From: a virus
Length of the DNA stretch: 59,731 bases
IMG/VR virus record: IMGVR_UViG_3300025121_000443
Span: 1-59,731 of that record
Direction: 5' to 3' (one strand)
The notes below the pieces were generated by a model. That model was not told where the DNA came from, did not search any database, and worked only from the letters and a program-made list of their open reading frames with translations. Numbering within the stretch: the first letter of the stretch is position 1; every line of letters begins with the position of its first letter. The translations under genes were made by a program, and so were the position numbers. This document shows positions 1 to 59,731 of the stretch, piece by piece.

Positions 1-1
1 C

Positions 2-1240
2 TGGTCTACCAATATGGGATCTGTTGTAGAATTGGGAACTGAGGGAAAGAATGGACCTGTTCGTGCTTTATATCATGTAGATCCTACGAGATGCTATTTG
101 ACAGGAAATTATAAAACTCCCTTAAGATATTCTCCTTCGAAAGGCAAGGTTCAGAACTGGAAAGATACTGACTTCTTCCGGGTGGCTTCTTTACCCTCTA
201 TTAGAGAAGATTATCGAGGTCTTGGGAATTGTGCCATTGATCGTGCTTTGCAACTTGGACAGCTCATGCGAGCAGTTTATAGGCATGATGAGGAACGATT
301 AGGTGCAAGAGCTCCTAGAGGATTGATGCTTTTATCTGGGATCAATCGTAAACAATGGGATGACGCTATGGAAGCTAGAGATGCAGAGCTTGATCAAAAC
401 ATGATGCAATATTTTGGATCTGTTGCTGTGTTAGCTTCTGCTTCAGCAAGTGTTGATGCAAAAATGATAGCTTTATCTGAACTTCCAACTTCGTTCAATC
501 TCAAAGAGTGGACGGATATGATTTTATATGGATATGCCTTGTGTTTTGGATATGATGCAAGCGAATTTTATCCTGTTCAATATGGTGCTTTAGGTCGTGG
601 TAATGAAGTTGCGTTACAGCATGAGAAAGCTACTGGAAAAGGTAGGCTTGACTTTGTGCTCGGCTTCCAAGAACAATTACAGAATTTTCTACCGGATTCT
701 GTAACCTTTACCTTTGACCAAAGAGATGAAGAAGGTGATTTGCTTCATGCAAAAGTTGAGCAAGCATGGGTAGATGTTGCGAAGACAATGTATACAGCAA
801 CAGTGAATGGACAACCCATGATTACGGTAGAGGAAGCTAGAGTTTTGTTGGCTGATTATGGAATCATACCCTCGTCCTGGTCAGAAGCTGAATATGTTCA
901 TGGTACTGACCTTGAAGATGTTGATGAACAACCAGAAGTTGAAAGTCCAGACTCAAGCTCAGAGGGACAGAGTCCAGAGCCTTCGGAAGAGCCAAGTGAG
1001 GATAATCCTGTAGCTGCTTCTCCTACAGCTAATGCTAAGATTCAATATATGAAGTATAAAACTCTTAAGAATAAAGTGATGCGTGAGAAATTATTGGAAG
1101 ATCCAGCTATGTGGAAGGCTGCTGAAAAATATCCACGAGAGCCTATTGTTCAGTATTCTTTTCCTGCTAATACGATAACCATTCTATGGGAAAGCGGAGA
1201 AGATCTATTAAAACCTAGAGTTTGGGGAGGGATGAAATGA
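2..1240 (+). CDS. Portal protein, 5' end cut off by the window edge
   Basis: The frame is open from the first bases of the window, so the true start lies upstream; the first ATG inside is at 14. The N-terminal half (VDP-RC--TG-Y-TPLRYSP, then ASLPS--E---GLGNCAIDRAL) has the look of a phage portal, the ring at the head vertex through which DNA passes. The last 130 residues are acidic and low complexity (Glu/Pro/Ser rich around 300-330). Its position just before protease/scaffold and capsid genes fits. It overlaps the next start by 4 bases (ATGA), implying translational coupling. Confidence 0.78.
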   Translation, partial: WSTNMGSVVELGTEGKNGPVRALYHVDPTRCYLTGNYKTPLRYSPSKGKVQNWKDTDFFRVASLPSIREDYRGLGNCAIDRALQLGQLMRAVYRHDEERLGARAPRGLMLLSGINRKQWDDAMEARDAELDQNMMQYFGSVAVLASASASVDAKMIALSELPTSFNLKEWTDMILYGYALCFGYDASEFYPVQYGALGRGNEVALQHEKATGKGRLDFVLGFQEQLQNFLPDSVTFTFDQRDEEGDLLHAKVEQAWVDVAKTMYTATVNGQPMITVEEARVLLADYGIIPSSWSEAEYVHGTDLEDVDEQPEVESPDSSSEGQSPEPSEEPSEDNPVAASPTANAKIQYMKYKTLKNKVMREKLLEDPAMWKAAEKYPREPIVQYSFPANTITILWESGEDLLKPRVWGGMK

Positions 1241-1764
1241 GTGCAAGTTTGCCAGTAGAAGTTATAAAGAAATACAAAGGAAAGACAGAACTATTTTTTG
1301 AAACGGGTACTTCTAAAGGAGATTCTACTCAGACGGCTTTGGAAGCTGGTTATGATAATATTATGACGATTGAACTTGATCCAAAGACACATTTTGAAGC
1401 CTATAGAAGATTTCAGGGAAATGATTTTGTAGTGTGCGTTCTTGGAGATTCTGTGGATATTCTTTCAAAAACCGTACCGCTGCTTGAGATTCCAACACTA
1501 TTCTTTTTAGATGCTCATCTTGACTGTGGAGCTGAGTGTACTCCTATGGTAAAAGAGCTTGAGATCATTTCAAAAGCAAGTGTTGAAGTTACCATATTGA
1601 TAGACGATATGCGCTTGTTGGGTCTTTTGAGATGGTCTCCGATTACTTTAGAAACATTGGTATCTAAAGTTAAAGAATTATTTCCAGATCATCAAATATT
1701 TTTTGAAGCAAATGCTCATAAAAATAATGATTTGATGGCTATTTATAAGGAATCTAATCTATGA
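1237..1764 (+). CDS. Class I SAM-methyltransferase-like protein in the head module
   Basis: About 175 residues. I chose ATG 1237 over 1222 because GGGGAGGG lies just upstream and the start overlaps the portal stop. Visible features: FFETGTSKGDST (glycine-containing SAM loop), IELDPK (acidic end of strand 2), VLGDS, FFLDAHLD and ILIDDMR, a pattern seen in FkbM/class-24-like methyltransferases. A role in modifying a virion glycan is an inference from the glycosyltransferase encoded next. It is unusual between portal and protease genes. It overlaps the next gene by 4 bases. Confidence 0.6.
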   Translation: MSASLPVEVIKKYKGKTELFFETGTSKGDSTQTALEAGYDNIMTIELDPKTHFEAYRRFQGNDFVVCVLGDSVDILSKTVPLLEIPTLFFLDAHLDCGAECTPMVKELEIISKASVEVTILIDDMRLLGLLRWSPITLETLVSKVKELFPDHQIFFEANAHKNNDLMAIYKESNL

Positions 1765-3461
1765 TCGAGTCTCCGTACGTTTCCATTGTTACAGGAACAT
1801 ACAATAGAATTGATTCGTTGAAAAGAATGGTGAAAAGTGTACGAAGTTCTGTTGGATTGGGCATTCCATATGAGCTTGTTATCGTTGAGGGTGGATCTAC
1901 CGATGGAAGTTTGGAGTGGCTTAGAAAACAACCAGACGTAGTTTTGATTGAGCAGGGTGAATTACTGGGAATTGTAAAAGCCTTTGACGCTGGCTTCAAA
2001 GCTGCTAAGGGAAAATATGTAATTATTGCCAATGACGATATAGAATTTAGGTATGAATCTATTCAGAATTCTGTTGCATTTATGAATGATAATCTTGATT
2101 GTGGCATAGGTTGTTTTCCACAGAATAGATATTCTCCAGAATACAAGGTAGCAGAGATTCCTGCTGTAAAGAACGGTAAAGCAACAAGAGCCTATTATGG
2201 ACAAGTTTGTATCATTCCAAAATGGTTAGGTGATAAAGTTGGTTGGTGGGGTGATTACAAACACTATGCTGGAGATAATGAGATATCGTGTAATGTTCAT
2301 GAGCTTGGATTCAAAGTTTTACCTATGGAATCATGTTGCATAAATGATTATGTGGTAAAGGATGAATTGCGTAGAAAAAATAGTGATACTAACGGTAACA
2401 GATCTCATGAGGATTCTGAAAAATGGGTAAAGAAGTGGACGCGAAATGGGCTTCTAGGACCGAATCTTCATCCAGCTCCTAGAATGGCAAATCCTTTGAA
2501 ACGAGATAGAAGAGTTGTATATGCTCCTATCTATGAAGAGAATGAATTTCCTCATCAGCTACAAACAAAGCATGGATTGAGAGATGCTCTTGCAGAAAAG
2601 TTTCTTACTTCTGAAATAAATTATCGTCAAAACACAGATAATCTATATTATGCGATTTCTATGTTTATGCCTGACGTTGTACTGATTCAATATCATAATC
2701 CTAAATATCTTACGTATGATTTTATGATGAGAGTAAAAGAGGAATTTCCAAAGACAACATTTGTATCTTGGAATGGAGATTATTCTCTTGCCATGTTAAG
2801 ATCTCCTGCATATATTCAGGTTCTAAAATTGTTTGATTTGGCGACCTTTGTTACCGCTGATGTTGCAGTAGAATATGAATTACAGGGAATAAATTTTAAG
2901 TATTGGCAGATAGGATATGAGGACTATACTCCTTTACCGCAGTCTCAAATTCAAAAAGATAAGTATGATGTAATGTTTTTAGGAAATTGCTACAATCCTA
3001 TAAGAGTTCAAATGGGTCAAATGCTACGATACCATAAAGATTGGAAAGTAGGTTTATTCGGGAAATGGCCGACTCATATAAAGGCTGATGGAATTAATCA
3101 ATACAATTTTATAGATGGAGATGCTTTATATCGTTCCTCTAAGATTGCTATTGGAGATAATTTGTATCCGCAATCCATTGGATATGTTTCCAATAGATTG
3201 TTTCAAGCTCTTCATGCTGGAGCATTTATGTTGCAGCAAAATATTCCGGGAATGGAGGAATTTCTAGGTTTGAAGGATGGAGTTCATCTTATCATATGGA
3301 ATACGTTGGAAGAACTTGAATATTTAATTGGTGAATGGAGAGATAGAGAAGCAGATAGGAGGAATATTGCAAATGCTGGAAAACGATTTGTAGATAAAAA
3401 TCATTCATTCCAGAATAGAGTTGAGGAATTGGAGCGATTTTTGAGCGAGATTAAAAAGTAA
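1761..3461 (+). CDS. Two-domain glycosyltransferase
   Basis: 566 residues. Residues ~6-230 are a GT-A (family 2) domain: SIVTGTYNR start, EGGSTDGS nucleotide-binding strand and a DxD-like IANDDIEF, the metal/sugar-nucleotide site. The C-terminal part (~270-560) ends in FQALHAGAF---NIPGMEEF and a helical tail, as in the GT-B-like CgeB/Glyco_trans_1_2 family. The protein probably transfers two sugars or makes a disaccharide. Its place between portal and protease suggests a virion or cell-surface substrate (inference). It overlaps the upstream methyltransferase by 4 bases. Confidence 0.75.
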   Translation: MIESPYVSIVTGTYNRIDSLKRMVKSVRSSVGLGIPYELVIVEGGSTDGSLEWLRKQPDVVLIEQGELLGIVKAFDAGFKAAKGKYVIIANDDIEFRYESIQNSVAFMNDNLDCGIGCFPQNRYSPEYKVAEIPAVKNGKATRAYYGQVCIIPKWLGDKVGWWGDYKHYAGDNEISCNVHELGFKVLPMESCCINDYVVKDELRRKNSDTNGNRSHEDSEKWVKKWTRNGLLGPNLHPAPRMANPLKRDRRVVYAPIYEENEFPHQLQTKHGLRDALAEKFLTSEINYRQNTDNLYYAISMFMPDVVLIQYHNPKYLTYDFMMRVKEEFPKTTFVSWNGDYSLAMLRSPAYIQVLKLFDLATFVTADVAVEYELQGINFKYWQIGYEDYTPLPQSQIQKDKYDVMFLGNCYNPIRVQMGQMLRYHKDWKVGLFGKWPTHIKADGINQYNFIDGDALYRSSKIAIGDNLYPQSIGYVSNRLFQALHAGAFMLQQNIPGMEEFLGLKDGVHLIIWNTLEELEYLIGEWRDREADRRNIANAGKRFVDKNHSFQNRVEELERFLSEIKK

Positions 3462-3464
3462 TAC

Positions 3465-3493
3465 TAGTCAAGGTAGATTGTAAATGCTATAAT
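3465..3493 (+). promoter_or_regulatory. Extended -10 promoter for the protease/capsid genes
   Basis: A perfect extended -10, TGCTATAAT, lies at 3485-3493 with a poor -35 (TAGTCA, 17-bp spacer). Transcription would start near 3500, just before the SD of the next gene. This would boost protease, scaffold and capsid expression separately from the upstream genes. Confidence 0.5.
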
Positions 3494-3517
3494 GTAGTAT
3501 AGATGGTGAGGAAAGAT

Positions 3518-4915
3518 ATGATCAAAGAAACTCTGAGTGAAGTTTATAATCTTCTAAGGCAAGCAGCGGAAAAGATTTTTCCAGAAGTAGTTACTGCTCC
3601 TGTCGAGGATTCTACAAGCATATCAAGTCTTTATGAACAAGTTTTTTATAAGTCAATGGAATCAGAAGAGTGGGTTTGGCTCATTGATCTATATGTTGAT
3701 GAATCCAAGGATATGTTTGCTATCTTTTCAAAAGATGGACTATTGTATAAAGCTCTTATTGAGGTTGAAAACTCGAAAGTTTCGATAGGGGAGCTCATTC
3801 GTGTAGAAGAGGTATTTGAACCTGTCAAAGAAAGTCGTATGATAATCCAACGGCAGAAGGATAATTCTGTTAGATGGTTTTTAGTGGCTTCTTCAAATGT
3901 TTTGAATAGAAATGGTGCAATTGATTCCTCTAAATTGTTTGACAATCTTGTAAAAGATGCATATAAAAATGATAGATTTCCATATTTGACCTTTTGGCAT
4001 CAAGGTGAAAATCTCAAAATGGGAATGACTGATTGGGTTGCAAGAGAAGAAAATCTTCTTTTGGCTTCCGGTACGTTTGATGATGGTATTGTTGCGAAGG
4101 CAATGATAAGAGCTTATGAGGAAGATCCGAATTATTGGGGTTCTTCAATCTCTTTCTGGCCGACGGAAGGACATATGGAACAGGTAGCTGAGGATATTAA
4201 AGTTCCTATGTATACAGATGGTTATTTCGAGGAGATTTCTATTCTCCCCGAGGAACAAGCGTGTTGTCTATTCACTGCATTAAAATCTAAAGGAAAGGTG
4301 AACCGTATGAAACCTGAATTAATTGAAGGCATTAAGAAATTAGCTGGAGATGATGAGGTTGCAGAGGAATTAATTGGTATGGTTGACGAGGTAAACCGAG
4401 AAATTAACGATAAGGGTCTTATTCGTCGCGAATCTGAGGAAAGTAATTCTGAGCAACCAAAAGACGAACAGACTGAGATTCCTGAAATTGAAGTTCCAGA
4501 GGAAGAAGAAACACCCTCTACAGAGCCAGTTCAGGAAAGTTCAGAACCTGCGTCATTGGAGATTGACGATGATTTGGTAAATGAGATCGTTAATCGTTTA
4601 GCCGAGCATCCAAAAATGGCAGACTCTATCGATGAATTGAGAAATTTGGTTGCTCAACAAAAAGTTTCTCTTGAAAATATGGCTTTAGAAGTTGCAGGAC
4701 TTCGAAGTTCATTGATCAAAGAGAATAAAGTATTAGTGGAAAGAGTCGTAAAACTTGAAGCTGATGATGAGCAAAAAAGGGATGAATGGGTAAAAGATCT
4801 TCCCAGAAAGAAACAAACGATTGCAATTCATAGAGCTAGAGTTCAAACCGAGGGAGAAACCGAAGAGGAATCTTTTGAGGATTTAGCAAGCAGAACTATA
4901 GAAGTTCTAAAGTAA
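3518..4915 (+). CDS. Prohead protease fused to a scaffold-like domain
   Basis: I prefer ATG 3518 (465 residues) because GGTGAGG lies 6 bases upstream; an in-frame ATG at 3503 would sit almost at the predicted transcript start. The region around residues 100-255 resembles phage capsid maturation proteases (LNRNGAIDSSKL, ASGTFDD, then YFEEISILPEEQACCLFTAL). The C-terminal ~200 residues are very acidic and predicted coiled coil (LVNEIVNRL, LVAQQKVSLENM), typical of a scaffold that is digested during maturation. Its place directly before the capsid gene supports the call. I did not identify the catalytic residues with certainty. Confidence 0.7.
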   Translation: MIKETLSEVYNLLRQAAEKIFPEVVTAPVEDSTSISSLYEQVFYKSMESEEWVWLIDLYVDESKDMFAIFSKDGLLYKALIEVENSKVSIGELIRVEEVFEPVKESRMIIQRQKDNSVRWFLVASSNVLNRNGAIDSSKLFDNLVKDAYKNDRFPYLTFWHQGENLKMGMTDWVAREENLLLASGTFDDGIVAKAMIRAYEEDPNYWGSSISFWPTEGHMEQVAEDIKVPMYTDGYFEEISILPEEQACCLFTALKSKGKVNRMKPELIEGIKKLAGDDEVAEELIGMVDEVNREINDKGLIRRESEESNSEQPKDEQTEIPEIEVPEEEETPSTEPVQESSEPASLEIDDDLVNEIVNRLAEHPKMADSIDELRNLVAQQKVSLENMALEVAGLRSSLIKENKVLVERVVKLEADDEQKRDEWVKDLPRKKQTIAIHRARVQTEGETEEESFEDLASRTIEVLK

Positions 4916-4939
4916 TTCGTATTTGATGAGGAGATAAAT

Positions 4940-6238
4940 ATGACTATTAGTGCATTATCTGATTTAGCAACTATCTATGGTTGCTGTGGTTTGTTTGATC
5001 TTTGCGGAGATCGGGACTTAATGTCCTTATCGTTCGAAGGTCAAAGCAAATTTCTTGATTGGATCGGATGGGAGAAATCTGACGTCTGTATAATCAAGAA
5101 AAACTTTATTACCTATGTCCGTCCAGAAGATTCTAACCGAACAAGAACTGCTGGATACATCTCAGATCCCTGCGGTGATTCTAACGGAGTCGAGTTTGGA
5201 ACTTGTGATTTTACTCTGGAAGATTATGCTTTGTTACGTCGTCACGGTCCTGCCCGAAATGCGACAAACATAGGTATGAAGTATTGTGAAATTCAACCTC
5301 GTTACCGTTTGGATGGTTCTCCAATTCGTGATGACCAGGAATTTGACATGCGTTTAGCAACTGAAGCAATGCTTCAGGATCTAAAACGAATGCTGATTGA
5401 TGGAAATAAAACATCAACTGGTCAATTTGATGGATTGCAGAGACTGATCAAAACTGGTTATACCAGTAGCGCAGGAAGATTCTGTCGTGCTATGGATTCC
5501 GTTGTTGTTGATTGGAACGGAAATACCCTTGATGGTGGTAGCGGTATTACTTGGAATGGTGCAGCTGTTGGCTCATCTTACGATTTCATTGACGTTCTCA
5601 TGGCTGTCTATCGCAGAATCCGAGATCGAATCAAGATGGCTCCAGCATTGGATGCACAACCACTGACTCCTGGCGATATGATTATCATGGCTCCGACACA
5701 TATTCTTCGCTGCATTCTTGATCAATTTACTTGTTGGAGTGTTTGTCCTGGAGCGACCAATATTCAGGTTGCTATCCAATCATACGAAGCAAGAAAATTC
5801 AGAGATTCTTTGAATGGTGGTATGTTTGGTGATGGAAAGATCTACATTGACGGATTTGAGATTCCATTGGTGAGTTACAGTTGGTCAATGATTGATGAGG
5901 ACACTGGTGCTTCAGATGTTTATTTATTGACAGGAAAAGTTGGAAATGTAAAGACTATTTCTGGTCAATACAAAAACATGATTGCTGTTCCAGCAGCTTA
6001 CTCAGACGGACCTTTCCGCTACACTGATGGTGGTAGAATTCTTACCTGGATGAATAATACTCAAACATGTATTCAGAGAGAAATTCAAATGGAACCTCGT
6101 TTACTTCTTTGGGCTCCTTGGGCGCAGGCAAGATTCCAAGATGTGCTTTGCACAACTCCTGGTGGAATTATTTCACCTGATCCTTGGGAATCTAGTTTCT
6201 TCCCTGAAACCAGCTTCAGTGCTGCTGTTTGTCCATAA
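4940..6238 (+). CDS. Major capsid protein
   Basis: 432 residues with SD GAGGAGATAAAT. Identified by position after the protease/scaffold and by composition: an N-terminal region followed by GTCDFTLEDYALLRRHGPA, a long spine-like helix (TEAMLQDLKRMLIDGN) and a C-terminal beta-rich region with arginines, consistent with an HK97-fold protein. It is unusually cysteine rich near the N-terminus (YGCCGLFDLCGD). A perfect hairpin follows the stop codon. The fold is inferred. Confidence 0.75.
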   Translation: MTISALSDLATIYGCCGLFDLCGDRDLMSLSFEGQSKFLDWIGWEKSDVCIIKKNFITYVRPEDSNRTRTAGYISDPCGDSNGVEFGTCDFTLEDYALLRRHGPARNATNIGMKYCEIQPRYRLDGSPIRDDQEFDMRLATEAMLQDLKRMLIDGNKTSTGQFDGLQRLIKTGYTSSAGRFCRAMDSVVVDWNGNTLDGGSGITWNGAAVGSSYDFIDVLMAVYRRIRDRIKMAPALDAQPLTPGDMIIMAPTHILRCILDQFTCWSVCPGATNIQVAIQSYEARKFRDSLNGGMFGDGKIYIDGFEIPLVSYSWSMIDEDTGASDVYLLTGKVGNVKTISGQYKNMIAVPAAYSDGPFRYTDGGRILTWMNNTQTCIQREIQMEPRLLLWAPWAQARFQDVLCTTPGGIISPDPWESSFFPETSFSAAVCP

Positions 6239-6250
6239 TATTTATCTAGC

Positions 6251-6280
6251 GGAAGTGGGAATCTACGCATTCCCACTTCC
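6251..6280 (+). terminator. Perfect 12-bp hairpin after the capsid gene
   Basis: GGAAGTGGGAAT (6251-6262) pairs exactly with 6269-6280 around a 6-base loop. There is no clear U-run after it, so it may be a partial terminator or a 3' stabiliser that raises capsid mRNA over downstream genes. Confidence 0.6.
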
Positions 6281-6323
6281 AATGTTGTCTCAAGACTGAA
6301 TACATTGGTTGTGGAGAACAGGT

Positions 6324-7682
6324 TTGCTCGGTAAAATTCCTTCGCTGTCTTTAATTGTTCCTTCATATAATCATGGCAAATATTTGTCAGATTTAATACA
6401 TAGCATATACGGAGGAGAGACCTCATTAGGGTTCTTTACTGAGCAAACCTTACTCCCGTACGAAGTAATTATCGCAGACGACTGTTCTACCGATGATACC
6501 GAAGCTGTTGTAAATGAGTTGGCTAATAAGTTTTCAGGAATAAAATATGTAAGAACTAAGAAAAATTCAGGAACTCCTGTGGCATGCAATACAGCTATTT
6601 ACGAAGCTAAAGGAGAAATAATAACAAGAATAGATGCTGACGATATGAGAGAATCTTTTTCTCTAGAAGGAATGATGAGCTTCCAGATAAAAAATATGCA
6701 CTCTCTTATTTATGATAATGGAATACTATTTTTAGATGGAAGAAGAATGTCACATGTTTTTAGAACAGCACCTTACGATTTCAACAAATTAATCCATAAA
6801 AACACTATTCATGCAGGAATTATGTTTCCAAAGAAAGCATGGGAAGAATGTGGTGGATATCCGGAAAGATTTAGGTACGGTAGAGACGATTGGTCTTTCA
6901 ACGTGGCTCTCGGAGTAAAAGGATATTGCGGTATCCACGTTGAACGAGCAGGGTATCTATATAGAAGAGAAAGACAAAATAGATCTTTGCGAAATTCATC
7001 TTCGGAGCAACAAAAATTTTATTACGATCAAATGAAGTTAGAATTTAGAGATATTTATTCGGGGAGGTTTCCAATGGGTTGTTGTGGTAATAGAGGAAGG
7101 GAGAGTACATCTCCTACAAGTGTAGAAAGGACATCAGTGAATACTTTAGTTGGATCTGTCGGAATGTCGTTACTTGAATATCAAGGCTCTAATTATGGAG
7201 CAGAAGTTTATTATGGACCGACAACTGGAATTGCTTATCAATTCAGTGTAAAAAAGAACAGAAGATATGTAGATGATCGTGATCTCCACGCTACAAAGGG
7301 AGTCGGTTTACTGGACATCGTAGAGCATGGAAAGTACATGTTCAAGGCAATAGCTGTTGAGCCAGAACCTGAACCTGAACCAGTTGTTCAAGTTCAGTCT
7401 CAAATAGTTGAACCTGTAGAGGATACCATCGAGGAAATGAAACTAGAAGAGCCTATGGAGGAAGTTGTGGTAATGGAAGTTTCTTCATTGGAGCCTTCTG
7501 AAGACATGACAAAAATTGAATCTGGAGTTATCAAGGGAATAGGCTTGAAGAGTGTTAGTAAACTGGAAGATGCTGGAATTATATACTGGGAACAGTATAT
7601 AGATACAGATTCAGATGTTCTTTCCAAATTGCTAGGAATAAGTGTTGATGTGATTGACAAACAAAAAGAACAATTTGTATGA
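6324..7682 (+). CDS. Family 2 glycosyltransferase fused to a small head protein
   Basis: TTG 6324 is the likely start, with GTGGAG 7 bases upstream; an upstream TTG at 6309 lacks an SD. Residues ~5-230 form a GT-A domain: LSLIVPSYNHGKYL, IIADDCSTDDT, TRIDADDMR (DxD) and GRDDW. From 7074 the same frame continues into a different protein: cysteine/glycine start (MGCCGNRGRE), a segment LLEYQGSNYG--VYYGP-TG, an EPEPEPEP linker and a helix-hairpin-helix-like tail (IKGIGLKSVSKLEDAGI). The segment from 7074 has its own strong SD (see nested entry), so the long product may be a fusion made alongside the short one. Confidence 0.7.
   Translation: MLGKIPSLSLIVPSYNHGKYLSDLIHSIYGGETSLGFFTEQTLLPYEVIIADDCSTDDTEAVVNELANKFSGIKYVRTKKNSGTPVACNTAIYEAKGEIITRIDADDMRESFSLEGMMSFQIKNMHSLIYDNGILFLDGRRMSHVFRTAPYDFNKLIHKNTIHAGIMFPKKAWEECGGYPERFRYGRDDWSFNVALGVKGYCGIHVERAGYLYRRERQNRSLRNSSSEQQKFYYDQMKLEFRDIYSGRFPMGCCGNRGRESTSPTSVERTSVNTLVGSVGMSLLEYQGSNYGAEVYYGPTTGIAYQFSVKKNRRYVDDRDLHATKGVGLLDIVEHGKYMFKAIAVEPEPEPEPVVQVQSQIVEPVEDTIEEMKLEEPMEEVVVMEVSSLEPSEDMTKIESGVIKGIGLKSVSKLEDAGIIYWEQYIDTDSDVLSKLLGISVDVIDKQKEQFV
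7074..7682 (+). CDS. Nested in-frame gene: small head protein with HhH-like tail
   Basis: ATG 7074 is preceded by GGGGAGG 6 bases upstream, one of the best SDs in the head module, and is in frame with the glycosyltransferase. It gives a 202-residue protein. Residues ~25-90 (LLEYQGSNYGAEVYYGPTTG, then RYVDDRDL) resemble short proteins common in phage head modules, which normally stand alone. The tail from ~150 resembles a helix-hairpin-helix (GIGLKSVSKLEDAG). Its function is not known to me. Whether it is made separately needs protein data. Confidence 0.6.
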   Translation: MGCCGNRGRESTSPTSVERTSVNTLVGSVGMSLLEYQGSNYGAEVYYGPTTGIAYQFSVKKNRRYVDDRDLHATKGVGLLDIVEHGKYMFKAIAVEPEPEPEPVVQVQSQIVEPVEDTIEEMKLEEPMEEVVVMEVSSLEPSEDMTKIESGVIKGIGLKSVSKLEDAGIIYWEQYIDTDSDVLSKLLGISVDVIDKQKEQFV

Positions 7683-8014
7683 CAGAATTTTCTTTGATCT
7701 TCAAGTTTGTTCTTGCATTTCTCACTTCATATAGATTGTCTGAGCTAATTGCTCTAGATGATGGACCGATGTATATTTTTAAGTCATTGCGAGAATTTCT
7801 AGGAAAGAAAGCTTCAGATGATAGAGAAAATAAACTGAAAAGATCTGCTGCTGATTTAGTTCATTGCCCATTTTGTGTCGGTGTTTGGTTTTCTGCGTTT
7901 ACCGTAATCTTGGTTCTTACAGAAACAGTTGTTGGAAATATCTTTCTTTTGATCTTTGGAATAGCAGGTGCTCAGGCTTTTCTTTCAACCATGTCTAAAA
8001 GGTTCCTGGATTAA
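7679..8014 (+). CDS. DUF1360-like membrane protein
   Basis: 111 residues with two or three hydrophobic segments (~5-18, 65-85, 86-102). The pattern SYRLSELIALDDGPMYIFKSLRE followed by LVHCPFCVGVW matches the DUF1360 family of small phage and bacterial membrane proteins of unknown role. It overlaps the upstream gene by 4 bases (ATGA). Confidence 0.75.
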   Translation: MTEFSLIFKFVLAFLTSYRLSELIALDDGPMYIFKSLREFLGKKASDDRENKLKRSAADLVHCPFCVGVWFSAFTVILVLTETVVGNIFLLIFGIAGAQAFLSTMSKRFLD

Positions 8015-8026
8015 AAGAGTGGTTTT

Positions 8027-8110
8027 TGTATAGGTATTAAATAACCTTAACCTAAAATAAATTAGTAATCGAACGTATTTTTAGCCCTAATTTAAGGCTA
8101 AAATACACCT
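8027..8110 (+). repeat. Degenerate copy of the 73-bp intergenic repeat, with a hairpin
   Basis: AGGTATTAAATAACCTTA at 8030-8047 matches 15 of 18 bases of the core AGGTATAAAATAACCTAT found at 41745 and 46888. It is followed by an inverted repeat GTATTTTTAGCC / GGCTAAAATAC (one bulge) ending near 8106. It lies between the DUF1360 gene and the next structural gene and may be a regulatory or processing site. Confidence 0.45.
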
Positions 8111-8121
8111 AAAGGGTAAAA

Positions 8122-9177
8122 ATGCAAATTTCCAGCGAAGTCATTTCAAGATCTGTGGTATCTCTCCCAAGATATGCAAAATTGATTGGATACAGAGAGT
8201 GTGCTTTCTTTGGGGTCTCTCATGAGGAAAATCCAAGTTTTGCATGCAGAGAAATCTGGACGAAATCCCAAAGAGACGACATATCTGCATATCTTCAGGA
8301 AGCTCAAGAAACTATTGAAAGGGTTCTTGAATATCCATTAGAACCTACTTGGATAGCAGATGAACGACATGACATCAATACCATTCTAATTACAGATTGG
8401 GGCAGAATAATAGAAGCTGGAATACGAGCAGAGGAAGAATTATCTGGAGACATACCAGTAGATGTTGAGTCTTTTGGCGTTGGACTGGATACTTTTACCG
8501 TTTCCTTTATTTCTCCTTCTGTAATAGATGATTTATCTGAAGTTCATGTGTTCTATCCAGATTCAGAACTAGAAATTTATCCTTCTGGAATTACGTATGA
8601 CGAAACTTCTCAATTACTTACAATTTCCATTCCTAGATGTAGAATGGTAGATTATGATCTTTTGGATAATCCTCCTGAAGGATTATTATATACAGAAAAT
8701 AGTAACTTTCAGACTACTGTAGATGTGAAACGAATTTATACTGACGATTCAGTTCAAGCAAAATTAATGTATAGAACAGAATCATGTCCTCCAGGATGTG
8801 TGGAAACTTACGATAATGTGTGTATATTTCTAGATAATCCATACGTAGGAAAAGTTAGAATAAATTATGGATATCCTACTACATGCAAATCATATGATCA
8901 TGTTCAATTGAATTACAAAGCAGGAATGACTGAAATTACTAGAACGGTAGAATCAATGGTTATACGGCTTGCTCATTCCATGATGCCTACCGAGCCTTGT
9001 GGTTGTGATGTAACTCAAAGACTTTGGTTACGAGATAGAGAAATTCCAAAGATTCTAACCAAAGAAAGAATTGAATGTCCATTTGGTATGTCTGATGGTG
9101 CATGGATTGCCTGGAAATGGGCTTGTGGTATTCAATTGAATAGATTATCAGCATTGGTAGGAAAAAGAAAATTATGA
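8122..9177 (+). CDS. Putative head-tail connector/adaptor protein
   Basis: 351 residues. The N-terminal third (ISAYLQEAQETIERVLEYPLEPTW) has the short-helix pattern of gp6-like head-tail connectors. The middle is beta rich, and the C-terminal part carries cysteine clusters (ESCPPGCVE, EPCGCD, ECPFG). Its position after the capsid and before tail completion genes supports a connector role, but the fold is inferred. It overlaps the next gene by 4 bases. Confidence 0.5.
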   Translation: MQISSEVISRSVVSLPRYAKLIGYRECAFFGVSHEENPSFACREIWTKSQRDDISAYLQEAQETIERVLEYPLEPTWIADERHDINTILITDWGRIIEAGIRAEEELSGDIPVDVESFGVGLDTFTVSFISPSVIDDLSEVHVFYPDSELEIYPSGITYDETSQLLTISIPRCRMVDYDLLDNPPEGLLYTENSNFQTTVDVKRIYTDDSVQAKLMYRTESCPPGCVETYDNVCIFLDNPYVGKVRINYGYPTTCKSYDHVQLNYKAGMTEITRTVESMVIRLAHSMMPTEPCGCDVTQRLWLRDREIPKILTKERIECPFGMSDGAWIAWKWACGIQLNRLSALVGKRKL

Positions 9178-9695
9178 TACAGATGGAAGCTATTCGCCCT
9201 AAACAGTTTGATGATTCTAGATTAAGACAACATGTATTTTTTGAGATGTCTGCTTATGGAGAAGAAATAGCTAAGGAATTCAGAAAAACTACAGTAGGAT
9301 GGAGGAAAGATAAACCAAAATTCAAACCCAAACTTAATACTAGAACTGATCGTAATACGATTGAAGTAACTGTAGGAACAGATAATCCAGTTTGGAATTA
9401 TATTGATAAAGGCGTTTCTGGACATATGATTTATCCAACGAAACCTAGAATATCGGGAACAGCTGGAACATATGATGCAAGAACCATGCCTGGAACATTG
9501 AGATCGGATCCTGCGGGTGGTGTAAAAGTTTTAGATGGAAATTACTTCAATCTCAATCATGCGTTCTTCTGGACTGGTATAGAGCCCAGAAATTTTAGTC
9601 AACAAATAACGGAAGAATTCAGTACTGGAAGAAGAAGTATGCAAGCAAGATTTCAAGCAATAATAGACAAACACGCTCCAACTGTATGGAAGTAA
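9174..9695 (+). CDS. Putative neck/tail completion protein (gp10-like)
   Basis: 173 residues starting at an ATGA overlap. WNYIDKGVSGHMIYPTK in the middle is the pattern of HK97 gp10-type tail completion proteins, which carry a conserved glycine/proline loop after a helix-strand start. The position between connector and tail tube fits. A second ATG at 9183 is possible. Confidence 0.55.
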   Translation: MIQMEAIRPKQFDDSRLRQHVFFEMSAYGEEIAKEFRKTTVGWRKDKPKFKPKLNTRTDRNTIEVTVGTDNPVWNYIDKGVSGHMIYPTKPRISGTAGTYDARTMPGTLRSDPAGGVKVLDGNYFNLNHAFFWTGIEPRNFSQQITEEFSTGRRSMQARFQAIIDKHAPTVWK

Positions 9696-9709
9696 ATGAA
9701 AGGAGTTAT

Positions 9710-10081
9710 ATGAAGGAATTAGTAAAAATAAAACCGATCTTTAGAAAAAAGATGGCTACATTGATAGAATATGTAGAGGATGGAGTTCCTTATCGCGTAA
9801 GTGTTCAGTCCTCTAGTATTGTAACTAAAGAGAAGGATTCATACGTTCCAAGACATTTATTGGATCAAGGTTTACCGTATGGAGTTCCTTGGAGTTTGAA
9901 ATTGAATATTAATATGATAACTCCTGAATCTTTAGAGATAGAGTTGCACAAAGCTGGAATATGGACTGCAGAGGACGCCCTAAAGAATCCTTCTACTGTT
10001 CAGTCAGCACTATTGTCTGCACTTAGAATTAATCTAGGTGATCTTTTGAGAATTGCCAAAGAAAGTCAACATAAGGAGTAA
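9710..10081 (+). CDS. Tail terminator-position protein, unknown family
   Basis: ATG 9710 has AAAGGAG at the right distance, so I prefer it over 9686; this gives 123 residues. It has a short basic N-terminus (IKPIFRKKMATL), beta-rich centre and helical C-terminus. I do not recognise the family. Its place before the tail tube suggests a tail terminator or completion role by synteny only. An AAGGAG at its end serves the tail tube gene. Confidence 0.5.
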   Translation: MKELVKIKPIFRKKMATLIEYVEDGVPYRVSVQSSSIVTKEKDSYVPRHLLDQGLPYGVPWSLKLNINMITPESLEIELHKAGIWTAEDALKNPSTVQSALLSALRINLGDLLRIAKESQHKE

Positions 10082-10085
10082 TAAT

Positions 10086-11546
10086 ATGGCAGGAACAAAT
10101 TTTTTAGCTGGTCAATCCTCTGTATGGGTTCAGCCTGACGGACCAAACACTGAACCAAAATATTTAGGATGCCACAGTGTCGGGGACATTCCGGAACCCA
10201 AAGGAGATTCAACAGTCCTATGGTGTCCAGATCCAGCTCAGGTTGGTAAGTTTGTCGTTAAGAATAGTTTCAAAGGTGAACCTGGAACTATCACAACTTC
10301 AATCGAAACTGATTTGAGAAAAACAGCAGATTACTTGGAAGATCTTGCTGCTAAGGGTTGTCCTTTTCCCTTGTATGTTCACAAGGTTTCTTGTGGACGT
10401 AGGGATGTATTTTCCAATTTTGATCGCTCATTTGTTCTTTCTGGTGTTGAAGTAACTTCGCAAAGTCTTGGAAGTTTAGCTTCAAGAAATCCAGCAGATG
10501 AAGGAGAATCAACTCAGTCATTCGATCTCTCTGTTAGAGAAGTTTTGCGTGTTTTCAATATGGAAACAGCTAGAATTTCTGTTGCAGAAACAGAAGATAT
10601 CATGGGAATTGCCGTTGCTGGAGAGAATGTTTGCGAAGGTGATTGTGGTGCAGCTCAAGACCCAGATGACTTCATGTTAGCCGTCACTAAAGCTCTTTCT
10701 GGTAGTGCAGCGAATACAGCAGATGTTCTCATGGCTCTAAATGGTGGAACATGGGCTGCTACTGCGGCTGATCCATTTGATGGTGGAGAGGATATTGCAG
10801 GTGCAATCGCATTCAAAATGTCCAGAACGGTAACAAGAATAATCGTTGCCAGAGGAACAACTGATGGAGCAAATCCGGCAGAAATTGCTTATTCAGACGA
10901 TCATGGTGCTACATGGACTACCGTCAATGTTGGTTCTGTAAATGGAGAATATGTTGCTTCTTCTCTGGCTTTATTCGGAGAGGATCGATATAATATCTGG
11001 CTTGGAACTGACGGTGGAAGAATTTACTTCTCTTCAGATGCTGGAGAAACTTGGACACTTCGTGAGAGTGCAGTTATTTCTGCGACTGACATTATGGCTA
11101 TCTCTATGGTAGATACTGAAGTTGGTTTTGCAGTCTATACTGGTGGTCAGGTTGCCAAAACAACTGACGGAGAAAACTGGTCAGCAACGACAGTTTCTGG
11201 TTCATCTGATGCTAATGACATTCATGGTATTTCCGAATACTTTGCGTGGGTTGCTGGAGCAGACGGATTGTATTACACCATGGACGGTGGAACAACTTGG
11301 TCAGTTAGAACAACCTACAATGCAGGAGCAATTGATTTCTACAATGAATTATTTGGAATCGCTGTCGGTGGTGCTGCGAATGGTAGTATCTGGATGACTC
11401 TAAATGGTGGATATGATTGGTTAGCTTTGCCAGCATTCACACATGGTGGTTTGACTGACGTAAGAATTGTATCTCCAAAATTAGCTTATTTCACTGGTTT
11501 GGCTTCTGGCGGAACAGGATATATTGGTAAGATTACGCCAGCTTAA
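10086..11546 (+). CDS. Major tail tube protein with C-terminal BNR/Asp-box repeats
   Basis: 486 residues from ATG 10086 (AAGGAG upstream). Residues 1-~190 form the tube-like part. Residues ~215-486 contain repeated S/T-x-D-x-G-x-T-W motifs: YSDDHGATWTTV, FSSDAGETWTLR, KTTDGENWSATT, YTMDGGTTWSVR and a degenerate MTLNGGYDWLAL. These are Asp-box (BNR) repeats of sialidase/Ycf48-type beta-propellers, so the tube surface may carry a propeller, perhaps for glycan contact. The tube assignment is from position before the tail chaperone. Confidence 0.7.
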   Translation: MAGTNFLAGQSSVWVQPDGPNTEPKYLGCHSVGDIPEPKGDSTVLWCPDPAQVGKFVVKNSFKGEPGTITTSIETDLRKTADYLEDLAAKGCPFPLYVHKVSCGRRDVFSNFDRSFVLSGVEVTSQSLGSLASRNPADEGESTQSFDLSVREVLRVFNMETARISVAETEDIMGIAVAGENVCEGDCGAAQDPDDFMLAVTKALSGSAANTADVLMALNGGTWAATAADPFDGGEDIAGAIAFKMSRTVTRIIVARGTTDGANPAEIAYSDDHGATWTTVNVGSVNGEYVASSLALFGEDRYNIWLGTDGGRIYFSSDAGETWTLRESAVISATDIMAISMVDTEVGFAVYTGGQVAKTTDGENWSATTVSGSSDANDIHGISEYFAWVAGADGLYYTMDGGTTWSVRTTYNAGAIDFYNELFGIAVGGAANGSIWMTLNGGYDWLALPAFTHGGLTDVRIVSPKLAYFTGLASGGTGYIGKITPA

Positions 11547-11566
11547 TCGGGGAGCAATTTAGTTTC

Positions 11567-11633
11567 TGCTAAAATTAATTCGAATCCAAGGTTGAGAAAT
11601 AGGTAGCTCCCCACCTATTCTCAGCCTTGGATT
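11567..11633 (+). promoter_or_regulatory. TGCTAAAAT box and 21-bp hairpin before the tail chaperone
   Basis: TGCTAAAAT (11567-11575), an extended -10-like sequence, is followed by a long near-perfect stem: 11583-11604 pairs with 11613-11633 with one bulge and one G-T pair. A GGGGAG SD follows. It could be a promoter with a 5' stabilising hairpin, or an attenuator reducing chaperone mRNA relative to tail tube mRNA. No U-run follows. Confidence 0.5.
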
Positions 11634-11645
11634 TGGGGAGCAAAA

Positions 11646-12224
11646 ATGACTAAGAATTTTAAAGATAAAAATGTTACGAAAGTGGTGAACATAAATGAAT
11701 CTGTATCTGAGATTTCATTTGTAAATTCCAGAGGAATAAGTGTAAAACTTAGACCTCTTCCACCATATCTAATTCAGATGGCTTCTACGGCTATCGATAA
11801 ACCAGAACCTCCAACCTACGTTGTGAAACTTGAGGGCGGAGGAGAGGAAATTCATACCCATGATCAAGAATCCATTCTTCAATCTTCTCAAGAAGAACAA
11901 ACGGAATGGAGTAAATATTTAGAGAAGGTCAGAGAAGCTGATCAGAAAGCTACTGAGGTTCTCATAAATGTAGTTCTTGTCGAGGGCGTAGAGGTTGAAA
12001 TTCCTGAACGAGAAAAATGGATAAAGAAACAAAAATTGATGGGTCTTCCTGTTCCAGAGGATGAAGACGAATTATTGCTTATGTTTAAGAAAACTCAGGT
12101 AATTGGAAATGATAAAGATATAGAGTTTATTATTCAAAGCGTAATGAAAATCGGAGGAATAACTGAGGAGGATCTGAAGTCAGTGAAGAACTCCTTTCAG
12201 GATAAGTTGGAATCCGACTCATAA
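11646..12224 (+). CDS. Tail assembly chaperone (lambda gpG-like)
   Basis: 192 residues, acidic, between tail tube and tape measure. A beta-like start (ISFVNSRGISVKLRPLPP) is followed by charged helices. Gene pairs here usually produce gpG and, by frameshifting near the end, gpGT. The overlapping open frame at 12187-12432 supports that. SD is GGGGAG. Confidence 0.75.
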   Translation: MTKNFKDKNVTKVVNINESVSEISFVNSRGISVKLRPLPPYLIQMASTAIDKPEPPTYVVKLEGGGEEIHTHDQESILQSSQEEQTEWSKYLEKVREADQKATEVLINVVLVEGVEVEIPEREKWIKKQKLMGLPVPEDEDELLLMFKKTQVIGNDKDIEFIIQSVMKIGGITEEDLKSVKNSFQDKLESDS

Positions 12225-12432
12225 TGAAACTGGTGGAACATCTCTAAGCAATCTTAAAATCGAAAAGAGCTCATGGGAATATTCTGAGCTCTACAGAGAT
12301 GTTCTTGTTGCAAAATATTGGAATCTAACTCCAGAGGAATTCTGGTCTAAATCTAAAATAGATAAAACTTTGATGATTGCGTTTGTTGAAACAGATAATC
12401 ATATGCAATCATTTGAACAGAATAAAGGATAG
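12187..12432 (+). CDS. Frameshift extension of the tail chaperone (T domain)
   Basis: This frame (+1 relative to the chaperone) is open from 12187 to TAG 12430-12432 and encodes 81 residues ending NKG, including WEYSELYRDVLVAKYWNL and TPEEFWSKSKI. It has no usable ATG/GTG/TTG start until ATG 12373, so it is probably translated only by frameshifting in the 12187-12224 overlap. UCC-UUU-C at about 12192-12198 is a plausible +1 slip site (UUU to UUC, same tRNA-Phe). The product would be the gpGT-like chaperone. Confidence 0.65.
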   Translation, partial: RTPFRISWNPTHNETGGTSLSNLKIEKSSWEYSELYRDVLVAKYWNLTPEEFWSKSKIDKTLMIAFVETDNHMQSFEQNKG

Positions 12433-12435
12433 CTC

Positions 12436-15400
12436 ATGCCGATAGGATTATCTGCTCTTACCGCAGCTTCTTTCACAGAAATTGGCGTAAAAGCCGTCAT
12501 GGATTTATCGAATTATACAAAGAATACTACTACGTTCAAATCTGAACTAAAGAGTATGACAGACTTTGTGGATAAATTTGCTAAATCTATTTCTGGAAAA
12601 TTCGAGGAATCTACTGAAGAAGTAAATAAACTCGGTGATATGTTTCACCGAGTTGTCTCTATTGTTGGTGGTATTGTTATTGCTGACATGTTCAGAGGAT
12701 TCAATAGAGCTATTGGTGATGTGGTAGGACAAACTTTAGAAGCTGTAGATACCTTTCAGAAGTTAGAAATTCAATTAGAAACGATTGTTGCTAGAGATTT
12801 TGCCGTTCAAAATCAAATACCAGTTCAAGAAGCATTTGCAAAAACTTCTGGTTTGGCAGAAGATCTTTTGAACTGGGTTACTCAAGTTGCTGTTCAAACT
12901 CCATTCAGTGCTCAAAGTGTTGGTAAAGTTCTTGCTATGGGTCAAGCCTATGGATTCTCCACAGACATGGCTCAAAGAATGGTTATGACCGTAGGAGATT
13001 TCACGGCTTCAATGGGTGCTGGAAATGAAGTGTTGGAAAGAATTATTTATAACTTGGGTCAGATGTCTGCTGCTGGAAGACCAACTGGTCGTGAGTTAAG
13101 AGACCTTGCGAATAACTTTGTTCCAATCAATCAAATTGCTGATAGATTTGCAGAAAAGATGCAAATATCCAGAGCAGAAGTTTTGGATTTATTCAGAGAA
13201 GGAAAAATAGCTGCTTCTGAGTTTATTGAAGAATTCTTACTTTTGGTAGAAGAAACTGTTCCTGGAGCTATGATGAGATTGTCCAGAACATTTCAAACGG
13301 TAAGAACAAATCTTCAAGACTTAATTCAGATTATGCTTGGATTTAGACTTCTTGGACCGATCGCTAATCAAGTAGCAGAAGATCTTCAAGAAATGCTAGA
13401 ATCTTTGATGACAGATAGAACAGCTGATTTGATGGATAGTTTAGGACAGGCTCTATTATTCTCGTATACAAAAATGGGAGATATAGTTTCAAAGCAAGTT
13501 CAGCCAGCTTTTTCTAAATTATTCAGCACTCTTGGCGGTGCATTACCGACTATTGATAATATGCACGTTGGAATTTTACGATTTGCTGCTGGATTCACTG
13601 TACTTAATAAGCAAATGGCAGAAGGTGCTTCAGGAGTTGCCGATTTTATCCAGAGAGTTTTGAATTATTTTGGAACTTCTTTTGAACAGATAAAAGTGAA
13701 TATGCAAACATGGGGCAAAAATATAGTTTTATCATTTGCTCAGGGTATGGCGTCTGCAATTTCAGCAGTAATACAAGTTATCAATTTTATTGGTCAAGCC
13801 ATATCTAGACTATTGAAATCTAACAGTCCTCCGTTATTGCTTCCAGATCTAGAGGTCTGGGGTGCTAATGCTATGCTTGCATATATGGAAGGTTGGAGAA
13901 ATGCAGATTTTTCTGTCTTTGACGATATTGGAAATATATTAGAGAGCGCAATAGAATCTTGGGAAGGAAAAATTGGAGCAGAAGCTGTTATATTCAGAAT
14001 TCTTGGTTCAAAGAAAGCATTAGCAGATATCATAGAAGAGTATAGAAATTTTGGAACTATTTCTAGCTCTGCTATGGCTAATCTTACAAATGTTATTGGA
14101 ATAGCTTCTGAGCATATTGATCAGTTCATTCGCAAATCATTAGAATTGACTGATGTGGTATCTATACGAGAAGCTGTCCAAGATTTATGGGATTTCGAAG
14201 ATTTAGTCCCTGTAAATATATTTGGAGAAGTAGTTGATTCCTTCCAGGATATCGTAGATCTTGCGGGTAGATTTGGAGATGAGCTTTCTCAGTCTATTAT
14301 AAATTACGCAAGATCTTCTGAAAGACTGGTTTATATAAATGAAGAAATAGCCAGAACTCAAGAAGAAATAAATCAATCTACAGAAAAGTATGATGACTTG
14401 ATCGCTAGTCTTACCGCACAATTAAATCGTGTAAAAGATAGAAGTGAGGATATTTCTAGAATTGCTCAAATAGATCGTACTCTTAAGAAAGTTATTCTTA
14501 CAGCTACAGAACGAGAACGGTTAGAGCTTGAAAAGGAACAGATATTACTTGAGCGTCAAATTAGAATAGCTAAAGAACAAAGAGATGCAGAAGAAAAAGT
14601 AGGAGACGCTAAATTAGATGCTCTGAAAGATGAAAAAGATGAAGTAGAAGCTAAGTTAAAGCAGGAAAAGAAGTATATAAATGAAGTTTCTGAAGCAAAT
14701 GTACAGGCTTTAGAGAATGAACTAAAAGCTCTTGAAGATATCATAAATGCTCAGATAGAGCTTAATGAGCTTATTAATAGACAGGTGAATATAAAATTAA
14801 GTGGAGGAGGGGGAAGTGATATCTCTGGTCTAACGGATGATCTAGAAGATTTGATAGATCAGGCTCTGTTAGATGCTACGGAAGCATTAGACATAGAAGC
14901 AGAACTTCAAGCTATGTGGGATGAAATTTTAAAACAAGCAGAGGATTTTTGGAAAGAAATAGAGGAACCTTTCTTACCCCTAGGAGATTTATTCGAAAAT
15001 GCTTTACAAACTTGGAAAGATGTAATTGAGGATCCAACATTTCAAGCTGCGTGGACGAATTTTACAACCCAAATAGATGAAGGATTAAAGATTCTTACAG
15101 ATTTCTGGGATAGAGATGGAGAAAGTATTCTAAAAGCTATCGGAGATCTTTTGGGTGGAATATTCACCAATTTGTTTATTACTACAGAAGCTACAGGAAA
15201 AAGCGTCTTAGAATTATTAGGAGATTTATTCATATCTTTTGCAAATACCATTGATGAGCATGGAGAAGATATAACCTCATTTCTAAATGATTTCTCTACA
15301 TTTATAAATGAAACCACATTCGATAAGATCAAAGAATTTCTAGCAAATTTAGCTGAAACCTGGATTCCAGCTATCGGAGATTTTGCTTCTACAGCTGCTC

Positions 15401-17001
15401 CTATCATTCTGAAATTGCTAACTTTCATTGTTGATAATGCAGATACCCTTATAAAAGTATTTATAGCCAGTAGGCTTCTGAATGCTGCTTCTGGAGAGGT
15501 TTCCAATCAATTCAAGAAATCACTAACACTTGAAAGATATACTGAGGGATTTAAATCTCTATCAATTCTTGTTCCATTAGTTGCTATAGGAATTGGAGAA
15601 ATTGCAAAGAAGGGTAAAGAATTTTTAGAAGGAAAAGGGGTTGGAACATTTTTCGATGGAGTAAAAGAATCATTCAAAGGTATATTTACTGGAGACATGA
15701 TCGAAGAAAAGCAAATTCTAGGTCCAATAGACTGGAAAGCTACCGGAGAAGCTATATCTACTTGGTGGAATGAAGACGTCAAATCTATATTTACTGGAGA
15801 TATGATCGAGGAAAAACAGATAATAGAACCAATAGATTGGGAAGCCACAGGAGAAGCAATTTCTACTTGGTGGGATAAGTTATTTGGAGAAAATGGTACA
15901 CTTGTTACGGGACAAAATCAGTCTCAACAACAAATGGCTACATGGGCTCAGGATACCTATGGAACAAATAGTGAATTAAATACTCAACTTCAATTGGCTG
16001 GAACAAATCTAGAAACATGGTGGAATACTAATTTTGGAGAAGGTGGAATTGTTCCTACATGGTATCTCACATCTTCTGGACAAGCAACTGAGTGGATAAT
16101 GGGAATTTTTGGTGATGAAGGCTCAGTAAATACCTGGATGAAACAAGCTGGATTAGATATTGAATCTTGGTGGTCTACAAATTTTGGAGAAGGTGGAACA
16201 GTTCCTACGTGGTATATGACCTCTACCGGAAATGCTACCGATTGGATTATGGGAATTTTCGGTGAGGAAGGTGTTGTAAATACATGGATGGCTAATCAAG
16301 CTCTAAAAATTGGAGAATGGTGGGAAGGATTATTTGGAGAGGGAGGATCTGTTACTTTGTGGTTCAGCACTTCATTTACTGACTTTGAAACATGGATCAA
16401 AAGCATATTTGGAGAAGAAGGCGTTATAATGACGTGGCTAAAAACAGCTGAAACAGACATAGAGAATTGGTGGAATGGATTGTTTGGAGAAGATGGAACT
16501 ATATCTGGATGGTTTGATACCGTTATAACGAATTTCTCTACGTTTGGAGAGAATCTTATTCAGGGAATAATAGATGGAATTGCAGCGAAAGCCAGCAACT
16601 TATTCACTACGGTAAAGGATGTAGTCAAAGATGCTTTAGGTATTGCAGAAGCAGAATCTAAAACTGAATCTCCGTCAAAGAAATATATGGAATTAGGAAA
16701 GAACTGGATGAAAGGATTAGAGCAGGGCGTAAGAATAAACGCTATTCTTATAGACGATGTAATGAAAGATATTGTGGGCTCTTCTCTAGAAGCTATAAAA
16801 ATCATGCAAACAATGCAGAAAATGTTTATAATGAATCCATCTACGATAAATCCGTTATCAGGTTCTACCGTAGTTCCTGCAAAGACTACATACAATCATT
16901 ATACTACAGCAATAACTGTGAATCCTACATATGAAAATTATGCTTCTCCAGCTTCAATTTACTATGATGTGTCTGCTGCATTAGCTTCCTCAAGGAGATA
17001 G
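12436..17001 (+). CDS. Tape measure protein
   Basis: 1521 residues; SD AAAGGA. Residues ~80-300 resemble the conserved tape-measure N-domain (VAVQTPFSAQSVGKVLAMGQAYGF; GRPTGRELRDLANNFVPI). It contains hydrophobic segments, a long coiled coil (~620-780) and a C-terminal region (~1090-1370) of tryptophan-rich near-repeats (ESWWSTNFGEGGTVPTWY, WIMGIFGEEGVVNTWM). The length predicts a tail of roughly 230 nm at about 0.15 nm per residue. It sets tail length and is released with DNA. Confidence 0.9.
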   Translation: MPIGLSALTAASFTEIGVKAVMDLSNYTKNTTTFKSELKSMTDFVDKFAKSISGKFEESTEEVNKLGDMFHRVVSIVGGIVIADMFRGFNRAIGDVVGQTLEAVDTFQKLEIQLETIVARDFAVQNQIPVQEAFAKTSGLAEDLLNWVTQVAVQTPFSAQSVGKVLAMGQAYGFSTDMAQRMVMTVGDFTASMGAGNEVLERIIYNLGQMSAAGRPTGRELRDLANNFVPINQIADRFAEKMQISRAEVLDLFREGKIAASEFIEEFLLLVEETVPGAMMRLSRTFQTVRTNLQDLIQIMLGFRLLGPIANQVAEDLQEMLESLMTDRTADLMDSLGQALLFSYTKMGDIVSKQVQPAFSKLFSTLGGALPTIDNMHVGILRFAAGFTVLNKQMAEGASGVADFIQRVLNYFGTSFEQIKVNMQTWGKNIVLSFAQGMASAISAVIQVINFIGQAISRLLKSNSPPLLLPDLEVWGANAMLAYMEGWRNADFSVFDDIGNILESAIESWEGKIGAEAVIFRILGSKKALADIIEEYRNFGTISSSAMANLTNVIGIASEHIDQFIRKSLELTDVVSIREAVQDLWDFEDLVPVNIFGEVVDSFQDIVDLAGRFGDELSQSIINYARSSERLVYINEEIARTQEEINQSTEKYDDLIASLTAQLNRVKDRSEDISRIAQIDRTLKKVILTATERERLELEKEQILLERQIRIAKEQRDAEEKVGDAKLDALKDEKDEVEAKLKQEKKYINEVSEANVQALENELKALEDIINAQIELNELINRQVNIKLSGGGGSDISGLTDDLEDLIDQALLDATEALDIEAELQAMWDEILKQAEDFWKEIEEPFLPLGDLFENALQTWKDVIEDPTFQAAWTNFTTQIDEGLKILTDFWDRDGESILKAIGDLLGGIFTNLFITTEATGKSVLELLGDLFISFANTIDEHGEDITSFLNDFSTFINETTFDKIKEFLANLAETWIPAIGDFASTAAPIILKLLTFIVDNADTLIKVFIASRLLNAASGEVSNQFKKSLTLERYTEGFKSLSILVPLVAIGIGEIAKKGKEFLEGKGVGTFFDGVKESFKGIFTGDMIEEKQILGPIDWKATGEAISTWWNEDVKSIFTGDMIEEKQIIEPIDWEATGEAISTWWDKLFGENGTLVTGQNQSQQQMATWAQDTYGTNSELNTQLQLAGTNLETWWNTNFGEGGIVPTWYLTSSGQATEWIMGIFGDEGSVNTWMKQAGLDIESWWSTNFGEGGTVPTWYMTSTGNATDWIMGIFGEEGVVNTWMANQALKIGEWWEGLFGEGGSVTLWFSTSFTDFETWIKSIFGEEGVIMTWLKTAETDIENWWNGLFGEDGTISGWFDTVITNFSTFGENLIQGIIDGIAAKASNLFTTVKDVVKDALGIAEAESKTESPSKKYMELGKNWMKGLEQGVRINAILIDDVMKDIVGSSLEAIKIMQTMQKMFIMNPSTINPLSGSTVVPAKTTYNHYTTAITVNPTYENYASPASIYYDVSAALASSRR

Positions 17002-17002
17002 A

Positions 17003-17923
17003 ATGATAGAGTTTAATTCCTATATAGCACCTAATGGCGACGAGTATCCTTTCGACACCGCTACTAGAGCTTTTCTTTCTGAGGAAGGTCTTGGGATGCC
17101 CCCTATAACTTATCTAACTCAGAAAAGTCCATCTCAGCATGGAGAAACAATAATTGGATATAGACTAAATCCTAGAACAATCCAATTGACAATGAGACAG
17201 AATGCTTGCTCAAGAGAAGATTATTGGACTAAAAGATCTTTGTTGTTAGGATTCTTGAAACCAAATAATCAACCCATAGGTTCTGGATCTTATGGAGCAT
17301 TAAGAAAGAAATTTCCTGATGGTTCTATGAGAGATATTGATGTAGTAATTGAACAAGGACCAATATTTCAAGCCAGAGATCTCACAAAATGGGATGAGTG
17401 GGGATTCACGGAAGCCTTACGATTTATTGCCCATGACCCTACTTTTTATGATCCAGTAGAGAAATCTTTATTGTTTGACAATTTAGACGAATTATCGGAA
17501 TCTTCGTTTTTAATATTTTCATTCTCATTTTCGTTTATTCTTGGGTCATATACGTCAGCAGCAATTGAAAATCTTACATATACTGGAACATGGATGGCTT
17601 ATCCTAGAATAGTTATCACAGGACCTGCTACGAATATGGTTATAACCAATATGACCACTTCTGAGATTATTGAAATCAATTATAATATAGCTGCTGGAGA
17701 AATAGTAACTGTTGACCTTGCATTTGGAAATAAAACTGTGGTAAATAATTCTGGAAGAGATTTATCGGGAATAGTTAGTTTACCTAGTAATCTTGATACA
17801 TTTCATCTGGCTCCAGATCCAGAAGCTACCGGAGGAGTAAATGAAATTTATATCAATTCTACAGGAATAGACATAAATTCTAGCGTAGAAATATTCTATA
17901 AAGAAAGATTTATAGGAATATAA
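17003..17923 (+). CDS. Distal tail protein (Dit-like)
   Basis: 306 residues, directly after the tape measure (AAGGAGATAGA before the ATG). The N-terminal part (GYRLNPRTIQLTMRQNACSREDYWTKRSLLLGFLKP) matches the phage tail component/Dit family, where a beta-sandwich ring joins tail tube to hub. The C-terminal part is a likely beta-galectin-type domain. Confidence 0.75.
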   Translation: MIEFNSYIAPNGDEYPFDTATRAFLSEEGLGMPPITYLTQKSPSQHGETIIGYRLNPRTIQLTMRQNACSREDYWTKRSLLLGFLKPNNQPIGSGSYGALRKKFPDGSMRDIDVVIEQGPIFQARDLTKWDEWGFTEALRFIAHDPTFYDPVEKSLLFDNLDELSESSFLIFSFSFSFILGSYTSAAIENLTYTGTWMAYPRIVITGPATNMVITNMTTSEIIEINYNIAAGEIVTVDLAFGNKTVVNNSGRDLSGIVSLPSNLDTFHLAPDPEATGGVNEIYINSTGIDINSSVEIFYKERFIGI

Positions 17924-17924
17924 C

Positions 17925-19064
17925 ATGCAAACATTGGATATTTCCTATACTGTAGTTCTTAGAAACGCTACATTCGGTATAGAAAAAGTATTTGACTCTA
18001 TATTTGGATTAGCTTACTCTAGAGAAATAAATGGAGTTGGATCATTCAATTTTTCTATAAATGGTCAAGATTCTAGAATTCCATTGTTTAAGCTAGACAA
18101 TATAATTGAGATAAGAAGAGGATTATTAGTTGCTGGACTTCAGAAATATACAGAATGTGTTGGTTTGGTACGAAAGACCAATTTATCTGTATCTAATCAA
18201 GGAGAGTATAATTTTGAAATTTCGGGCGTTGGATTAAATCATTTTCTCGAGAGAACGATTATAAATTATCCAGCTGCTACTATAAAATCTTATAAATTAG
18301 ATGCTTCAGAAACAGCAATGAAAGAATATGCAGAAGAAAATTGTGGAGTTTCTGCGATAACTGATGTAGGTTTTGAAAGAGATTCCTATGGTGTTCTTCC
18401 TAATTTTGTTGTTGATCCTTCTACCGGAGCTGGAATAGAGTGGGAAGGTGATCGGGCGTATGCGAATTTATTGGAAGTTCTAAAAGATATTGCCAATTAT
18501 TCAAGTATAGACTTCGAAGTTGTTTGGGATAGACAAGCTAAGTTATTCAGATTCAAAACATATCCAAATGGATATGGATCTGATAGAACGGTAATAGGAT
18601 TGAATAGAGAAACTGGTTTAAATGCTTCTGGAAATATTCCGGTTATATTTTCTCTTGATCGAGGAAATATTCAAGAAATAGAACATGTAGTTGATAGATT
18701 ATCGGAAACGAATGTGGTAACGGTATTGGGAGAAGGTGATGGTGCTACAAGAAACATAAAAGTTAGATCCAAAATAACTCAATATGATTCTTTGTGGAAT
18801 AGATGTGAATCTTCAAGATCCAAATCTGGATTTGAAAGTGAAATGGAAGTTGCCGGAGATGAATATCTTGAGGAATTAAAATATGTAGATAATATTACAT
18901 TCAAACCTCTATCTCAATTATCCACATTATATGGCAAACATTTTTTCCTTGGAGATAAGATCTCAATTTATTTCAATGGCTCAATTTATAATAGAAGAAT
19001 AGTAAAGGTAGATGCTTCCTATCAAGAAAAAGAAGATCTATCTTTTGAAATACAGGAATTTTAG
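17925..19064 (+). CDS. Tail hub protein (Gp37-like)
   Basis: 379 residues. Features: IFGLAYSREINGVGSFNFSING start, EFVGLVRKT-like strand (TECVGLVRKT), FLERTIINYPA, DPSTGAG-EWEGDRAYANLLEVLKDIA and a C-terminal GDKISIYFNG--YNRRIVKV. This layout is that of the siphovirus Gp37-like tail hub proteins that follow Dit and hold the baseplate. ATG begins one base after the Dit stop. Confidence 0.7.
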   Translation: MQTLDISYTVVLRNATFGIEKVFDSIFGLAYSREINGVGSFNFSINGQDSRIPLFKLDNIIEIRRGLLVAGLQKYTECVGLVRKTNLSVSNQGEYNFEISGVGLNHFLERTIINYPAATIKSYKLDASETAMKEYAEENCGVSAITDVGFERDSYGVLPNFVVDPSTGAGIEWEGDRAYANLLEVLKDIANYSSIDFEVVWDRQAKLFRFKTYPNGYGSDRTVIGLNRETGLNASGNIPVIFSLDRGNIQEIEHVVDRLSETNVVTVLGEGDGATRNIKVRSKITQYDSLWNRCESSRSKSGFESEMEVAGDEYLEELKYVDNITFKPLSQLSTLYGKHFFLGDKISIYFNGSIYNRRIVKVDASYQEKEDLSFEIQEF

Positions 19065-19073
19065 GAGCGTATT

Positions 19074-20117
19074 ATGGCAGAAAAATCATGGTTTTGGGGA
19101 GGAACTACAGTAGGAGATGCTGGACCCTATAATGACGAGGAATTTTGCGATCTATTCAAATTTCTCATTCAAGGAGATCCTTCTACTCAAGGTCCAATTA
19201 AGAATGTATATAATGAATTAGCTGTTACCGCTGTGGATACGGACACTATTCAAATGGATACTGGAGCAGCTATGGTAGATGGACGATTGTATATAAATTC
19301 ATCTGCTCTGCAGAAAGATTTGGTGGATAGAGGAGTTGGTCTTCCGAATTATTATGTGTTAATTTTAAGAAAAGATTTTGACGCTCAAACTGTAACTGCA
19401 GAACTTCTTCTTGATGCAGCAGCTTATCCAGCAGTTACTCAGAATGATTCCAGTGAATGGGAAATTGCATTGTACAGAATTTTGGTTCCTGGCGGAGGAG
19501 AAGCTCTTGTAATAACAGATGTGAGAGATTTTTGTGCTTTCAATACTGTACTACGAGATAGTATTATAGATAGTGGAGATTCAATAGTAGATGGAGCTAT
19601 TCCAAGAGATAAATTAGAAGCAAAATTAGTGAAGGTATTAGTTCCTATAAATGCTAGTAATTTTGAAGGTCAAAATGCTATGTATCCAATTGCTTCTCCA
19701 GGATGGGGTTATGCTACATCAACTTCTGGATGGACGTGGTTTAAGGGATTTTATATTCTTCCAGATGACGTTGTTCCTAGCGGATTTTCTGCAGGAGTTG
19801 GCGTAAAATCTTATTCTTTATTTAGTTGTCATTTAGAAGAAGCATGGGATAGAACCATAGTTGCTTATTCTAATATACGAGCAGATAATATCGGAGCTGT
19901 TGGAAAAGAAGATGATACAGATGATTACGCAGCTATAGAATTGGATCCTTTGGAATTCAATTATATACATGAATTGGAAATAGAAGCTGCTGCTGGAGAT
20001 ATAATAACGTTGCATACTGCCAGAGCAGGTGCATATCTTGATGATACTCAATCATCTGCTGGACTTCTTGGCGTTGGTTTCTGGGGTTGGCTAATAGAAT
20101 ACTATGTGAGTGAATAA
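19074..20117 (+). CDS. Baseplate or upper fibre protein
   Basis: 347 residues; SD AGGAGCG. The N-terminal ~150 residues (WGGTTVGDAGPYNDEEFCDLF, VDGRLYINSS, ITDVRDF) resemble adaptor domains of phage baseplate proteins that anchor fibres. The C-terminal half is beta rich. TAATG coupling to the fibre gene supports joint assembly. Confidence 0.55.
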   Translation: MAEKSWFWGGTTVGDAGPYNDEEFCDLFKFLIQGDPSTQGPIKNVYNELAVTAVDTDTIQMDTGAAMVDGRLYINSSALQKDLVDRGVGLPNYYVLILRKDFDAQTVTAELLLDAAAYPAVTQNDSSEWEIALYRILVPGGGEALVITDVRDFCAFNTVLRDSIIDSGDSIVDGAIPRDKLEAKLVKVLVPINASNFEGQNAMYPIASPGWGYATSTSGWTWFKGFYILPDDVVPSGFSAGVGVKSYSLFSCHLEEAWDRTIVAYSNIRADNIGAVGKEDDTDDYAAIELDPLEFNYIHELEIEAAAGDIITLHTARAGAYLDDTQSSAGLLGVGFWGWLIEYYVSE

Positions 20118-22987
20118 TGGATAATAATTTCTCAAAAGAATTTTCTAAATCTATTCTTGCTCTTTCTAAAAGAGTACGTACTCTTGAGATTCGTCCTTTT
20201 GGGTCTGGCTCAAGCGGAGGTGAAAGTAGTGCTCCACCCGAGAAATTCCAAGTAGGTGTTCAGACAACTGCGGTAGGAGATAGAAATATAAGAATAGTAA
20301 CTGGAAAACTTTGGGAAGAAATGACCGGAACTATAATGATATCTCCTTTTGATAGTTCGGACTCATCTACATTTACTATATGGTATTTTGATGGTGCTGG
20401 TGATTGGTCGTATATATCTGGAGAACAACAAATTTTAGGTGAATATTATGACGATAGTAGTGGTACATTAGCAGAGTTATCATACGGATATTATGGTGTT
20501 TATTGGGTTATTCTTGGTTATGATGGTACTCCTTATATTTTACTCAATAAAGAGCAATACGTAACATTTGCTGATGCTCAAAAAAGTTCAATTCCATACG
20601 AAGTTCCAACAGATTTACAGACAGATGCTTTTTTCGTTGCTCGTATAATAATCCAAAAAGATGCAGAGTATTTTTCAGAATTGCTTAATTTATATTCACA
20701 AACTCTTGGAGCATTATCTGCAAGCGGTACTTCGGATAATCCGTACGCAATAATTTTATATGATAAAAGTCTACAAGAAATACGATATTATGCTGTATCC
20801 AATAGTGGATTATTCCTAGCTTTAGAAGCTTCTGCCAGTGGAGATATAATACTTATTCCTCCTGGAACTGTATCCTCAATAGAAGGTGATGGAACTCTTT
20901 TTGTTTCAACGATTGGAGCTGAAAAATGTATTAGTATAGAACCAGGTGGAGTTCTTCCTACTGGCTGGAATGAATTATCATTTGACGATTCCAGTTGGGA
21001 TGATTCTATTGCTGGAGATGGATATCAAACAATTATTGCCGGAACAGAGAGAGTTTCTCACCAAGCTGGTGATAATCCAGATCAAGGAATAATGTTATTT
21101 CGTAGAGTTATCAATATAACAGGTCCTATAACAGAAGTTAATGTCAAAGGAGATGATTATATTGATGCTGTGTATATAAATGGATCTTTAGTTTATGAAA
21201 ATGGTCCAGCAAATACACTTGGAACTGCAAATCCAAGTGTATCTGTGTCAGGATTCGGAAATAATATTATTGCATTTAAAACAAGAAATTCAACTCAACC
21301 AGCTCAGGTCATCAATTATATGGATCTTTCGTATGAAATTTCAGCAGAGGAAACATTTTTGATCATTCCAGTTGGAGTAGAAATAATTGGATTGGGAAAA
21401 AATAGTATAATTACTGGTTCCATCGAAAATAATGGTATTTTAACAAATATTCAAATTACAGGAACTATTTCAGGAACTGGCATAATGAGAATGGTTCCTA
21501 ATCCAAGCGTAGAATTATTTTCAAATCAAATCAAGAGTTTGATTGAAACAGGAACTTCTCCATTTTCCATTGAGAGCACAACTTTAAATACGAATTTAAA
21601 TGCTGATTTATTGGATGGAGAACATGCCAACGCTTTTGCAGACTCAACTCACACCCATACCGTATCTGATATTACCGATTTTCCTGCCATTGAAGATGAT
21701 CCCGTCTTATCGATAATTGAAGAGGTTGGCGATATGATTTATCGAAAACAAGATATTCCTGTATATACCAATTATGCTACGGTAGGACATGGAGCATCGG
21801 CAACAGCAAATTCTACTTATGAATCTTATGTTGCTGGGAATGCTATTGATGAGAATGACGCAACATTTTGGGCTGGTGCTTCTAATCCCGTAGCTGATGA
21901 CTGGATATATGTTAATCTAGGTCAGTCAAGAATAATTCATAGATTTAGACTTTTTCAACATATAACTGCTTGGGCAGCAACTTCGTATAAAGTACAGGGT
22001 AGTGATAATGGCATAGATTGGACAGATATTGTAACTATAACAGTGACGGCACAAGATGAAACTATTGATTTTGCTTCACCACAAACTTATCAATATTTTC
22101 GATTCTATGCTTTAGCTGGAGGGGGCAACTCTTGGGATATATTTACCATAGAACTCTTCGGAGTTCATTTGGAACCTGATAATGACATCGCACGATTGCC
22201 CATCGGCACTGAAGGTGATGTACTTACCGTTTCAGGTGGTATTCCTGCATGGGGATCAATTCCAGCTCATACCCATGAAGAAGCGGATATTACCGATCTT
22301 GACCATGATGCTGTAAAAATTGATGGTATAACGGTTGATCTTACGGGAATAACAGATGGTCAGGTGATCAAATATGATGTAGGAACAACCAGTTTGATTG
22401 CTGGAGATGATGAAGGTGGTGGGTCATTAGACGACCTTACCGATGTAGATTTAACTGATTTAGCTGATGATGATATTTTAGTTTATGATTTAGCAACAGG
22501 GACATGGTTACCAGAAACCCCTGCAACTCCTTCTTCTGCTCTTGCTGATTTGACTGACGTTGATTTAACTGGCTTAGCCGATGATGATATTTTAGTTTAT
22601 GATTTAGCAACTGGAACGTGGTTACCGGAAACTCCGGCGAGTGGAACTTCACTAACTGTAGAGGAACAAGATGGTACTCCTACTGTTGCTGACGTGATAA
22701 AAATCAAGGTAACAAATGGAACTCTTACAGATGACGGTAGTGGTGTAGTAAGTATTGATTTTGGTAGTGCTGCAACAGATGGTGCTGCCATTCATGACAA
22801 TGAAGCCAATGAAATCAGTGCAATTACAGAAAAAACCACACCTGCTGACGATGATTTATTGATTATTGAGGATAGTGCTGCAAGTTATGCGAAAAAGAGT
22901 GTAAAAATTAGCAATTTACCCTCTGGTGGTGGAACAGGAGAAGTTCCTCCAGCTTTGAAAGTAATTATGAATCAAAATTTTGTTTAG
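20117..22987 (+). CDS. Tail fibre with discoidin (F5/8 type C) domain
   Basis: 956 residues. The N-terminal ~100 residues start with a coiled coil (SKSILALSKRVRTLEIR) and attach to the baseplate. A jelly-roll region follows. Residues ~550-690 form a discoidin-like domain (AIDENDATFWAG, WIYVNLGQSRIIHRFRLF, YKVQGSDNGIDWTDI), a sugar- or lipid-binding fold. Two copies of a 38-residue repeat (LTDVDLT-LADDDILVYDLATG) come near the end. It probably binds the cell surface. It starts at a TAATG overlap. Confidence 0.75.
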   Translation: MDNNFSKEFSKSILALSKRVRTLEIRPFGSGSSGGESSAPPEKFQVGVQTTAVGDRNIRIVTGKLWEEMTGTIMISPFDSSDSSTFTIWYFDGAGDWSYISGEQQILGEYYDDSSGTLAELSYGYYGVYWVILGYDGTPYILLNKEQYVTFADAQKSSIPYEVPTDLQTDAFFVARIIIQKDAEYFSELLNLYSQTLGALSASGTSDNPYAIILYDKSLQEIRYYAVSNSGLFLALEASASGDIILIPPGTVSSIEGDGTLFVSTIGAEKCISIEPGGVLPTGWNELSFDDSSWDDSIAGDGYQTIIAGTERVSHQAGDNPDQGIMLFRRVINITGPITEVNVKGDDYIDAVYINGSLVYENGPANTLGTANPSVSVSGFGNNIIAFKTRNSTQPAQVINYMDLSYEISAEETFLIIPVGVEIIGLGKNSIITGSIENNGILTNIQITGTISGTGIMRMVPNPSVELFSNQIKSLIETGTSPFSIESTTLNTNLNADLLDGEHANAFADSTHTHTVSDITDFPAIEDDPVLSIIEEVGDMIYRKQDIPVYTNYATVGHGASATANSTYESYVAGNAIDENDATFWAGASNPVADDWIYVNLGQSRIIHRFRLFQHITAWAATSYKVQGSDNGIDWTDIVTITVTAQDETIDFASPQTYQYFRFYALAGGGNSWDIFTIELFGVHLEPDNDIARLPIGTEGDVLTVSGGIPAWGSIPAHTHEEADITDLDHDAVKIDGITVDLTGITDGQVIKYDVGTTSLIAGDDEGGGSLDDLTDVDLTDLADDDILVYDLATGTWLPETPATPSSALADLTDVDLTGLADDDILVYDLATGTWLPETPASGTSLTVEEQDGTPTVADVIKIKVTNGTLTDDGSGVVSIDFGSAATDGAAIHDNEANEISAITEKTTPADDDLLIIEDSAASYAKKSVKISNLPSGGGTGEVPPALKVIMNQNFV
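22436..22632 (+). repeat. 114-bp coding tandem repeat in the tail fibre
   Basis: Two consecutive units with a 114-bp period encode LTDVDLT(D/G)LADDDILVYDLATGTW-type repeats. The period is a multiple of 3, so copy-number change keeps the frame. Many phage fibres carry similar shaft repeats. Confidence 0.75.
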
Positions 22988-22996
22988 GAGATTATT

Positions 22997-23392
22997 ATGG
23001 CTGCAAATACAAGTCCAATTTTTACACTAACTCCAGTTATAGGGATGGTTGCAATTTCAACTGCCAACACAAATCTTGATGGAACAGGAACGATAGGAAC
23101 TATAATTACTGGTGGAACAAATGGAACAAGAATACACAGAATTACGATCAAAGCGATCGTTACTACTACTGCTGGAATAGTTCGTTTGTTTATTGATGAT
23201 GGCTCAAATATCAGACTTTGGAAAGAAATTCTTGTCACTGCAATTACTAAATCAGCAACTGTAGCAGCATTTATTGACATAATAGAGCTTTTTGAAGAAG
23301 AAGCTCTAATCCTTCCTGCTACCTATGAATTACAGGCTGCAACTGAGAAAGCAGAAGCATTTAATATTATCGCGGAAGGTGGAGATTTTTAA
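22997..23392 (+). CDS. Small fibre-associated structural protein
   Basis: 131 residues rich in Thr/Ile/Ala, with a beta-sandwich-like pattern (HRITIKAIVTTTAGIVRLFIDDGSN). Similar short proteins often follow fibre genes in siphoviruses. SD AGGAGATTATT. It overlaps the next start by one base. Confidence 0.55.
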   Translation: MAANTSPIFTLTPVIGMVAISTANTNLDGTGTIGTIITGGTNGTRIHRITIKAIVTTTAGIVRLFIDDGSNIRLWKEILVTAITKSATVAAFIDIIELFEEEALILPATYELQAATEKAEAFNIIAEGGDF

Positions 23393-24219
23393 TGGCAGGA
23401 AATAGAGGTTTTCACGGGTTTTCATTCAAAACAAGATCGCAAAAATACCCTATGGCTCATGGTGGAAATATAACTGAAGTAGATGACGATAGAATTCATA
23501 TATTTACTACTAATGGAACTTTTGAAGTTATACGAAGTGGTCATATTAAGGTTTTAATGATCGGGGGTGGTGGCGGTGGCGGAGCAGGTCGTGCTGGAGG
23601 TGGCGGGGGAGGTGGATATATTATCAAAGAAGAAATTTATATTTCGAGAGGTGTTTACAATGTAGTTGTTGGAGCTGGCGGAGCTGGTTCTACCAATCTA
23701 TCCGCAAAAGGATCAAATGGCTCAGAAACAACATTTTATGGAATGTCTGCATTAGGCGGTGGTGGAGGTGGTAGTGAGAATACCGGAGCAGGGACTGATG
23801 GAGGAAGCGGCGGTGGGGGTACTGCTGTCGCTAATGCGGGTGGTAATTCCCTTCAATCTCAAGGTAATAATGGTGGAGCTGGTGGTACAACTACAGGATA
23901 TAGAGCCGGTGGGGGTGGGGGTGGAATGGCTGTTGGAACGACTGGAACTGACACAGTTGGTGGTGATGGTGGAATGGGTTATTTAAGTGACATTATCGGA
24001 GTATCAACGTATTATTGCGGCGGGGGAGGTGGTGGTGCTAATGATAGCCCTGCTGGAGCTGGTGGATTAGGCGGTGGGGGTGCTGGAAAATTTACAGCTG
24101 GAGAAGCTGGCGGTAATGGTACTGTAAATACTGGAGGAGGAGGCGGCGGTGGAGCCGGTACAGCATCACGAGGAAATGGTGGTAATGGTGGATCTGGAAT
24201 TGTGATAATAAGGTATTAG
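23392..24219 (+). CDS. Glycine-rich tail fibre/adhesin
   Basis: 275 residues. A short N-terminal domain (~1-55, FTTNGTFEV) is followed by a Gly-rich region with runs such as GGGGGGG and GAGGAG, ending in IVIIRY. It matches the glycine-rich domain of phage receptor-binding fibres, predicted to form a polyglycine-II helix bundle. The repetitive Gly codons could vary by recombination. Confidence 0.75.
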   Translation: MAGNRGFHGFSFKTRSQKYPMAHGGNITEVDDDRIHIFTTNGTFEVIRSGHIKVLMIGGGGGGGAGRAGGGGGGGYIIKEEIYISRGVYNVVVGAGGAGSTNLSAKGSNGSETTFYGMSALGGGGGGSENTGAGTDGGSGGGGTAVANAGGNSLQSQGNNGGAGGTTTGYRAGGGGGGMAVGTTGTDTVGGDGGMGYLSDIIGVSTYYCGGGGGGANDSPAGAGGLGGGGAGKFTAGEAGGNGTVNTGGGGGGGAGTASRGNGGNGGSGIVIIRY

Positions 24220-24483
24220 ATGAAACCAATAACCAGAATCTTTCTGCTCACTCAAATCCTCGATCTTACATTTACGTATTATGCACTCAGTAATATGATT
24301 GCGTTTGAGATCAATCCATTAGGGCTTACAGTTCAACTGATTCTAATGAAGGCTCTGGTGATTGGGTTAGTGGCTTATTTGTTGGAGAAAACAAACTTGC
24401 CGAAACTGGTATGGGTTATTCCTATCATTACAATTCTTGTAGTTGTGTGGAATGGTATAGTAATAATGTCGGAGTTACTGTGA
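24220..24483 (+). CDS. Small integral membrane protein
   Basis: 87 residues with three hydrophobic helices (~6-25, 33-57, 64-84), including FLLTQILDLTFTYYAL and a short loop of EINPLG, a pattern seen in small DUF5658-like membrane proteins. It begins immediately after the fibre stop codon. It may belong to the lysis group that follows; no function is proven. Confidence 0.55.
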   Translation: MKPITRIFLLTQILDLTFTYYALSNMIAFEINPLGLTVQLILMKALVIGLVAYLLEKTNLPKLVWVIPIITILVVVWNGIVIMSELL

Positions 24484-24526
24484 CCTATCCAATTTATTTA
24501 CCCTTAGTTCAAAAGAAAGGACTACT

Positions 24527-25381
24527 ATGACACGAAATAGATTACCGAAAGGGAAAGGTTGGTTCATCTGGGTTATTACTCAGACGATGAAAGGTGATCC
24601 GCAAGCACTTGCTCAGGCTGCTAGAAATGCTGGAATAGAACATTTATTCTTTCATATCCATGATGGATATCTGAATGAGAGACAGGTTCCGGGTGGTGCT
24701 GATTTAACACCATTCATTGATGCTTGTACAGCTCTTGGGATTGAATGTTGGGGTTGGGGAGCTGTATATAAATCCACATGGTCACAAGGTTGTGATCGAG
24801 TCATTGAAGCCTTCAATAAGTATCCAAAGTTAATAGGGTATATTCTGGATGCAGAAGCTCCGATCAAAGGCGCTTATTCAGAAGCAATGGCTATCATGAA
24901 TAAGTTGAGATACCATCTGCCAAATATTCCTATTGGACTTTCATCTTATCGATTTCCTCATTACCACATGACCCTACCGTGGAAGGAATTCAGAGCAAAA
25001 TGCGATTTCGATATTCCACAGGTCTATTGGGAACAAAGTACAGGAGATACCGCTGGAAGTGTTCAGTTAAAAATGTCATATGACGAATTCAAAGCGATGG
25101 ATATCAAACTTCCCTTCGTTGCTACTGGCTGTGCGTACATTGTAGGAACATGGAAGCCAACAATTAATCAGATAAAAGGGTTCTTTGCAAAGGCAAAGGA
25201 ATTAAATCTGAATGGAGTTGATTTCTGGGTGTGGTATCAATCTCAACGAGATCTTCCTGCCTTATTCACATATATTCAGGAATACAAATATTCCGAGATA
25301 GTTATACCGCCGAATATTCCTGTTTATACACTCGAAGAAAAAGTCAATAAACTTTGGGAAATTCACCCAGAGTTACATTAG
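24527..25381 (+). CDS. Putative endolysin (TIM-barrel glycosidase-like)
   Basis: 284 residues; SD AAAGGACTACT. Alternating strand motifs include GWFIWVIT, HLFFHIHDG, ECWGWGAVY, LIGYILDAEAP (acidic pair likely catalytic), IGLSSYR, FDIPQVYWEQ and VDFWVWY. This is a TIM-barrel pattern like GH25-type or related cell-wall hydrolases. The short C-terminal TLEEKVNKLWEIHPEL may be a wall-binding or linker helix. Its place before holin-like genes supports a lysis role. The exact glycosidase family is uncertain. Confidence 0.6.
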   Translation: MTRNRLPKGKGWFIWVITQTMKGDPQALAQAARNAGIEHLFFHIHDGYLNERQVPGGADLTPFIDACTALGIECWGWGAVYKSTWSQGCDRVIEAFNKYPKLIGYILDAEAPIKGAYSEAMAIMNKLRYHLPNIPIGLSSYRFPHYHMTLPWKEFRAKCDFDIPQVYWEQSTGDTAGSVQLKMSYDEFKAMDIKLPFVATGCAYIVGTWKPTINQIKGFFAKAKELNLNGVDFWVWYQSQRDLPALFTYIQEYKYSEIVIPPNIPVYTLEEKVNKLWEIHPELH

Positions 25382-25389
25382 GAGAAACC

Positions 25390-25560
25390 ATGTTAGTAGA
25401 ATTGTTATTAATCTGTATCGTCCTTGCCATAGTTTTCTATTTGCTGTGGAAATTTGTACTTCCCATAATTCCAGCACCTTGGGGAAACATCATATTGGCA
25501 ATAATCGCCCTCATTGTGGTGATATTTTTATTAAATAAATATTTAGGATTAGGATTGTAG
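25390..25560 (+). CDS. Tiny membrane protein in the lysis cassette
   Basis: 56 residues from ATG 25390 (AGGAGAAACC upstream), almost entirely hydrophobic with two predicted helices (~2-22, 30-51). It may be a holin or antiholin. An upstream in-frame ATG at 25354 lies inside the endolysin gene and lacks an SD, so I rejected it. Confidence 0.6.
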   Translation: MLVELLLICIVLAIVFYLLWKFVLPIIPAPWGNIILAIIALIVVIFLLNKYLGLGL

Positions 25561-25569
25561 GAGGAGAAA

Positions 25570-25938
25570 ATGATTCCATCAGTAACTTTTAGTTCAGACC
25601 TGTTGATTATGATTGCAGGCGTTGTCGTATCAGCCGCTTTCACGTATATTCCCAAATTTAATACGTGGTTTGCCCTAAAATCCGATGAAGTGAAGCAACT
25701 CACAATGTTGGGATTGCTGTTTGTGATCACGACAGTGATTTTCGCTCTTGGATGCTTCGAGTTGATACCAATTGAAAATTTCGTCTGTGATAAAAATACT
25801 ACAGTGTATTTTATCTATACATTCATATTAGCTGCTATATCAAACCAATCTGCCGACAGAATATTACCTAAACCAATCGCTGTTCGACAGGCTCGTGAAG
25901 TCGTAGTAGAGGATGAACTGTATAAGAAACCAGAGTAG
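25570..25938 (+). CDS. Holin-like membrane protein
   Basis: 122 residues; SD AGGAGGAG. Three hydrophobic segments (~10-27, 44-62, 78-93) and a charged cytoplasmic-like C-terminal tail (PKPIAVRQAREVVVEDELYKK) are typical of class I holins. Lysis role is inferred from context. Confidence 0.6.
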   Translation: MIPSVTFSSDLLIMIAGVVVSAAFTYIPKFNTWFALKSDEVKQLTMLGLLFVITTVIFALGCFELIPIENFVCDKNTTVYFIYTFILAAISNQSADRILPKPIAVRQAREVVVEDELYKKPE

Positions 25939-25947
25939 GAGGAACCA

Positions 25948-26217
25948 GTGTATGATTTATTAGTCTACTTCAATTTCGTCCTGTCCTTCATTGCTGGAAC
26001 AATATATTTGCGAAATTTCATACGATGTAAAGAATTTTGGAAATGGCTAAAATTCATGCACATGTTTACTCTATATGTTGTCGCTGCAATCTACACGATG
26101 TATGCACTGAAGATTCCAGTTGATCCAATTTTCGTAAGACTCAATACTACTATCCTAGTTATTTTATTCGGGGTAGACGGTTTTCTAGGAAGGAGTAAGT
26201 ATGGAAAACGGTCTTAG
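25948..26217 (+). CDS. Membrane protein in the lysis cassette
   Basis: 89 residues starting at GTG 25948 with AGGAGGAACC upstream. Three hydrophobic segments; basic end (FLGRSKYGKRS). Probably a second holin-like or antiholin component. It overlaps the next gene by 17 bases. Confidence 0.55.
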   Translation: MYDLLVYFNFVLSFIAGTIYLRNFIRCKEFWKWLKFMHMFTLYVVAAIYTMYALKIPVDPIFVRLNTTILVILFGVDGFLGRSKYGKRS

Positions 26218-26749
26218 CGTCGCAGAAAAAATAGTAGCCATGCTGATGATACTGGGAAGTATAGTCGGTACACTCGTTACCGCTATTGGTACAGCAAGAC
26301 GGGCTAAAGAAGAATCAAGAGCAAAGATAGAGAAAGAAAAACAGGAACTAAAATCTCACCTAGAAGCCAAAGAAATCGAAAAGGAAGTAAAGAAAGTTGA
26401 ATTAGCCAACCAATTAAGAGCTTTTTACGATAAATTATTGGAGGAAATGGATGAGAAATATCGTAGCTCAGAAGATGAAATAGCAAAATTAAGAATCTCA
26501 CTCAAGACGGTACAGGAAGGTATAAATAAAAACTCGGAAGAGTTAGAAGGAGTTAAAAAGGAGTTATCTAAGGTAAAGAAAGAAAAGGAAACGTTGAGAG
26601 ATGCAGGACTTCTTCTTATTAGAGCAATCGAGGAAAGTATAATTAGTAGAGATCCTGACTGTTTAGATCCTGTTCATGTTAATACAAATGTATTAAAAAC
26701 ATTGAACGAAGTGAAAACTTTATTTGAAAACGGAGTAACAAAAGGGTAA
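26201..26749 (+). CDS. Membrane-anchored coiled-coil protein (spanin-like)
   Basis: 182 residues: one N-terminal membrane helix (~9-27) and then about 110 residues of charged coiled coil (EKEKQELKSHLEAKE onward). This is the layout of an inner-membrane spanin or tail/lysis scaffold, but no partner lipoprotein lies next to it. Last gene before the terminator. Confidence 0.5.
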   Translation: MENGLSVAEKIVAMLMILGSIVGTLVTAIGTARRAKEESRAKIEKEKQELKSHLEAKEIEKEVKKVELANQLRAFYDKLLEEMDEKYRSSEDEIAKLRISLKTVQEGINKNSEELEGVKKELSKVKKEKETLRDAGLLLIRAIEESIISRDPDCLDPVHVNTNVLKTLNEVKTLFENGVTKG

Positions 26750-26761
26750 TGTTCACTTACT

Positions 26762-26772
26762 GGAGGTGATCC
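26762..26772 (+). promoter_or_regulatory. Orphan perfect SD sequence
   Basis: GGAGGTGATCC is exactly complementary to the common 3' end of bacterial 16S rRNA, but no ATG/GTG/TTG follows at usable distance. It lies between the last lysis-region stop and the terminator. It may hold ribosomes or be a remnant start site. Confidence 0.45.
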
Positions 26773-26782
26773 AAATCTACAA

Positions 26783-26818
26783 AGGGCTGTAATCATTTTT
26801 TACAGCCCTATTGTTTTT
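26783..26818 (+). terminator. Rho-independent terminator ending the late operon
   Basis: AGGGCTGTAA (26783-26792) pairs perfectly with 26800-26809 and is followed by ATTGTTTTT. It separates the structural/lysis genes from the replication operon. Confidence 0.85.
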
Positions 26819-26896
26819 GGATAAAAAAGAAGGTATAATTTAACAAATCTTAAAATTTTGTAAATAAAAAGATGAATTTTTTGATGCCTTTTTGTA

Positions 26897-26925
26897 TTGT
26901 AAATGAACCTTAAATAGTGTATAAT
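26897..26925 (+). promoter_or_regulatory. Sigma70-like promoter of the replication operon
   Basis: TTGTAA (26897-26902), a 17-bp spacer and TATAAT (26920-26925). This matches the promoter layout at 41875, 56155 and 57800. Transcription would begin about 25 bases before the helicase start codon. Confidence 0.8.
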
Positions 26926-26959
26926 TTTAGTATGCCAAACCTAAAAGAGGAATTTCAAA

Positions 26960-28855
26960 ATGGAATATAATTGGGAAAACCCCGAAGATGTAGTTGAAGC
27001 TTTATTGGTATTATATGAATATCAAACACAAGATGAAAAACAATTAGCCGTAACAGCTTATAGAAATGGAGTTGGGTTTAATGCTTTAGATGCTCCAATT
27101 CTATCTTCATTTGCAGAGCAGATAAAAAGAACAGGTTATTTGTCAGAAAAGCAATATAACCTTACAAAGAGCCTTATTATAAAATATAAGACACAATTAG
27201 GACAAAAAAGCGGCTCAATAAGCGGTTTAAATTACTTTAAGGGTATATACGCCCCCGCACAAAAACAGCAAAAAAATAATGGAACGCTAAAAGTTCAAGA
27301 TGGGTATGTATTTTTCATACCCAATATTTATCCTTCCAATCAAATAAAGCAATATGGATTTACATGGCAAGGTACTCAAATTGGATGGAGAGCAAAATTA
27401 TCTAGAAGGTCAGTCGAGGGTGTATTGCAGCTATTTTCGAATATAGCAATAGATCCAAGCGTAGACGCTTATCTAGAGCTTGAAGGTAGCTCCATTACTG
27501 TTTCTTCTACCGTTACTGAGAGTGCTTTATTTCCTTTTCAAAAGGAAGCTGTAAAGTTTCTTCTCCAGAGTAAGAAGTCTATGCTTGCTCTTGCTCCTGG
27601 ACTTGGAAAAAGTGCTTCCGCTATATTTGCCGGAAATGAGTTACCAGTTTCTAGCATTCTTATTATATGTCCTCTAACACTTACAAGAAATTGGAAAGCA
27701 GAAATCAAAAAGTGGATAAATGAGGAAGCAGTTATATGGAAAGGTAAAATAAATAATTGGGAAAACTACGATAAATGGGTTATAACCAATTATGATACCG
27801 TAGTAAGAAATTTAGACGATATTTTGAAGCAAGAATTCAAAGCTGTAATAGTAGACGAATCCATTCTTGTAAAGAATAGAAAAGCAAAAAGATCAGAGCT
27901 GATAAAAAGACTTGGGAGAAAAATAGATTATTTGTGGTTACTATCTGGAAGCCCAACATCAAGATTTCTTGACGATGTTTGGATGCAATTTAGCATACTT
28001 GATCCCAAAAGATTTTCTTCTTATTGGAGATTTGTGAATACTTATTGTGATATTGAGACAACTCAATGGGGTACTAAGGTATCTGGAAATCAACCAGACG
28101 CTATTGAAAGACTCCAGAAAGATACTAAAGATATATACTTCTGCCGTACTCAAGAAGAAGTTTTGGATATACCAGATTGGATTTTTGATACAATAGAAGT
28201 TGAGATGGGAAAATCCCAATATAAAGTATATGCTCAGATGGAAGCAGAATTTCTAGCTGAATTACATGAAGGAGATTATATACTAGCTCCTAATGTTTTG
28301 AGCCAGATGATTAGATTATTACAATTTGCCAGTAATCCAATCTTACTTGACGGCGTTGATGATGGTGCTAAGTGGAATGCGGTAGAAGAAATACTTGAAT
28401 ATGAGGAATTACCTGCTATTGTTTGGACGCAATTTATAAAGACGGCAGAACTTATGTATGACAAATTATCGAAGAAGTATAGAGTAGCTGTATTGACAGG
28501 TCAAACGAAAGCTGATCAGAGACAAACTATAGTAGACAATTTTCAAGCAGGAAAGCTGGATATAATAATTGCTCATCCCGCTGTTGGAAAGTTTGGACTT
28601 ACTCTTACCGCTGCTCGGACTGCAGTCTACATGGAACGTTCATATAATGGAGATGACTATTATCAGAGTTTGTACCGTGTGAAAAGAATTGGTACTACGA
28701 AATCTCCGCATATAATTCATTTATTAGCGGTTAGACCACAGGGGTCTGAGGGATATACTATAGATCATGTCATAGATAATGTATTGAAATATCGTAAGGA
28801 TAACAGTATAGCAATCACCTCTGGAATGATACGAGAATATTTAGGAAAATCCTAA
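26960..28855 (+). CDS. SNF2-like DEAD/DEAH-box helicase
   Basis: 631 residues. Motif I is APGLGKS (~210), motif Ia SSILIICPLTL, motif II VDES (a DEAH variant), motif III WLLSGSPTS, motif V IIAHPAVGKFGLTLTAA and motif VI QSLYRVKRIG (the usual QxxxRxxRxGQ with a loose end). The N-terminal ~190 residues carry a HARP/SMARCAL1-like small domain (FFIPNIYPSNQIKQYGF). Likely remodels replication forks or supports phage DNA replication. It opens the replication operon. Confidence 0.8.
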   Translation: MEYNWENPEDVVEALLVLYEYQTQDEKQLAVTAYRNGVGFNALDAPILSSFAEQIKRTGYLSEKQYNLTKSLIIKYKTQLGQKSGSISGLNYFKGIYAPAQKQQKNNGTLKVQDGYVFFIPNIYPSNQIKQYGFTWQGTQIGWRAKLSRRSVEGVLQLFSNIAIDPSVDAYLELEGSSITVSSTVTESALFPFQKEAVKFLLQSKKSMLALAPGLGKSASAIFAGNELPVSSILIICPLTLTRNWKAEIKKWINEEAVIWKGKINNWENYDKWVITNYDTVVRNLDDILKQEFKAVIVDESILVKNRKAKRSELIKRLGRKIDYLWLLSGSPTSRFLDDVWMQFSILDPKRFSSYWRFVNTYCDIETTQWGTKVSGNQPDAIERLQKDTKDIYFCRTQEEVLDIPDWIFDTIEVEMGKSQYKVYAQMEAEFLAELHEGDYILAPNVLSQMIRLLQFASNPILLDGVDDGAKWNAVEEILEYEELPAIVWTQFIKTAELMYDKLSKKYRVAVLTGQTKADQRQTIVDNFQAGKLDIIIAHPAVGKFGLTLTAARTAVYMERSYNGDDYYQSLYRVKRIGTTKSPHIIHLLAVRPQGSEGYTIDHVIDNVLKYRKDNSIAITSGMIREYLGKS

Positions 28856-28885
28856 TTATTACTTCAAAAGAAAGGAGGACTTCAA

Positions 28886-29197
28886 ATGGAAGAAGCCAAT
28901 AAATTTAGAACGTTATTTGTTGTTGAACCGTCACATGATTTGTCTATTACAAAGAAATATACAGATAATGTAAAGTTCATAACCACAGGTACAGAACTTG
29001 TGGAAGAATTGCCAGAAAGGGTGTCAGCTTCCTTGGAAGAATTTGATCCAAAATTAGATGCAATTATTCCTATGGGAAGAACGTCTGCTTGCCTTATTGC
29101 TGGATTATTTATACGTTCAAAAATTCCTAAGGGGGAAAAGGTGAAAATAGGAATCTATAGAAGTGACGCCTATATTTTTATAGACGTGGAGGTATAA
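28886..29197 (+). CDS. Small conserved-context protein, unknown function
   Basis: 103 residues with an alternating strand/helix pattern and a glycine-rich centre (IIPMGRTSACLIAGLFI). Strong SD AAAGGAGGA. It lies between helicase and nuclease genes and abuts the nuclease start. I do not recognise the family. Confidence 0.5.
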   Translation: MEEANKFRTLFVVEPSHDLSITKKYTDNVKFITTGTELVEELPERVSASLEEFDPKLDAIIPMGRTSACLIAGLFIRSKIPKGEKVKIGIYRSDAYIFIDVEV

Positions 29198-30051
29198 TGC
29201 GAAAGTTTTCTCATTCGTCTATGTCGACTTTTCGTCGATGCAGAGCACGATATAAATGGAGTTATATAGACAATTATCGCACGGATTCTGGATTAGGTCA
29301 GAGTAGAGGATCCATAGGTCATGCCGTTTTACAAAATTGGTATGAACATTTGGATATGGAAGATCAAAATGAACGAGATGAACTTGCTATGAAAGTAGCT
29401 GCTAACATGTATAATGATCTAGAAGCTACTATGGAGCAAGACTTTACTGCTGATTGGGATCTTATGTGCGTAATATTGCCTAGATACTTCGATTGGGCTA
29501 GAGAGAATGATAACTTTACTCGTATTGTCTCTCTTGAACAAAAGTTTGAAATTCCTATTGGAAAGCATACCGTAATAGGATATATTGACGGTGTTGTGGA
29601 AGTCAATGGTGGGTTATGGCTCTTAGAACATAAATTCAATAAGCGTGTAAGTACAGGACATATAGATCTCGATCCTCAGATGAGCTTGTATATGTTAGCT
29701 GCTCATACGTTAGGAATAGATGTTAGAGGAGTATTCTTTAATGTTATCCGTGCTGCAGAAGGTGGAATAGCTGCAAAAGAGCCTGTGGTAAGAGCAAGGG
29801 TCTACAGAAATCAGGAAGGTCTTAGTGCTATTGCCTATGAAACAGAAACCCAATTGGATGAAATGGAAGAGTTTCATCGACTTGGAGGTAGAGTCTACAG
29901 AAATCCAACCAAGGATTGTAGTTGGGATTGTGGATTCTATGGTGCTTGTTTAGCAATAAATGATTGCGGAAGCCCTCATGAAGTACTCAGTAAACTTCCT
30001 ATAGTACCGCATGAGAGTTCTCAAGATGAGAAAGGAGAAAGCAGTGAGTAA
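29197..30051 (+). CDS. RecB/Cas4-like PD-(D/E)XK nuclease with Fe-S cysteines
   Basis: 284 residues. Motifs: FRRCRARY with an N-terminal Cys, GSIGHAVLQNWYE (GxxxH), VIGYIDGVVEV (Asp), WLLEHKFNK (ExK), DPQMSLYMLA (QxxxY) and three C-terminal cysteines in CSWDCGFYGAC. This is the signature of the RecB-like/Cas4 nuclease family with a 4Fe-4S cluster. It is probably the recombination exonuclease that produces ssDNA for the Sak4-like protein encoded next. Eight-base overlap with that gene. Confidence 0.8.
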   Translation: MRKFSHSSMSTFRRCRARYKWSYIDNYRTDSGLGQSRGSIGHAVLQNWYEHLDMEDQNERDELAMKVAANMYNDLEATMEQDFTADWDLMCVILPRYFDWARENDNFTRIVSLEQKFEIPIGKHTVIGYIDGVVEVNGGLWLLEHKFNKRVSTGHIDLDPQMSLYMLAAHTLGIDVRGVFFNVIRAAEGGIAAKEPVVRARVYRNQEGLSAIAYETETQLDEMEEFHRLGGRVYRNPTKDCSWDCGFYGACLAINDCGSPHEVLSKLPIVPHESSQDEKGESSE

Positions 30052-30775
30052 TCCATTTGATAATACTCAATATACAAGACTTGCAGCTAATTTTGGAACA
30101 CATGAAGGAAAGTTTGATCCAAGGCAAGTAAAATTTCTTGTGTATGGAGAAAGTGGTGTAGGGAAAACGGTATTTTCATCTACATGGCCGAAGCCAATAT
30201 TTTTGGATATTGACAAAGGTATGGCTTCGGTAAAACGAGAGGTACACAGAATTGAGATTAATTCTTGGGAAGATCTTATGGAATCTATTGATTTCCTGTC
30301 CCATGAAACACATCCGTTTGAAACTGTGGTATTGGATTCTCTAAACGAACTTCAATATCTAACCATGCGAAATGTATTATCATCATTCCCAACCATACGA
30401 CGTTCCTACGATTCTTTACCGTCTGTATCTGACTATGGCAAAATGCTTGATGATTTTGATGCACGAGTTAGAGATCTAAAGGCATTACCGTTGAACATTG
30501 TGTTGATTGCTCAGGTAGCTCCAAGAGCTTATGAAACAGATCCTGTGCAACCACAATTTACTGGAAAGTCTACGGCAAGAAACTTATCTCGTATGATGGA
30601 CGTTATTGGATATCTTGATAAAAGAGAATCCTCTGAAGGTCCTAAGATGAGAATAATGACTTTTGATGCCGTAAACTATGTTACGAAAGATAGGTCAGAT
30701 GCTTTACCACAAATGGTAGAAAATCCAACCTATGATAAATTGTTGTCATTCTGGATGCGAGCGCAATCAGAATAG
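30044..30775 (+). CDS. Sak4-like RecA-family recombinase/AAA_24 ATPase
   Basis: GTG 30044 is preferred because AAAGGAGA lies just upstream; ATG 30011 is inside the nuclease gene. 243 residues. Walker A is GESGVGKT, Walker B VVLDSLNELQ, and a sensor-like LIAQVAPRA follows. The family (AAA_24, RecA-like core without the DNA loops of RecA) includes Sak4 single-strand annealing proteins. Its neighbours, a RecB-like nuclease and an SSB-like protein, support recombination-dependent replication. Confidence 0.75.
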   Translation: MSNPFDNTQYTRLAANFGTHEGKFDPRQVKFLVYGESGVGKTVFSSTWPKPIFLDIDKGMASVKREVHRIEINSWEDLMESIDFLSHETHPFETVVLDSLNELQYLTMRNVLSSFPTIRRSYDSLPSVSDYGKMLDDFDARVRDLKALPLNIVLIAQVAPRAYETDPVQPQFTGKSTARNLSRMMDVIGYLDKRESSEGPKMRIMTFDAVNYVTKDRSDALPQMVENPTYDKLLSFWMRAQSE

Positions 30776-30809
30776 AAATCAAATCAAATCAAAATAAAGG
30801 AGAAATAAA

Positions 30810-31265
30810 ATGACTGAGCTAGATCTTTCAAGAAATTCTGGAAACCCAACTGAGGGACTGCATTTATTCAAGATTACAAAAGTTGAGGAAAAAGCTTCAA
30901 TGAGTTCTGGAAATCCTCAATTAGTTCTTACCTGTGTTTGTCAAGATCAGGGTGAGGATCTCGGTAAGAACGTTGGAATGTTCCTGTCGTTAAGTCCAGC
31001 TGCTCGTTTCAAGATTGACGAGCTTTTGGATGCTGTAAATGCGCCCAAAAAGGGTTCCTGGAAAATTGAACAATTTGTTGGAAAATCGTTCAAGGCTATG
31101 GTAAAGTATGGAGAGTACGAAGGGCGGACTACCGTTAATCTTACCAAACTCATTCCATCAGATTCCAAAGTTACTCCACAAATGCCTTCAACTCCACAGA
31201 ATATCGGAACTGGAATACCAGACGATTCTGTAGACGAACCTGCACCACAGAAACCATTATTCTAA
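30810..31265 (+). CDS. ssDNA-binding-like protein (DUF669 type)
   Basis: 151 residues with an OB-fold-like beta pattern (LHLFKITKVEEKASMSSGNPQLVLTC, then FKAMVKYGEYEGRTTVNL). The tail is acidic and ends DEPAPQKPLF, like SSB tails that recruit partner proteins. The position after Sak4 fits SSB function. The fold is inferred from sequence pattern. Confidence 0.65.
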   Translation: MTELDLSRNSGNPTEGLHLFKITKVEEKASMSSGNPQLVLTCVCQDQGEDLGKNVGMFLSLSPAARFKIDELLDAVNAPKKGSWKIEQFVGKSFKAMVKYGEYEGRTTVNLTKLIPSDSKVTPQMPSTPQNIGTGIPDDSVDEPAPQKPLF

Positions 31266-31271
31266 TCAATA

Positions 31272-31293
31272 GGGGTAGGAGAAATCCTACCCC
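31272..31293 (+). other. GAAA-tetraloop hairpin in the leader of the resolvase gene
   Basis: GGGGTAGGA and TCCTACCCC form a perfect 9-bp stem around GAAA, immediately before the SD (AAAGGA) of the next gene. No U-run, so it is more likely an mRNA stabiliser or a translational control element than a terminator. Confidence 0.5.
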
Positions 31294-31304
31294 AAAGGAC
31301 CTTC

Positions 31305-31712
31305 ATGAAAATATCTTCATTTGATACAGGTATAACTACTGGAATAGTTTTGGTAGATATAGACGAAAACAAATTTGAGTCTACGGTTTTGGAGACTTTG
31401 GAAGCTAAGGAAAATGATCTATCATATTTATCAGATAGAATAGTGTATGTTAGTGATTTAATTCTGATAGAACAAACTCCATATTTTGTAGATCCTATCC
31501 TAAAAATGATCCAGGGAATGGTTACTCATCATTGCAAAATGTACGAAAGGTCAGTAAAGTTTATTTATCCTGGATTGTGGAAACCATTCGCTAAGGCTAG
31601 AAGGTGGAATAAAACTGTATCGTCTCAGCATATACAAGATGCGTATAATATGTTGAGATATGAAGTATTCTTTAGGTTCTTTACAGAGCTAAAAGATTTG
31701 GAGATAAGATGA
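31305..31712 (+). CDS. RuvC-like Holliday junction resolvase
   Basis: 135 residues. SFDTGITTGIVLVD (first Asp), LILIEQTP (Glu) and HIQDAYNMLRYE (Asp) appear in the order of the RuvC/RNase H-like resolvase core. Small phage RuvC-like proteins of this size resolve replication and recombination junctions. It overlaps the next gene by 4 bases. Confidence 0.7.
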   Translation: MKISSFDTGITTGIVLVDIDENKFESTVLETLEAKENDLSYLSDRIVYVSDLILIEQTPYFVDPILKMIQGMVTHHCKMYERSVKFIYPGLWKPFAKARRWNKTVSSQHIQDAYNMLRYEVFFRFFTELKDLEIR

Positions 31713-32560
31713 ATAATGAATCCTCTGTGGCTATTGTAGGATTTGGTCCTTCAGCTATGTATGCTGTCTTAGCATGTAATTCTGTAGGAATAATTCCTAA
31801 GGTGTATGCAAATAGATTATCTATTCCTAGAGGAGCTTTTTGGTTATACAAACTTCCAGATCTAGATCATAGATTTATGAAACATTCAATTGTTATGAAA
31901 CCTCAAGGATCAGAAGAATGTTACATAGAAAAACAATGGGATGAAGTTCCAATCGAGTATAAATCTTCTTTTCCTCCAGACGATCAATTAATGTATGGTT
32001 TTGATCCGGAAATTGTTTTACCCTCAATTCTATTCAATACATCTAAATGTGAAGTAACAAGTTTAGAATCAAATATTACCGATAATGATCTTTACAATAT
32101 GTCAAATCAATTCAATTATGTATTTCATTCTTTTCCAACAGAGCGAGCTAGAAAGAAGTATAGAGATAAAATAGTAGAAAAAAGACTAATCTATATAGAC
32201 GCTGAAAGAGCTGGAAAAGATTCTTTGGTCGGTAAATTCAAACCGGATAATGTAGTTGTTTATGATGGATCATATGGAAGCATATTTGTTAGAAAGTCTT
32301 TTCTATTTGGAAATATTTATCTGGAAATTGGAAAAGATGAATATCCGGGAGTAGAAAATAGAATCTTTCACAAATTTAGCTCTGCTAGAATTGTTAAGTT
32401 CAAAGATCTTATGCCAACAGATTTTTCTGACGGATACCTTCCAATAAAGGAAAACATCATTCCAATTGGAAGAAATGCTACATTCAATCGTAAAGAATTA
32501 TCTCACGATACTTACGAAAGAGTGTTGTCATTATTGAAAAGAGATTCTAATGTCTCTTGA
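31709..32560 (+). CDS. Rossmann-fold flavoprotein-like protein
   Basis: 283 residues. VAIVGFGPSAMYAVLAC is a glycine-rich dinucleotide (FAD/NAD) binding loop. The rest resembles an oxidoreductase-type protein but with no clear second nucleotide motif. Its job in a phage replication operon is unknown; it could act on nucleotides or on a modified base. It overlaps its neighbours by 4 and 11 bases. Confidence 0.55.
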   Translation: MNNESSVAIVGFGPSAMYAVLACNSVGIIPKVYANRLSIPRGAFWLYKLPDLDHRFMKHSIVMKPQGSEECYIEKQWDEVPIEYKSSFPPDDQLMYGFDPEIVLPSILFNTSKCEVTSLESNITDNDLYNMSNQFNYVFHSFPTERARKKYRDKIVEKRLIYIDAERAGKDSLVGKFKPDNVVVYDGSYGSIFVRKSFLFGNIYLEIGKDEYPGVENRIFHKFSSARIVKFKDLMPTDFSDGYLPIKENIIPIGRNATFNRKELSHDTYERVLSLLKRDSNVS

Positions 32561-33482
32561 AAAATTACTAGCTCATCAAAAAATGTATAATGATATTATA
32601 CGAAGAGAAGCTGGAAATGAAGATCCAGAATATTGGACACAAATTTATCTTTTAGGATTGGTTAGCGAAGTTGATGAAGTTTTAAGAGAAATATCTTGGA
32701 AAAGACATCGCAAATCTCATACTAATTATGCAAACAATAAAAATATCGGCTATGAGCTTGCAGATCTATTCAAATATATTTTATCTCTATTTGAAGTTTG
32801 GGGATTTTCTGCTGAAGAAATTGAAGAGTTTGTGTCATTGAAGTCTATGAGTCTAGAGCTTCGGTATGAGCAGGAATTTAAAGAAATACCTAGAGATGTT
32901 CCTATTATAATTACAGATATTGACGGAACATTGGGTGATTGGAGACAAACTTTTGAAGACTGGATCAATAGAAAAGGTATAAAACCTGAATATAAAGATC
33001 CGGTAAAAACGTTACGTATTGATGAGGATTTATCAATGCGTTATCCAGATTATTATGAGTTAAAGGAGGAATTTGAAGCATCAGGTGAATACAGAAATAT
33101 AAAGGCTTATGACGAAGTTGCAAATGTTTTGAAAAATCTAAAGGAAGAGTATAATGTCTTCATAATAGCAATAACCGCTAGACCTGCGGATAAATATAAA
33201 CGAATTTGGTTAGATACATGGCTATGGTTGAAGGAAAATGATATTCCTGTAGATAAATTGCTCATTGGATCAGATCCAAGAATATTATTGGCTCATTCTC
33301 TAAATAAGAATCAAAGAGTTATTATGCTAGAGGATGATCCAGGATTAATCATGAGAGGAGCTAATAGTGGGATTAAAGTCTTTGTTAGAACGCATCCCTA
33401 TAATTCTGGGATTATCCACAGAAACGTCAGGAGAGTCGATAGATTTACGGATATCTCCATTGACGACTACTTTAAAGAATAA
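32550..33482 (+). CDS. dUTPase/MazG-like domain fused to a HAD phosphatase
   Basis: 310 residues. N-terminal ~110: all-alpha NTP pyrophosphatase with YLLGLVSEVDEVLRE--WKRH and GYELADLFKYILSLFE, metal-binding acidic pairs of the dimeric dUTPase/MazG type. C-terminal ~120-300: HAD phosphatase with IITDIDGTLGDW (DxDGT), IIAITARPADKYKR and IMLEDDPG. Together the domains could convert dUTP to dUMP and then to the nucleoside (a 5'-nucleotidase-like step). Starts inside the upstream gene end. Confidence 0.75.
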   Translation: MSLEKLLAHQKMYNDIIRREAGNEDPEYWTQIYLLGLVSEVDEVLREISWKRHRKSHTNYANNKNIGYELADLFKYILSLFEVWGFSAEEIEEFVSLKSMSLELRYEQEFKEIPRDVPIIITDIDGTLGDWRQTFEDWINRKGIKPEYKDPVKTLRIDEDLSMRYPDYYELKEEFEASGEYRNIKAYDEVANVLKNLKEEYNVFIIAITARPADKYKRIWLDTWLWLKENDIPVDKLLIGSDPRILLAHSLNKNQRVIMLEDDPGLIMRGANSGIKVFVRTHPYNSGIIHRNVRRVDRFTDISIDDYFKE

Positions 33483-33540
33483 AGACATAGAAGTAGCTTT
33501 ATCAAATATAAAATATATAGAAAACGAAAGGGAAAATGAA

Positions 33541-33870
33541 ATGGAAAATCCACAAGTAAAATCAGAAATTAGCGTAAATGCAAAACCAAAAGACAAACGT
33601 GTTGAAACTTTTGGAAGAGTTTGTAGCTCTTGCGAGAAATTGTTTGAACAAAAGAACGATGAATATGGCGACACTATTGTTGCTACCGGAGTTCTTGGTG
33701 CTTCAGTTGAATTAATTGGCGTAGTTGCAAGGCTTAAGAAATTAGTTTTGCAAGCTCCAGATGGTGGAAAAGCAAACATGACGGCACTTGCTGATGTGTT
33801 CAAAGATATCCACAATTATGCCAATATTGGTCTCATGATGATGAACGAAGATAACTGGAAAGGAAAATAA
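33541..33870 (+). CDS. DUF1599-like (nucleotide modification associated) protein
   Basis: 109 residues from ATG 33541 (AAAGGG upstream); an upstream in-frame ATG at 33367 lies inside the previous gene. KNDEYGDTI, VARLKKLVLQA and ADVFKDIHNYANIGLMM match the DUF1599/Nmad1 pattern (KxxDYG ... DLxNYA). These proteins are found beside nucleotide and DNA modification genes; here ThyX and a glycosyltransferase lie within 1.7 kb. The exact reaction is unknown. Confidence 0.65.
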   Translation: MENPQVKSEISVNAKPKDKRVETFGRVCSSCEKLFEQKNDEYGDTIVATGVLGASVELIGVVARLKKLVLQAPDGGKANMTALADVFKDIHNYANIGLMMMNEDNWKGK

Positions 33871-33871
33871 A

Positions 33872-34669
33872 ATGAAAGTGCTTGCTGGGATTCCTACAAG
33901 GCTTAGAGACACAAGCGGAAAAATAGCTGATGTATTGGCTAAAGTTTGTGATGAAGTATATGTGGTATCTCAGGGAGCAACGGTAAATTCTATTTCCTCA
34001 AACGTAACGGTAGTAGAGAAGGATCTCAATTATGGGTTGGTAGCAGCTCGTAATGAGATCCTTCGTTACGCTAATGAAAAAGAATATGACATCGTTGTTC
34101 AATCTGATGACGATCTAAAATATAATCCAGATGTAATTGAAGCTCTAGTTCAAGAAGTAGTAGAAAATCCTTTGCTAGGTGCTATTGCTTCCAGTTCTAG
34201 AGCTTACTTCAGATGGAATGAAGGAAACATAACGAACCAAAATTGGGTTCTAAATCCTTGTGCTGCTCAATTGTGGGCTGCTAGAAGATCAATTCTAAAT
34301 GAGGTCGGAGAATGGGAGCTGGAATTTTTGGAAGATAGATATCACGGAGCTAAAATGTGGAGCATGGGTTATCCTATCGGATTACTCCATACTACATTAA
34401 CTCAAACACATAATCCATTTATCGCCAGAACCCAAAAGGGTGAAAGTTCAGGTGGTCAAGAACAGGGTGTGGTACGACAACAGCGTCTTCAAAAAGCAAT
34501 AGAGATACTTAATCGTGATTTCGGTAACATTGTTACCGCAACCATTCAACCTATTGGCTCAAGCAGAACATTTTCCACAAGATACAGATGGGATAAACTT
34601 ATTCAATATGTTATTGATAGATGGCAATATGGCGTAGGATATGAAGACAATAGAGGAAGGAGAATGTAA
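33872..34669 (+). CDS. GT-A glycosyltransferase in the replication operon
   Basis: 265 residues. VLAGIPTRLRD start, LNYGLVAARNEIL and VVQSDDDLKYNP (DxD) are the GT-A signature; RYHGAKMW follows. Unlike the structural-region glycosyltransferases, it sits among nucleotide genes, so a DNA or base-glucosylating role is possible, but it could equally modify a surface glycan. Overlaps the next gene by one base. Confidence 0.65.
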   Translation: MKVLAGIPTRLRDTSGKIADVLAKVCDEVYVVSQGATVNSISSNVTVVEKDLNYGLVAARNEILRYANEKEYDIVVQSDDDLKYNPDVIEALVQEVVENPLLGAIASSSRAYFRWNEGNITNQNWVLNPCAAQLWAARRSILNEVGEWELEFLEDRYHGAKMWSMGYPIGLLHTTLTQTHNPFIARTQKGESSGGQEQGVVRQQRLQKAIEILNRDFGNIVTATIQPIGSSRTFSTRYRWDKLIQYVIDRWQYGVGYEDNRGRRM

Positions 34670-35457
34670 TGAAAGTTTGTCAAGGAGAAAACGGTACTGA
34701 AGTAACTCACTCCTTTAATGATCGCGAAAGAGAAAAGATGAATTATTCTACAGGTGTTAGCGTAGAAATGTGTCCTCTTTTTGATTTCAGTAAAGAACCA
34801 TGGATGTTGATTTCCTCAATGGAAAGACAAATGATTCTTGCCTATCAAGTAGTACGATATCTTGATCTTGATCGTATTGAGGGAGAATATTCAGTCTTAG
34901 ATGTAGGCTGTGGATATTGCGAACTTTATACATTACTTCATAGATATCGCAAAGCTAAAGGCGTATCAGTAAAATACATTGGAATTGATGTGGATGTAGA
35001 TAAACAAATCATAGCAAAACAACTTCGTCCAAAAGTAGATTATCGCGTAGAAGATTTTCTTACTTCCGACCCGCTAGCGGAAGCTCCTTTTGATTGCGTT
35101 GTAAGTGGAGATGTTTTAGAACACTTTGACGCAGAAGAATCTAATGTATATCTAAAGAAAATGATTTCTATGCTCAAGGTAGGTGGTATTCTTGTTCTGA
35201 GTTATGCAACTCCATTAAGCACAAAGCATAGAGAAAATCCTTTCCACAAACTTTGTTGGAGTACAGATGATGTAGAAGTAAAATTGACAGAGCTTGGAAT
35301 GAGCATATCTGATAGCTTCTATCTTGGTATATACAAAAAGGAACTTCCATTTTGGTCAGACAGGCTTCCAACAGATTTAGCTAGAAATATTATCAGTGTA
35401 TTTGTTGACGGAGTTGAAGGTAATGAGGGTATAACAATAGCTAGAAGGATAGGATAA
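34669..35457 (+). CDS. Class I SAM-dependent methyltransferase
   Basis: 262 residues. VLDVGCGYCELYTLL (motif I), IGIDVDVD (motif II acidic), FDCVVSGDVLEHF (motif IV) and MLKVGGILVLSY are classic class I motifs. The YKKELPFW region suggests a small-molecule or sugar substrate rather than DNA (no NPPY/DPPY seen). The start follows AAGGAGA and it overlaps both neighbours. Confidence 0.7.
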   Translation: MKVCQGENGTEVTHSFNDREREKMNYSTGVSVEMCPLFDFSKEPWMLISSMERQMILAYQVVRYLDLDRIEGEYSVLDVGCGYCELYTLLHRYRKAKGVSVKYIGIDVDVDKQIIAKQLRPKVDYRVEDFLTSDPLAEAPFDCVVSGDVLEHFDAEESNVYLKKMISMLKVGGILVLSYATPLSTKHRENPFHKLCWSTDDVEVKLTELGMSISDSFYLGIYKKELPFWSDRLPTDLARNIISVFVDGVEGNEGITIARRIG

Positions 35458-36209
35458 TGGCAGAAAATAACATCATTCAGACAATGAACTATTTTGGAAA
35501 ATTTGACATAAATTTCTTAACCTCGAAGTCAGCTACAGTTGAATTTGTAGACGGTACATTATATCCTTCAATGACTATTGCGAAAATAGCCAGAGGATAC
35601 AAAGGAATTTATTCAAATGAAATTCCTGAAAATCCTCAAGAATTATTAGATGATGTAAAATCTACTAAACTTCAAACACCAATGGAAATGATAACATTTG
35701 TATTCTTACTCAAAAGGGTTTCAAGAGCATTTACTCATCAATTAGTTAGAACAAGACATGCTTCATATGTACAGGAAAGTATGAGATTCTTGGGTCATAA
35801 AAATACCTATGAAGTTCTTGTTACTAACAAAGTAAAGAACAATCCAGAAGCTTTTAGAGCATACATGGAAACTTGTGGAACAGCTATCTATGAGTATGAG
35901 CATTTATTGGATTCAGGAATGCCCTCAGAAGATGCTCGCGGTGTATTGCCAACAAATATTATGACCTCTATATTTGTTCACTTACCGCTTAGCAGTCTTC
36001 AACGAATATATACTCAAAGACTATGTTGTCAAGCCCAAGAAGAATGGTATCATGTAGTAAAACAATTCAAAGTATCTTTGAGAGCTGAATATGGCGATGA
36101 TGTAGACGAATGGTTATCCGCTCCGGTAGAACGGGGAGAACCCTGCGGATACAATGCAAGTTTTGACAGACCATGTGTCTGGAAAAATGGGAAGGAAGAG
36201 GAGAGCTAA
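35457..36209 (+). CDS. thyX: FAD-dependent thymidylate synthase (ThyX)
   Basis: 250 residues; TAATG start overlap. The ThyX motif is R-T-R-H-A-S-Y-V-Q-E-S-M-R, matching RHRxxSxxxxSxR except that the second His is Thr. Also seen: FLLKRVSRAFTHQLVR, GVLPTNIMTSIFVHLPLSSL and a C-terminal RLCCQAQEEWYHVVKQFK. It makes dTMP from dUMP with folate and FAD. The C-terminal CGYNASFDRPC adds a small cysteine pair. The His-to-Thr change is notable. Confidence 0.8.
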   Translation: MAENNIIQTMNYFGKFDINFLTSKSATVEFVDGTLYPSMTIAKIARGYKGIYSNEIPENPQELLDDVKSTKLQTPMEMITFVFLLKRVSRAFTHQLVRTRHASYVQESMRFLGHKNTYEVLVTNKVKNNPEAFRAYMETCGTAIYEYEHLLDSGMPSEDARGVLPTNIMTSIFVHLPLSSLQRIYTQRLCCQAQEEWYHVVKQFKVSLRAEYGDDVDEWLSAPVERGEPCGYNASFDRPCVWKNGKEEES

Positions 36210-36210
36210 C

Positions 36211-36417
36211 ATGTTAATTGGAAGATGTAAATCATGTGGAAGTACTGATCTTCAATTGGATCATTCTCTATTAGTATGCTCTACTTGTGGCAAAGAATTA
36301 AAGTTCTATCAAATAGAATTTATAGTTGTAGATGGTATTGTTCACGGAGAACCCTTTAGACATGATAATCCAGAAACTACTATTCAGCATAGATTACCTT
36401 TGATGGAGAGTGTATGA
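36211..36417 (+). CDS. Small zinc-ribbon protein
   Basis: 68 residues from ATG 36211 (GAAGAGGAGAG upstream). Two CxxC pairs (GRCKSCGST and VCSTCGKE) make a zinc ribbon followed by a beta-like tail. Function unknown; it may be a DNA- or RNA-binding regulator. It overlaps the next gene by 4 bases. Confidence 0.65.
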   Translation: MLIGRCKSCGSTDLQLDHSLLVCSTCGKELKFYQIEFIVVDGIVHGEPFRHDNPETTIQHRLPLMESV

Positions 36418-37058
36418 TGTATCCTATGCCCTCTTCATGCCAAATCAAAAACTTAGCTGAAATATATGAATTTATCTTTAAAGAAAAGACGAATGGTTTC
36501 TTTGTAGATGTGGGTGCATACGATGGATTTGAGTGGTCAAATACGTGGGCTTTGTCAGAAGCTGGATGGGAAGGATTATGTATTGAACCTTATCCCATGT
36601 ACGCTGAAAAATGTATGAATAAACATAATCAAGCTGGTCATAAAGTTACTACTCTTCAATGTGCAGTTGGTGAAGCTAATTGTAGATGTAACATGTTCCT
36701 TGATCCTACCGGATGTTCTCATACAATTGATGCAGAAACCACCATAAGATCTCCATGGGGTTTTGAATATGATGGCTCAAAACTAGAAGTAGATTGTTTT
36801 ACTCTTGATTTTATTCTCGACAATATGATGAAAACTTCTAAACATATTGATGTATTGAATATAGACGTAGAGGGTGCTGAGCTAAAGGTAATGGATGGAT
36901 TTTCATTTGTGAAAAGAAAACCAACCCTAGTGATCATAGAAACTCATAAGGGTCAGTATGGAAAAGATTTCCATGCTGAAGAAATTTTTAATCTAATGAG
37001 TTATTTTGGATATGAAGAAATACAATCTGATGGATTAAATTCTATTTTTAAAATCTAA
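36414..37058 (+). CDS. FkbM-family methyltransferase
   Basis: 214 residues. FFVDVGAYDGFEWSNT, CIEPYPMYAEKC, LQCAVGE, VDCFTLDFIL and VLNIDVEGAELKVMDG are the FkbM pattern. These enzymes methylate sugar or small-molecule hydroxyls. ATG 36414 or 36417 are both possible starts. It is the second glycan-type methyltransferase in this operon. Confidence 0.75.
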   Translation: MMYPMPSSCQIKNLAEIYEFIFKEKTNGFFVDVGAYDGFEWSNTWALSEAGWEGLCIEPYPMYAEKCMNKHNQAGHKVTTLQCAVGEANCRCNMFLDPTGCSHTIDAETTIRSPWGFEYDGSKLEVDCFTLDFILDNMMKTSKHIDVLNIDVEGAELKVMDGFSFVKRKPTLVIIETHKGQYGKDFHAEEIFNLMSYFGYEEIQSDGLNSIFKI

Positions 37059-37076
37059 TACTTTTGGAGGACGAAA

Positions 37077-38093
37077 GTGTCTCAATATATAATAACTCTT
37101 GATGAATTAATGAGAGGTAGCGGTAGCACGATATCTCTAGACACTGAAACCACTGGTCTGTCGTGGTCAAATGATAAGCTAATTGGAGTAGGAACATACT
37201 GTAAAAATTTGAATGTCATGGGATATGTTCCCACACTTGACGATGTGGAAAGAAATAGAGTAAAATCTGCTCTAAAAGAACTTTCTAAAGATACAACAAT
37301 CATAATGCACAATGCAAAATTCGATCTCCACTTTATGGGATTAAACCCAACAAAGGGAGGTTGGAAAATTTTAGATACGACTGTTATGGTTCATCTTCTA
37401 GATTCCAGAAATAAAAAGTCTTTGAAAGAATCTGAGAATACTTTTCTTGGAACAGATAGCAAAAGACATCACGTAGCAGCAGCTCCAGCAAGAACCAAAA
37501 TTTGGGATTGGAGCCTGGATTTGGTTAGTGCATATTGTGCGAATGACTGCTTAGTAACCTATCAACTTGCGGAGGTTTTATATCCAAGACTGGAAGCTGA
37601 GGGTCTTCTGAAAGTATTTTGGAAAGAAATGAAATATCTGCGAGTTGTAAACGACATAGAAGAATATGGCGTGGTATTAGACGAAGATTTTGTTTACTCT
37701 GCTTCTGCAAAACTAGGAAGAAGTCTTGAGAAAATGGAAGAGGAACTCTATGATGCGTGTGGTAACACCTTCAACTGGAGAAGTCCTCAACAATTATCCA
37801 AAGCAATTTATGATGGACTTGGGATTCCAAGGCCAAAGAATCCATTTGCAGATGCTGACGGTATAGACCGTAGTAGATTTGCAGATTCCGGTAAATACAA
37901 ATCTACTTGCACGAGCACATTTCTTCTTACCGAGAAGGTTCATCATCCTCTTGGAGAATCCTCTTGGAGAACTTATAAGCTCTATGAGAGAATGTGCCAA
38001 ACTGCGAAAAAGTTTGCTGAAATATCTAGAGCTAAAAGACGAAAACAGAATACTTCATACAACATTCAACATGACTGGTACTCGTACAGGTAG
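37077..38093 (+). CDS. DNA polymerase I, 3'-5' exonuclease part (frame ends early)
   Basis: GTG 37077 after TTTGGAGGA. The 3'-5' exonuclease motifs are intact: SLDTETTGL (Exo I), HNAKFDLHFM (Exo II), YCANDCLVTYQL (Exo III). Coherent polymerase-type sequence continues to HHPLGE at about 37958; the rest is frame-shifted junk ending at 38093. A 13-bp exact tandem duplication (37946-37971) causes the shift. Removing one copy reads EKVHHPLGELISSMREC and joins smoothly to the polymerase domain in the next entry. May be a real split gene, a switch or an assembly error. Confidence 0.75.
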   Translation: MSQYIITLDELMRGSGSTISLDTETTGLSWSNDKLIGVGTYCKNLNVMGYVPTLDDVERNRVKSALKELSKDTTIIMHNAKFDLHFMGLNPTKGGWKILDTTVMVHLLDSRNKKSLKESENTFLGTDSKRHHVAAAPARTKIWDWSLDLVSAYCANDCLVTYQLAEVLYPRLEAEGLLKVFWKEMKYLRVVNDIEEYGVVLDEDFVYSASAKLGRSLEKMEEELYDACGNTFNWRSPQQLSKAIYDGLGIPRPKNPFADADGIDRSRFADSGKYKSTCTSTFLLTEKVHHPLGESSWRTYKLYERMCQTAKKFAEISRAKRRKQNTSYNIQHDWYSYR

Positions 38094-39051
38094 ATTGAGT
38101 TCATCTAAACCTAATTTGCAGAATGTAGCTTCTGCTACACGTGGTAGATTTACTCAATCTGTTTATACTGGTAGTGTTGAAAGAACAGACGAGTTCAATA
38201 TGCGCAGGGCAATCAAACCTCGTCCAGGACATGTCTTTGTAGCTGTAGACTATAAGCAAATGGAAATGAGAATGTTTGGTATACTTTCTCAAGATCCGTT
38301 TATGTTGAATGCGTTGCTTGCAGGTAAGGATGTTCACTTAGAAATAGCTTTGAAAGTTTGGGGTGATTGTGGCTATGATATGAATATGGTACATCGTGAG
38401 TGGTCTAAAACAATTACATTCGGATTAATTTATGGAATGACTCTTGGTAGTTTGCAGTATAAATTGAATATGACAAGAATGCAAGCTGCGAAAGTAACTG
38501 ATCAATATTGGGGAGAATTTCCTCGCATCAAACCCTGGATGAATGAAATCATAGAATCCTGTAAAATGATGGGATTCGTAAGATATTGGAGTGGAAGAAT
38601 ATGGAGAGAAGACAATCCTCTGGATATGTATAGAGGTTGTAATGCTCTAATTCAAGGTGGTTGTGCTGACTTTCTCTCTATAGCTGCGATAAAAGTTTAT
38701 GAATGGACGCTAAAACAACCTAGTCATCATATAATAAATTTAGTGCATGATGAAATTATAACGGAAGTTCCAGAAAATGATATCTTGAGATCTGCAAGAG
38801 TAATTTCAGAGCTTATGCAGGTTCCAGAAATATTTAACATTCCATTTGCTACAGATGCTAAAGTAGGAATATCTTATGGAGAAATGGTAAAGATAGACAA
38901 AGAATTATTATTAGATAATTCAATTGAAAGCATATCAATGGAAGAATTGTATGCTAGAGATAAAATATCTCATGATGCTAAAATAGCTGTTACTGAAGAA
39001 AAGGAAAATCCATTTGAAGAAGAACTAGAAGAAGAACTCTCAGAGGAGTAA
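37879..39051 (+). CDS. DNA polymerase I, polymerase domain (other frame)
   Basis: Family A motifs are all present: TGRLSSSKPNLQNV, VAVDYKQMEMR (motif A), REWSKTITFGLIYG (motif B/O-helix; Arg, Lys, Phe, Tyr in place) and LVHDEIITEVP (motif C). The frame is +1 relative to the exonuclease part because of the 13-bp duplication. The open frame begins at TTG 37879 but real homologous sequence starts only near 37960; a separate start could be ATG 37984 with a weakly spaced GGAGAA. The acidic C-terminus EEELEEELSEE is unusual for family A and may contact partners. Confidence 0.75.
   Translation: MQIPVNTNLLARAHFFLPRRFIILLENPLGELISSMRECAKLRKSLLKYLELKDENRILHTTFNMTGTRTGRLSSSKPNLQNVASATRGRFTQSVYTGSVERTDEFNMRRAIKPRPGHVFVAVDYKQMEMRMFGILSQDPFMLNALLAGKDVHLEIALKVWGDCGYDMNMVHREWSKTITFGLIYGMTLGSLQYKLNMTRMQAAKVTDQYWGEFPRIKPWMNEIIESCKMMGFVRYWSGRIWREDNPLDMYRGCNALIQGGCADFLSIAAIKVYEWTLKQPSHHIINLVHDEIITEVPENDILRSARVISELMQVPEIFNIPFATDAKVGISYGEMVKIDKELLLDNSIESISMEELYARDKISHDAKIAVTEEKENPFEEELEEELSEE
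37946..37971 (+). repeat. 13-bp exact tandem duplication in the DNA polymerase gene
   Basis: TCCTCTTGGAGAA occurs twice in a row (37946-37958, 37959-37971). Thirteen is not a multiple of 3, so it shifts the frame by +1. PLGE is encoded on both sides in the two frames, consistent with a recent duplication of a coding segment. Confidence 0.9.
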
Positions 39052-39054
39052 ATT

Positions 39055-39234
39055 ATGACAGCATTCATTACAGTTTGTCCATTTTGCCTTACTCTGTACA
39101 TGATCGACTTCTATGAGGGAGAATTATGTCCAACTTGTGGGGTAGAAGAGCTTATATCTTATTACGAATATTCTTTGAGATTGAATACATCCTTTATGGA
39201 TGCGTTGGAAGAGGAGCGTGGAAATGACTCCTGA
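39055..39234 (+). CDS. Small zinc-ribbon protein before the primase
   Basis: 59 residues, SD GAGGAGTAAATT. VCPFCLT and LCPTCGV form a CxxC/CxxC zinc ribbon near the N-terminus; an acidic C-terminus ends EEERGNDS. It overlaps the primase start by 11 bases. It could be a primase or polymerase partner (inference from position). Confidence 0.65.
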   Translation: MTAFITVCPFCLTLYMIDFYEGELCPTCGVEELISYYEYSLRLNTSFMDALEEERGNDS

Positions 39235-41710
39235 AGCATCAATAGAACCGCTTTTGCTGGAAATATTTGGAGGAAATCCCTACCACGCAAGAGCAAATGA
39301 AAAGAATGGAGATATTTATTATGCTCCTGTAGAAGTTCCACTTACTCTTGAGCATTTAAAAGAACACGTTGAAGGAATAAGTTGTTTAGGATCTTATCAA
39401 TTAGCTCAGGGTTCAGATACTGTAAAATGGCTAGGGTGGGACATTGACGATAAAGACAATGAAAATGCCAGAAAAACGGTAAAGAAGATTGTAAAGCACT
39501 TAGGATCAATACCACATTGTGTAGAGTTTTCAGGAGGAAAAGGATATCATGTTTTAGTATTCCTGGAATCCCCGTTACCAGCTGTAAAGGCTAAGAAGAT
39601 CGTTGATTGGGTACGAGAAAAAGAAGGCTTTGCTGTTACCGGAGATTCTCATGTAGAATGCTTTCCTAAACAAGACCAATTAACTAAGATAAGATCTAAA
39701 GGAAATCTACTCAAAATACCGTGTGGACTGCATCCTAGAACACATAATCGTTCAGTATTTGTAGACCCCAATAATGGTTGGGAACATGGTGCATTAGAAG
39801 ATCCTTCCATAGTTTTAGCTCAAAGGGCAGATGTAAATGATGTTCTTGACATTGCTTCAGAGGGACCTTCAGTAGATGTACAGCTTGTAAATTTACTATC
39901 TCAATATTGGGAAAGCGGAAAAAGACATGATCTATCCCTCTATCTTAGTGGATTTCTGGCACACGAATCTTGGGGAATTGATCAGACTAAGAAATTGATC
40001 GAGGATATATGTCATGCTGTTGGAGATGAAGAAGTATACAATAGACTTCAAACTGTAGAAACCACATTTATAAAGCATAAAGAAGGAAAGAGTATTCGCG
40101 GTAGACAGGGATTAGGAGAAATACTACCGATTTCTACTCTTCAGAAGCTAACTGAACTTGTGGCTACAATCAGAGCTCCAGATACAGTTGCACAAATAGA
40201 TGATATTAGATACTCTAAAGGAAGAGCAAAATTAGATAGCGTTCGTCTAGCAAGTAATACTATTTGGAGTATTATGAATGACGAAGGATGCAAAATATTC
40301 CAGACAGATCAGGCTGTTGCATATTGGTATAACGCTGAAGATCATTCTGTAACTGAGGAAGCTTCTGAACCTTGGAAGGCTTTGCTAAATAAATTGTTTG
40401 GACTTAATCCACAAGATTCCTTTAGTAAACTAATTTTTCAAGAACTAAGATTGCGTATAGTAAGAGATGCACCTATTGTTCCCATACAAAACAGAACATA
40501 TTGGAGTGAAAGTCCACCTAGACTATATGTAAATCTTGGAGGTCCTGAAGTATATATTTTGGATGGAAAGACGATAGAAAAAGGATACAATGGTGAATGT
40601 GGTCACATGTTCATTACAAATCAGAATGCTGTATATTCTATTCCTGATTTTGATGCACCGCCTGTAGATGCTTGGGATTATCTGGTAAATGACCTATCGT
40701 TTACCGTTTCTGCTGATGCACCTGCAAAACCAGAGGAACAAAGAGAGTTATTGAAGGCTTGGCTACTTGCATTTTTCTTCCAAGAGCTTATGCCAACGAA
40801 ACCAATTCTTGCCATGTTAGGGCAACCTGGAAGCGGTAAGACCACAGCCATTCGTAGGATTTTACGAATATTTGAAAATCCAGACTCGGATGTATTAGGT
40901 GTACCTACCGATAAACAGGATGCTTTTAGAGCCAGTATTGCTTCTCATAGACTTCTGGTACTGGATAACTTAGAGAAGTCTGGTGCTTACTGGATGGTTG
41001 ATATGCTCAACAAATTAGCAACAGGAAATAATATTGAATTACGAGAACTTTACAAAACGAATTCTAAATTTACTATTGTTCCCAAATGTTTTATAGCGTG
41101 TACAGCCGTCAACATGCCATTCAGCGATGAAACATTATTTTCTAGATTGCTTGTGTTAGAAATGGATCAATTAGCAGAACCTATTGCAGAGCATATTCTG
41201 CAAAGAAAAATAAAGGAATTCGGTCCAGCTATCTGGGCAGATTTACTTACGAAACTAAATCACATAATTCAATCATTGCTTCTAAACAAAAATGTAAAAG
41301 CTCCGACAAAGAGTAGGCTCGTAGACTTTACCGTTTTCTGTGCAAGGATAAGATATTGCTCGGTAGTAGACGGAGATAAACTAAATCTTGGATTGCTATC
41401 TATGGTAGACGCTCAGTTGAGACAACTAAAAGAGAGTTCTCAAGCTATAGTTCTTATAGAGGAGTGGTTATCTATAAAACCGCAAGAAGCAGCAGAGTGG
41501 AAAACATTCCAAGAACTCTATATTGTGTTGCAAACAATGGCTCAAAGCAGGAGAATGGACTTTAAGTGGAAGAATGTTACAGGGTTGTCTAGACATTTGA
41601 GTACATTACAGGATAGACTTCAAAAAGACTTTGGGGCAGAATTTGAGGATTACTACTCTGCTCAGCAAGGAAAGGATGTTACACGTATAAGATTCCGAAC
41701 AATTATGTAG
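39224..41710 (+). CDS. Archaeo-eukaryotic-type primase fused to AAA+ helicase
   Basis: 828 residues from ATG 39224 (GAGGAGCG upstream). N-terminal primase: WLGWDIDDKD (catalytic DxD) and FSGGKGYHVLVFLE (the SxGKGYH motif), typical of AEP primases. Residues ~520-680 hold a AAA+/SF3-like helicase: MLGQPGSGKTT (Walker A), LLVLDNLEK (Walker B) and CFIACTAVN (sensor-like). It probably primes and unwinds at replication. Such fusions are common replicases of phages and plasmids. Confidence 0.8.
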   Translation: MTPEASIEPLLLEIFGGNPYHARANEKNGDIYYAPVEVPLTLEHLKEHVEGISCLGSYQLAQGSDTVKWLGWDIDDKDNENARKTVKKIVKHLGSIPHCVEFSGGKGYHVLVFLESPLPAVKAKKIVDWVREKEGFAVTGDSHVECFPKQDQLTKIRSKGNLLKIPCGLHPRTHNRSVFVDPNNGWEHGALEDPSIVLAQRADVNDVLDIASEGPSVDVQLVNLLSQYWESGKRHDLSLYLSGFLAHESWGIDQTKKLIEDICHAVGDEEVYNRLQTVETTFIKHKEGKSIRGRQGLGEILPISTLQKLTELVATIRAPDTVAQIDDIRYSKGRAKLDSVRLASNTIWSIMNDEGCKIFQTDQAVAYWYNAEDHSVTEEASEPWKALLNKLFGLNPQDSFSKLIFQELRLRIVRDAPIVPIQNRTYWSESPPRLYVNLGGPEVYILDGKTIEKGYNGECGHMFITNQNAVYSIPDFDAPPVDAWDYLVNDLSFTVSADAPAKPEEQRELLKAWLLAFFFQELMPTKPILAMLGQPGSGKTTAIRRILRIFENPDSDVLGVPTDKQDAFRASIASHRLLVLDNLEKSGAYWMVDMLNKLATGNNIELRELYKTNSKFTIVPKCFIACTAVNMPFSDETLFSRLLVLEMDQLAEPIAEHILQRKIKEFGPAIWADLLTKLNHIIQSLLLNKNVKAPTKSRLVDFTVFCARIRYCSVVDGDKLNLGLLSMVDAQLRQLKESSQAIVLIEEWLSIKPQEAAEWKTFQELYIVLQTMAQSRRMDFKWKNVTGLSRHLSTLQDRLQKDFGAEFEDYYSAQQGKDVTRIRFRTIM

Positions 41711-41724
41711 AATAGGTTCTAGGT

Positions 41725-41797
41725 TTATTTTTGCTAAAATTGCAAGGTATAAAATAACCTATATTAGTTTAAACCGCTTTAAAATGCTTTATTTTAG
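41725..41797 (+). repeat. 73-bp intergenic repeat, copy A
   Basis: About 93 percent identical by eye to 46867-46940 (one indel and three or four substitutions), and related to 8027-8110. Core: AGGTATAAAATAACCTAT and CGCTTTAAAATGCTTTAT, bounded by GCTAAAAT and ATTTTAGC in inverted orientation. No ORF covers it. It could be a promoter, processing site or binding site. Confidence 0.8.
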
Positions 41798-41874
41798 CCC
41801 CATAAATTCATAAAAAGGTATAAACTAAGCGTAAACGTGCAAAATATATTCAAAGTTCATTTTTTATCTGGCAC

Positions 41875-41903
41875 TTGTAATATGAATAAAAAGAACCTAT
41901 AAT
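41875..41903 (+). promoter_or_regulatory. Sigma70-like promoter
   Basis: TTGTAA (41875-41880), 17-bp spacer, TATAAT (41898-41903). Same layout as at 26897. It drives the small-gene/tRNA/ligase group. Confidence 0.8.
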
Positions 41904-41930
41904 TAATGTAGTAATGGGGTAAAATGTAGA

Positions 41931-41944
41931 AATTTTCGATATAC
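41931..41944 (+). promoter_or_regulatory. Leader box AATTTTCGATATAC
   Basis: This 14-base sequence lies 28 bases after the -10 and before the SD. Copies in reverse orientation follow leftward promoters (51976-51989, 56121-56134), with partial ones at 49497-49505 and 57436-57449. It may be an operator or an RNA element. Confidence 0.6.
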
Positions 41945-41956
41945 ACAGGGAGATAG

Positions 41957-42268
41957 ATGGTAAGATACGAAGATTACGAAGATTACGAAGATATATACAG
42001 AAGACTTAGTCAATGGGCAGATGAAGTAACCTCTTCTATGGAATATGTTATATCCTCAGCTTCCTCTGGAATGCAAAGATGGATACAGGAAGCTCTTCCT
42101 TCTCCCTATAATCTGAAAGAGCACAGAAAGTATTATCAAGAGTATCTCAAGTGGTTGCTAAATCACTTTGGTACATATCCTATTATAAAGGTAAAGAGGA
42201 TAGAGAAGAGGATCTTTCTCAGTATAAATACACCTCTATGCAGATCTCCTCCGGTAACTTTATTCTAG
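41957..42268 (+). CDS. Small protein with EDY repeats, unknown function
   Basis: 103 residues; SD GGGAGATAG. Starts with a 9-bp coding repeat (GAAGATTAC) giving EDYEDYED. The C-terminal third may be in the wrong frame: from about 42190 another frame (KGKEDREEDLSQYKY) looks more protein-like and ends at 42312. I do not recognise a family. Confidence 0.5.
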   Translation: MVRYEDYEDYEDIYRRLSQWADEVTSSMEYVISSASSGMQRWIQEALPSPYNLKEHRKYYQEYLKWLLNHFGTYPIIKVKRIEKRIFLSINTPLCRSPPVTLF

Positions 42269-42377
42269 GGATAATCAAATTCCTTAGTTATAGGCTTACA
42301 TCTATAAAGTAGAAAATTTAAATGATAATCGGCTATTGAGAGTTTATCTACTACCCCTTCTAAACTCAACAGATAGC

Positions 42378-42402
42378 TCCGGAAACCGTAACCGGAATTT
42401 TT
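42378..42402 (+). terminator. Weak hairpin with T-run
   Basis: TCCGG / CCGGA (5-bp stem, 9-base loop) followed by ATTTTT before the next SD. Weak; may only reduce readthrough. Confidence 0.3.
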
Positions 42403-42413
42403 GGGAGATTATT

Positions 42414-42590
42414 ATGCCATACAAAATTAGAAAGAATGGAGAGGAGTGGGAAGTATACAATCCAGATACTGGAAAAGTATATGGAAAGCATAAAACAAAG
42501 AAGAGTGCTGAAGATCAAGTTGCTGCTCTTTATGTAAATGCCAACCCCGAAAATGAAAATCGTAAATTAAGAATTAGAAGGAAGCTATGA
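42414..42590 (+). CDS. Small basic protein
   Basis: 58 residues from ATG 42414 (GGGAGA upstream). IRKNGEEWEVYNPDTGKVYGKHKTKKSAEDQVAALY has the look of a compact phage DNA- or RNA-binding-like basic protein found beside structural or replication genes. Function unknown. It overlaps the next gene by 4 bases. Confidence 0.55.
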   Translation: MPYKIRKNGEEWEVYNPDTGKVYGKHKTKKSAEDQVAALYVNANPENENRKLRIRRKL

Positions 42591-42865
42591 GCTCAGACGA
42601 AGAAATACTATCTCAAAGAGACGAAATTGTCAAAAGATTAAAAACTAATGATGGTTATGGTATAGGGATCTCAGCTTTCCTAGCTGCAGAAATTCTAGTC
42701 AAAGCAGAAAAGATAGAATCTATTTTAGACGAAAACAAAGAAATAAAATTGGATAGACGGAAATCATCTGCTAGTCATTTTGACGATATTAGTATGAGAG
42801 AATTTGCTAATGAGCATCCTGAAACATGTACTGCTAAGACTTGCCCTTATAGCTCAAATGGATAG
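42587..42865 (+). CDS. Small hypothetical protein whose end overlaps a tRNA
   Basis: 92 residues with central helices (IGISAFLAAEILVKAEKIESILDENKEIK). The last eight codons (CPYSSNG and stop) are inside the tRNA-Arg sequence. Starts with an ATGA-type overlap. Function unknown. Confidence 0.5.
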   Translation: MSSDEEILSQRDEIVKRLKTNDGYGIGISAFLAAEILVKAEKIESILDENKEIKLDRRKSSASHFDDISMREFANEHPETCTAKTCPYSSNG

Positions 42866-42916
42866 AGCAACAGCCTTCTAAGTTGTAGGTTCAGAGTTCG
42901 AATCTCTGTAAGGGTG
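42843..42916 (+). tRNA. tRNA-Arg (anticodon TCT)
   Basis: A full cloverleaf can be drawn. The acceptor arm is GCCCTTA/TAAGGGT, with one G-T pair. The D arm is GCTC/GAGC. The anticodon arm is ACAGC/GTTGT with loop CTTCTAA (TCT at 34-36). The T arm is CAGAG/CTCTG with TTCGAAT. Discriminator G at 42916; CCA is not encoded. It reads AGA codons, which are frequent in this AT-rich genome (many Arg residues here are AGA), so it may help phage translation. Confidence 0.9.
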
Positions 42917-42919
42917 CTA

Positions 42920-42978
42920 CGGTAGAACAGAGTGTTGATCTGTGCATGGGTGAGTACCAGTCCTGCAACCCACTACCG
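42920..42978 (+). ncRNA. tRNA-like three-stem structure without D arm (uncertain)
   Basis: CGGTAG (42920-42925) pairs with CTACCG (42973-42978). ACAGA/TCTGT encloses a 7-base loop GTGTTGA with T at position 33 and a would-be GTT anticodon. TGGGT/ACCCA closes a 16-base loop. There is no D arm and no TTC T-loop, so it is not a canonical tRNA. It may be a decayed tRNA-Asn or other structured RNA. Confidence 0.35.
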
Positions 42979-43003
42979 AATTTACTTGCATCAAAAGGAG
43001 CAT

Positions 43004-43438
43004 ATGAAAATAAATCAAAAAGTAAAAGAAAAGATAGAGGAAATTCTAACAGACAGAAATGTTCGAAAGCAAGCTAAGAGCTTTGCCCTGGAAAGCAATT
43101 TGGAAGACAAAGAAAAATTTGTTCAAGAATTCATGCATATGTACAAATGTAAAAAGATTATCGGAAGATATGTTGTAAAGTTCACAGCATCAGATATGGA
43201 CGAAAATGAAAATATAGCCGTAAATTTGTTGGGATCTATTCTTAATTCTGTGTTAGTTATAACGACCAATGATAATCCTGACTATTCCTTTAGAGCAGTT
43301 GAAACATTGGGAAAAATTTGTTTTGACATTACTAAAGAATGTGGTACAGCTTCTGATCAATTTGAGCTGATGGCTCTAATGACTAAGTATAACCTGAATG
43401 AGGAAACAGAAGAATATGGAGAAGACGAAGATGGATAG
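43004..43438 (+). CDS. Hypothetical protein, helical with acidic end
   Basis: 144 residues from ATG 43004 (AAAGGAGCAT). Mostly helical, with acidic C-terminus (EETEEYGEDEDG) overlapping the next gene. The start MKINQKVKEKIEEIL is basic/acidic mixed. No recognised family. Confidence 0.5.
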   Translation: MKINQKVKEKIEEILTDRNVRKQAKSFALESNLEDKEKFVQEFMHMYKCKKIIGRYVVKFTASDMDENENIAVNLLGSILNSVLVITTNDNPDYSFRAVETLGKICFDITKECGTASDQFELMALMTKYNLNEETEEYGEDEDG

Positions 43439-44069
43439 ATTAATTCAAGAAACAATTATGCACATAAAATCTAGCATAGAAGGAAGAATGTGCGACGAAG
43501 CTAACGATAATTTGTATCTTGGAAGAGCTATCCTCGAAGCAACAGATGGAAATCATTTGGAAATTGGAAGTTTGTTTGGTGGTTCTGCCATATTTGCAGC
43601 TCTGCTAAAGAAAGCTCTAGGATTTAAATGTCATGTGTATGCTATCGATCCGTTCTCTGGATATTATCTAGATACCGTAAATGATCAGGGTCAGAAGATT
43701 GGAGGACTTGCTGATCCCTTTTCTACCGTTCCTGTTTCTTTGGAAACGGCTATGCGTAATGCTGAAAAATTTGGAGTAAGTGATAGAATAACATTTATTC
43801 AAGCATTATCCTATCCCTTTCCAGAGCAATTAAAATACGAAACTTTTGCTACAGCTTACATAGACGGAGATCATTGGAATCTAGCCCCTACATTGGATTG
43901 GTTATCTGTAAAAGATATTACTACTAAGTTGGTTATATTTGACAATAATGATGGAAGAATTGGGGTAGATACTGCGTGTAAAGTAGCAGCAAGCTCTAAG
44001 GGGTGGAGAGAATACTGGAATCATGGTATTACATATATAGTTAGAAAGGATAGTTGGTATGATGTCTAA
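43431..44069 (+). CDS. Class I methyltransferase-like protein (type 24)
   Basis: 213 residues from ATG 43431 (GGAGAAGACG upstream). HLEIGSLFGGSAIFAALL (motif I), VYAIDPFSGYY, FATAYIDGDHW and VIFDNND follow a glucose- or sugar-type methyltransferase pattern (Methyltransf_24). Earlier in-frame ATGs (43398, 43416) overlap the upstream gene more. Substrate unknown. Confidence 0.6.
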   Translation: MDRLIQETIMHIKSSIEGRMCDEANDNLYLGRAILEATDGNHLEIGSLFGGSAIFAALLKKALGFKCHVYAIDPFSGYYLDTVNDQGQKIGGLADPFSTVPVSLETAMRNAEKFGVSDRITFIQALSYPFPEQLKYETFATAYIDGDHWNLAPTLDWLSVKDITTKLVIFDNNDGRIGVDTACKVAASSKGWREYWNHGITYIVRKDSWYDV

Positions 44070-44610
44070 AGTAATTGATTTCGGATTAGATCCAAATAAT
44101 ATTGTTTGTTTCGACACAGAAACGACAGGTCTTGACGGCTCAGCAGAAATTTGCCAGCTGGCAATCGTTAATTTTGATGAAACAGTTGTCTTCAGTAAAT
44201 TAATAAAACCGCAGGAAAAGATATCTAAAGAAGTATCTCTAATTCATGGAGTAACCAATGAAATGGTAGCTTACGAAAAAGACATAAAATACTGGTGGAG
44301 TTTCCTGAATAAACAATTCTTCACCAGTAAACTTGTTCTCGGATATAATGTTATGTATGATATCAGAATGTTATTTCAATCCATAACAAGATTTGAGAAA
44401 AATATTTATTTTTCTCCATTTATGGTAATTGACGTTATGACCCTCGTATCTAATCTTAGTGCAGATGGTAAATGGATGTCTCTAGGATCTGCCTGTAAGA
44501 AATATGAAATAGAAGAACCAGATAATCTTAAATATCATAATGCAGAATTTGATGCAATAATGACAATGAGACTTTTCAAGAAAATTTCACAAGCACAAAT
44601 AGATTTTTAG
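44062..44610 (+). CDS. DEDDh exonuclease (DnaQ-like)
   Basis: ~182 residues (ATG at 44059 or 44062). VCFDTETTGL (DxE), LGYNVMYDIRML (Asp) and KYHNAEFDAIMTMRLF (His...Asp) make the DEDDh set of DnaQ/epsilon-type 3'-5' exonucleases. It may proofread or trim DNA or RNA ends and would complement a polymerase whose own exonuclease part is separated. The start overlaps the previous gene. Confidence 0.8.
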   Translation: MSKVIDFGLDPNNIVCFDTETTGLDGSAEICQLAIVNFDETVVFSKLIKPQEKISKEVSLIHGVTNEMVAYEKDIKYWWSFLNKQFFTSKLVLGYNVMYDIRMLFQSITRFEKNIYFSPFMVIDVMTLVSNLSADGKWMSLGSACKKYEIEEPDNLKYHNAEFDAIMTMRLFKKISQAQIDF

Positions 44611-44627
44611 TCCTAAAGGAGGATAAA

Positions 44628-45455
44628 ATGAGCAAAGAGTTAATTCAACAAACTAAGCAAGCAATGAAAGATCTCAAGTATGGAGATCCAATTCCAAACA
44701 ATAACATAGATACAATGTTCCAAGTAAAATATGACGGATGGTTTAGTCATATCACAATTAAAGACGGCTTTGCTACCGTAGTCACTTCCGGTGGAGAAGT
44801 TCGTAAGAGATTCGATATAGATGTTCCTGATGCCATTGTTCTTGCAGAATGGATGTATGGTACGAACAGTAGTCAAACTCATCCGTTGAAAGACAAATTT
44901 ATAATTCATGATGTACTTAGTCTAAATGGATATAATCTTAAGAATGACATGTATATAGCAAGAATATCATCTGCAGTACAACTAACATCTAATCCCCACG
45001 ATTATCCCAATTTTCCATTCGTTTTAATCCCCTCCCATTTTCCAGAGCAATTTGAGGATATCTGGAAAACAGAAGTTTTAGGTGCTGGTGAAGAAGGTGT
45101 GGTATTCAAACATGCTTATGCAAAATTCGGTGAAGACACCATGTATCGCATGAAAAGAGAATTCACTATGGACTATATTGTGGTAGGATTCAAAGAAGGT
45201 ACTAAGCGATTAGAAGGAACTTTGGGAGCTCTTGAAGGTGGTTTATATTACAAAGGAAATCTTATGAGAATTCTGTCAGTAGGTGGTGGATTTACCGATT
45301 CTGAACGAGAAGAAATATGGGAAAATAAACCAAAATATCTTGGTATGGTATTTGAAGCATCTGGTAAAGCTCTTTTCGAATCTGGTGCTTTGAGACATCC
45401 AGCTTTTCAGAGATTCCGCACAGACAAAATTCCACAAGAGTGTATTCTGTCATGA
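44628..45455 (+). CDS. ATP-dependent polynucleotide ligase
   Basis: 275 residues; SD AAGGAGGATAA. Motif I is VKYDGWF (KxDG; Lys is adenylated), motif IIIa-like FIIHDVLSL, motif IV EEGVVFKH and motif V YRMKRE. Length is typical of compact phage ATP-dependent DNA ligases; RNA ligase is an alternative. It seals nicks in replication and recombination. Confidence 0.75.
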   Translation: MSKELIQQTKQAMKDLKYGDPIPNNNIDTMFQVKYDGWFSHITIKDGFATVVTSGGEVRKRFDIDVPDAIVLAEWMYGTNSSQTHPLKDKFIIHDVLSLNGYNLKNDMYIARISSAVQLTSNPHDYPNFPFVLIPSHFPEQFEDIWKTEVLGAGEEGVVFKHAYAKFGEDTMYRMKREFTMDYIVVGFKEGTKRLEGTLGALEGGLYYKGNLMRILSVGGGFTDSEREEIWENKPKYLGMVFEASGKALFESGALRHPAFQRFRTDKIPQECILS

Positions 45456-46282
45456 CGAAGTGGATAGGAAGAACTACTGGAGATCATAGGGTAGTGTGTT
45501 ATGATATCAAGAAAGTTTATAGTTGTCCTGGAGCAGCTGCATTAGACAATGGAGTAAGAGAGAATGAAGTTATTGCTTGCTGCAATAGATATATAAAATC
45601 TACTTTCAATAATATTCAATTTGATTGGTATGCACAATACAAAATTGAAAATATAGATAATCTAAGTATTCATCCGCATAAACCCAAACCAATCGTTGAA
45701 GTTGAATATGTAAAATCTCATAGAGAAAGACTTCATGGAAATGGTATGACACTTCAAGAGCATAGAGGTAAGATTCCTAGAATTCATAGACTCGCTACCG
45801 AAGTTCTAAAAGACGAAAGATATAATAATGAAGAAATGTTCGTTTCTGATTTTCTAAATTTACTCGAAGCAGAAGCTCAAAGACAGGGATTTTCTCTTAA
45901 TTCAAAACCCCATGCTTTTGTAAAACATTTGAAAACCCATGAAAAAGTTTATAAAACTATTCTTAACATGGAGTTAGGAACTAAATACCATGCTAAGAAC
46001 AGAAGACATTCTCATACAATAAAAGTAACGTTTATTCCTGGAATAACCAAAGAGCAGATCTATGTATATGATGATGAAGAATCCTATCTAAGAAGAGCAT
46101 CTGGAAAAGCAAAATTAATTGTGAGATTAAATGATATGAGAGTATACGGAAGTCTCTTATCTGCTGCTAGAATTGCTAAAATATCCAGAGAAAGAATTCT
46201 ATGGTGCTGTCTTGATGACGTTACTTCTATATTCAGTAGAGGAAGAGAGGTTCAATTTGCATTTGGAAGATACAAGAAATGA
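45452..46282 (+). CDS. Protein with two NUMOD-like DNA-binding modules
   Basis: 276 residues from ATG 45452 (ATGA overlap). The N-terminal VVCYDIKKVYSCPGAAALDNGVR and C-terminal MRVYGSLLSAARIAKISRERI segments have the helix-turn-helix layout of NUMOD modules, which normally flank homing endonucleases. No HNH or GIY-YIG nuclease motif lies between them; the middle is basic (RHSHTIKVTFIPG). It may be a regulator derived from a homing endonuclease. Confidence 0.5.
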   Translation: MTKWIGRTTGDHRVVCYDIKKVYSCPGAAALDNGVRENEVIACCNRYIKSTFNNIQFDWYAQYKIENIDNLSIHPHKPKPIVEVEYVKSHRERLHGNGMTLQEHRGKIPRIHRLATEVLKDERYNNEEMFVSDFLNLLEAEAQRQGFSLNSKPHAFVKHLKTHEKVYKTILNMELGTKYHAKNRRHSHTIKVTFIPGITKEQIYVYDDEESYLRRASGKAKLIVRLNDMRVYGSLLSAARIAKISRERILWCCLDDVTSIFSRGREVQFAFGRYKK

Positions 46283-46290
46283 GGTGTGGT

Positions 46291-46446
46291 ATGTCTAAAA
46301 GACTCAGGTGTGGTATGATACAAAGACCGGCTCATACGACAAGGTGGGTAAAATTATGCTTCAATTGCAGAAAGGAATTCTCAAATCCGATACATGGTTT
46401 GTGTCCTTTCTGCAACTCGTATTATTGGGGAAAAATTTATAAATGA
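46291..46446 (+). CDS. Small zinc-ribbon protein
   Basis: 51 residues; LCFNCRKEF and LCPFCNS make a CxxC/CxxC zinc ribbon. Its start codon sits in GAGGTGTGGTATG, so one copy of the GTGTGGTAT motif contains the start, and another copy lies inside the gene (46308). Confidence 0.6.
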   Translation: MSKRLRCGMIQRPAHTTRWVKLCFNCRKEFSNPIHGLCPFCNSYYWGKIYK

Positions 46447-46456
46447 GGAGTGTGGT

Positions 46457-46735
46457 ATGATTCAGTTACTTTCTCAAAATCTTGCTCTGGATCTAGACAA
46501 CGTCAATAGTATAGAGTTCAGTCCGGTGGGATTCGGTAAAATGGAAATAAACTTCAAAATCGGTAATCCTATTACCGTGTATCGTACAGATCCAGCTTTT
46601 GAGGATCTGGAAAACTTCCTGCAAGGAACTATGGAAGACATAGAAATCAAAGAAGTAGAAGGAGAAGAAAATGTACATCTGTACGAAGTGCGGAGAAAGA
46701 ACAGACTTTCCGGTAAAACGTATGCGAAGCTCTAG
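46457..46735 (+). CDS. Small acidic protein, unknown function
   Basis: 92 residues from ATG 46457 (GAGGAGTGTGGT upstream, again the GTGTGGTAT motif). Beta-rich middle and an acidic end (EDIEIKEVEGEEN). The last 65 bases overlap the following zinc-ribbon gene. Family not recognised. Confidence 0.5.
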   Translation: MIQLLSQNLALDLDNVNSIEFSPVGFGKMEINFKIGNPITVYRTDPAFEDLENFLQGTMEDIEIKEVEGEENVHLYEVRRKNRLSGKTYAKL

Positions 46736-46856
46736 AATTGAAAAGGATGAAAACGGTAACAGCATCATCGTATCTTATGAAATCATCATATGCAAAGAGT
46801 GTAATTCAAAGACAACGCACAATAAACCTAACATTAGAAAGTGGAAGCGTGACTAA
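46671..46856 (+). CDS. Small zinc-ribbon protein
   Basis: 61 residues; AAGGAGAAGAAA upstream of ATG 46671. YICTKCGER near the start and ICKECNS later form a zinc ribbon with a basic tail (KWKRD). It overlaps the upstream gene by 65 bases in another frame. Confidence 0.6.
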   Translation: MYICTKCGERTDFPVKRMRSSRIEKDENGNSIIVSYEIIICKECNSKTTHNKPNIRKWKRD

Positions 46857-46866
46857 AATTCTAGTA

Positions 46867-46940
46867 TTATTTTTGCTAAAATTTGCAAGGTATAAAATAA
46901 CCTATATTGTTTTAAAACGCTTTAAAATGCTTTATTTTAG
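46867..46940 (+). repeat. 73-bp intergenic repeat, copy B
   Basis: Matches 41725-41797 with one inserted T and three or four changes. Just after it, AGGCGTAA/TTACGCCT (46939-46956) forms a perfect 8-bp stem. Confidence 0.8.
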
Positions 46941-47002
46941 GCGTAATTTTACGCCTGATAACGTGTTTTGGCATATATAACCAGTAAACGCTAAAGAAAA
47001 TT

Positions 47003-47596
47003 ATGGGAACATACAGTTCAGAAAAATTCAAACTATTGCGGGATAAAAGAGCAGCAAGGCTCAGAATATTGAGCTGCTTCTATGACTACTCGCCCATCTT
47101 CGTGAAGAGCAATGGAAATAATCGTCATTTTACGAAAGCTGAAGTAGCAGTTGTTCAGTCTTGGAATCACTTTCAAGATGTAATAGATTGGATGCATGAA
47201 GAGGAGATTATATCCTCAAAGTATGATTACCGAAATTTGCATTTGGATCTCTGGTATCTAAAAAAAGAACTCTCTCCCAAGTATGGTAAGAAAGTTCAGG
47301 AAACATGTAGCACAGGTGCTGAAAAATTACTGCTTCATGTGGTAATTCAAGCCTTGCTGGATGTTCATTCTAAAAGACCTTGCGACGTGGCGATATGGGG
47401 TACAGATCTATCTCCCGACTCGGTGTATTGTACCCCTACCGCTCATGTCTGTTCTCAAAATGCAGAGAGATTTTTGAAAAGTCTTGACGCTAATTTTGAG
47501 GAATTTATTGGTGTATCTCGTGGATGTATTTATGATATATTGCATAGAATAAAAAAAGATCCCAATTATTATTTGGGATCTTTATGCACAGACTAA
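47003..47596 (+). CDS. Hypothetical protein at the end of the rightward operon
   Basis: 197 residues, mostly helical with Cys residues; no recognised motif. Weak SD (CTAAAGAAAATT). Its last codons overlap the convergent terminator. Unknown function. Confidence 0.5.
   Translation: MGTYSSEKFKLLRDKRAARLRILSCFYDYSPIFVKSNGNNRHFTKAEVAVVQSWNHFQDVIDWMHEEEIISSKYDYRNLHLDLWYLKKELSPKYGKKVQETCSTGAEKLLLHVVIQALLDVHSKRPCDVAIWGTDLSPDSVYCTPTAHVCSQNAERFLKSLDANFEEFIGVSRGCIYDILHRIKKDPNYYLGSLCTD
47551..47583. terminator. Convergent terminator between the two operons
   Basis: AAAGATCCCAA / TTGGGATCTTT with a 7-base loop. Read leftward it is followed by seven T's, a classic rho-independent terminator for the leftward operon. 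It lies inside the end of the rightward gene. Confidence 0.8.
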
Positions 47597-47919
47597 TCTT
47601 TTATATATTTTTCTAAAACATTATCTTCTTCCAATTTTACGCCTATTGCTAGTCTATGATAGATTAGTTTATCTTCACATGTTTTGGCTATTTCATACAT
47701 TTCCTCCGGCGAGTTTCTAAATTGCAAATATTTTTCGATTGCATTACTGAGCTCAGCATAGCAGGTTTCTGCTACTAATTCCACTTCAGTTGGCTGTACT
47801 GTTATTTCCGGTGTTGGCTCTGGTGTGTGCTCTATACGGACTGGTGTAGGGTTTCGATTTTCTGTTGCGCATCCTGTTACCATAATTGCAAAAATTATGA
47901 GTGACAGGATTTTTTTCAT
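47593..47919 (-). CDS. Predicted lipoprotein
   Basis: 108 residues. KKILSLIIFAIMVTGC is a lipoprotein signal with a Cys after VTG; the Pro/Thr-rich linker follows (PTPVRIEHTPEPTPEITVQP). It may act at the cell surface, for example in superinfection exclusion or lysis (outer-membrane spanin is possible if the host is diderm). Function is inferred only. Confidence 0.6.
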   Translation of the reverse strand: MKKILSLIIFAIMVTGCATENRNPTPVRIEHTPEPTPEITVQPTEVELVAETCYAELSNAIEKYLQFRNSPEEMYEIAKTCEDKLIYHRLAIGVKLEEDNVLEKYIKD

Positions 47920-48194
47920 CCCATAAACATCCTAATCCTGTCAGCCTGTTCCTGCAATTTGGGTGGAAGCACAACTTGGTATCTAACGTCATTTTGCAGA
48001 ACTTCTTTCCATTTATAGACGTATTCATCACCACGATCAAAAGTATTTGGCTGACCCAATACAGCAATTTTCACCATGCGACAAATACCTTTACGGTTAT
48101 CAATTACTTCAGCTGTCCTGCCGTCTTTGAAGAGTACGGTAGCACCTTTCTTCACCTCATTGGGTTCAATAGTTTTTACTTCTTTATTATCCAT
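47916..48194 (-). CDS. Small basic protein, unknown function
   Basis: 92 residues with VLFKDGRTAEVIDNRKGICRMVKI, a beta-barrel-like pattern. Overlaps both neighbours by a few bases. Unknown role. Confidence 0.5.
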   Translation of the reverse strand: MDNKEVKTIEPNEVKKGATVLFKDGRTAEVIDNRKGICRMVKIAVLGQPNTFDRGDEYVYKWKEVLQNDVRYQVVLPPKLQEQADRIRMFMG

Positions 48195-48444
48195 TTTCTT
48201 CCTCCTGAGATTGTCTGTAAGATTCGTCTATTGGATCTTCTGTTATTTGAATAACTACATCTTTGGTCATTGTAACCTTTGTTCCAAATAAATCTGCTAA
48301 TTGAGTAGCTATGTGTAGCAAAAAAGCATTCGTTTGACCAGTCAATGGAAGCATAACTTTCACGGTATCATTCGCTAAATAGATCAATTTCTGATTATCT
48401 AACCTCGTGTGGTAAATCACTTTGATAGGAAGTCTTTCACTCAT
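48187..48444 (-). CDS. Hypothetical protein
   Basis: 85 residues, beta-rich start (IKVIYHTRLDNQKLIYLAND) and an acidic end (ESYRQSQEEENG). Overlaps neighbours by 4 and 8 bases. No recognised family. Confidence 0.5.
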   Translation of the reverse strand: MSERLPIKVIYHTRLDNQKLIYLANDTVKVMLPLTGQTNAFLLHIATQLADLFGTKVTMTKDVVIQITEDPIDESYRQSQEEENG

Positions 48445-48602
48445 GAATCCTCCAATTTCTTTAGCAAAGATTCTGCCTTTTCCAGATCAGATGTAACAGC
48501 TTGAATATCCTCTTCAGGACATACTTTCAAAACTCTTTTTGCAAATTTGATGAACTTTTGAAGTTCAGCTTTGTCTAGATCTTCCAGAGTTACTTTACTC
48601 AT
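48441..48602 (-). CDS. Tiny helical protein
   Basis: 53 residues (ATG at 48602, SD GAGGA). The sequence is helical and charged (LEDLDKAELQKFIKFAK) with one Cys. It overlaps both neighbours by 4 bases (TCAT). Unknown function. Confidence 0.55.
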   Translation of the reverse strand: MSKVTLEDLDKAELQKFIKFAKRVLKVCPEEDIQAVTSDLEKAESLLKKLEDS

Positions 48603-48889
48603 TCATCCTCCTTAGGATTATCCCATGGATTTTCACCCATGAAACGAGACATAGCCCAACCGTTGTTCAATAACATGAGAGCTAATCGGTGTTTGCACAC
48701 AAAAAAGTTTCTATGAACATGGTCAGGACATGTACAACTTTCAAGAGTTGTATAATATTTAGTTTCTTTATTTCTGCGCTGAGCTAATCCCAACGCTTTC
48801 CTTAGACGATTGATTTCGAATCTAGGATAAACTGTGGTATCGCCTTTGAGAATATTATATCTCTTGAAGATATTAGATTTATCACTCAT
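48599..48889 (-). CDS. SWIM zinc-finger protein
   Basis: 96 residues. CTCPDHVHRNFFVCKHRLALMLL fits the SWIM zinc finger pattern (CxC...CxH), a nucleic-acid or protein-binding module. A basic N-terminal region precedes it. It may regulate transcription or recombination. Confidence 0.65.
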   Translation of the reverse strand: MSDKSNIFKRYNILKGDTTVYPRFEINRLRKALGLAQRRNKETKYYTTLESCTCPDHVHRNFFVCKHRLALMLLNNGWAMSRFMGENPWDNPKEDE

Positions 48890-48909
48890 TTGTCCTCCTT
48901 TAGGACGGG

Positions 48910-48949
48910 AACAGGTTACACCGCAATAATCATATCGGTGTAACCTGTT
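48910..48949. other. Perfect 14-bp inverted repeat
   Basis: AACAGGTTACACCG (48910-48923) pairs with 48936-48949 around a 12-base loop, between two leftward genes. No U-run in the leftward direction; it may be an mRNA structure or operator. Confidence 0.6.
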
Positions 48950-48979
48950 TCAAAATGTGGCGTGACGTACTAAACGTGA

Positions 48980-49474
48980 CTACTGCACAACTTCTCCAGT
49001 ACGGGGATCACGTGATCCTTTGGCTATCCAAACTTTATCTTCGGTGACGGCTTTCTTTAATTTCACTTTCTTGCCGCCCTGCTCCCCTTCGATTTTTTCT
49101 TTCTTTGGACGCCCTTTGCGCTCAACTTTGTGGAATTCAGGATCATTCAAAAGCTCAACACCTTTGGTAAGGATTTCCGGAGATCCATATTTTCTTCCAC
49201 CAACATAAACTACCTGGAATACTGGAGCCCACGGATCGTTGGCAGCTCTATCTCCACCCATAGCGGTGCAGATACGTGATTTCTTCACGCCCAACTCCAC
49301 AGCTTTTTTCACAATTTCTGACATTACTAAGTAACCTTCAGGAACTGCATCAACTGAATGTTCGGCTAAATGTTTAGCCCATGATTCCGGTGTCCACTTG
49401 TTGGACAGTCTTGGTTCCTTAGGAACTTTGACTACTTTTTCCTTTTTTACTTCCTGTTTTACTTCTTGTTCCAT
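48980..49474 (-). CDS. Protein with the PEG-V-MS-GGD domain, paralog of the 58.2-kb gene
   Basis: 164 residues. PEGYLVMSEIVKKAVELGV, ICTAMGGDRAAND, FQVVYVGGRKY and PEILTKGVELLN align with the 58198 gene. Lys-rich ends suggest nucleic-acid binding. Last-transcribed end of the sub-operon from the promoter at 49535. Unknown function. Confidence 0.6.
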   Translation of the reverse strand: MEQEVKQEVKKEKVVKVPKEPRLSNKWTPESWAKHLAEHSVDAVPEGYLVMSEIVKKAVELGVKKSRICTAMGGDRAANDPWAPVFQVVYVGGRKYGSPEILTKGVELLNDPEFHKVERKGRPKKEKIEGEQGGKKVKLKKAVTEDKVWIAKGSRDPRTGEVVQ

Positions 49475-49496
49475 TTTAGTGCTCCCTTTCTTTTAC

Positions 49497-49505
49497 TATA
49501 TCGAA
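49497..49505 (-). promoter_or_regulatory. Partial leader box (TATATCGAA)
   Basis: Partial match to the box seen after other promoters, located about 30 bases downstream of the -10 at 49535. Confidence 0.4.
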
Positions 49506-49534
49506 TTTTTCGGCATTGCGTGCCAGCTATAAAT

Positions 49535-49563
49535 AGTATACCAAAGAATGCATTCATTTACAA
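49535..49563 (-). promoter_or_regulatory. Leftward promoter
   Basis: On the minus strand TTGTAA (49558-49563), 17-bp spacer, TATACT (49535-49540). It drives the 48980 gene group. Confidence 0.75.
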
Positions 49564-49595
49564 TAGGTAAACCAAAAATGATACATTCTACGACC

Positions 49596-49740
49596 AGTGC
49601 TTAAGCACTAACAATATATACCCCTAATGAGATTTATAAGGGCAAAAATAGCCACGTACGAATTCGTAACTTATATGTTGGGGCAAATATACCCTATAAG
49701 TTTCATAACACCGTAAAATGGCTATTTTTGTGCCTACAAA
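49596..49740. other. Palindrome-rich intergenic region
   Basis: AGTGCTTAAGCACT (49596-49609) and TACGAATTCGTA (49657-49668) are palindromes. CAAAAATAGCCA (49643-49654) pairs with 49729-49740, enclosing the second palindrome and CTTATA/TATAAG (49670-49675/49695-49700). Read leftward, the outer stem ends in ATTTTT, so this could be a three-way terminator before the 49535 promoter or a binding site cluster. Confidence 0.5.
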
Positions 49741-49753
49741 AATTGATACCAAA

Positions 49754-49960
49754 TTATCGATCCTGAACTACCTCAGCCATTAATCTTGAAGCCAGCATGA
49801 TGCTCTCAACGATTAAATTTACCTCATTGGTATTCTCCTGTGTATAGGGAATTCCAGCTTCTTGGAACAGAATTGAAAAATAATTGTTCAGCATACTCTT
49901 CGCTCTATTCACATTGGCATTTGCTGTTTTCACTTTGTCTAAAGCTTCATCATCAATCAT
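49754..49960 (-). CDS. Hypothetical helical protein
   Basis: 68 residues, helical (VKTANANVNRAKSMLNNYFSILFQEAG). Unknown function. Confidence 0.5.
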   Translation of the reverse strand: MIDDEALDKVKTANANVNRAKSMLNNYFSILFQEAGIPYTQENTNEVNLIVESIMLASRLMAEVVQDR

Positions 49961-49971
49961 TATTCATCTCC

Positions 49972-50175
49972 TCATTTTATTGTTACCCATTTCATACAGG
50001 TCAGTAGAACATTATCGTAATTTCCACTCATAGCTTCTTGCCTGAACTGATCCAATTCTTCTCTTTGAATCCCAGCTTCTCTAAGAGCAGCTACGACACG
50101 ACCGATTATAAAGAAGGCATTACCGTCTTCATTTATCAACTTCACAACTACGTCAGGATATTTTGGCTCATCCAT
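49972..50175 (-). CDS. Small conserved-looking protein
   Basis: 67 residues. PDVVVKLINEDGNAFFIIGRVVAALREAG and EEAMSGNYDNVL-TCM-like segments (here RQEAMSGNYDNVLLTCMKWV) look like a compact widespread protein of unknown role in bacteria and phages. Overlaps the neighbour by 8 bases. Confidence 0.55.
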   Translation of the reverse strand: MDEPKYPDVVVKLINEDGNAFFIIGRVVAALREAGIQREELDQFRQEAMSGNYDNVLLTCMKWVTIK

Positions 50176-50506
50176 TGTACTCCTTCCAAATAAAATAAAC
50201 TCTATAAACAGCTTCTAAAAGATCTCTGCATTGAGCAGTAGCTTCCAAGGTAGCCAATCCATGGCTATGAAAACCAACACGTACAAACCATTCATTTCCG
50301 AAACAGCTTTCAATTATTACATAAACATCATGCTCTTTATTTTCATTAAATTCGTTGAGAATTTTCAAAATATCTTCTGCTGTAAAAATAGGGCTGATAC
50401 CTTTGGTTATACACTCATTAAGAAATTTTAGTCTATCCCACTCATTTACAGTTTCTGCGATGGCATTTAAATTAGCTCTTTCTCTAAATCCATATTCATC
50501 TTCCAT
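50168..50506 (-). CDS. Hypothetical protein
   Basis: 112 residues, helix then beta-like centre (VYVIIESCFGNEWFVRVGF). SD AGGAGGAAAT. Unknown function. Confidence 0.5.
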   Translation of the reverse strand: MEDEYGFRERANLNAIAETVNEWDRLKFLNECITKGISPIFTAEDILKILNEFNENKEHDVYVIIESCFGNEWFVRVGFHSHGLATLEATAQCRDLLEAVYRVYFIWKEYNG

Positions 50507-50514
50507 ATTTCCTC

Positions 50515-50970
50515 CTACGGAATTAATTTACGCCAACCAACGACAATTCCAGGTTGGAAACGATATACTCCAGAAAGATCATCCCAGAGCTCCAGTTCAG
50601 AGTCATAATATGCCAGATATCTTTCTTCTATATCGCACATATCCCCACGTCTTACTCTTATTTCCGCAATATTTCTATTGTCGTAGCTTCCTGACTCTGG
50701 CAAGCAAATTTTAGGATTTATCCAAGAAGTCAGCTCAGCAATTTTATCTGATTGTCTTTGCGTTCTTCGTAACAATCGTTTGGAAGACTGCAAGAACTTG
50801 GCAATTCTGATTTCTCTTTGTTTTGTTTCCTCTTGAATTGTTTCTGCTCTTTCCATAAGAGTCTCTGCAAAAGCTATTTGAGCTTTTGATTTCTTTCCAA
50901 GAAAGAGAGCATACCCGATTCCTAAAATATAAACAATGAATACCCCAACTGCTACCAATTCCAATATCAT
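50515..50970 (-). CDS. Membrane-anchored coiled-coil protein
   Basis: 151 residues: one N-terminal membrane helix (LVAVGVFIVYILGIGYALFL), a charged coiled coil, and a C-terminal domain ending GIVVGWRKLIP, reminiscent of DUF551-type small phage proteins. SD AAGGGA. Unknown function. Confidence 0.5.
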   Translation of the reverse strand: MILELVAVGVFIVYILGIGYALFLGKKSKAQIAFAETLMERAETIQEETKQREIRIAKFLQSSKRLLRRTQRQSDKIAELTSWINPKICLPESGSYDNRNIAEIRVRRGDMCDIEERYLAYYDSELELWDDLSGVYRFQPGIVVGWRKLIP

Positions 50971-51028
50971 ATTAATTCCCTTCTCCCGCTCCCGTCAGGG
51001 GCTGGACTAAATGATGACGGCGATGACC

Positions 51029-51542
51029 CTAGAGTATTCCTAGATAAGAGTTGAAAGATCTGCAGCCAGAATTGTTTTTAGGGTAGAAATATTTGAAGAC
51101 CTTGATACCATCGTCTCCATATTCTGCTATCAATCTTTTGATGGACGAAACTTCTGCAATACCCTTCGTCCAATAATCTTTTGATAGACGAAAATTCTGC
51201 AACACCCTTCGTCCAATATCTGTGATCATCTGACATTTCGAATGTCCAGTCATGTGCTCTAAGCTCGTCACAAAGTCTTGCCAATCCAGCAGAATCTTTG
51301 AAATCGCAAATAACCACATATTCAGATTCTATTGCTTCTGGATTATCGGTAATTGTTAGAGCTGGAATTATTTGCAAAGGACACTCAGGATCTCGCTCTA
51401 AATCTGGGTCTACCGTTATTTTTCCTGGATACTTTACTGAACAAATGTTAGCCATTGACTGTAACATCTTATTACATTTACTGCAAGTTTCCGGAAATTT
51501 ATCTACATCCTTTACACTTTTTCTTACTACAAGTTCAATCAT
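51029..51542 (-). pseudogene. Frame-interrupted gene with a 43-bp tandem duplication
   Basis: The start (ATG 51542) encodes Cys-containing sequence (CSKCNKMLQSM) to YWTKGVAEFSSIKRL, then leaves its frame after a 43-bp duplication. Removing one copy gives YWTKGVAEFSSIKRLIAEYGDDGIKVFKYFYPKN and an intact end at 51029. The reading frame as given stops at 51078 with an extra YCRSFVHQKIDSR tail. Function unknown. It starts inside the 39-residue gene's stop. Confidence 0.7.
51133..51218. repeat. 43-bp imperfect tandem duplication
   Basis: Units 51133-51175 and 51176-51218 differ at 3 of 43 positions. The mismatches argue against a simple recent assembly duplication, unless two variants were merged. 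Confidence 0.9.
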
Positions 51543-51658
51543 TTTAATTTCCTTTCATTTAAGATATCAAATACTATTTGAAAGCAAATGAGCAATATTA
51601 CTAGAATTGCTCCGCCAGCCAATATTATATCAACATCAAACCATAAAGAATTATCCAT
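51539..51658 (-). CDS. Tiny membrane protein
   Basis: 39 residues with one hydrophobic helix (IILAGGAILVILLICFQIVF). Overlaps both neighbours (ATGA, TAATG style). Role unknown; may be a toxin-like or lysis-modulating peptide. Confidence 0.5.
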   Translation of the reverse strand: MDNSLWFDVDIILAGGAILVILLICFQIVFDILNERKLK

Positions 51659-51954
51659 TATTCCCCCAAAGTATCTAGCATTTCATCAAGCTCTTGAATA
51701 AGCTCTTTAATCATATCTGGATTAAATTCAATAAAAGCCAGCAAAACACCCTTCATATCATCATATAATTCTTTTGTTTCTTTCTTTGCTTCTTTCAGCT
51801 CTTGAGGTAATTTCTCTACATTTATCTCAGCTGGAACGAAACCATAGTCCGGTACACCCATATCTGCTGACCATTTCGTTATGTGCATACCGAGAGCCAA
51901 TACTGGCTCACCCTCTTTTAGCTGTCCATATTGAACACATTTTAGCAATCTCAT
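51658..51954 (-). CDS. Hypothetical acidic protein
   Basis: 98 residues; SD GGAGGAG. Acidic C-terminal helix (ELIQELDEMLDTLGE). Unknown function. First gene after the 52010 promoter. Confidence 0.5.
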   Translation of the reverse strand: MRLLKCVQYGQLKEGEPVLALGMHITKWSADMGVPDYGFVPAEINVEKLPQELKEAKKETKELYDDMKGVLLAFIEFNPDMIKELIQELDEMLDTLGE

Positions 51955-51975
51955 TCAGTCTCCTCCTTTAGAAGT

Positions 51976-51989
51976 GTATATCGAAAATT
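51976..51989 (-). promoter_or_regulatory. Leader box AATTTTCGATATAC
   Basis: Exact match to the box at 41931 and 56121 (minus orientation), 21 bases downstream of the -10. Confidence 0.6.
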
Positions 51990-52009
51990 GGTACAATTTA
52001 CCTGCTTAT

Positions 52010-52038
52010 ATAATAGCTTCTTTACATTCAAAATGCAA
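52010..52038 (-). promoter_or_regulatory. Leftward promoter
   Basis: Minus strand TTGCAT (52033-52038), 17 bp, TATTAT (52010-52015), with AGAAGC directly before the -10, as at 56155 and 57800. Confidence 0.65.
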
Positions 52039-52041
52039 CAA

Positions 52042-52197
52042 TCACTTTTTATCTGATAGCTCATAAAATTTTAGCTTATTTCTAAGTTCATTTATTTCAT
52101 CTTTTAGCTTTACAATTTCTCCATATTTTGCTACCAATAATTCAACCAAATTAGCATGACTTAGACCGCGAAAGAATTCTCTAAGATTATCACTCAT
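52042..52197 (-). CDS. Tiny coiled-coil protein
   Basis: 51 residues (MSDNLREFFRG, then KLKDEINELRNKLKF coiled coil). It overlaps the next gene's stop by 4 bases. Unknown function. Confidence 0.5.
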   Translation of the reverse strand: MSDNLREFFRGLSHANLVELLVAKYGEIVKLKDEINELRNKLKFYELSDKK

Positions 52198-52598
52198 TTT
52201 GAATATCCTGCCCAATCATATTCTATTTTTGGTTCCTCAGTCCAACCAAATTGTGAATAATATTCATAATTTTTAGCCAATAATGCAGCACGATGAGTGG
52301 TATGAATATTTCCACCAAACCAGTCAGGAACAACAACTTCACGAATAGACGGAAATCTTTCCATCATAGAATCATTGTAACCACGACTGATCCACTCTGC
52401 ACACATAATAAGAGCATATTGTATCAAGGCATTTTCCCACTTTTCCCACATTTTGAACGCTGGATGATTGCGCCAGCTACTATCTGTATGAAAGCAACGC
52501 CATAATTGATATGCTTCTACTCGCTGCTTACCGAGCCTACGGTAGTCCAACACCTCTGCGGATTTTGCGAAGCTAGGATAGGGTAGAAATGTCTGCAT
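52194..52598 (-). CDS. DenV-like pyrimidine-dimer DNA glycosylase family protein
   Basis: 134 residues. MQTFLPYPSFAKSAEVLDYRRLGKQRVEAYQL and WRNHPAFKMW---ENALIQYALIMCAEWISRGY match the DenV/Pyr_excise family pattern (LDxRRLGKQRVE; WxNHPAxxMW). It could remove UV-damaged pyrimidines or other bases. Catalysis in this divergent branch is not proven. Confidence 0.7.
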   Translation of the reverse strand: MQTFLPYPSFAKSAEVLDYRRLGKQRVEAYQLWRCFHTDSSWRNHPAFKMWEKWENALIQYALIMCAEWISRGYNDSMMERFPSIREVVVPDWFGGNIHTTHRAALLAKNYEYYSQFGWTEEPKIEYDWAGYSK

Positions 52599-52600
52599 AA

Positions 52601-52804
52601 TTACTCCTGTTCGGGATAACTTAAATAATACTCATCCGTGGTATCTTTCACACGTTTGCAAATATACAAACGTGAATTCAATGGATTTCCTCTACTATTG
52701 TATAATTTCCATCTTTTTACCGTGAAGCCAAGCTCTTTTAGCTTAGCATCAAGCTCTTGACGACTGCTAAAATATTCTAAATGAAATTTGACTGCGTTAG
52801 CCAT
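52601..52804 (-). CDS. Small protein
   Basis: 67 residues, basic centre with beta-like pattern (GFTVKRWKLYNSRGNPLNSRLYICKRV). Unknown. Confidence 0.5.
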   Translation of the reverse strand: MANAVKFHLEYFSSRQELDAKLKELGFTVKRWKLYNSRGNPLNSRLYICKRVKDTTDEYYLSYPEQE

Positions 52805-53010
52805 TACTCTTCCTCATCTTTCTCTATTCTTGGATTGCAGGTCAATCCGAAATAAATTAGAAAAGCAAATCCACCCAAAAGCACAAGAATGGTTGGAATA
52901 AAAACCAACCACCACGACACTTCGATCAATTTGACCAACCTTGCTGCGATCAAAGTTCCTTGCACGACAACATAAGCATAATATCCAGTCCAAAATGTTT
53001 CTCTACTCAT
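52804..53010 (-). CDS. Membrane protein with two helices
   Basis: 68 residues with two hydrophobic segments (~9-30, 33-53) and an acidic end (EKDEEE). Unknown function; overlaps both neighbours. Confidence 0.55.
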   Translation of the reverse strand: MSRETFWTGYYAYVVVQGTLIAARLVKLIEVSWWLVFIPTILVLLGGFAFLIYFGLTCNPRIEKDEEE

Positions 53011-53240
53011 TCATCCTCCTCATTTATCAGTTCAAAATCTGATTTAATTTTAATCAATTTCGCAAATACATCTAAGTTATTATCTATATATTCACAGTGT
53101 TTTGTATAAGATAGCTGTACTAGGTTATGTGATATCTTGCATAAAATGTCACCATATAATATATCTAAATGTTTTGTTGCTTCTTTCTTGGTTCTATGAA
53201 GCATTCTATCAAATGTTTCATACAAAATAACTGTCTTCAT
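53007..53240 (-). CDS. Hypothetical helical protein
   Basis: 77 residues, helical with acidic end (LINEEDE). Unknown. Confidence 0.5.
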   Translation of the reverse strand: MKTVILYETFDRMLHRTKKEATKHLDILYGDILCKISHNLVQLSYTKHCEYIDNNLDVFAKLIKIKSDFELINEEDE

Positions 53241-53536
53241 TCATCATCCTCATCTTCCGGCAAAATATCATCCTCTGGAATCCAGTCAGGTGGCGGTAAC
53301 GGTACGAGCAGGTCTCCTGACAAAAGATTACGCTTAAGGTCTTCTCCTTCTTCAAACCAGAAAAGAAATTGAATATCATCATTTGCCAAGTGTTCCACCC
53401 TACGAAAATACTCTACTGCTTCTTCTCTACTTTTGAATATCATTTCTTTGGATTTGTTTTTCTTGTCCATAAGAAATTCTATTTGCTTGAACGGAAGTAC
53501 CTGCAAGCATGGCGTTCTACCTACGTATCCACTCAT
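53237..53536 (-). CDS. Hypothetical protein with acidic tail
   Basis: 99 residues; SD AAAGGAGAT supports ATG 53536 over an internal ATG. The tail PEDDILPEDEDDE is acidic. Overlaps the upstream zinc-binding gene by 20 bases. Confidence 0.5.
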   Translation of the reverse strand: MSGYVGRTPCLQVLPFKQIEFLMDKKNKSKEMIFKSREEAVEYFRRVEHLANDDIQFLFWFEEGEDLKRNLLSGDLLVPLPPPDWIPEDDILPEDEDDE

Positions 53537-53741
53537 ATTTTATCTCCTTTCCACAAAATGGACAAAATTTATATGATGCTGTAGCTGATCTTGTTGCTGA
53601 ATACATAATTTGCTCGTTGCATTTAGTTATGATATCTTCATACGTTTCAGGATTCTTTTTCCATACGCACTTTTCTTTTGCACATTCTCTAGTACGCATA
53701 TCATGTGCAAATTGAAGCAATCTTCCTCTAGCTCTTAGCAT
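53517..53741 (-). CDS. Small zinc-binding protein
   Basis: 74 residues with cysteines RECAKEKCVWK and FCPFCGKE (CxxC), probably a zinc ribbon. SD AGGAGGATAA upstream of the ATG. Confidence 0.6.
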   Translation of the reverse strand: MLRARGRLLQFAHDMRTRECAKEKCVWKKNPETYEDIITKCNEQIMYSATRSATASYKFCPFCGKEIKYEWIRR

Positions 53742-53750
53742 TTTATCCTC

Positions 53751-53888
53751 CTACAGCAGGGCAAAAATGATAGCTATAATTACAGCTAAGATAATCCAAA
53801 TTACAATTCCAAGAGCTGTTATTGCTCCGTACGTTACCAACACTATTTTCAGCAATTTGCTGATTACCGATTCTGTTTTTCTTTCCAT
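53751..53888 (-). CDS. Tiny membrane protein
   Basis: 45 residues from the ATG at 53888 (SD GGAGGATAAC); an upstream in-frame ATG (53939) lies in the neighbouring gene. Nearly all of it is one hydrophobic helix (IVLVTYGAITALGIVIWIIL). Confidence 0.55.
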   Translation of the reverse strand: MERKTESVISKLLKIVLVTYGAITALGIVIWIILAVIIAIIFALL

Positions 53889-53889
53889 G

Positions 53890-53988
53890 TTATCCTCCTC
53901 TGAATAAATACATGAGCAAATAAATAATAAAGAAAGCATAAATACCGATGACTATAAAATCTATAGCTTTAAATCTTTTGTTGTTCAT
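53890..53988 (-). CDS. Tiny membrane peptide
   Basis: 32 residues with one hydrophobic helix (AIDFIVIGIYAFFIIYLLMY), SD AGGAGGTAAT. Its SD strength argues it is real despite its size. Confidence 0.55.
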   Translation of the reverse strand: MNNKRFKAIDFIVIGIYAFFIIYLLMYLFRGG

Positions 53989-53996
53989 ATTACCTC

Positions 53997-54260
53997 CTAT
54001 TCTAAATTTTCTGCCCTAATCCACAAACCAAGATACTCCGGTAGATGAAATGGCGGGTGATTATCACCCTCATAACTATAGAATTGTGGCGGCTGACCTT
54101 TTGAAGGCGACCCATCCAACTCACGTGATTGCCATACTCTACCATAATACCACAACGGAGTACATCCAAACTCTCCACATAAGAGCCAGCAGAAAACTCC
54201 ATCCTGTGGTATACCTCTCGTAGCTTCACCGCTAAAACCCATGTCTATTATAGCTCTCAT
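53997..54260 (-). CDS. Hypothetical protein
   Basis: 87 residues with several Trp and Cys (VFCWLLCGEFGCTPLWYYG). Overlaps the ATPase gene by 4 bases. Unknown function. Confidence 0.5.
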   Translation of the reverse strand: MRAIIDMGFSGEATRGIPQDGVFCWLLCGEFGCTPLWYYGRVWQSRELDGSPSKGQPPQFYSYEGDNHPPFHLPEYLGLWIRAENLE

Positions 54261-55744
54261 ACAAATACTTTTGCCAATTTCGAAATGGAAGCTACAGCTT
54301 GCTCTGAGGTCTCTTCCATTATGGTAGCCATTACCGCTAGAAATATCTCGTCGTGTGTACTGCGACTTAGATGTGCTGCTTCATGACATGCAGATATCCA
54401 CATTTTCATAATTCGTTGTACACCTGTCTCTACACTCAATACCATTTTGGGATTAATTGCAAAGAAATGAAGCCCATAATTGCGCTCATAAGAAGCTTCT
54501 TGATGCTCTCTACCCAACAAGCCCAGAGCGAATTCAAAGTCCTGTGGCAAGATAATAGCCAGCAACTTTTCCCAAACTGCTAGAACTTTAGCCGCTCCTT
54601 CGATTGCAACTTCATCCTCTTCTGTGTAATCATACAATTTGAGTAGAACATTATCTTTGGTATTATCCACATACTTGGTAGGATTTTCAGAAGTATTCTT
54701 AGCTGCTTTTATAGCTGAGTGGATACTATCCTCCCAATCCTTTACTTTTTCTTTTATGGTATCTCCACTTCCAAACGACCAGACCTGTTTCCGCTTGCCA
54801 GTACACAATCTACCGAATATTACAGATGTATCCATATCAGCAAGATCAATAGCATATTGTACCGTCATCGGATTTTCGGCTATTGAGCGAAACCAGTTAT
54901 GCACGTCTGTTCTAAGAGAACCCACAAGATCCTCCCGCGACATGGTAAATGGATAATCAGAACTGCTTGGATCGCAATTTACATTATCAACGTCGATGAG
55001 AAAGGTCTTTTCAGGAAGGTTGCTCGCATAAGGACGATACTGCACAAGATTATTCAAGCGAACATACACTCTACCCGAGAAATCTGTATTTTGAAATACG
55101 TTATTCTCTGAAGTAGCTAGATCAAAACCGTAACCCTGCCATCCATCACCGTCTACCAATATCTTTTTTGCAATATTCTGGGATAGAAACCCTGCATGCT
55201 CGTCGTCTATCTCTGTACTATAATACGCATAGTGAAAATGAATATCTACATCACTAAGATAAATCATTGCAAGCATATCTCGTTTATAATCCCACTCACC
55301 GCTGACATCAACGGTCACGGTAATGGAGGTACCGTCAAGTGGTTCTACTATATGGATTTCATTGCCTTCAACCAAATCATCAATACTGATAAAGTTATCC
55401 AAGGTATGAACTTCCCAGTAGTTACCACTCATAATCGCAGCTTTGGCAATACCGAATTTGCCTGTGCTATCTGTTCCACGCTTTGAGCTTCCACCCAAGC
55501 ACAAGAAGTCATTGAGCAGCTCTTGCTGAGACATCCCACAGCCATTGTCAGTGCAAGTGATTTTAGCTTCCGTTGCATCCCGAACTACACTTATGGAGAT
55601 CTGTGGTATGACACCTTTGCGTTTGCATGCGTCAACACTATTTTGCAAGAGTTCTCGCACAATAATCGGAATGCTGTGAGAACTGTACAGCTTACGACCC
55701 AACATCTTTATAAGAGTTGGATCTATAGACATTGTAGCTTTCAT
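54257..55744 (-). CDS. Hsp90/MutL-type (GHKL) ATPase with a C-terminal HExxH motif
   Basis: 495 residues. N-terminal Bergerat fold: ELLQNSVDACKRK (N box, here ELLQNSVDAC), DNGCGM (G1), GSSKRGTDSTGKFGIAKAAI (G2). The C-terminal ~80 residues carry ACHEAAHLSRSTHDEIF, an HExxH-type metalloprotease motif. The combination suggests an ATP-driven chaperone-like protease or a defence/anti-defence effector. I know of no closely matching phage protein. The largest leftward gene. Confidence 0.6.
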   Translation of the reverse strand: MKATMSIDPTLIKMLGRKLYSSHSIPIIVRELLQNSVDACKRKGVIPQISISVVRDATEAKITCTDNGCGMSQQELLNDFLCLGGSSKRGTDSTGKFGIAKAAIMSGNYWEVHTLDNFISIDDLVEGNEIHIVEPLDGTSITVTVDVSGEWDYKRDMLAMIYLSDVDIHFHYAYYSTEIDDEHAGFLSQNIAKKILVDGDGWQGYGFDLATSENNVFQNTDFSGRVYVRLNNLVQYRPYASNLPEKTFLIDVDNVNCDPSSSDYPFTMSREDLVGSLRTDVHNWFRSIAENPMTVQYAIDLADMDTSVIFGRLCTGKRKQVWSFGSGDTIKEKVKDWEDSIHSAIKAAKNTSENPTKYVDNTKDNVLLKLYDYTEEDEVAIEGAAKVLAVWEKLLAIILPQDFEFALGLLGREHQEASYERNYGLHFFAINPKMVLSVETGVQRIMKMWISACHEAAHLSRSTHDEIFLAVMATIMEETSEQAVASISKLAKVFV

Positions 55745-55756
55745 TTAATCTCCTTC

Positions 55757-56083
55757 TTAATCGAGGTCTTGTTGTAACCAATATCCGTCGCTTGCTAATT
55801 GGTAGTCTTCTAGTTTGGTATCTTTTCGTACATACTTTCGTGCATAGAAGTAAACGTTCAACCAATGTGTTTCACCAGACCAGCTGTAGCGTAATTTGTG
55901 AAACTGTAGTTCTTCTTTCGGAATACTTTCTCCAATGTTGTCTTTCTTGACCGCTACATGTAACTGTCGCACACCGTAATACGGAGTGCTATTGTTCCAA
56001 GCACGTTCTGGATCTACTCCAATACTTTGTAGAAACTCCCTTGCCTTTTCCAAGTTTTCTAGAATTACTTTTTCTTTTGCCAT
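55757..56083 (-). CDS. Hypothetical protein after the 56155 promoter
   Basis: 108 residues from ATG 56083 (AAAGGAGGAACA); the longer frame is not supported by an SD. The sequence has a beta-rich Trp/Tyr C-terminus (HWLNVYFYARKYVRK). Unknown. Confidence 0.5.
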   Translation of the reverse strand: MAKEKVILENLEKAREFLQSIGVDPERAWNNSTPYYGVRQLHVAVKKDNIGESIPKEELQFHKLRYSWSGETHWLNVYFYARKYVRKDTKLEDYQLASDGYWLQQDLD

Positions 56084-56120
56084 TGTTCCTCCTTTGGAAA
56101 TTGGAAATTGAAATGGAAAC

Positions 56121-56134
56121 GTATATCGAAAATT
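56121..56134 (-). promoter_or_regulatory. Leader box AATTTTCGATATAC
   Basis: Exact third copy of the box, 21 bases downstream of the -10 at 56155. Confidence 0.6.
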
Positions 56135-56154
56135 AAGGGTTTTGTTGCACCTAT

Positions 56155-56183
56155 AGTATAGCTTCTTTTGGTTCACATTACAA
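56155..56183 (-). promoter_or_regulatory. Leftward promoter
   Basis: Minus strand TTGTAA (56178-56183), 17 bp ending AGAAGC, TATACT (56155-56160). It drives 55757 and probably the ATPase and following genes. Confidence 0.8.
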
Positions 56184-56872
56184 TATTCACTTTTGTTATT
56201 TTAATCTTCATTTTGTAAGAATTCTACTCTTGACAGACTCTTGTTGAATCAAGTTTTGTGCTACTCCTCCCGCGAAGCGGGGGTGTTGAGGGTGGCAGCG
56301 ACGATGGTGTTGGCATAAAACTTGCAACTAGAGAGAATTTTGACATGTACTGTACCCTATTTTAATAGATTCGTAAACGTTGCGTGTAGTTTAATATTTT
56401 TTGGCTATACGCAGAACCATGTACTATACCCCACCATTATGATCTTAGAGTGTTACTATTTGGTTACTGACGTTCATTTTTGGAATAAAAAATGGTCAAA
56501 AATGAAGAAAAAAGTGTGGGAAAGGGTATCTGGAGTGAAGGGCTACCATGTACTATACCCTAATAAATCCATTAGTCTACCCAAATCGAAAAGTTTTTAT
56601 ATATAGTGTTTTTTTGTGGGTTTTTAAAATAAAAAGTTTTCGAAAAAAGTAGACATACGGATTTATTAGGGTATAGTACATGGTATTGCGCATAGCCATG
56701 CTCAAAGTCCGTCTACTTTTTGCTCAAAAAAAGTTAAGCTACACGCAGAAATCAGTCTTTTCGTACAACCTTCTGTATAATGTTGGAGTTTTCGTTCATT
56801 TTTCACCCAAAACTCCGTTCATTATCTCCATATTCGTCGTCTTTTTAGACATAAATACCATCAATTTTGCCC
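56184..56872. other. Non-coding region with inverted and direct repeats (possible origin)
   Basis: 689 bases without a convincing gene. A 26-bp perfect inverted repeat (56545-56570 and 56659-56684) continues inward with GTCTAC and TCGAAAA matches. Direct copies of CATGTACTrTACCC lie near 56344, 56419 and 56547. A 10-bp stem TTCATTTTTG/CAAAAATGAA occurs at about 56471-56504. TATAAT at 56776 has no good -35. AT-rich structure and iterons suggest a replication origin or regulatory centre. Confidence 0.5.
56545..56684. repeat. 26-bp inverted repeat spanning ~140 bp
   Basis: Arms start ACCATGTACT and end with the reverse complement TAGTACATGGT; the arms also include a shared TACTATACCC core. The stem can extend past the perfect part. 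No transposase or flanking target duplication is seen. Confidence 0.9.
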
Positions 56873-57046
56873 TCAATTTTCGATGTCAGGTGTGGTATGA
56901 CGCTCTCGTGAGTGTGGTATGACCATCTCTCTACCGTTCTCGTCAACCGTGAATCCACAGTTCGCACACACATTTTCGTCATCAACCAATGGTATCAAAT
57001 CTCCACAGTCCGGACATGTTACTGTCGGTACTCGTTTACACATCAT
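56873..57046 (-). CDS. Small zinc-ribbon protein
   Basis: 57 residues from ATG 57046 (AAGGAGAGT). VTCPDCGDL and VCANCGFT are CxxC pairs. Its last codons (SRERHTTPD) are encoded by the paired GTGTGGTAT motifs at 56890 and 56912 read in reverse. Confidence 0.65.
   Translation of the reverse strand: MMCKRVPTVTCPDCGDLIPLVDDENVCANCGFTVDENGREMVIPHSRERHTTPDIEN
56890..56920. promoter_or_regulatory. Paired GTGTGGTAT motifs
   Basis: Copies at 56890-56898 and 56912-56920, 22 bases apart, inside the end of the zinc-ribbon gene. Confidence 0.55.
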
Positions 57047-57413
57047 ACTCTCCTTGAAATGATTCGTTTGTCGTATTCTGGTAGTGCATTTCGCACAAAT
57101 TGCTGACACAGTTTCGTGTCAATCATGTCATGTATGGTATCCCTCAGTGTTTCCCAATTAATCTTTCCACACTGATGGTTACTTCCAAATTTCATCGCTT
57201 TTCTCAATGGCTCAGTCTCGTTCCAAGAGAAACTTGAAATAGTAAGAAGTGGTTTATCGTTATCAAGCAAAATGACTTTGGCACGATAGGTCTCTGGCAT
57301 GTCAAACATGATGGAAAATCTACGTGTAATCTACGTGTGGTATCGTACTCGTATTTGTCTGATAGAAAATCCAGTTCTTTATCCAATCGGCTTACGGATC
57401 GCACGTATCTCAT
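57043..57413 (-). pseudogene. Frame-interrupted small gene with an 11-bp tandem duplication
   Basis: ATG 57413 follows a near-perfect AAAGGAGGTGA. Reading leftward gives DKYEYDTTRR and then, after an exact 11-bp duplication (57317-57338), the wrong frame. Deleting one copy yields DTTRRFSIMFDMPETYRAK and a continuous ~119-residue protein ending at 57043. Downstream sequence: DNDKPLLTISSFSWNETEPL. Function unknown. Confidence 0.7.
57317..57338. repeat. 11-bp exact tandem duplication
   Basis: AATCTACGTGT twice (57317-57327 and 57328-57338), just before a GTGTGGTAT copy (57335-57343). Confidence 0.9.
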
Positions 57414-57430
57414 ATTTTCACCTCCTTTCG

Positions 57431-57449
57431 GTGTGGTATATCGAAAGTA
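57431..57449. promoter_or_regulatory. GTGTGGTAT merged with TATATCGAA box
   Basis: GTGTGGTATATCGAAAGTA (57431-57449) joins the GTGTGGTAT motif (57431-57439) and a 12/14 match of the leader box (57436-57449), just upstream of the 57413 gene. Confidence 0.45.
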
Positions 57450-57490
57450 TCAACATTTCACCCTTCGCAGGTGGCTGTTGGTTCTACCGT

Positions 57491-57751
57491 CTACTTCATA
57501 ACTTGAAACTTGCGCTCGCGTTGGCAATCTAAACAAACGTGTCCTGTGCGGAACATGCCTATTTTCACCAACTTGATATAGTACATGGCGAAACCGCAAC
57601 CACAGATCTCACAGGTTGCCCGTCCACCATCTTTACTATCCCTTGCCATCTGCCTTATTTTAGCAGGTGTCAAAAAGATACGACGCTTTGGCTCTACTGG
57701 CTCGTTATAGTCGTAACCAATTTCGCGCTTTATCACTTTTTTGGGTTCCAT
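57491..57751 (-). CDS. Zinc-finger protein
   Basis: 86 residues. TCEICGCG and VCLDCQRE (CxxC pairs) after a basic N-terminus (PKRRIFLTPAKIRQMAR). Probably a small nucleic-acid-binding protein. The promoter at 57800 lies just upstream. Confidence 0.65.
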   Translation of the reverse strand: MEPKKVIKREIGYDYNEPVEPKRRIFLTPAKIRQMARDSKDGGRATCEICGCGFAMYYIKLVKIGMFRTGHVCLDCQRERKFQVMK

Positions 57752-57799
57752 TTCAACCTCGCTTTTTCTAGGGCATAGATGCGCTGCCCTGCATATACT

Positions 57800-57828
57800 A
57801 TTATAGCTTCTGTAGAATCACTTTACAA
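57800..57828 (-). promoter_or_regulatory. Leftward promoter with GANTC in the spacer
   Basis: Minus strand TTGTAA (57823-57828), 17 bp with GATTC and ending AGAAGC, TATAAT (57800-57805). Confidence 0.8.
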
Positions 57829-57879
57829 GTACCTGAGGGTAATTGAATAAAAATTGAGAGTGTGGTATGACCCTCTTGT

Positions 57880-58074
57880 TCAGGTGTGGTATCTCTCTAA
57901 GAGTGTCTCATTCTCGCCGAAGAATACAAGGCGGTTCTTTCCAATAGATTCATAGTGATTCGCTCTTTTGGGATTCAAGATGATTCGCAGCTCTAAATTG
58001 TTCAAATTCTCTGCTGTAGGCTTTGGCAATTCGCCCCTACCTTTAATTAAAATAAAATGCAACTCTGGATTCAT
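57880..58074 (-). CDS. Possible small protein overlapping operator motifs
   Basis: 64 residues from ATG 58074 with GGAGAA at good spacing; the protein (PELHFILIKGRGELPKPT...) looks real by composition. Two GANTC-type motifs are inside the coding sequence. No promoter for it was identified. Moderately uncertain. Confidence 0.4.
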   Translation of the reverse strand: MNPELHFILIKGRGELPKPTAENLNNLELRIILNPKRANHYESIGKNRLVFFGENETLLERYHT

Positions 58075-58102
58075 CAATTGTTTCTCCATTTTGCAAAAGG
58101 GC

Positions 58103-58131
58103 TTGTAAAGCGATTCAAATGAAGGTATAGT
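58103..58131 (+). promoter_or_regulatory. Rightward promoter
   Basis: TTGTAA (58103-58108), 17 bp containing GATTCA, TATAGT (58126-58131). Upstream of the zinc-ribbon gene. Confidence 0.75.
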
Positions 58132-58197
58132 ATATGTAGCCAGCCGCACAGGGCGATTGGCAACCACAATCTTTTTGCTACCTAAAGGAGGTAAGCT

Positions 58198-58655
58198 ATG
58201 ACAGAAAACGGTAAGACCATCAACAAGTGCGCTATCTGCGGGAAACCCGTATTTGGTGCAGAAATTGGCAAGACGTGTGCAGCCCATCAGCCCATCAGGG
58301 CAAATTGCGCACTGAAGCCATTGCAGCCGAAAAAGCACCTGAAGGTTGGGTGCGTATGAGCAAAGTTTGTGACGCTGCTGAAAAAGCGGGGCTCAAACGT
58401 GGCGATATTGTGAACGCTGCTGGCGGTGATGCAGCTACCAAACCTGTTCTGGACGAGATCTTTCGCGTAGTGTACGTCGGCAAAGCCAAGTACATGAACC
58501 CCGAAGTTCTGACCAAAGGCATCGCCTTGCTGAAACAAAGCAAAGCACAGCGTGCTGAAGCCAAAGCCAAACCTGCTGAAACCAAAGCACCTGCGAAAGC
58601 AGAAGCCAAAGTGGAAGCTACAGCAAATGCGTTGAAGCAGGCAGTCAAGAAATAG
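58198..58655 (+). pseudogene. Zinc-ribbon/GGD-domain gene interrupted by an 8-bp duplication
   Basis: ATG 58198 follows AAAGGAGG. N-terminal KCAICGKP (Zn) and TCAAHQ, then after an exact CCCATCAG duplication (58283-58298) the frame is lost; it continues in another frame: GKLRTEAIAAEKAPEGWVRMSKVC... AAGGDAATKPVLDEIFRVVYVGKAKYMNPEVLTKG, with an Ala/Lys-rich tail. Deleting one copy gives a 149-residue protein paralogous to the 48980 gene. Base composition is richer in G/C than the neighbours, which may indicate separate origin. Confidence 0.7.
58283..58298 (+). repeat. 8-bp exact tandem duplication
   Basis: CCCATCAG repeated directly (58283-58290, 58291-58298); single copy restores the frame. 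Confidence 0.9.
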
Positions 58656-58670
58656 CCTGTTAGTTGTCGG

Positions 58671-58720
58671 GAGGGCGGAAAGGCAGCAGGTGTTGAGCCA
58701 TTACTGACCTTACCGCCCTC
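58671..58720 (+). other. GC-rich stem between two genes
   Basis: GAGGGCGG (58671-58678) pairs with CCGCCCTC (58713-58720) across a 34-base loop. It may be a weak terminator or mRNA structure. Confidence 0.4.
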
Positions 58721-58746
58721 AAAACTATTATATGGAGGACACGAAA

Positions 58747-58917
58747 ATGGACCAAAACGAATTTGATATCGCAGCAGAAAAAGCAGCGAAAGAACTTGAA
58801 GAACTTGTCAAGAAATTGGACGAAAAGACCATCCGCGAAATGGCTTCCTGGTGGAAGCGCAATTACATGAAAGCGGGACACAAACGTCTTGGACGGATAA
58901 TCGCAAAATTTGGTTAG
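58747..58917 (+). CDS. Tiny helical protein
   Basis: 56 residues from ATG 58747 (GGAGGACACG). Helical (IAAEKAAKELEELVKKLDE) with a basic end (KAGHKRLGRIIAKFG), possibly DNA-binding. Unknown function. Confidence 0.55.
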   Translation: MDQNEFDIAAEKAAKELEELVKKLDEKTIREMASWWKRNYMKAGHKRLGRIIAKFG

Positions 58918-58936
58918 GAGGAGAGCACGGAAAGAG

Positions 58937-58965
58937 CCCTACCGGAAACGGTGGGGTTTCTTTTT
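58937..58965 (+). terminator. GAAA-loop rho-independent terminator
   Basis: CCCTACCG/CGGTGGGG with GAAA loop followed by TTTCTTTTT. Confidence 0.85.
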
Positions 58966-59195
58966 GAAGTGTGGTATCGCGCGAAGAGAAGTGTGGTATT
59001 TCACAAAGATGCTCTCGGAGATTCCTGGAGAGAATCATAGTGATTCGTGTTTAGGGTAGAATCACAATGATTCGCTTATACATGATTCATGGTGATTCGC
59101 AGGTTTATGTGAAACCTTGCTTTTTGATTCGTTAGAACGTATACTGTATTTGCAGGTAATTATGCCTAGCACATTCAAAAATTAGGAGGTTCAAA
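58966..59195 (+). promoter_or_regulatory. Regulatory cassette upstream of the 59196 gene
   Basis: Paired GTGTGGTAT (58969, 58991), three GAWTCANNNTGATTCG sites (59032, 59059, 59084) and the promoter at 59117. No ORF. Confidence 0.6.
59117..59145 (+). promoter_or_regulatory. Rightward promoter with GATTCG in spacer
   Basis: TTGCTT (59117-59122), 17-bp spacer containing GATTCG (59126-59131), TATACT (59140-59145). Confidence 0.75.
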
Positions 59196-59501
59196 ATGAA
59201 AGTACAACAAGTCGTAGTAAATGTAGGTGTAGTAATTCCATGGGAAGAGTTCGGGTTTGATGATTCTGATAATTCCTGCGAAGTTGTGGTTTTGGCTTCA
59301 GAGCTTGAGGGCAACATTGTTGAGGGTGGGAGTGTTACCATAAAAGATTTAAATAATGCTTATCCTGACTCCAACGGTTGTTCTCCTCGTGCTGACATAT
59401 ACACAGGTGTGCGTTCCGGGTGTGAAGTTGCATTAGAAACATGGCTCAGCGGTAAGTCAGGATATGTGGTAAGTATGTGGGAAGAGGAATTTCCTGACTA
59501 G
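59196..59501 (+). CDS. Hypothetical acidic protein
   Basis: 101 residues; SD AGGAGG. Beta-rich, acidic (EEFGFDDSDNSCEVVVLASELEG). Unknown function; sits between two copies of the regulatory cassette. Confidence 0.55.
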   Translation: MKVQQVVVNVGVVIPWEEFGFDDSDNSCEVVVLASELEGNIVEGGSVTIKDLNNAYPDSNGCSPRADIYTGVRSGCEVALETWLSGKSGYVVSMWEEEFPD

Positions 59502-59731
59502 ATGATTGAGTAGGTGTGGTATCGTGCTCATACGTGGGCGTGGTATCACACCTTCATTCTCGTTCTTTCGTAATGAGTATATGATGTATTCTTCAAATAG
59601 ATTCATGGTGATTCGTAGACAAGGTTGGGTACAGATTCACTATGATTCGGGTTGAGGTTTTATGCCGTTCTCCAGTTTTAGGGAAAACTTGCTTTTTTGA
59701 ATCGTTAGAACGTATGCTGTAAGTGCAGGCA
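59502..59731 (+). promoter_or_regulatory. Second regulatory cassette at the window edge
   Basis: GTGTGGTAT-like pair (59514, and GCGTGGTAT 59538), GATTCATGGTGATTCG (59600), GATTCACTATGATTCG (59634) and a promoter TTGCTT-N18-TATGCT (59689-59718) with GAATCG in the spacer. The gene it serves is beyond the window. Confidence 0.6.

Follow-up and report, generated by a model that had tools for sequence, protein, structure and literature searches.

An intergenic two-box repeat as a candidate transcription control site in a viral genome

The window investigated in this study, a stretch of 59,731 nucleotides of viral DNA, contains an intergenic repeat in two near-identical copies (A and B) and in a diverged third copy (C), all of which share two short boxes at a constant distance. 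Based on these sequence features, we favour an interpretation of the repeat as a promoter or activator site that would be specific to this phage, have a fixed geometry and mark the starts of transcription units, to which we assign somewhat less than an even chance. The repeat resides in a tailed bacterial virus, and such a control site would belong to a generally familiar kind.

Two near-identical copies and a diverged third

Copy A (41717-41797, plus strand) is located 3' of a primase-like gene (39200-41710), and copy B (46859-46940, plus strand) between the gene at 46671-46856 and the 47003 gene. Aligned from 41717 and 46859, both are identical in 76 of 82 columns (93%), and the score of the A-B alignment was reached by none of 500 dinucleotide shuffles. 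Their cores (41725-41797 and 46867-46940) show 94.6% identity over 74 columns with one gap, and 95% at an E-value of 4.4e-28 in a similarity search. The original prediction had described two such copies as flanking the 41.9-46.9 kb group, and had proposed a genome-wide search for the repeat, which, with 41725-41800 as query against the whole record, returned only places A and B at E<=10. An origin from duplicated ancestral gene ends, which it had named as a possible refutation, does not hold, since the likeness stops at the edge of the repeat and leaves the upstream genes outside. A single open frame spans A and B, in which a one-base indel and the three substitutions that follow change each codon they affect; in C, this frame is interrupted by a stop, as read off the sequence, and a coding role was rejected on these grounds. 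Each of the three copies occupies a gap of more than 100 bp between co-directional genes and is oriented along transcription.

Taken alone, the relationship between A and B could still be that of a recent duplication. As an unlikely but sizeable alternative, both might be recent copies of one intergenic stretch serving as a recombination linker, where homologous exchange would shuffle the 41.9-46.9 kb group among phages. The identity of A and B, which includes the free spacer, their direct orientation with one copy at each edge of the group, and the gene content of the group, which differs among relatives, would all agree with this explanation, and earlier reports describe deletions and gene gain between repeats in Cluster O mycobacteriophages (PMC4351075) and repeats that separate modules in Campylobacter group II phages (PMC4546147). 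However, four genes of the group (42336, 44059, 44628 and 45440) follow the primase gene in the same order in the related phage G002, so that the whole group is no recent foreign island, and copy C, where the boxes alone are retained, is found 33 kb away.

The pattern common to A, B and C comprises a box 1 of 16 bp (AGGTATwAAATAACCT), which is the longest word shared by all three and carries the dyad ends AGGT-N8-ACCT, followed after 31 bp by box 2 (TTTTAG). On the plus strand, the two boxes occupy 41745-41760 (AGGTATAAAATAACCT) and 41792-41797 in A, 46888-46903 and 46935-46940 in B, and 8032-8047 (AGGTATTAAATAACCT) and 8079-8084 in C (8032-8084, plus strand). The latter is located upstream of the gene at 8122-9177, which had been predicted to encode a connector and for which we found neither a PHROG nor a Pfam match. 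Copy C agrees with the repeat in 15 of the 16 positions of box 1 and in TTTTAG(CCC) at identical spacing, while its spacer has kept the length of 31 bp with letters unrelated to A and B, as would fit the geometry of a protein-DNA interaction.

By local alignment, the predicted weaker third copy is marginal, with 33 of 500 shuffles being as good for A and 10 of 500 for B, and a profile of A and B ranks C below eight other places, two of which are the opposite strands of A and B. In the same register, the run of nine bases is matched by 0.1% of shuffles (p 0.001 given box 1) and the total number of matches by 11%. The complete pattern, which was designed post hoc with C already seen, did not occur in 4000 simulated sequences of 59.7 kb, and in genome_contigs it was found at two places with spacers other than 31 (L041 with 35 and L042 with 28), which were dismissed as they show no further likeness by eye. 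The earlier argument that conservation without coding implies function receives support as regards the boxes that A, B and C have in common and the distance between them, under the caveat of this post hoc design. A chance duplication of A and B combined with a chance match in C, and thus no function at all, would be compatible with the marginal plain alignment of C and with the lack of the element in the relatives searched, yet we regard it as quite improbable, since C has both boxes at the common distance and since A and B start only 6 and 2 bases past the preceding stop codon, respectively.

When one position of box 1 is left free and no mismatch is allowed, it is found at three places, and at two mismatches there is only one further place, which has no box 2. 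Its dyad ends, its status as longest common word and a degenerate word resembling it at 41816 (three mismatches) would also be expected of an operator, where a dimeric repressor or silencer on box 1 would lower nearby transcription in a manner comparable to the stoperators of mycobacteriophages. This explanation appears rather unlikely, as it needs no fixed distance between the boxes, as some 115 bp separate box 1 of A from the early promoter downstream, which is far for simple blocking, and as no repressor or integrase passed among the proteins scanned. An anti-repressor profile gave one weak match (E 0.0083) in an exonuclease gene.

Inverted sequences and folding

The original prediction had also suggested a structured signal based on inverted ends. 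These ends, GCTAAAAT and ATTTTAGC, are exact in A (41733 and 41791), whereas the end of B reads ATTTTAGG, which is no exact inverted partner, and in C both words occur in opposite order and form a local palindrome. Other palindromes adjoin box 2, namely AGGCGTAA-TT-TTACGCCT at 46939-46956, which overlaps the end of B and is absent from A, and TATTTTTAGCC ... GGCTAAAATA at 8076-8105, which overlaps box 2 of C. A structured RNA transcribed from the intergenic stretch, such as a terminator, a processing site or a leader, could account for these features and for the fold of B together with its palindrome (46867-46965), whose z-score of -2.28 is equalled by 5 of 200 shuffles, and it would conform with changes on both sides in four of the nine pairs of a consensus fold built from the three copies. 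Conversely, this consensus fold amounts to just -2.99 kcal/mol and its outer stem, where paired, contains only A-U or G-U, and neither an Rfam search of the whole window at gathering scores, which identified only tRNA, nor a permissive search of 41600-47100 placed a match on A or B (nor, in the former case, on C), while a terminator scan of 41000-48500 found none in A or B. Because only A has exact inverted ends and the elements on their own fold no more stably than shuffles (z-scores of -0.79, -0.82 and -0.13 for A, B and C), we consider a structured RNA improbable, and the structured signal that had been proposed finds no backing.

The word GCTAAAAT is found in 14 copies on both strands, nine of them on the plus strand, and four of these nine are located in the gaps containing A, B and C and in the gap at 11547-11645. 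The latter is closer to A than is C, with none of 500 shuffles as good compared to the 33 obtained for C, and its local alignments with B and C are each equalled by 3 of 500 shuffles. This likeness is carried by GCTAAAAT, whose distance to the other shared letters is variable, and it thus constitutes a second shared word that competes with the two-box pattern. A conserved hairpin that is unrelated to the repeat was also observed; its loop matches the sequence of the ribosome-binding site that belongs to gene 11646.

With a GC content of 27.6% in A and 23% in B compared to 37% in the window, with apparent near-tandem repeats of 10 bp (CGCTTTAAAATGCTTTATTTT) recognised by eye in A and B, and with the location of A directly after the primase gene, the repeat might also be viewed as a replication origin, where iterons in an AT-rich stretch would be melted by an initiator. 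We find this very improbable, since the decamers are missing in C, the three copies are dispersed, no initiator was identified and the GC skew turns with gene direction and thus provides no independent mark of an origin.

Promoters, candidate regulators and related phages

In the mechanism that we favour, the repeat would act as a control site in double-stranded DNA, consisting of the dyad box, the fixed spacer and TTTTAG, that would be read jointly by the host RNA polymerase and a phage-encoded factor, presumably an activator on box 1 or an altered sigma. Its putative output would be middle or late transcripts, with tentative starts and timing, of the 41.9-46.9 kb group, the 47003 gene and the genes starting with that at 8122. 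In addition, an ordinary early promoter would serve the 41.9 kb group, with the host-type (sigma-70-like) sequence TTGTAA-17-TATAAT at 41875-41903 on the plus strand, 77 bp downstream of A, as the candidate. On this strand, a promoter scan found no sigma-70 -35/-10 pair at a distance of 16-18 bp inside A or B; two promoter-like sites on the minus strand share bases with the end of B, and the scanned region contains fewer such sites than shuffled sequence (23 compared to 29.2). No strong early-type promoter was detected in the gaps of B and C, where another start signal would thus be useful; the gap of C scores 5.7 compared to 20-37 at the seven best places of the early-type profile, which was built from six of these seven. 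Candidate -10 elements are TATTTT beside box 2, which accompanies the dyad ends in all copies but is shifted by one base in C so that its register is inconsistent with A and B, or TATAAA/TATTAA inside box 1. A word shared by A and B (AATGCTTTA), which resembles a MotA box, was dropped, as no -10 was seen at the right place and as it is absent from C.

Among possible regulators, neither a sigma factor nor a relative of Mor/C (PF08765) was found in G000, G002 and G003, with the record of the window, which is linear and shorter than G002 by about 15 kb, probably being incomplete. Two small frames (36154-36417 and 53517-53741) gave weak zinc-ribbon matches below the cut-off and would be initial candidates for the factor. 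The late promoters of the P2 Ogr type are similar in kind, and an Ogr profile gave no more than a weak match in G002, which is below the cut-off and contains an internal stop. In the search for an RNA polymerase, no control gave a signal.

A search of the sequence obtained from seven records of related phages did not recover the element. At the site of A, one of four relatives carries a host-type promoter (G003, TTGCCA-17-TATAAT; not G002, G004 and L015), as does one of six at the site of C (G006, TTGTAA-17-TATAAT at 7668; not G002, G007, G008, L022 and G009), and in G002 the gap at both junctions is practically zero. A repeated non-coding element of G002 at the site of B was unconvincing as its orthologue, with 29 of 500 shuffles aligning as well. 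Wider searches in viral_contigs for exact occurrences of 24-mers and 23-mers taken from the repeat and with the ligase as bait, with the region of A against phages by blastn, and with a primase alignment in genome_contigs detected neither a match nor a relative, and in none of the searches made did we find a close cultured relative of this phage group. Box 1, 31 bp and TTTTAG are also present in L038 and L039, which are identical over 4752 bases and were thus counted as one case. There is no tblastx match to the window, the site occupies the minus strand of a gap between two rightward frames and its box 1 is part of a terminator-like hairpin as judged by eye, and it was therefore treated as chance despite the identical spacer length.

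Relation to known control sites

The proposed architecture resembles the activator-dependent middle promoter Pm of phage Mu, where the dyad bound by Mor is located at -51 to -36 (centre -43.5) with a -10 but no -35, and four late promoters of the same phage, where the C protein binds a related dyad (PMC4287176). In each case, a dyad element is found upstream of an actual or putative -10 without a -35. It differs from Pm in the centre of box 1, which we estimate would lie some 49 bp upstream of a start next to box 2, and from both kinds of promoter in its letters, its less clear -10 and the missing Mor/C relative. Like the PeSL cassettes of T4-like phages, which combine an early promoter with a stem-loop and whose repeated regulatory motifs are said to mediate gene shuffling (PMC4503421), the repeat is intergenic, but no terminator-like stem-loop was found in A or B, and the early promoter is present at A only, 77 bp away from the repeat. 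The dyad repeats of Cluster O (17 bp) and the SAS/ESAS elements of Cluster K are likewise genome-specific and often intergenic with a putative function, with dyad repeats proposed as sites for dimeric regulators (PMC4351075, PMC3203893). Whereas those elements occur in 11-34 short copies per genome, the present element is longer, contains two boxes and occurs in three copies, and unlike the stoperators of Cluster A and the repeats of Cluster O, its box 1 is not found in many short copies across the genome. The related phage G003 likewise has repeated intergenic stretches in its genome, which measure up to 75 bp (4436-4510, 5788-5825 and 10817-10891), although these contain a plain TTGCNN-17-TATAAT promoter, which A, B and C do not.

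If the favoured interpretation of a promoter or activator site is correct, the three copies would be candidate start sites for non-early transcription, and the 53-bp two-box DNA could be used as bait for fishing out the regulator. The element also illustrates that a fixed spacing can back a third copy which plain similarity leaves doubtful. With considerable doubt, we further suggest from the shared pattern that box 1, 31 bp and box 2 may constitute the site of an unrecognised activator or sigma-like transcription factor in an uncultivated siphovirus-like lineage, in which case middle or late genes of this phage would be activated through a system that has no known relatives.

Repeat copies and their two boxes

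The two near-identical intergenic copies of the original prediction are real, with a likeness far beyond chance. Copy A (41717-41797, + strand), in the gap after a primase-like gene, and copy B (46859-46940, +), in the gap before the gene at 47003, start 6 and 2 bases past the stop codon of their respective upstream genes, and both end in TTTTAG. The predicted weaker third copy C (8032-8084, +), which precedes the gene at 8122-9177, stands in so far as AGGTATtAAATAACCT at 8032-8047 is common to it, but it is marginal by plain alignment, which is equalled by 33/500 and 10/500 shuffles. Matching over the whole element does not set it apart, and with a profile from A and B alone its score is 2.9 bits (E 8), with eight other places ranking higher. 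Despite this marginal alignment, C would still count as a copy through TTTTAGCCC, located at exactly the same distance as in A and in the same ungapped register. An A-C run of this length appears in 0.1% of shuffles (0.26% with a one-base shift allowed), and the total of A-C matches is reached by 11%; between B and C, the run is 6 (4.2% of shuffles) and the total matches are at 4.1%. The A-C register was retained by MAFFT, with inputs pre-cut to begin at matching places. The 31-bp spacer between the boxes hardly differs between A and B, but is unrelated in C. The pattern AGGTATNAAATAACCT-N24..38-TTTTAG was found at 0 places in 4000 simulated sequences matched to the window in size and order-3 composition (where box 1 by itself occurred once), at two places in the collection genome_contigs and, in viral_contigs, in C itself (within contig G001) and in one further virus, represented by two contigs of identical DNA, although these counts are not unbiased probabilities since the pattern was designed on C.

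A possible promoter module and its alternatives

Two boxes at fixed spacing with free spacer letters, located on the coding strand at the starts of gene groups, would suit a promoter module, where box 1, a 16-bp word with dyad ends AGGT-N8-ACCT, would be bound by a phage factor and the region of box 2 by RNA polymerase. We propose this reading tentatively and with less than even confidence, because both the start and the factor at box 1 are putative, the -10 register is ambiguous and there is competition from another shared word, GCTAAAAT, through which the gap at 11547-11645 aligns with A (0/500 shuffles as good). On the coding strand, the repeat lacks a standard sigma-70 promoter. The model is Mu Pm, described as carrying a dyad at -51 to -36, no -35 element and an absolute need for Mor (PMC4287176). 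The main rival, in which A and B serve as a recombination linker, may hold alongside a promoter module: the PeSLs of T4-like phages are reported to be promoter-terminator motifs and to mediate shuffling (PMC4503421).

The structured signal suggested by inverted ends was not borne out: fold z-scores are -0.79, -0.82 and -0.13 and the outer inverted words are exact in A only, so a conserved RNA hairpin is improbable. In favour of an RNA, the fold of B plus its trailing palindrome beats 195/200 shuffles, and 4/9 pairs in a consensus of the three sequences are changed on both sides, but this consensus folds at only -2.99 kcal/mol; Rfam contains no family over A or B. One of the reading frames stays open across A and B, with B inside a mechanical 80-codon frame (46738-46980), but the two copies differ there by an indel and by substitutions that leave no affected codon unchanged, and C carries a TAA in that frame; on these sequence grounds, the repeat is not coding.

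The phage and its relatives

The record of 59,731 bases is possibly a fragment of a genome, given its linear class. Its genes point to a siphovirus-like phage: they include a Dit-like tail gene, preceded by a very long gene taken for the tape measure from its length and place, a helicase, an exonuclease, a Sak4-like protein, a DNA polymerase, a primase and an ATP-dependent ligase. The 24.7-kb contig G001 (99.96% identical to 1-24026) is the same virus. The related record G002 (75,103 bases with a 127-base end repeat) is colinear, with about 27-69% protein identity across matched genes; G003, G004 and G006-G009 are further or partial relatives, and annotated phages gave remote matches at most for the three proteins tried. 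The DNA polymerase is split into overlapping frames (37077-38093 and 37879-39051), both matched by a single frame each in G002, G003 and G004, which reflects a sequencing error, a real frameshift or recoding. A tRNA-Arg (anticodon TCT) lies at 42843-42917, within the gene group bounded by A and B. Near-tandem duplications are located at 15674-15876 and 15997-16290, both within the long tape-measure-type gene, and, in the leftward region, at 51132-51217 (43 bp). Nested inverted repeats at 56402-56698, likewise in the leftward region, have arms of up to 57 nt, 84% complementary.

The gap at 11547-11645 follows the gene at 10053-11546, whose product, a conserved protein of the virion region, gave no match in a PHROG search and carries a weak YCF48/BNR-like domain in the second half. 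The gap forms a long hairpin with the loop GCTCCCC, complementary to two identical GGGGAGC words, one directly after the upstream stop and the other where the ribosome-binding site of gene 11646 is presumed to lie. Such architecture is found in 3/5 records examined, the window included, with other letters in G006 (GGAGAGT/ACTCTCC/GGAGAGT) and G002 (GGGGAG/CTCCCC/GGGGAG), and was not found by the same test in G008 and G009. The arrangement resembles a covarying RNA pseudoknot or a translation switch behind a virion-region gene.

Promoter-like signals at the junctions

A pattern search located a host-type promoter-like set, TTGTAA-17-TATAnT, at six places with 0 or 1 mismatch (26897, 41875 and 58103 on the + strand; 49535, 56155 and 57800 on the - strand); at up to 2 mismatches, 18 sites were observed against 18.9 by chance. 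Some share spacer letters (TGA near -35; GAAG before -10 in three), and weaker promoter-like sites lie at 26811, 52010 and 59117, the last (TTGCTT-17-TATACT), pointing to the right end of the record, within the first copy of a 57-bp repeat (59100-59156 and 59673-59729, 79% ungapped). The site at 41875-41903 is 77 bp downstream of A, and the B and C gaps contain none of this pattern. The A junction carries a strong promoter in G003, with none seen in G002, G004 and the related L015, and the C junction a promoter in G006, with little or no gap in G002, G007, G008, G009 and the related L022. In some relatives, the A and C junctions therefore resemble transcription starts, with other signals. In G003, promoters are also repeated over up to 75 bp around a TTGCNN-17-TATAAT core (4436-4510, 5788-5825 and 10817-10891).

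A profile from A, B and C detected no copy with E <3 in the fetched sequence of G002, G003, G004 and G006-G009 (G004, G007 and G008 being covered short of the last base), and blastn of the A region against the annotated phage collection gave no match. G002 carries a repeated element of its own, non-coding and rich in hairpins (67129-67237 and 427-535, reverse-complement coordinates), one copy at the place corresponding to B and the other between leftward genes; its likeness to B is not convincing. Genome-specific repeated intergenic elements have been described in phages (PMC4351075, PMC3203893, PMC4546147), and we file the present element as a further member of this already known class.

Follow-up and report, generated by a model that had tools for sequence, protein, structure and literature searches.

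What does a non-coding gap within a leftward array of early genes do for the phage that carries it? The gap in question occupies positions 56184-56872 of the window, by which we mean the whole stretch of DNA analysed, a 59,731-base virus record of a tailed phage, and the initial annotation had regarded it as a replication or regulation centre. Since one long inverted repeat occurs per genome in an equivalent gap and a primase-SF3-like helicase is encoded by all five genomes compared, we infer that this proposal was sound and that replication is the favoured of its two options. Judged from its sequence, the region surrounding this unique inverted repeat is quite likely the replication origin of the phage. 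By analogy with known systems, we lean slightly towards the phage's own 836-aa primase-helicase as the protein that would run it, whereas the combined statement, a replication origin with the primase-helicase as its initiator, appears fairly probable when weighted towards the origin claim.

Genes of the window include the following:

12436-17001: tape measure protein
17003-17923: distal tail protein
26960-28855: helicase
37077-39051: family-A DNA polymerase in two overlapping frames (exonuclease part, polymerase part)
39200-41710, plus strand: 836-aa archaeo-eukaryotic primase with an AAA/SF3-like helicase and a predicted C-terminal winged helix, the proposed initiator
44628-45455: ligase
from about 47.6 kb, minus strand: leftward array of small genes

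The two polymerase frames may reflect a split gene, a frameshift or an intron. For most of its length, the window is collinear with the related genome G009, and it stops within the 712-aa gene located beside the terminase of that genome; thus, a few kilobases appear to be missing, as estimated from the alignment.

The gap and its edges contain the following features:

56154-56183 (approximate), minus strand: leftward sigma70-type promoter-like site TTGTAA-N17-TATACT, bounding the gap
56184-56872, no strand: the candidate-origin gap, non-coding, within the leftward early gene array and holding the whole candidate origin
56267-56284, plus strand: small hairpin, G+C-rich and tipped by GCGAAGC, at the gap's left edge
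56344-56357, plus strand: copy 1 of the short repeat, CATGTACTGTACCC, exact match
56381-56431, plus strand: outer left repeat unit (TGCGTGTAG..TTTTTTGGCTATACGCAGAACCATGTACTATACCC), with inverted partners on the right side
56418-56431, plus strand: copy 2, CATGTACTATACCC, exact match
56544-56600, plus strand: left arm of the long inverted repeat, perfectly paired over 56544-56570
56547-56560, plus strand: copy 3, CATGTACTATACCC, within the left arm, exact match
56591-56640, no strand: AT-rich core enclosed by the perfect stems (84% A+T), where the A+T content of the gap peaks
56629-56685, minus strand: right arm of the long inverted repeat, perfectly paired over 56659-56685
56669-56682, minus strand: inverted copy, CATGTACTATACCC, within the right arm, exact match
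56669-56747, minus strand: stretch with the two segments (56669-56698 and 56725-56747) that match the outer left unit in inverted orientation

The coordinates of the gap hold and its flanking genes point leftward, in keeping with the earlier description of a non-coding region between leftward genes. Two open reading frames that enter it (56322-56606 and 56680-56922) find no match among the ORFs of relatives, no terminator-like site (a short G+C-rich hairpin leading into a run of T) is listed in 56184-56872, and the region has no nucleotide relatives among phage records and no exact 24-mer in viral contigs. The description of the region as AT-rich was mistaken, as it has 36% G+C against about 37%; A+T richness is confined to the 50 bp between the arms, and this core is a candidate melting site. 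G003 and G009 have comparable small hairpins at the left edges of their gaps; the one at 56267-56284 could just as well belong to an mRNA leader. The promoter-like site bounding the gap is one of three near-identical leftward sites (52009-52038, 56154-56183 and 57799-57828; about TTGTAA-N17-TATAMT with AGAAGC ahead), which are probably early promoters.

The most conspicuous element of the gap is its long inverted repeat. What had been reported as a 26-bp inverted repeat is real, but it is longer than stated: a perfect 27-bp stem (56544-56570/56659-56685) embedded in 57-nt arms, which are 84% complementary and lie 28 nt apart. Folded as single-stranded DNA, the 142 nt reach -38.4 kcal/mol (z = -10.4), and 0 of 200 shuffles were equally stable. 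It is the only inverted repeat above our scan threshold in the 59.7 kb, and block-shuffled controls gave none. The three direct copies and one inverted copy of a short motif noticed previously are likewise present, with CATGTACTRTACCC found three times on the plus strand and once on the minus strand. These four are the only exact matches in the window and all fall inside the gap; at up to 3 mismatches, the window holds 13 matches, whereas 100 shuffles averaged 4.7 and never gave more than 9. The label of iterons applied to these copies was only partly apt. Direct copies do exist in the window and in G003, but their spacings of 74 and 129 bp are irregular and not common to the relatives, unlike the regularly spaced, Rep-bound direct repeats of an iteron-type theta origin, and the feature that is common is an inverted pair around an AT-rich core. 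The gap also contains repeat structure beyond what had been listed: 56402-56431 pairs with 56669-56698 (90%) and 56381-56403 with 56725-56747 (87%). Read on the minus strand, the right side matches the left unit 56381-56431 first and then the unit 56544-56600, and from these pairings it is evident that the right side is an inverted composite of the two left units.

Further repeats lie to the right of the gap. A second family, GTGGTAT (often CGTGGTATC..GAAGA), is represented in the window by 31 copies on the plus strand versus 2 on the minus strand, with clusters (56891-59560 and elsewhere) spaced 22-26 nt on the side of the candidate origin away from the RIIA-like gene. The motif is clustered in G009 (L080, L083) and present near the candidate origin in G008 (L021); the cluster is absent in G003 and G005. 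The right end of the window additionally carries imperfect palindromic repeats (GAATCAYRRTGATTCG, 57945-59616) and a 57-nt direct repeat (79%, 59100-59729).

Comparison with related phages provides the principal evidence in favour of a DNA-level function for the long inverted repeat. Related viral contigs were found via helicase, polymerase, RIIA-profile and primase-profile searches; used as lone queries, the adjacent 108-aa protein and the RIIA-like protein found no relatives, and a search of bacterial genomes yielded no relative of the helicase. In every fetched piece, we looked for inverted repeats that were ungapped, had both arms inside 450 bp and scored above 22. The window, G003, G005, G008 and G009 each contain exactly one long inverted repeat above this score, while none was found in the other pieces of these five genomes, in fragments of relatives without this region, or in shuffles. 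At least one of the five is closed, as the 75 kb of G009 end in a 128-bp terminal repeat, and the G003 contig is probably a closed genome too because part of its primase gene lies at each end of the contig. In all five genomes, the repeat resides upstream of the GHKL/RIIA-like gene, where the leftward early array is interrupted by about 0.4-1.0 kb of non-coding sequence, and it consists of a single pair of arms of 45-68 nt. The arm sequences differ among the five, and the A+T maximum of each gap falls within the repeat. The DNA fold z ranges from -5.0 to -10.4 in the three genomes tested, and gapped self-complementarity exceeds all shuffles in all five. In a sixth candidate genome (G019) and in Brevundimonas phage StAshley, inverted repeats are visible, though not above shuffles. 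Short words common to the five gaps show some excess, and TCAAAAATG occurs in four gaps, with none such in shuffles; considered as a binding box, this word is AT-rich and not clearly a box. That one inverted repeat has been kept at one place while its sequence was lost points to selection, acting either on a structure in the DNA or on paired protein sites.

The neighbourhood of the gap has features of its own. The GHKL ATPase gene (54257-55744, minus strand) encodes an RIIA-like N-terminus and a C-terminal HEAAH motif, with weak matches to WLM/YgjP metallopeptidases, and it is kept near the candidate origin in all relatives holding the region. Conversely, the window gene at 58227-58655 (plus strand) has its G009 homologue across the candidate origin, in the opposite orientation and at a similar distance, which amounts to a local inversion or a move across it.

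Several other functions could be proposed for such a region, each less likely than an origin served by the primase-helicase. A cluster of operators, at which an early phage repressor or activator would bind the repeats and control the leftward early genes, would account for a short site that recurs, direct and inverted, close to leftward early promoters. However, the copies do not cover the nearest leftward promoter, which lies about 160-530 bp downstream of them, the other early promoters lack near-exact copies, and regulation of this sort leaves unexplained why each genome has one pair of 45-68-nt arms with an AT-rich core; we therefore consider it unlikely. Marginally less credible still is an origin started by transcription, in which outward promoters in the arms would produce transcripts that prime DNA synthesis with no origin-binding protein. 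Both arms of the window do hold outward TAGACW-N16-TATAGT sites overlapping the repeated motif, yet in a scan limited to sigma70-type sites, promoter-like sites in the five gaps did not exceed shuffles and outward pairs were not shared. The possibility that the gap yields a long hairpin RNA, acting as a small regulatory RNA or decoy, is improbable, even though the 142 nt are very stable when folded as RNA as well. No Rfam family reached its gathering score (sub-threshold matches were to generic long-hairpin miRNA models only), no promoter is common to the gaps, and the better-folding strand, which is the one bearing the G-U pairs, varies between genomes. Because no strand is consistently favoured by G-U pairs, and because the sequence changes while the layout stays, a role as DNA rather than RNA is indicated. 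Finally, long inverted repeats are also found at telomere-resolution sites and transposon ends, but a packaging start, genome end, telomere-resolution site or mobile-element remnant is very improbable here, given that the terminase gene of G009 is about 4.3 kb away, that the contig ends of G009 and G003 are not at the repeat, that the window arms occur nowhere else in its genome, and that chance insertion would not hit an equivalent place in five genomes with different sequence.

If the inverted repeat is indeed a replication origin, strand composition might be expected to change across it, and a GC-skew analysis had been suggested as a check. The outcome was mixed. Whole-genome skew, with sign changes at about 47.6 and 58 kb, mostly tracks gene direction, so a skew change is a weak test. 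To separate the effect of gene direction, third-codon-position skew of leftward genes was compared between the left and right of the repeat. It drops from left to right in all five genomes: from 0.20 to 0.03 in the window, 0.26 to -0.20 in G003, -0.07 to -0.12 in G005, 0.07 to -0.15 in G008 and -0.03 to -0.04 in G009, where the signal is effectively nil. Only the drops in G003 and G008 are individually significant; these two also drive the pooled z of 5.9, which is to be read with the reservation that codons within a gene are not independent samples. The drop gives mild support to bidirectional replication from the repeat.

The second component of the proposed system is the primase-helicase. 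Its primase domain is recognized as PF22548 AEP-TOTE (E 1.8e-22) and matches PDB chain 7nqf (E 4.8e-21), which we take to be a CRISPR-associated primase-polymerase. A primase-SF3-like helicase is present in all five genomes, with 65-68% identity in G005, G008 and G009, and its Walker A motif GQPGSGKTT and DNLE Walker B region are invariant or nearly so. Among 11 relatives, the helicase part was assigned to DUF5906 in 10 and to the papillomavirus E1 helicase (PPV_E1_C, SF3) in 2; the SF3 domain fold itself was modelled at low confidence. The C-terminus is predicted as H-H-H-b-b (pLDDT 74-92) and resembles winged helices, including those of Cdt1/ORC, with matches up to Z 7.6, a value below the level that excludes chance. 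For the full-length model, the top match in a fold search was a weak one to African swine fever virus PrimPol (E 0.02); P4 alpha and NrS-1 are absent from the fold-search lists, an absence that carries no weight. In G008, at C1:57690-57908 (L107), a separate 280-aa ORF includes a second weak copy (30% identity) of the primase-helicase C-terminal domain.

Based upon these features, a scheme for origin function can be proposed. The initiator encoded at 39200-41710 would bind the inverted sites in both arms via its C-terminal winged helix, after which helicase rings would form about the AT-rich core and open it, perhaps with help from extrusion of the long arms as hairpins. The first primers would then come from the fused primase, and two forks would depart in opposite directions, with extension presumably by the phage family-A DNA polymerase. 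Such a scheme would add five divergent genomes of phages, of which at least one is closed, to a class of origin that has seldom been studied and that is known from a plasmid of archaea and a phage of Bordetella. In these genomes, the same pairing of protein and unique hairpin persists despite divergent sequence. This pairing also supplies a natural comparative set with exact coordinates for asking how such initiators find their origin, as well as a practical origin finder for uncultured phages encoding this protein, namely a single long inverted repeat. More tentatively, and with somewhat less confidence than doubt, these could constitute a family of large phages whose stem-loop origin evolves as a structure, with fast-changing paired sequence and a distant primase-SF3 helicase. 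In that case, AEP-SF3 proteins that recognize a stem-loop would represent a general route to the initiation of phage replication, while specificity and origin would co-evolve, leaving close relatives as mutually blind replicons.

When compared with known systems, the candidate origin shows parallels of differing depth. In herpes simplex oriS, inverted binding boxes surround an AT-rich spacer, and a hairpin with a GCGAAGC tip is found as here (PMC12543377). However, no relative of the SF2 origin-binding protein was identified in the phage, whose SF2 helicase matches SNF2-type proteins; the likeness is convergent at most, although the layouts could work alike. P4 alpha is a primase-SF3 helicase-winged helix initiator acting on repeats (PMC4234260), a plan similar to that proposed for the window, but it has a bacterial-type (Toprim) primase and an iteron-type origin instead of an archaeo-eukaryotic primase and a long inverted repeat.

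The closest parallels are the crenarchaeal plasmid pRN1 and the Bordetella phages. The pRN1 replication protein ORF904 combines an archaeo-eukaryotic primase, an SF3-type helicase and a C-terminal winged helix, and genetic evidence showed that the plasmid needs a stem-loop of ~100 nt conserved in structure and not in sequence (PMC4234260). The window presents what is predicted to be the same initiator plan and a stem-loop in non-coding DNA whose structure is likewise kept without its sequence. Recognition of a stem-loop by AEP-SF3-winged helix proteins was put forward in the pRN1 work on the basis of a single plasmid family and a single phage group, and such an origin was proposed also for Bordetella phages BIP-1/BPP-1 (PMC4234260). 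These phages similarly pair an AEP-SF3 replication protein with one strong inverted repeat, which our scan of BPP-1 placed at 26607-26710 with direct copies (TTGCCTCGT) within its arms; it has no detectable sequence similarity to that of the window, and its function is also only proposed. The differences are nonetheless clear. The pRN1 stem-loop is genetically required, lies just downstream of the replication gene and lacks repeated sites, and no more than about 0.6 kb separates the BPP-1 repeat from the primase gene (27177-29741). In contrast, the repeat of the window is a candidate known from sequence, is longer, and is located in the early region about 15 kb from the initiator gene; the two are also far apart in G009. 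This distance, together with the extra repeat copies, is what is new here. As some features of the pRN1/BPP-1 kind are found in the window and adjacency of stem-loop and replication gene is not, its candidate origin would work like that kind yet is not a plain member of it, and adjacency to the replication gene is perhaps a feature of the cases described so far rather than a defining one.
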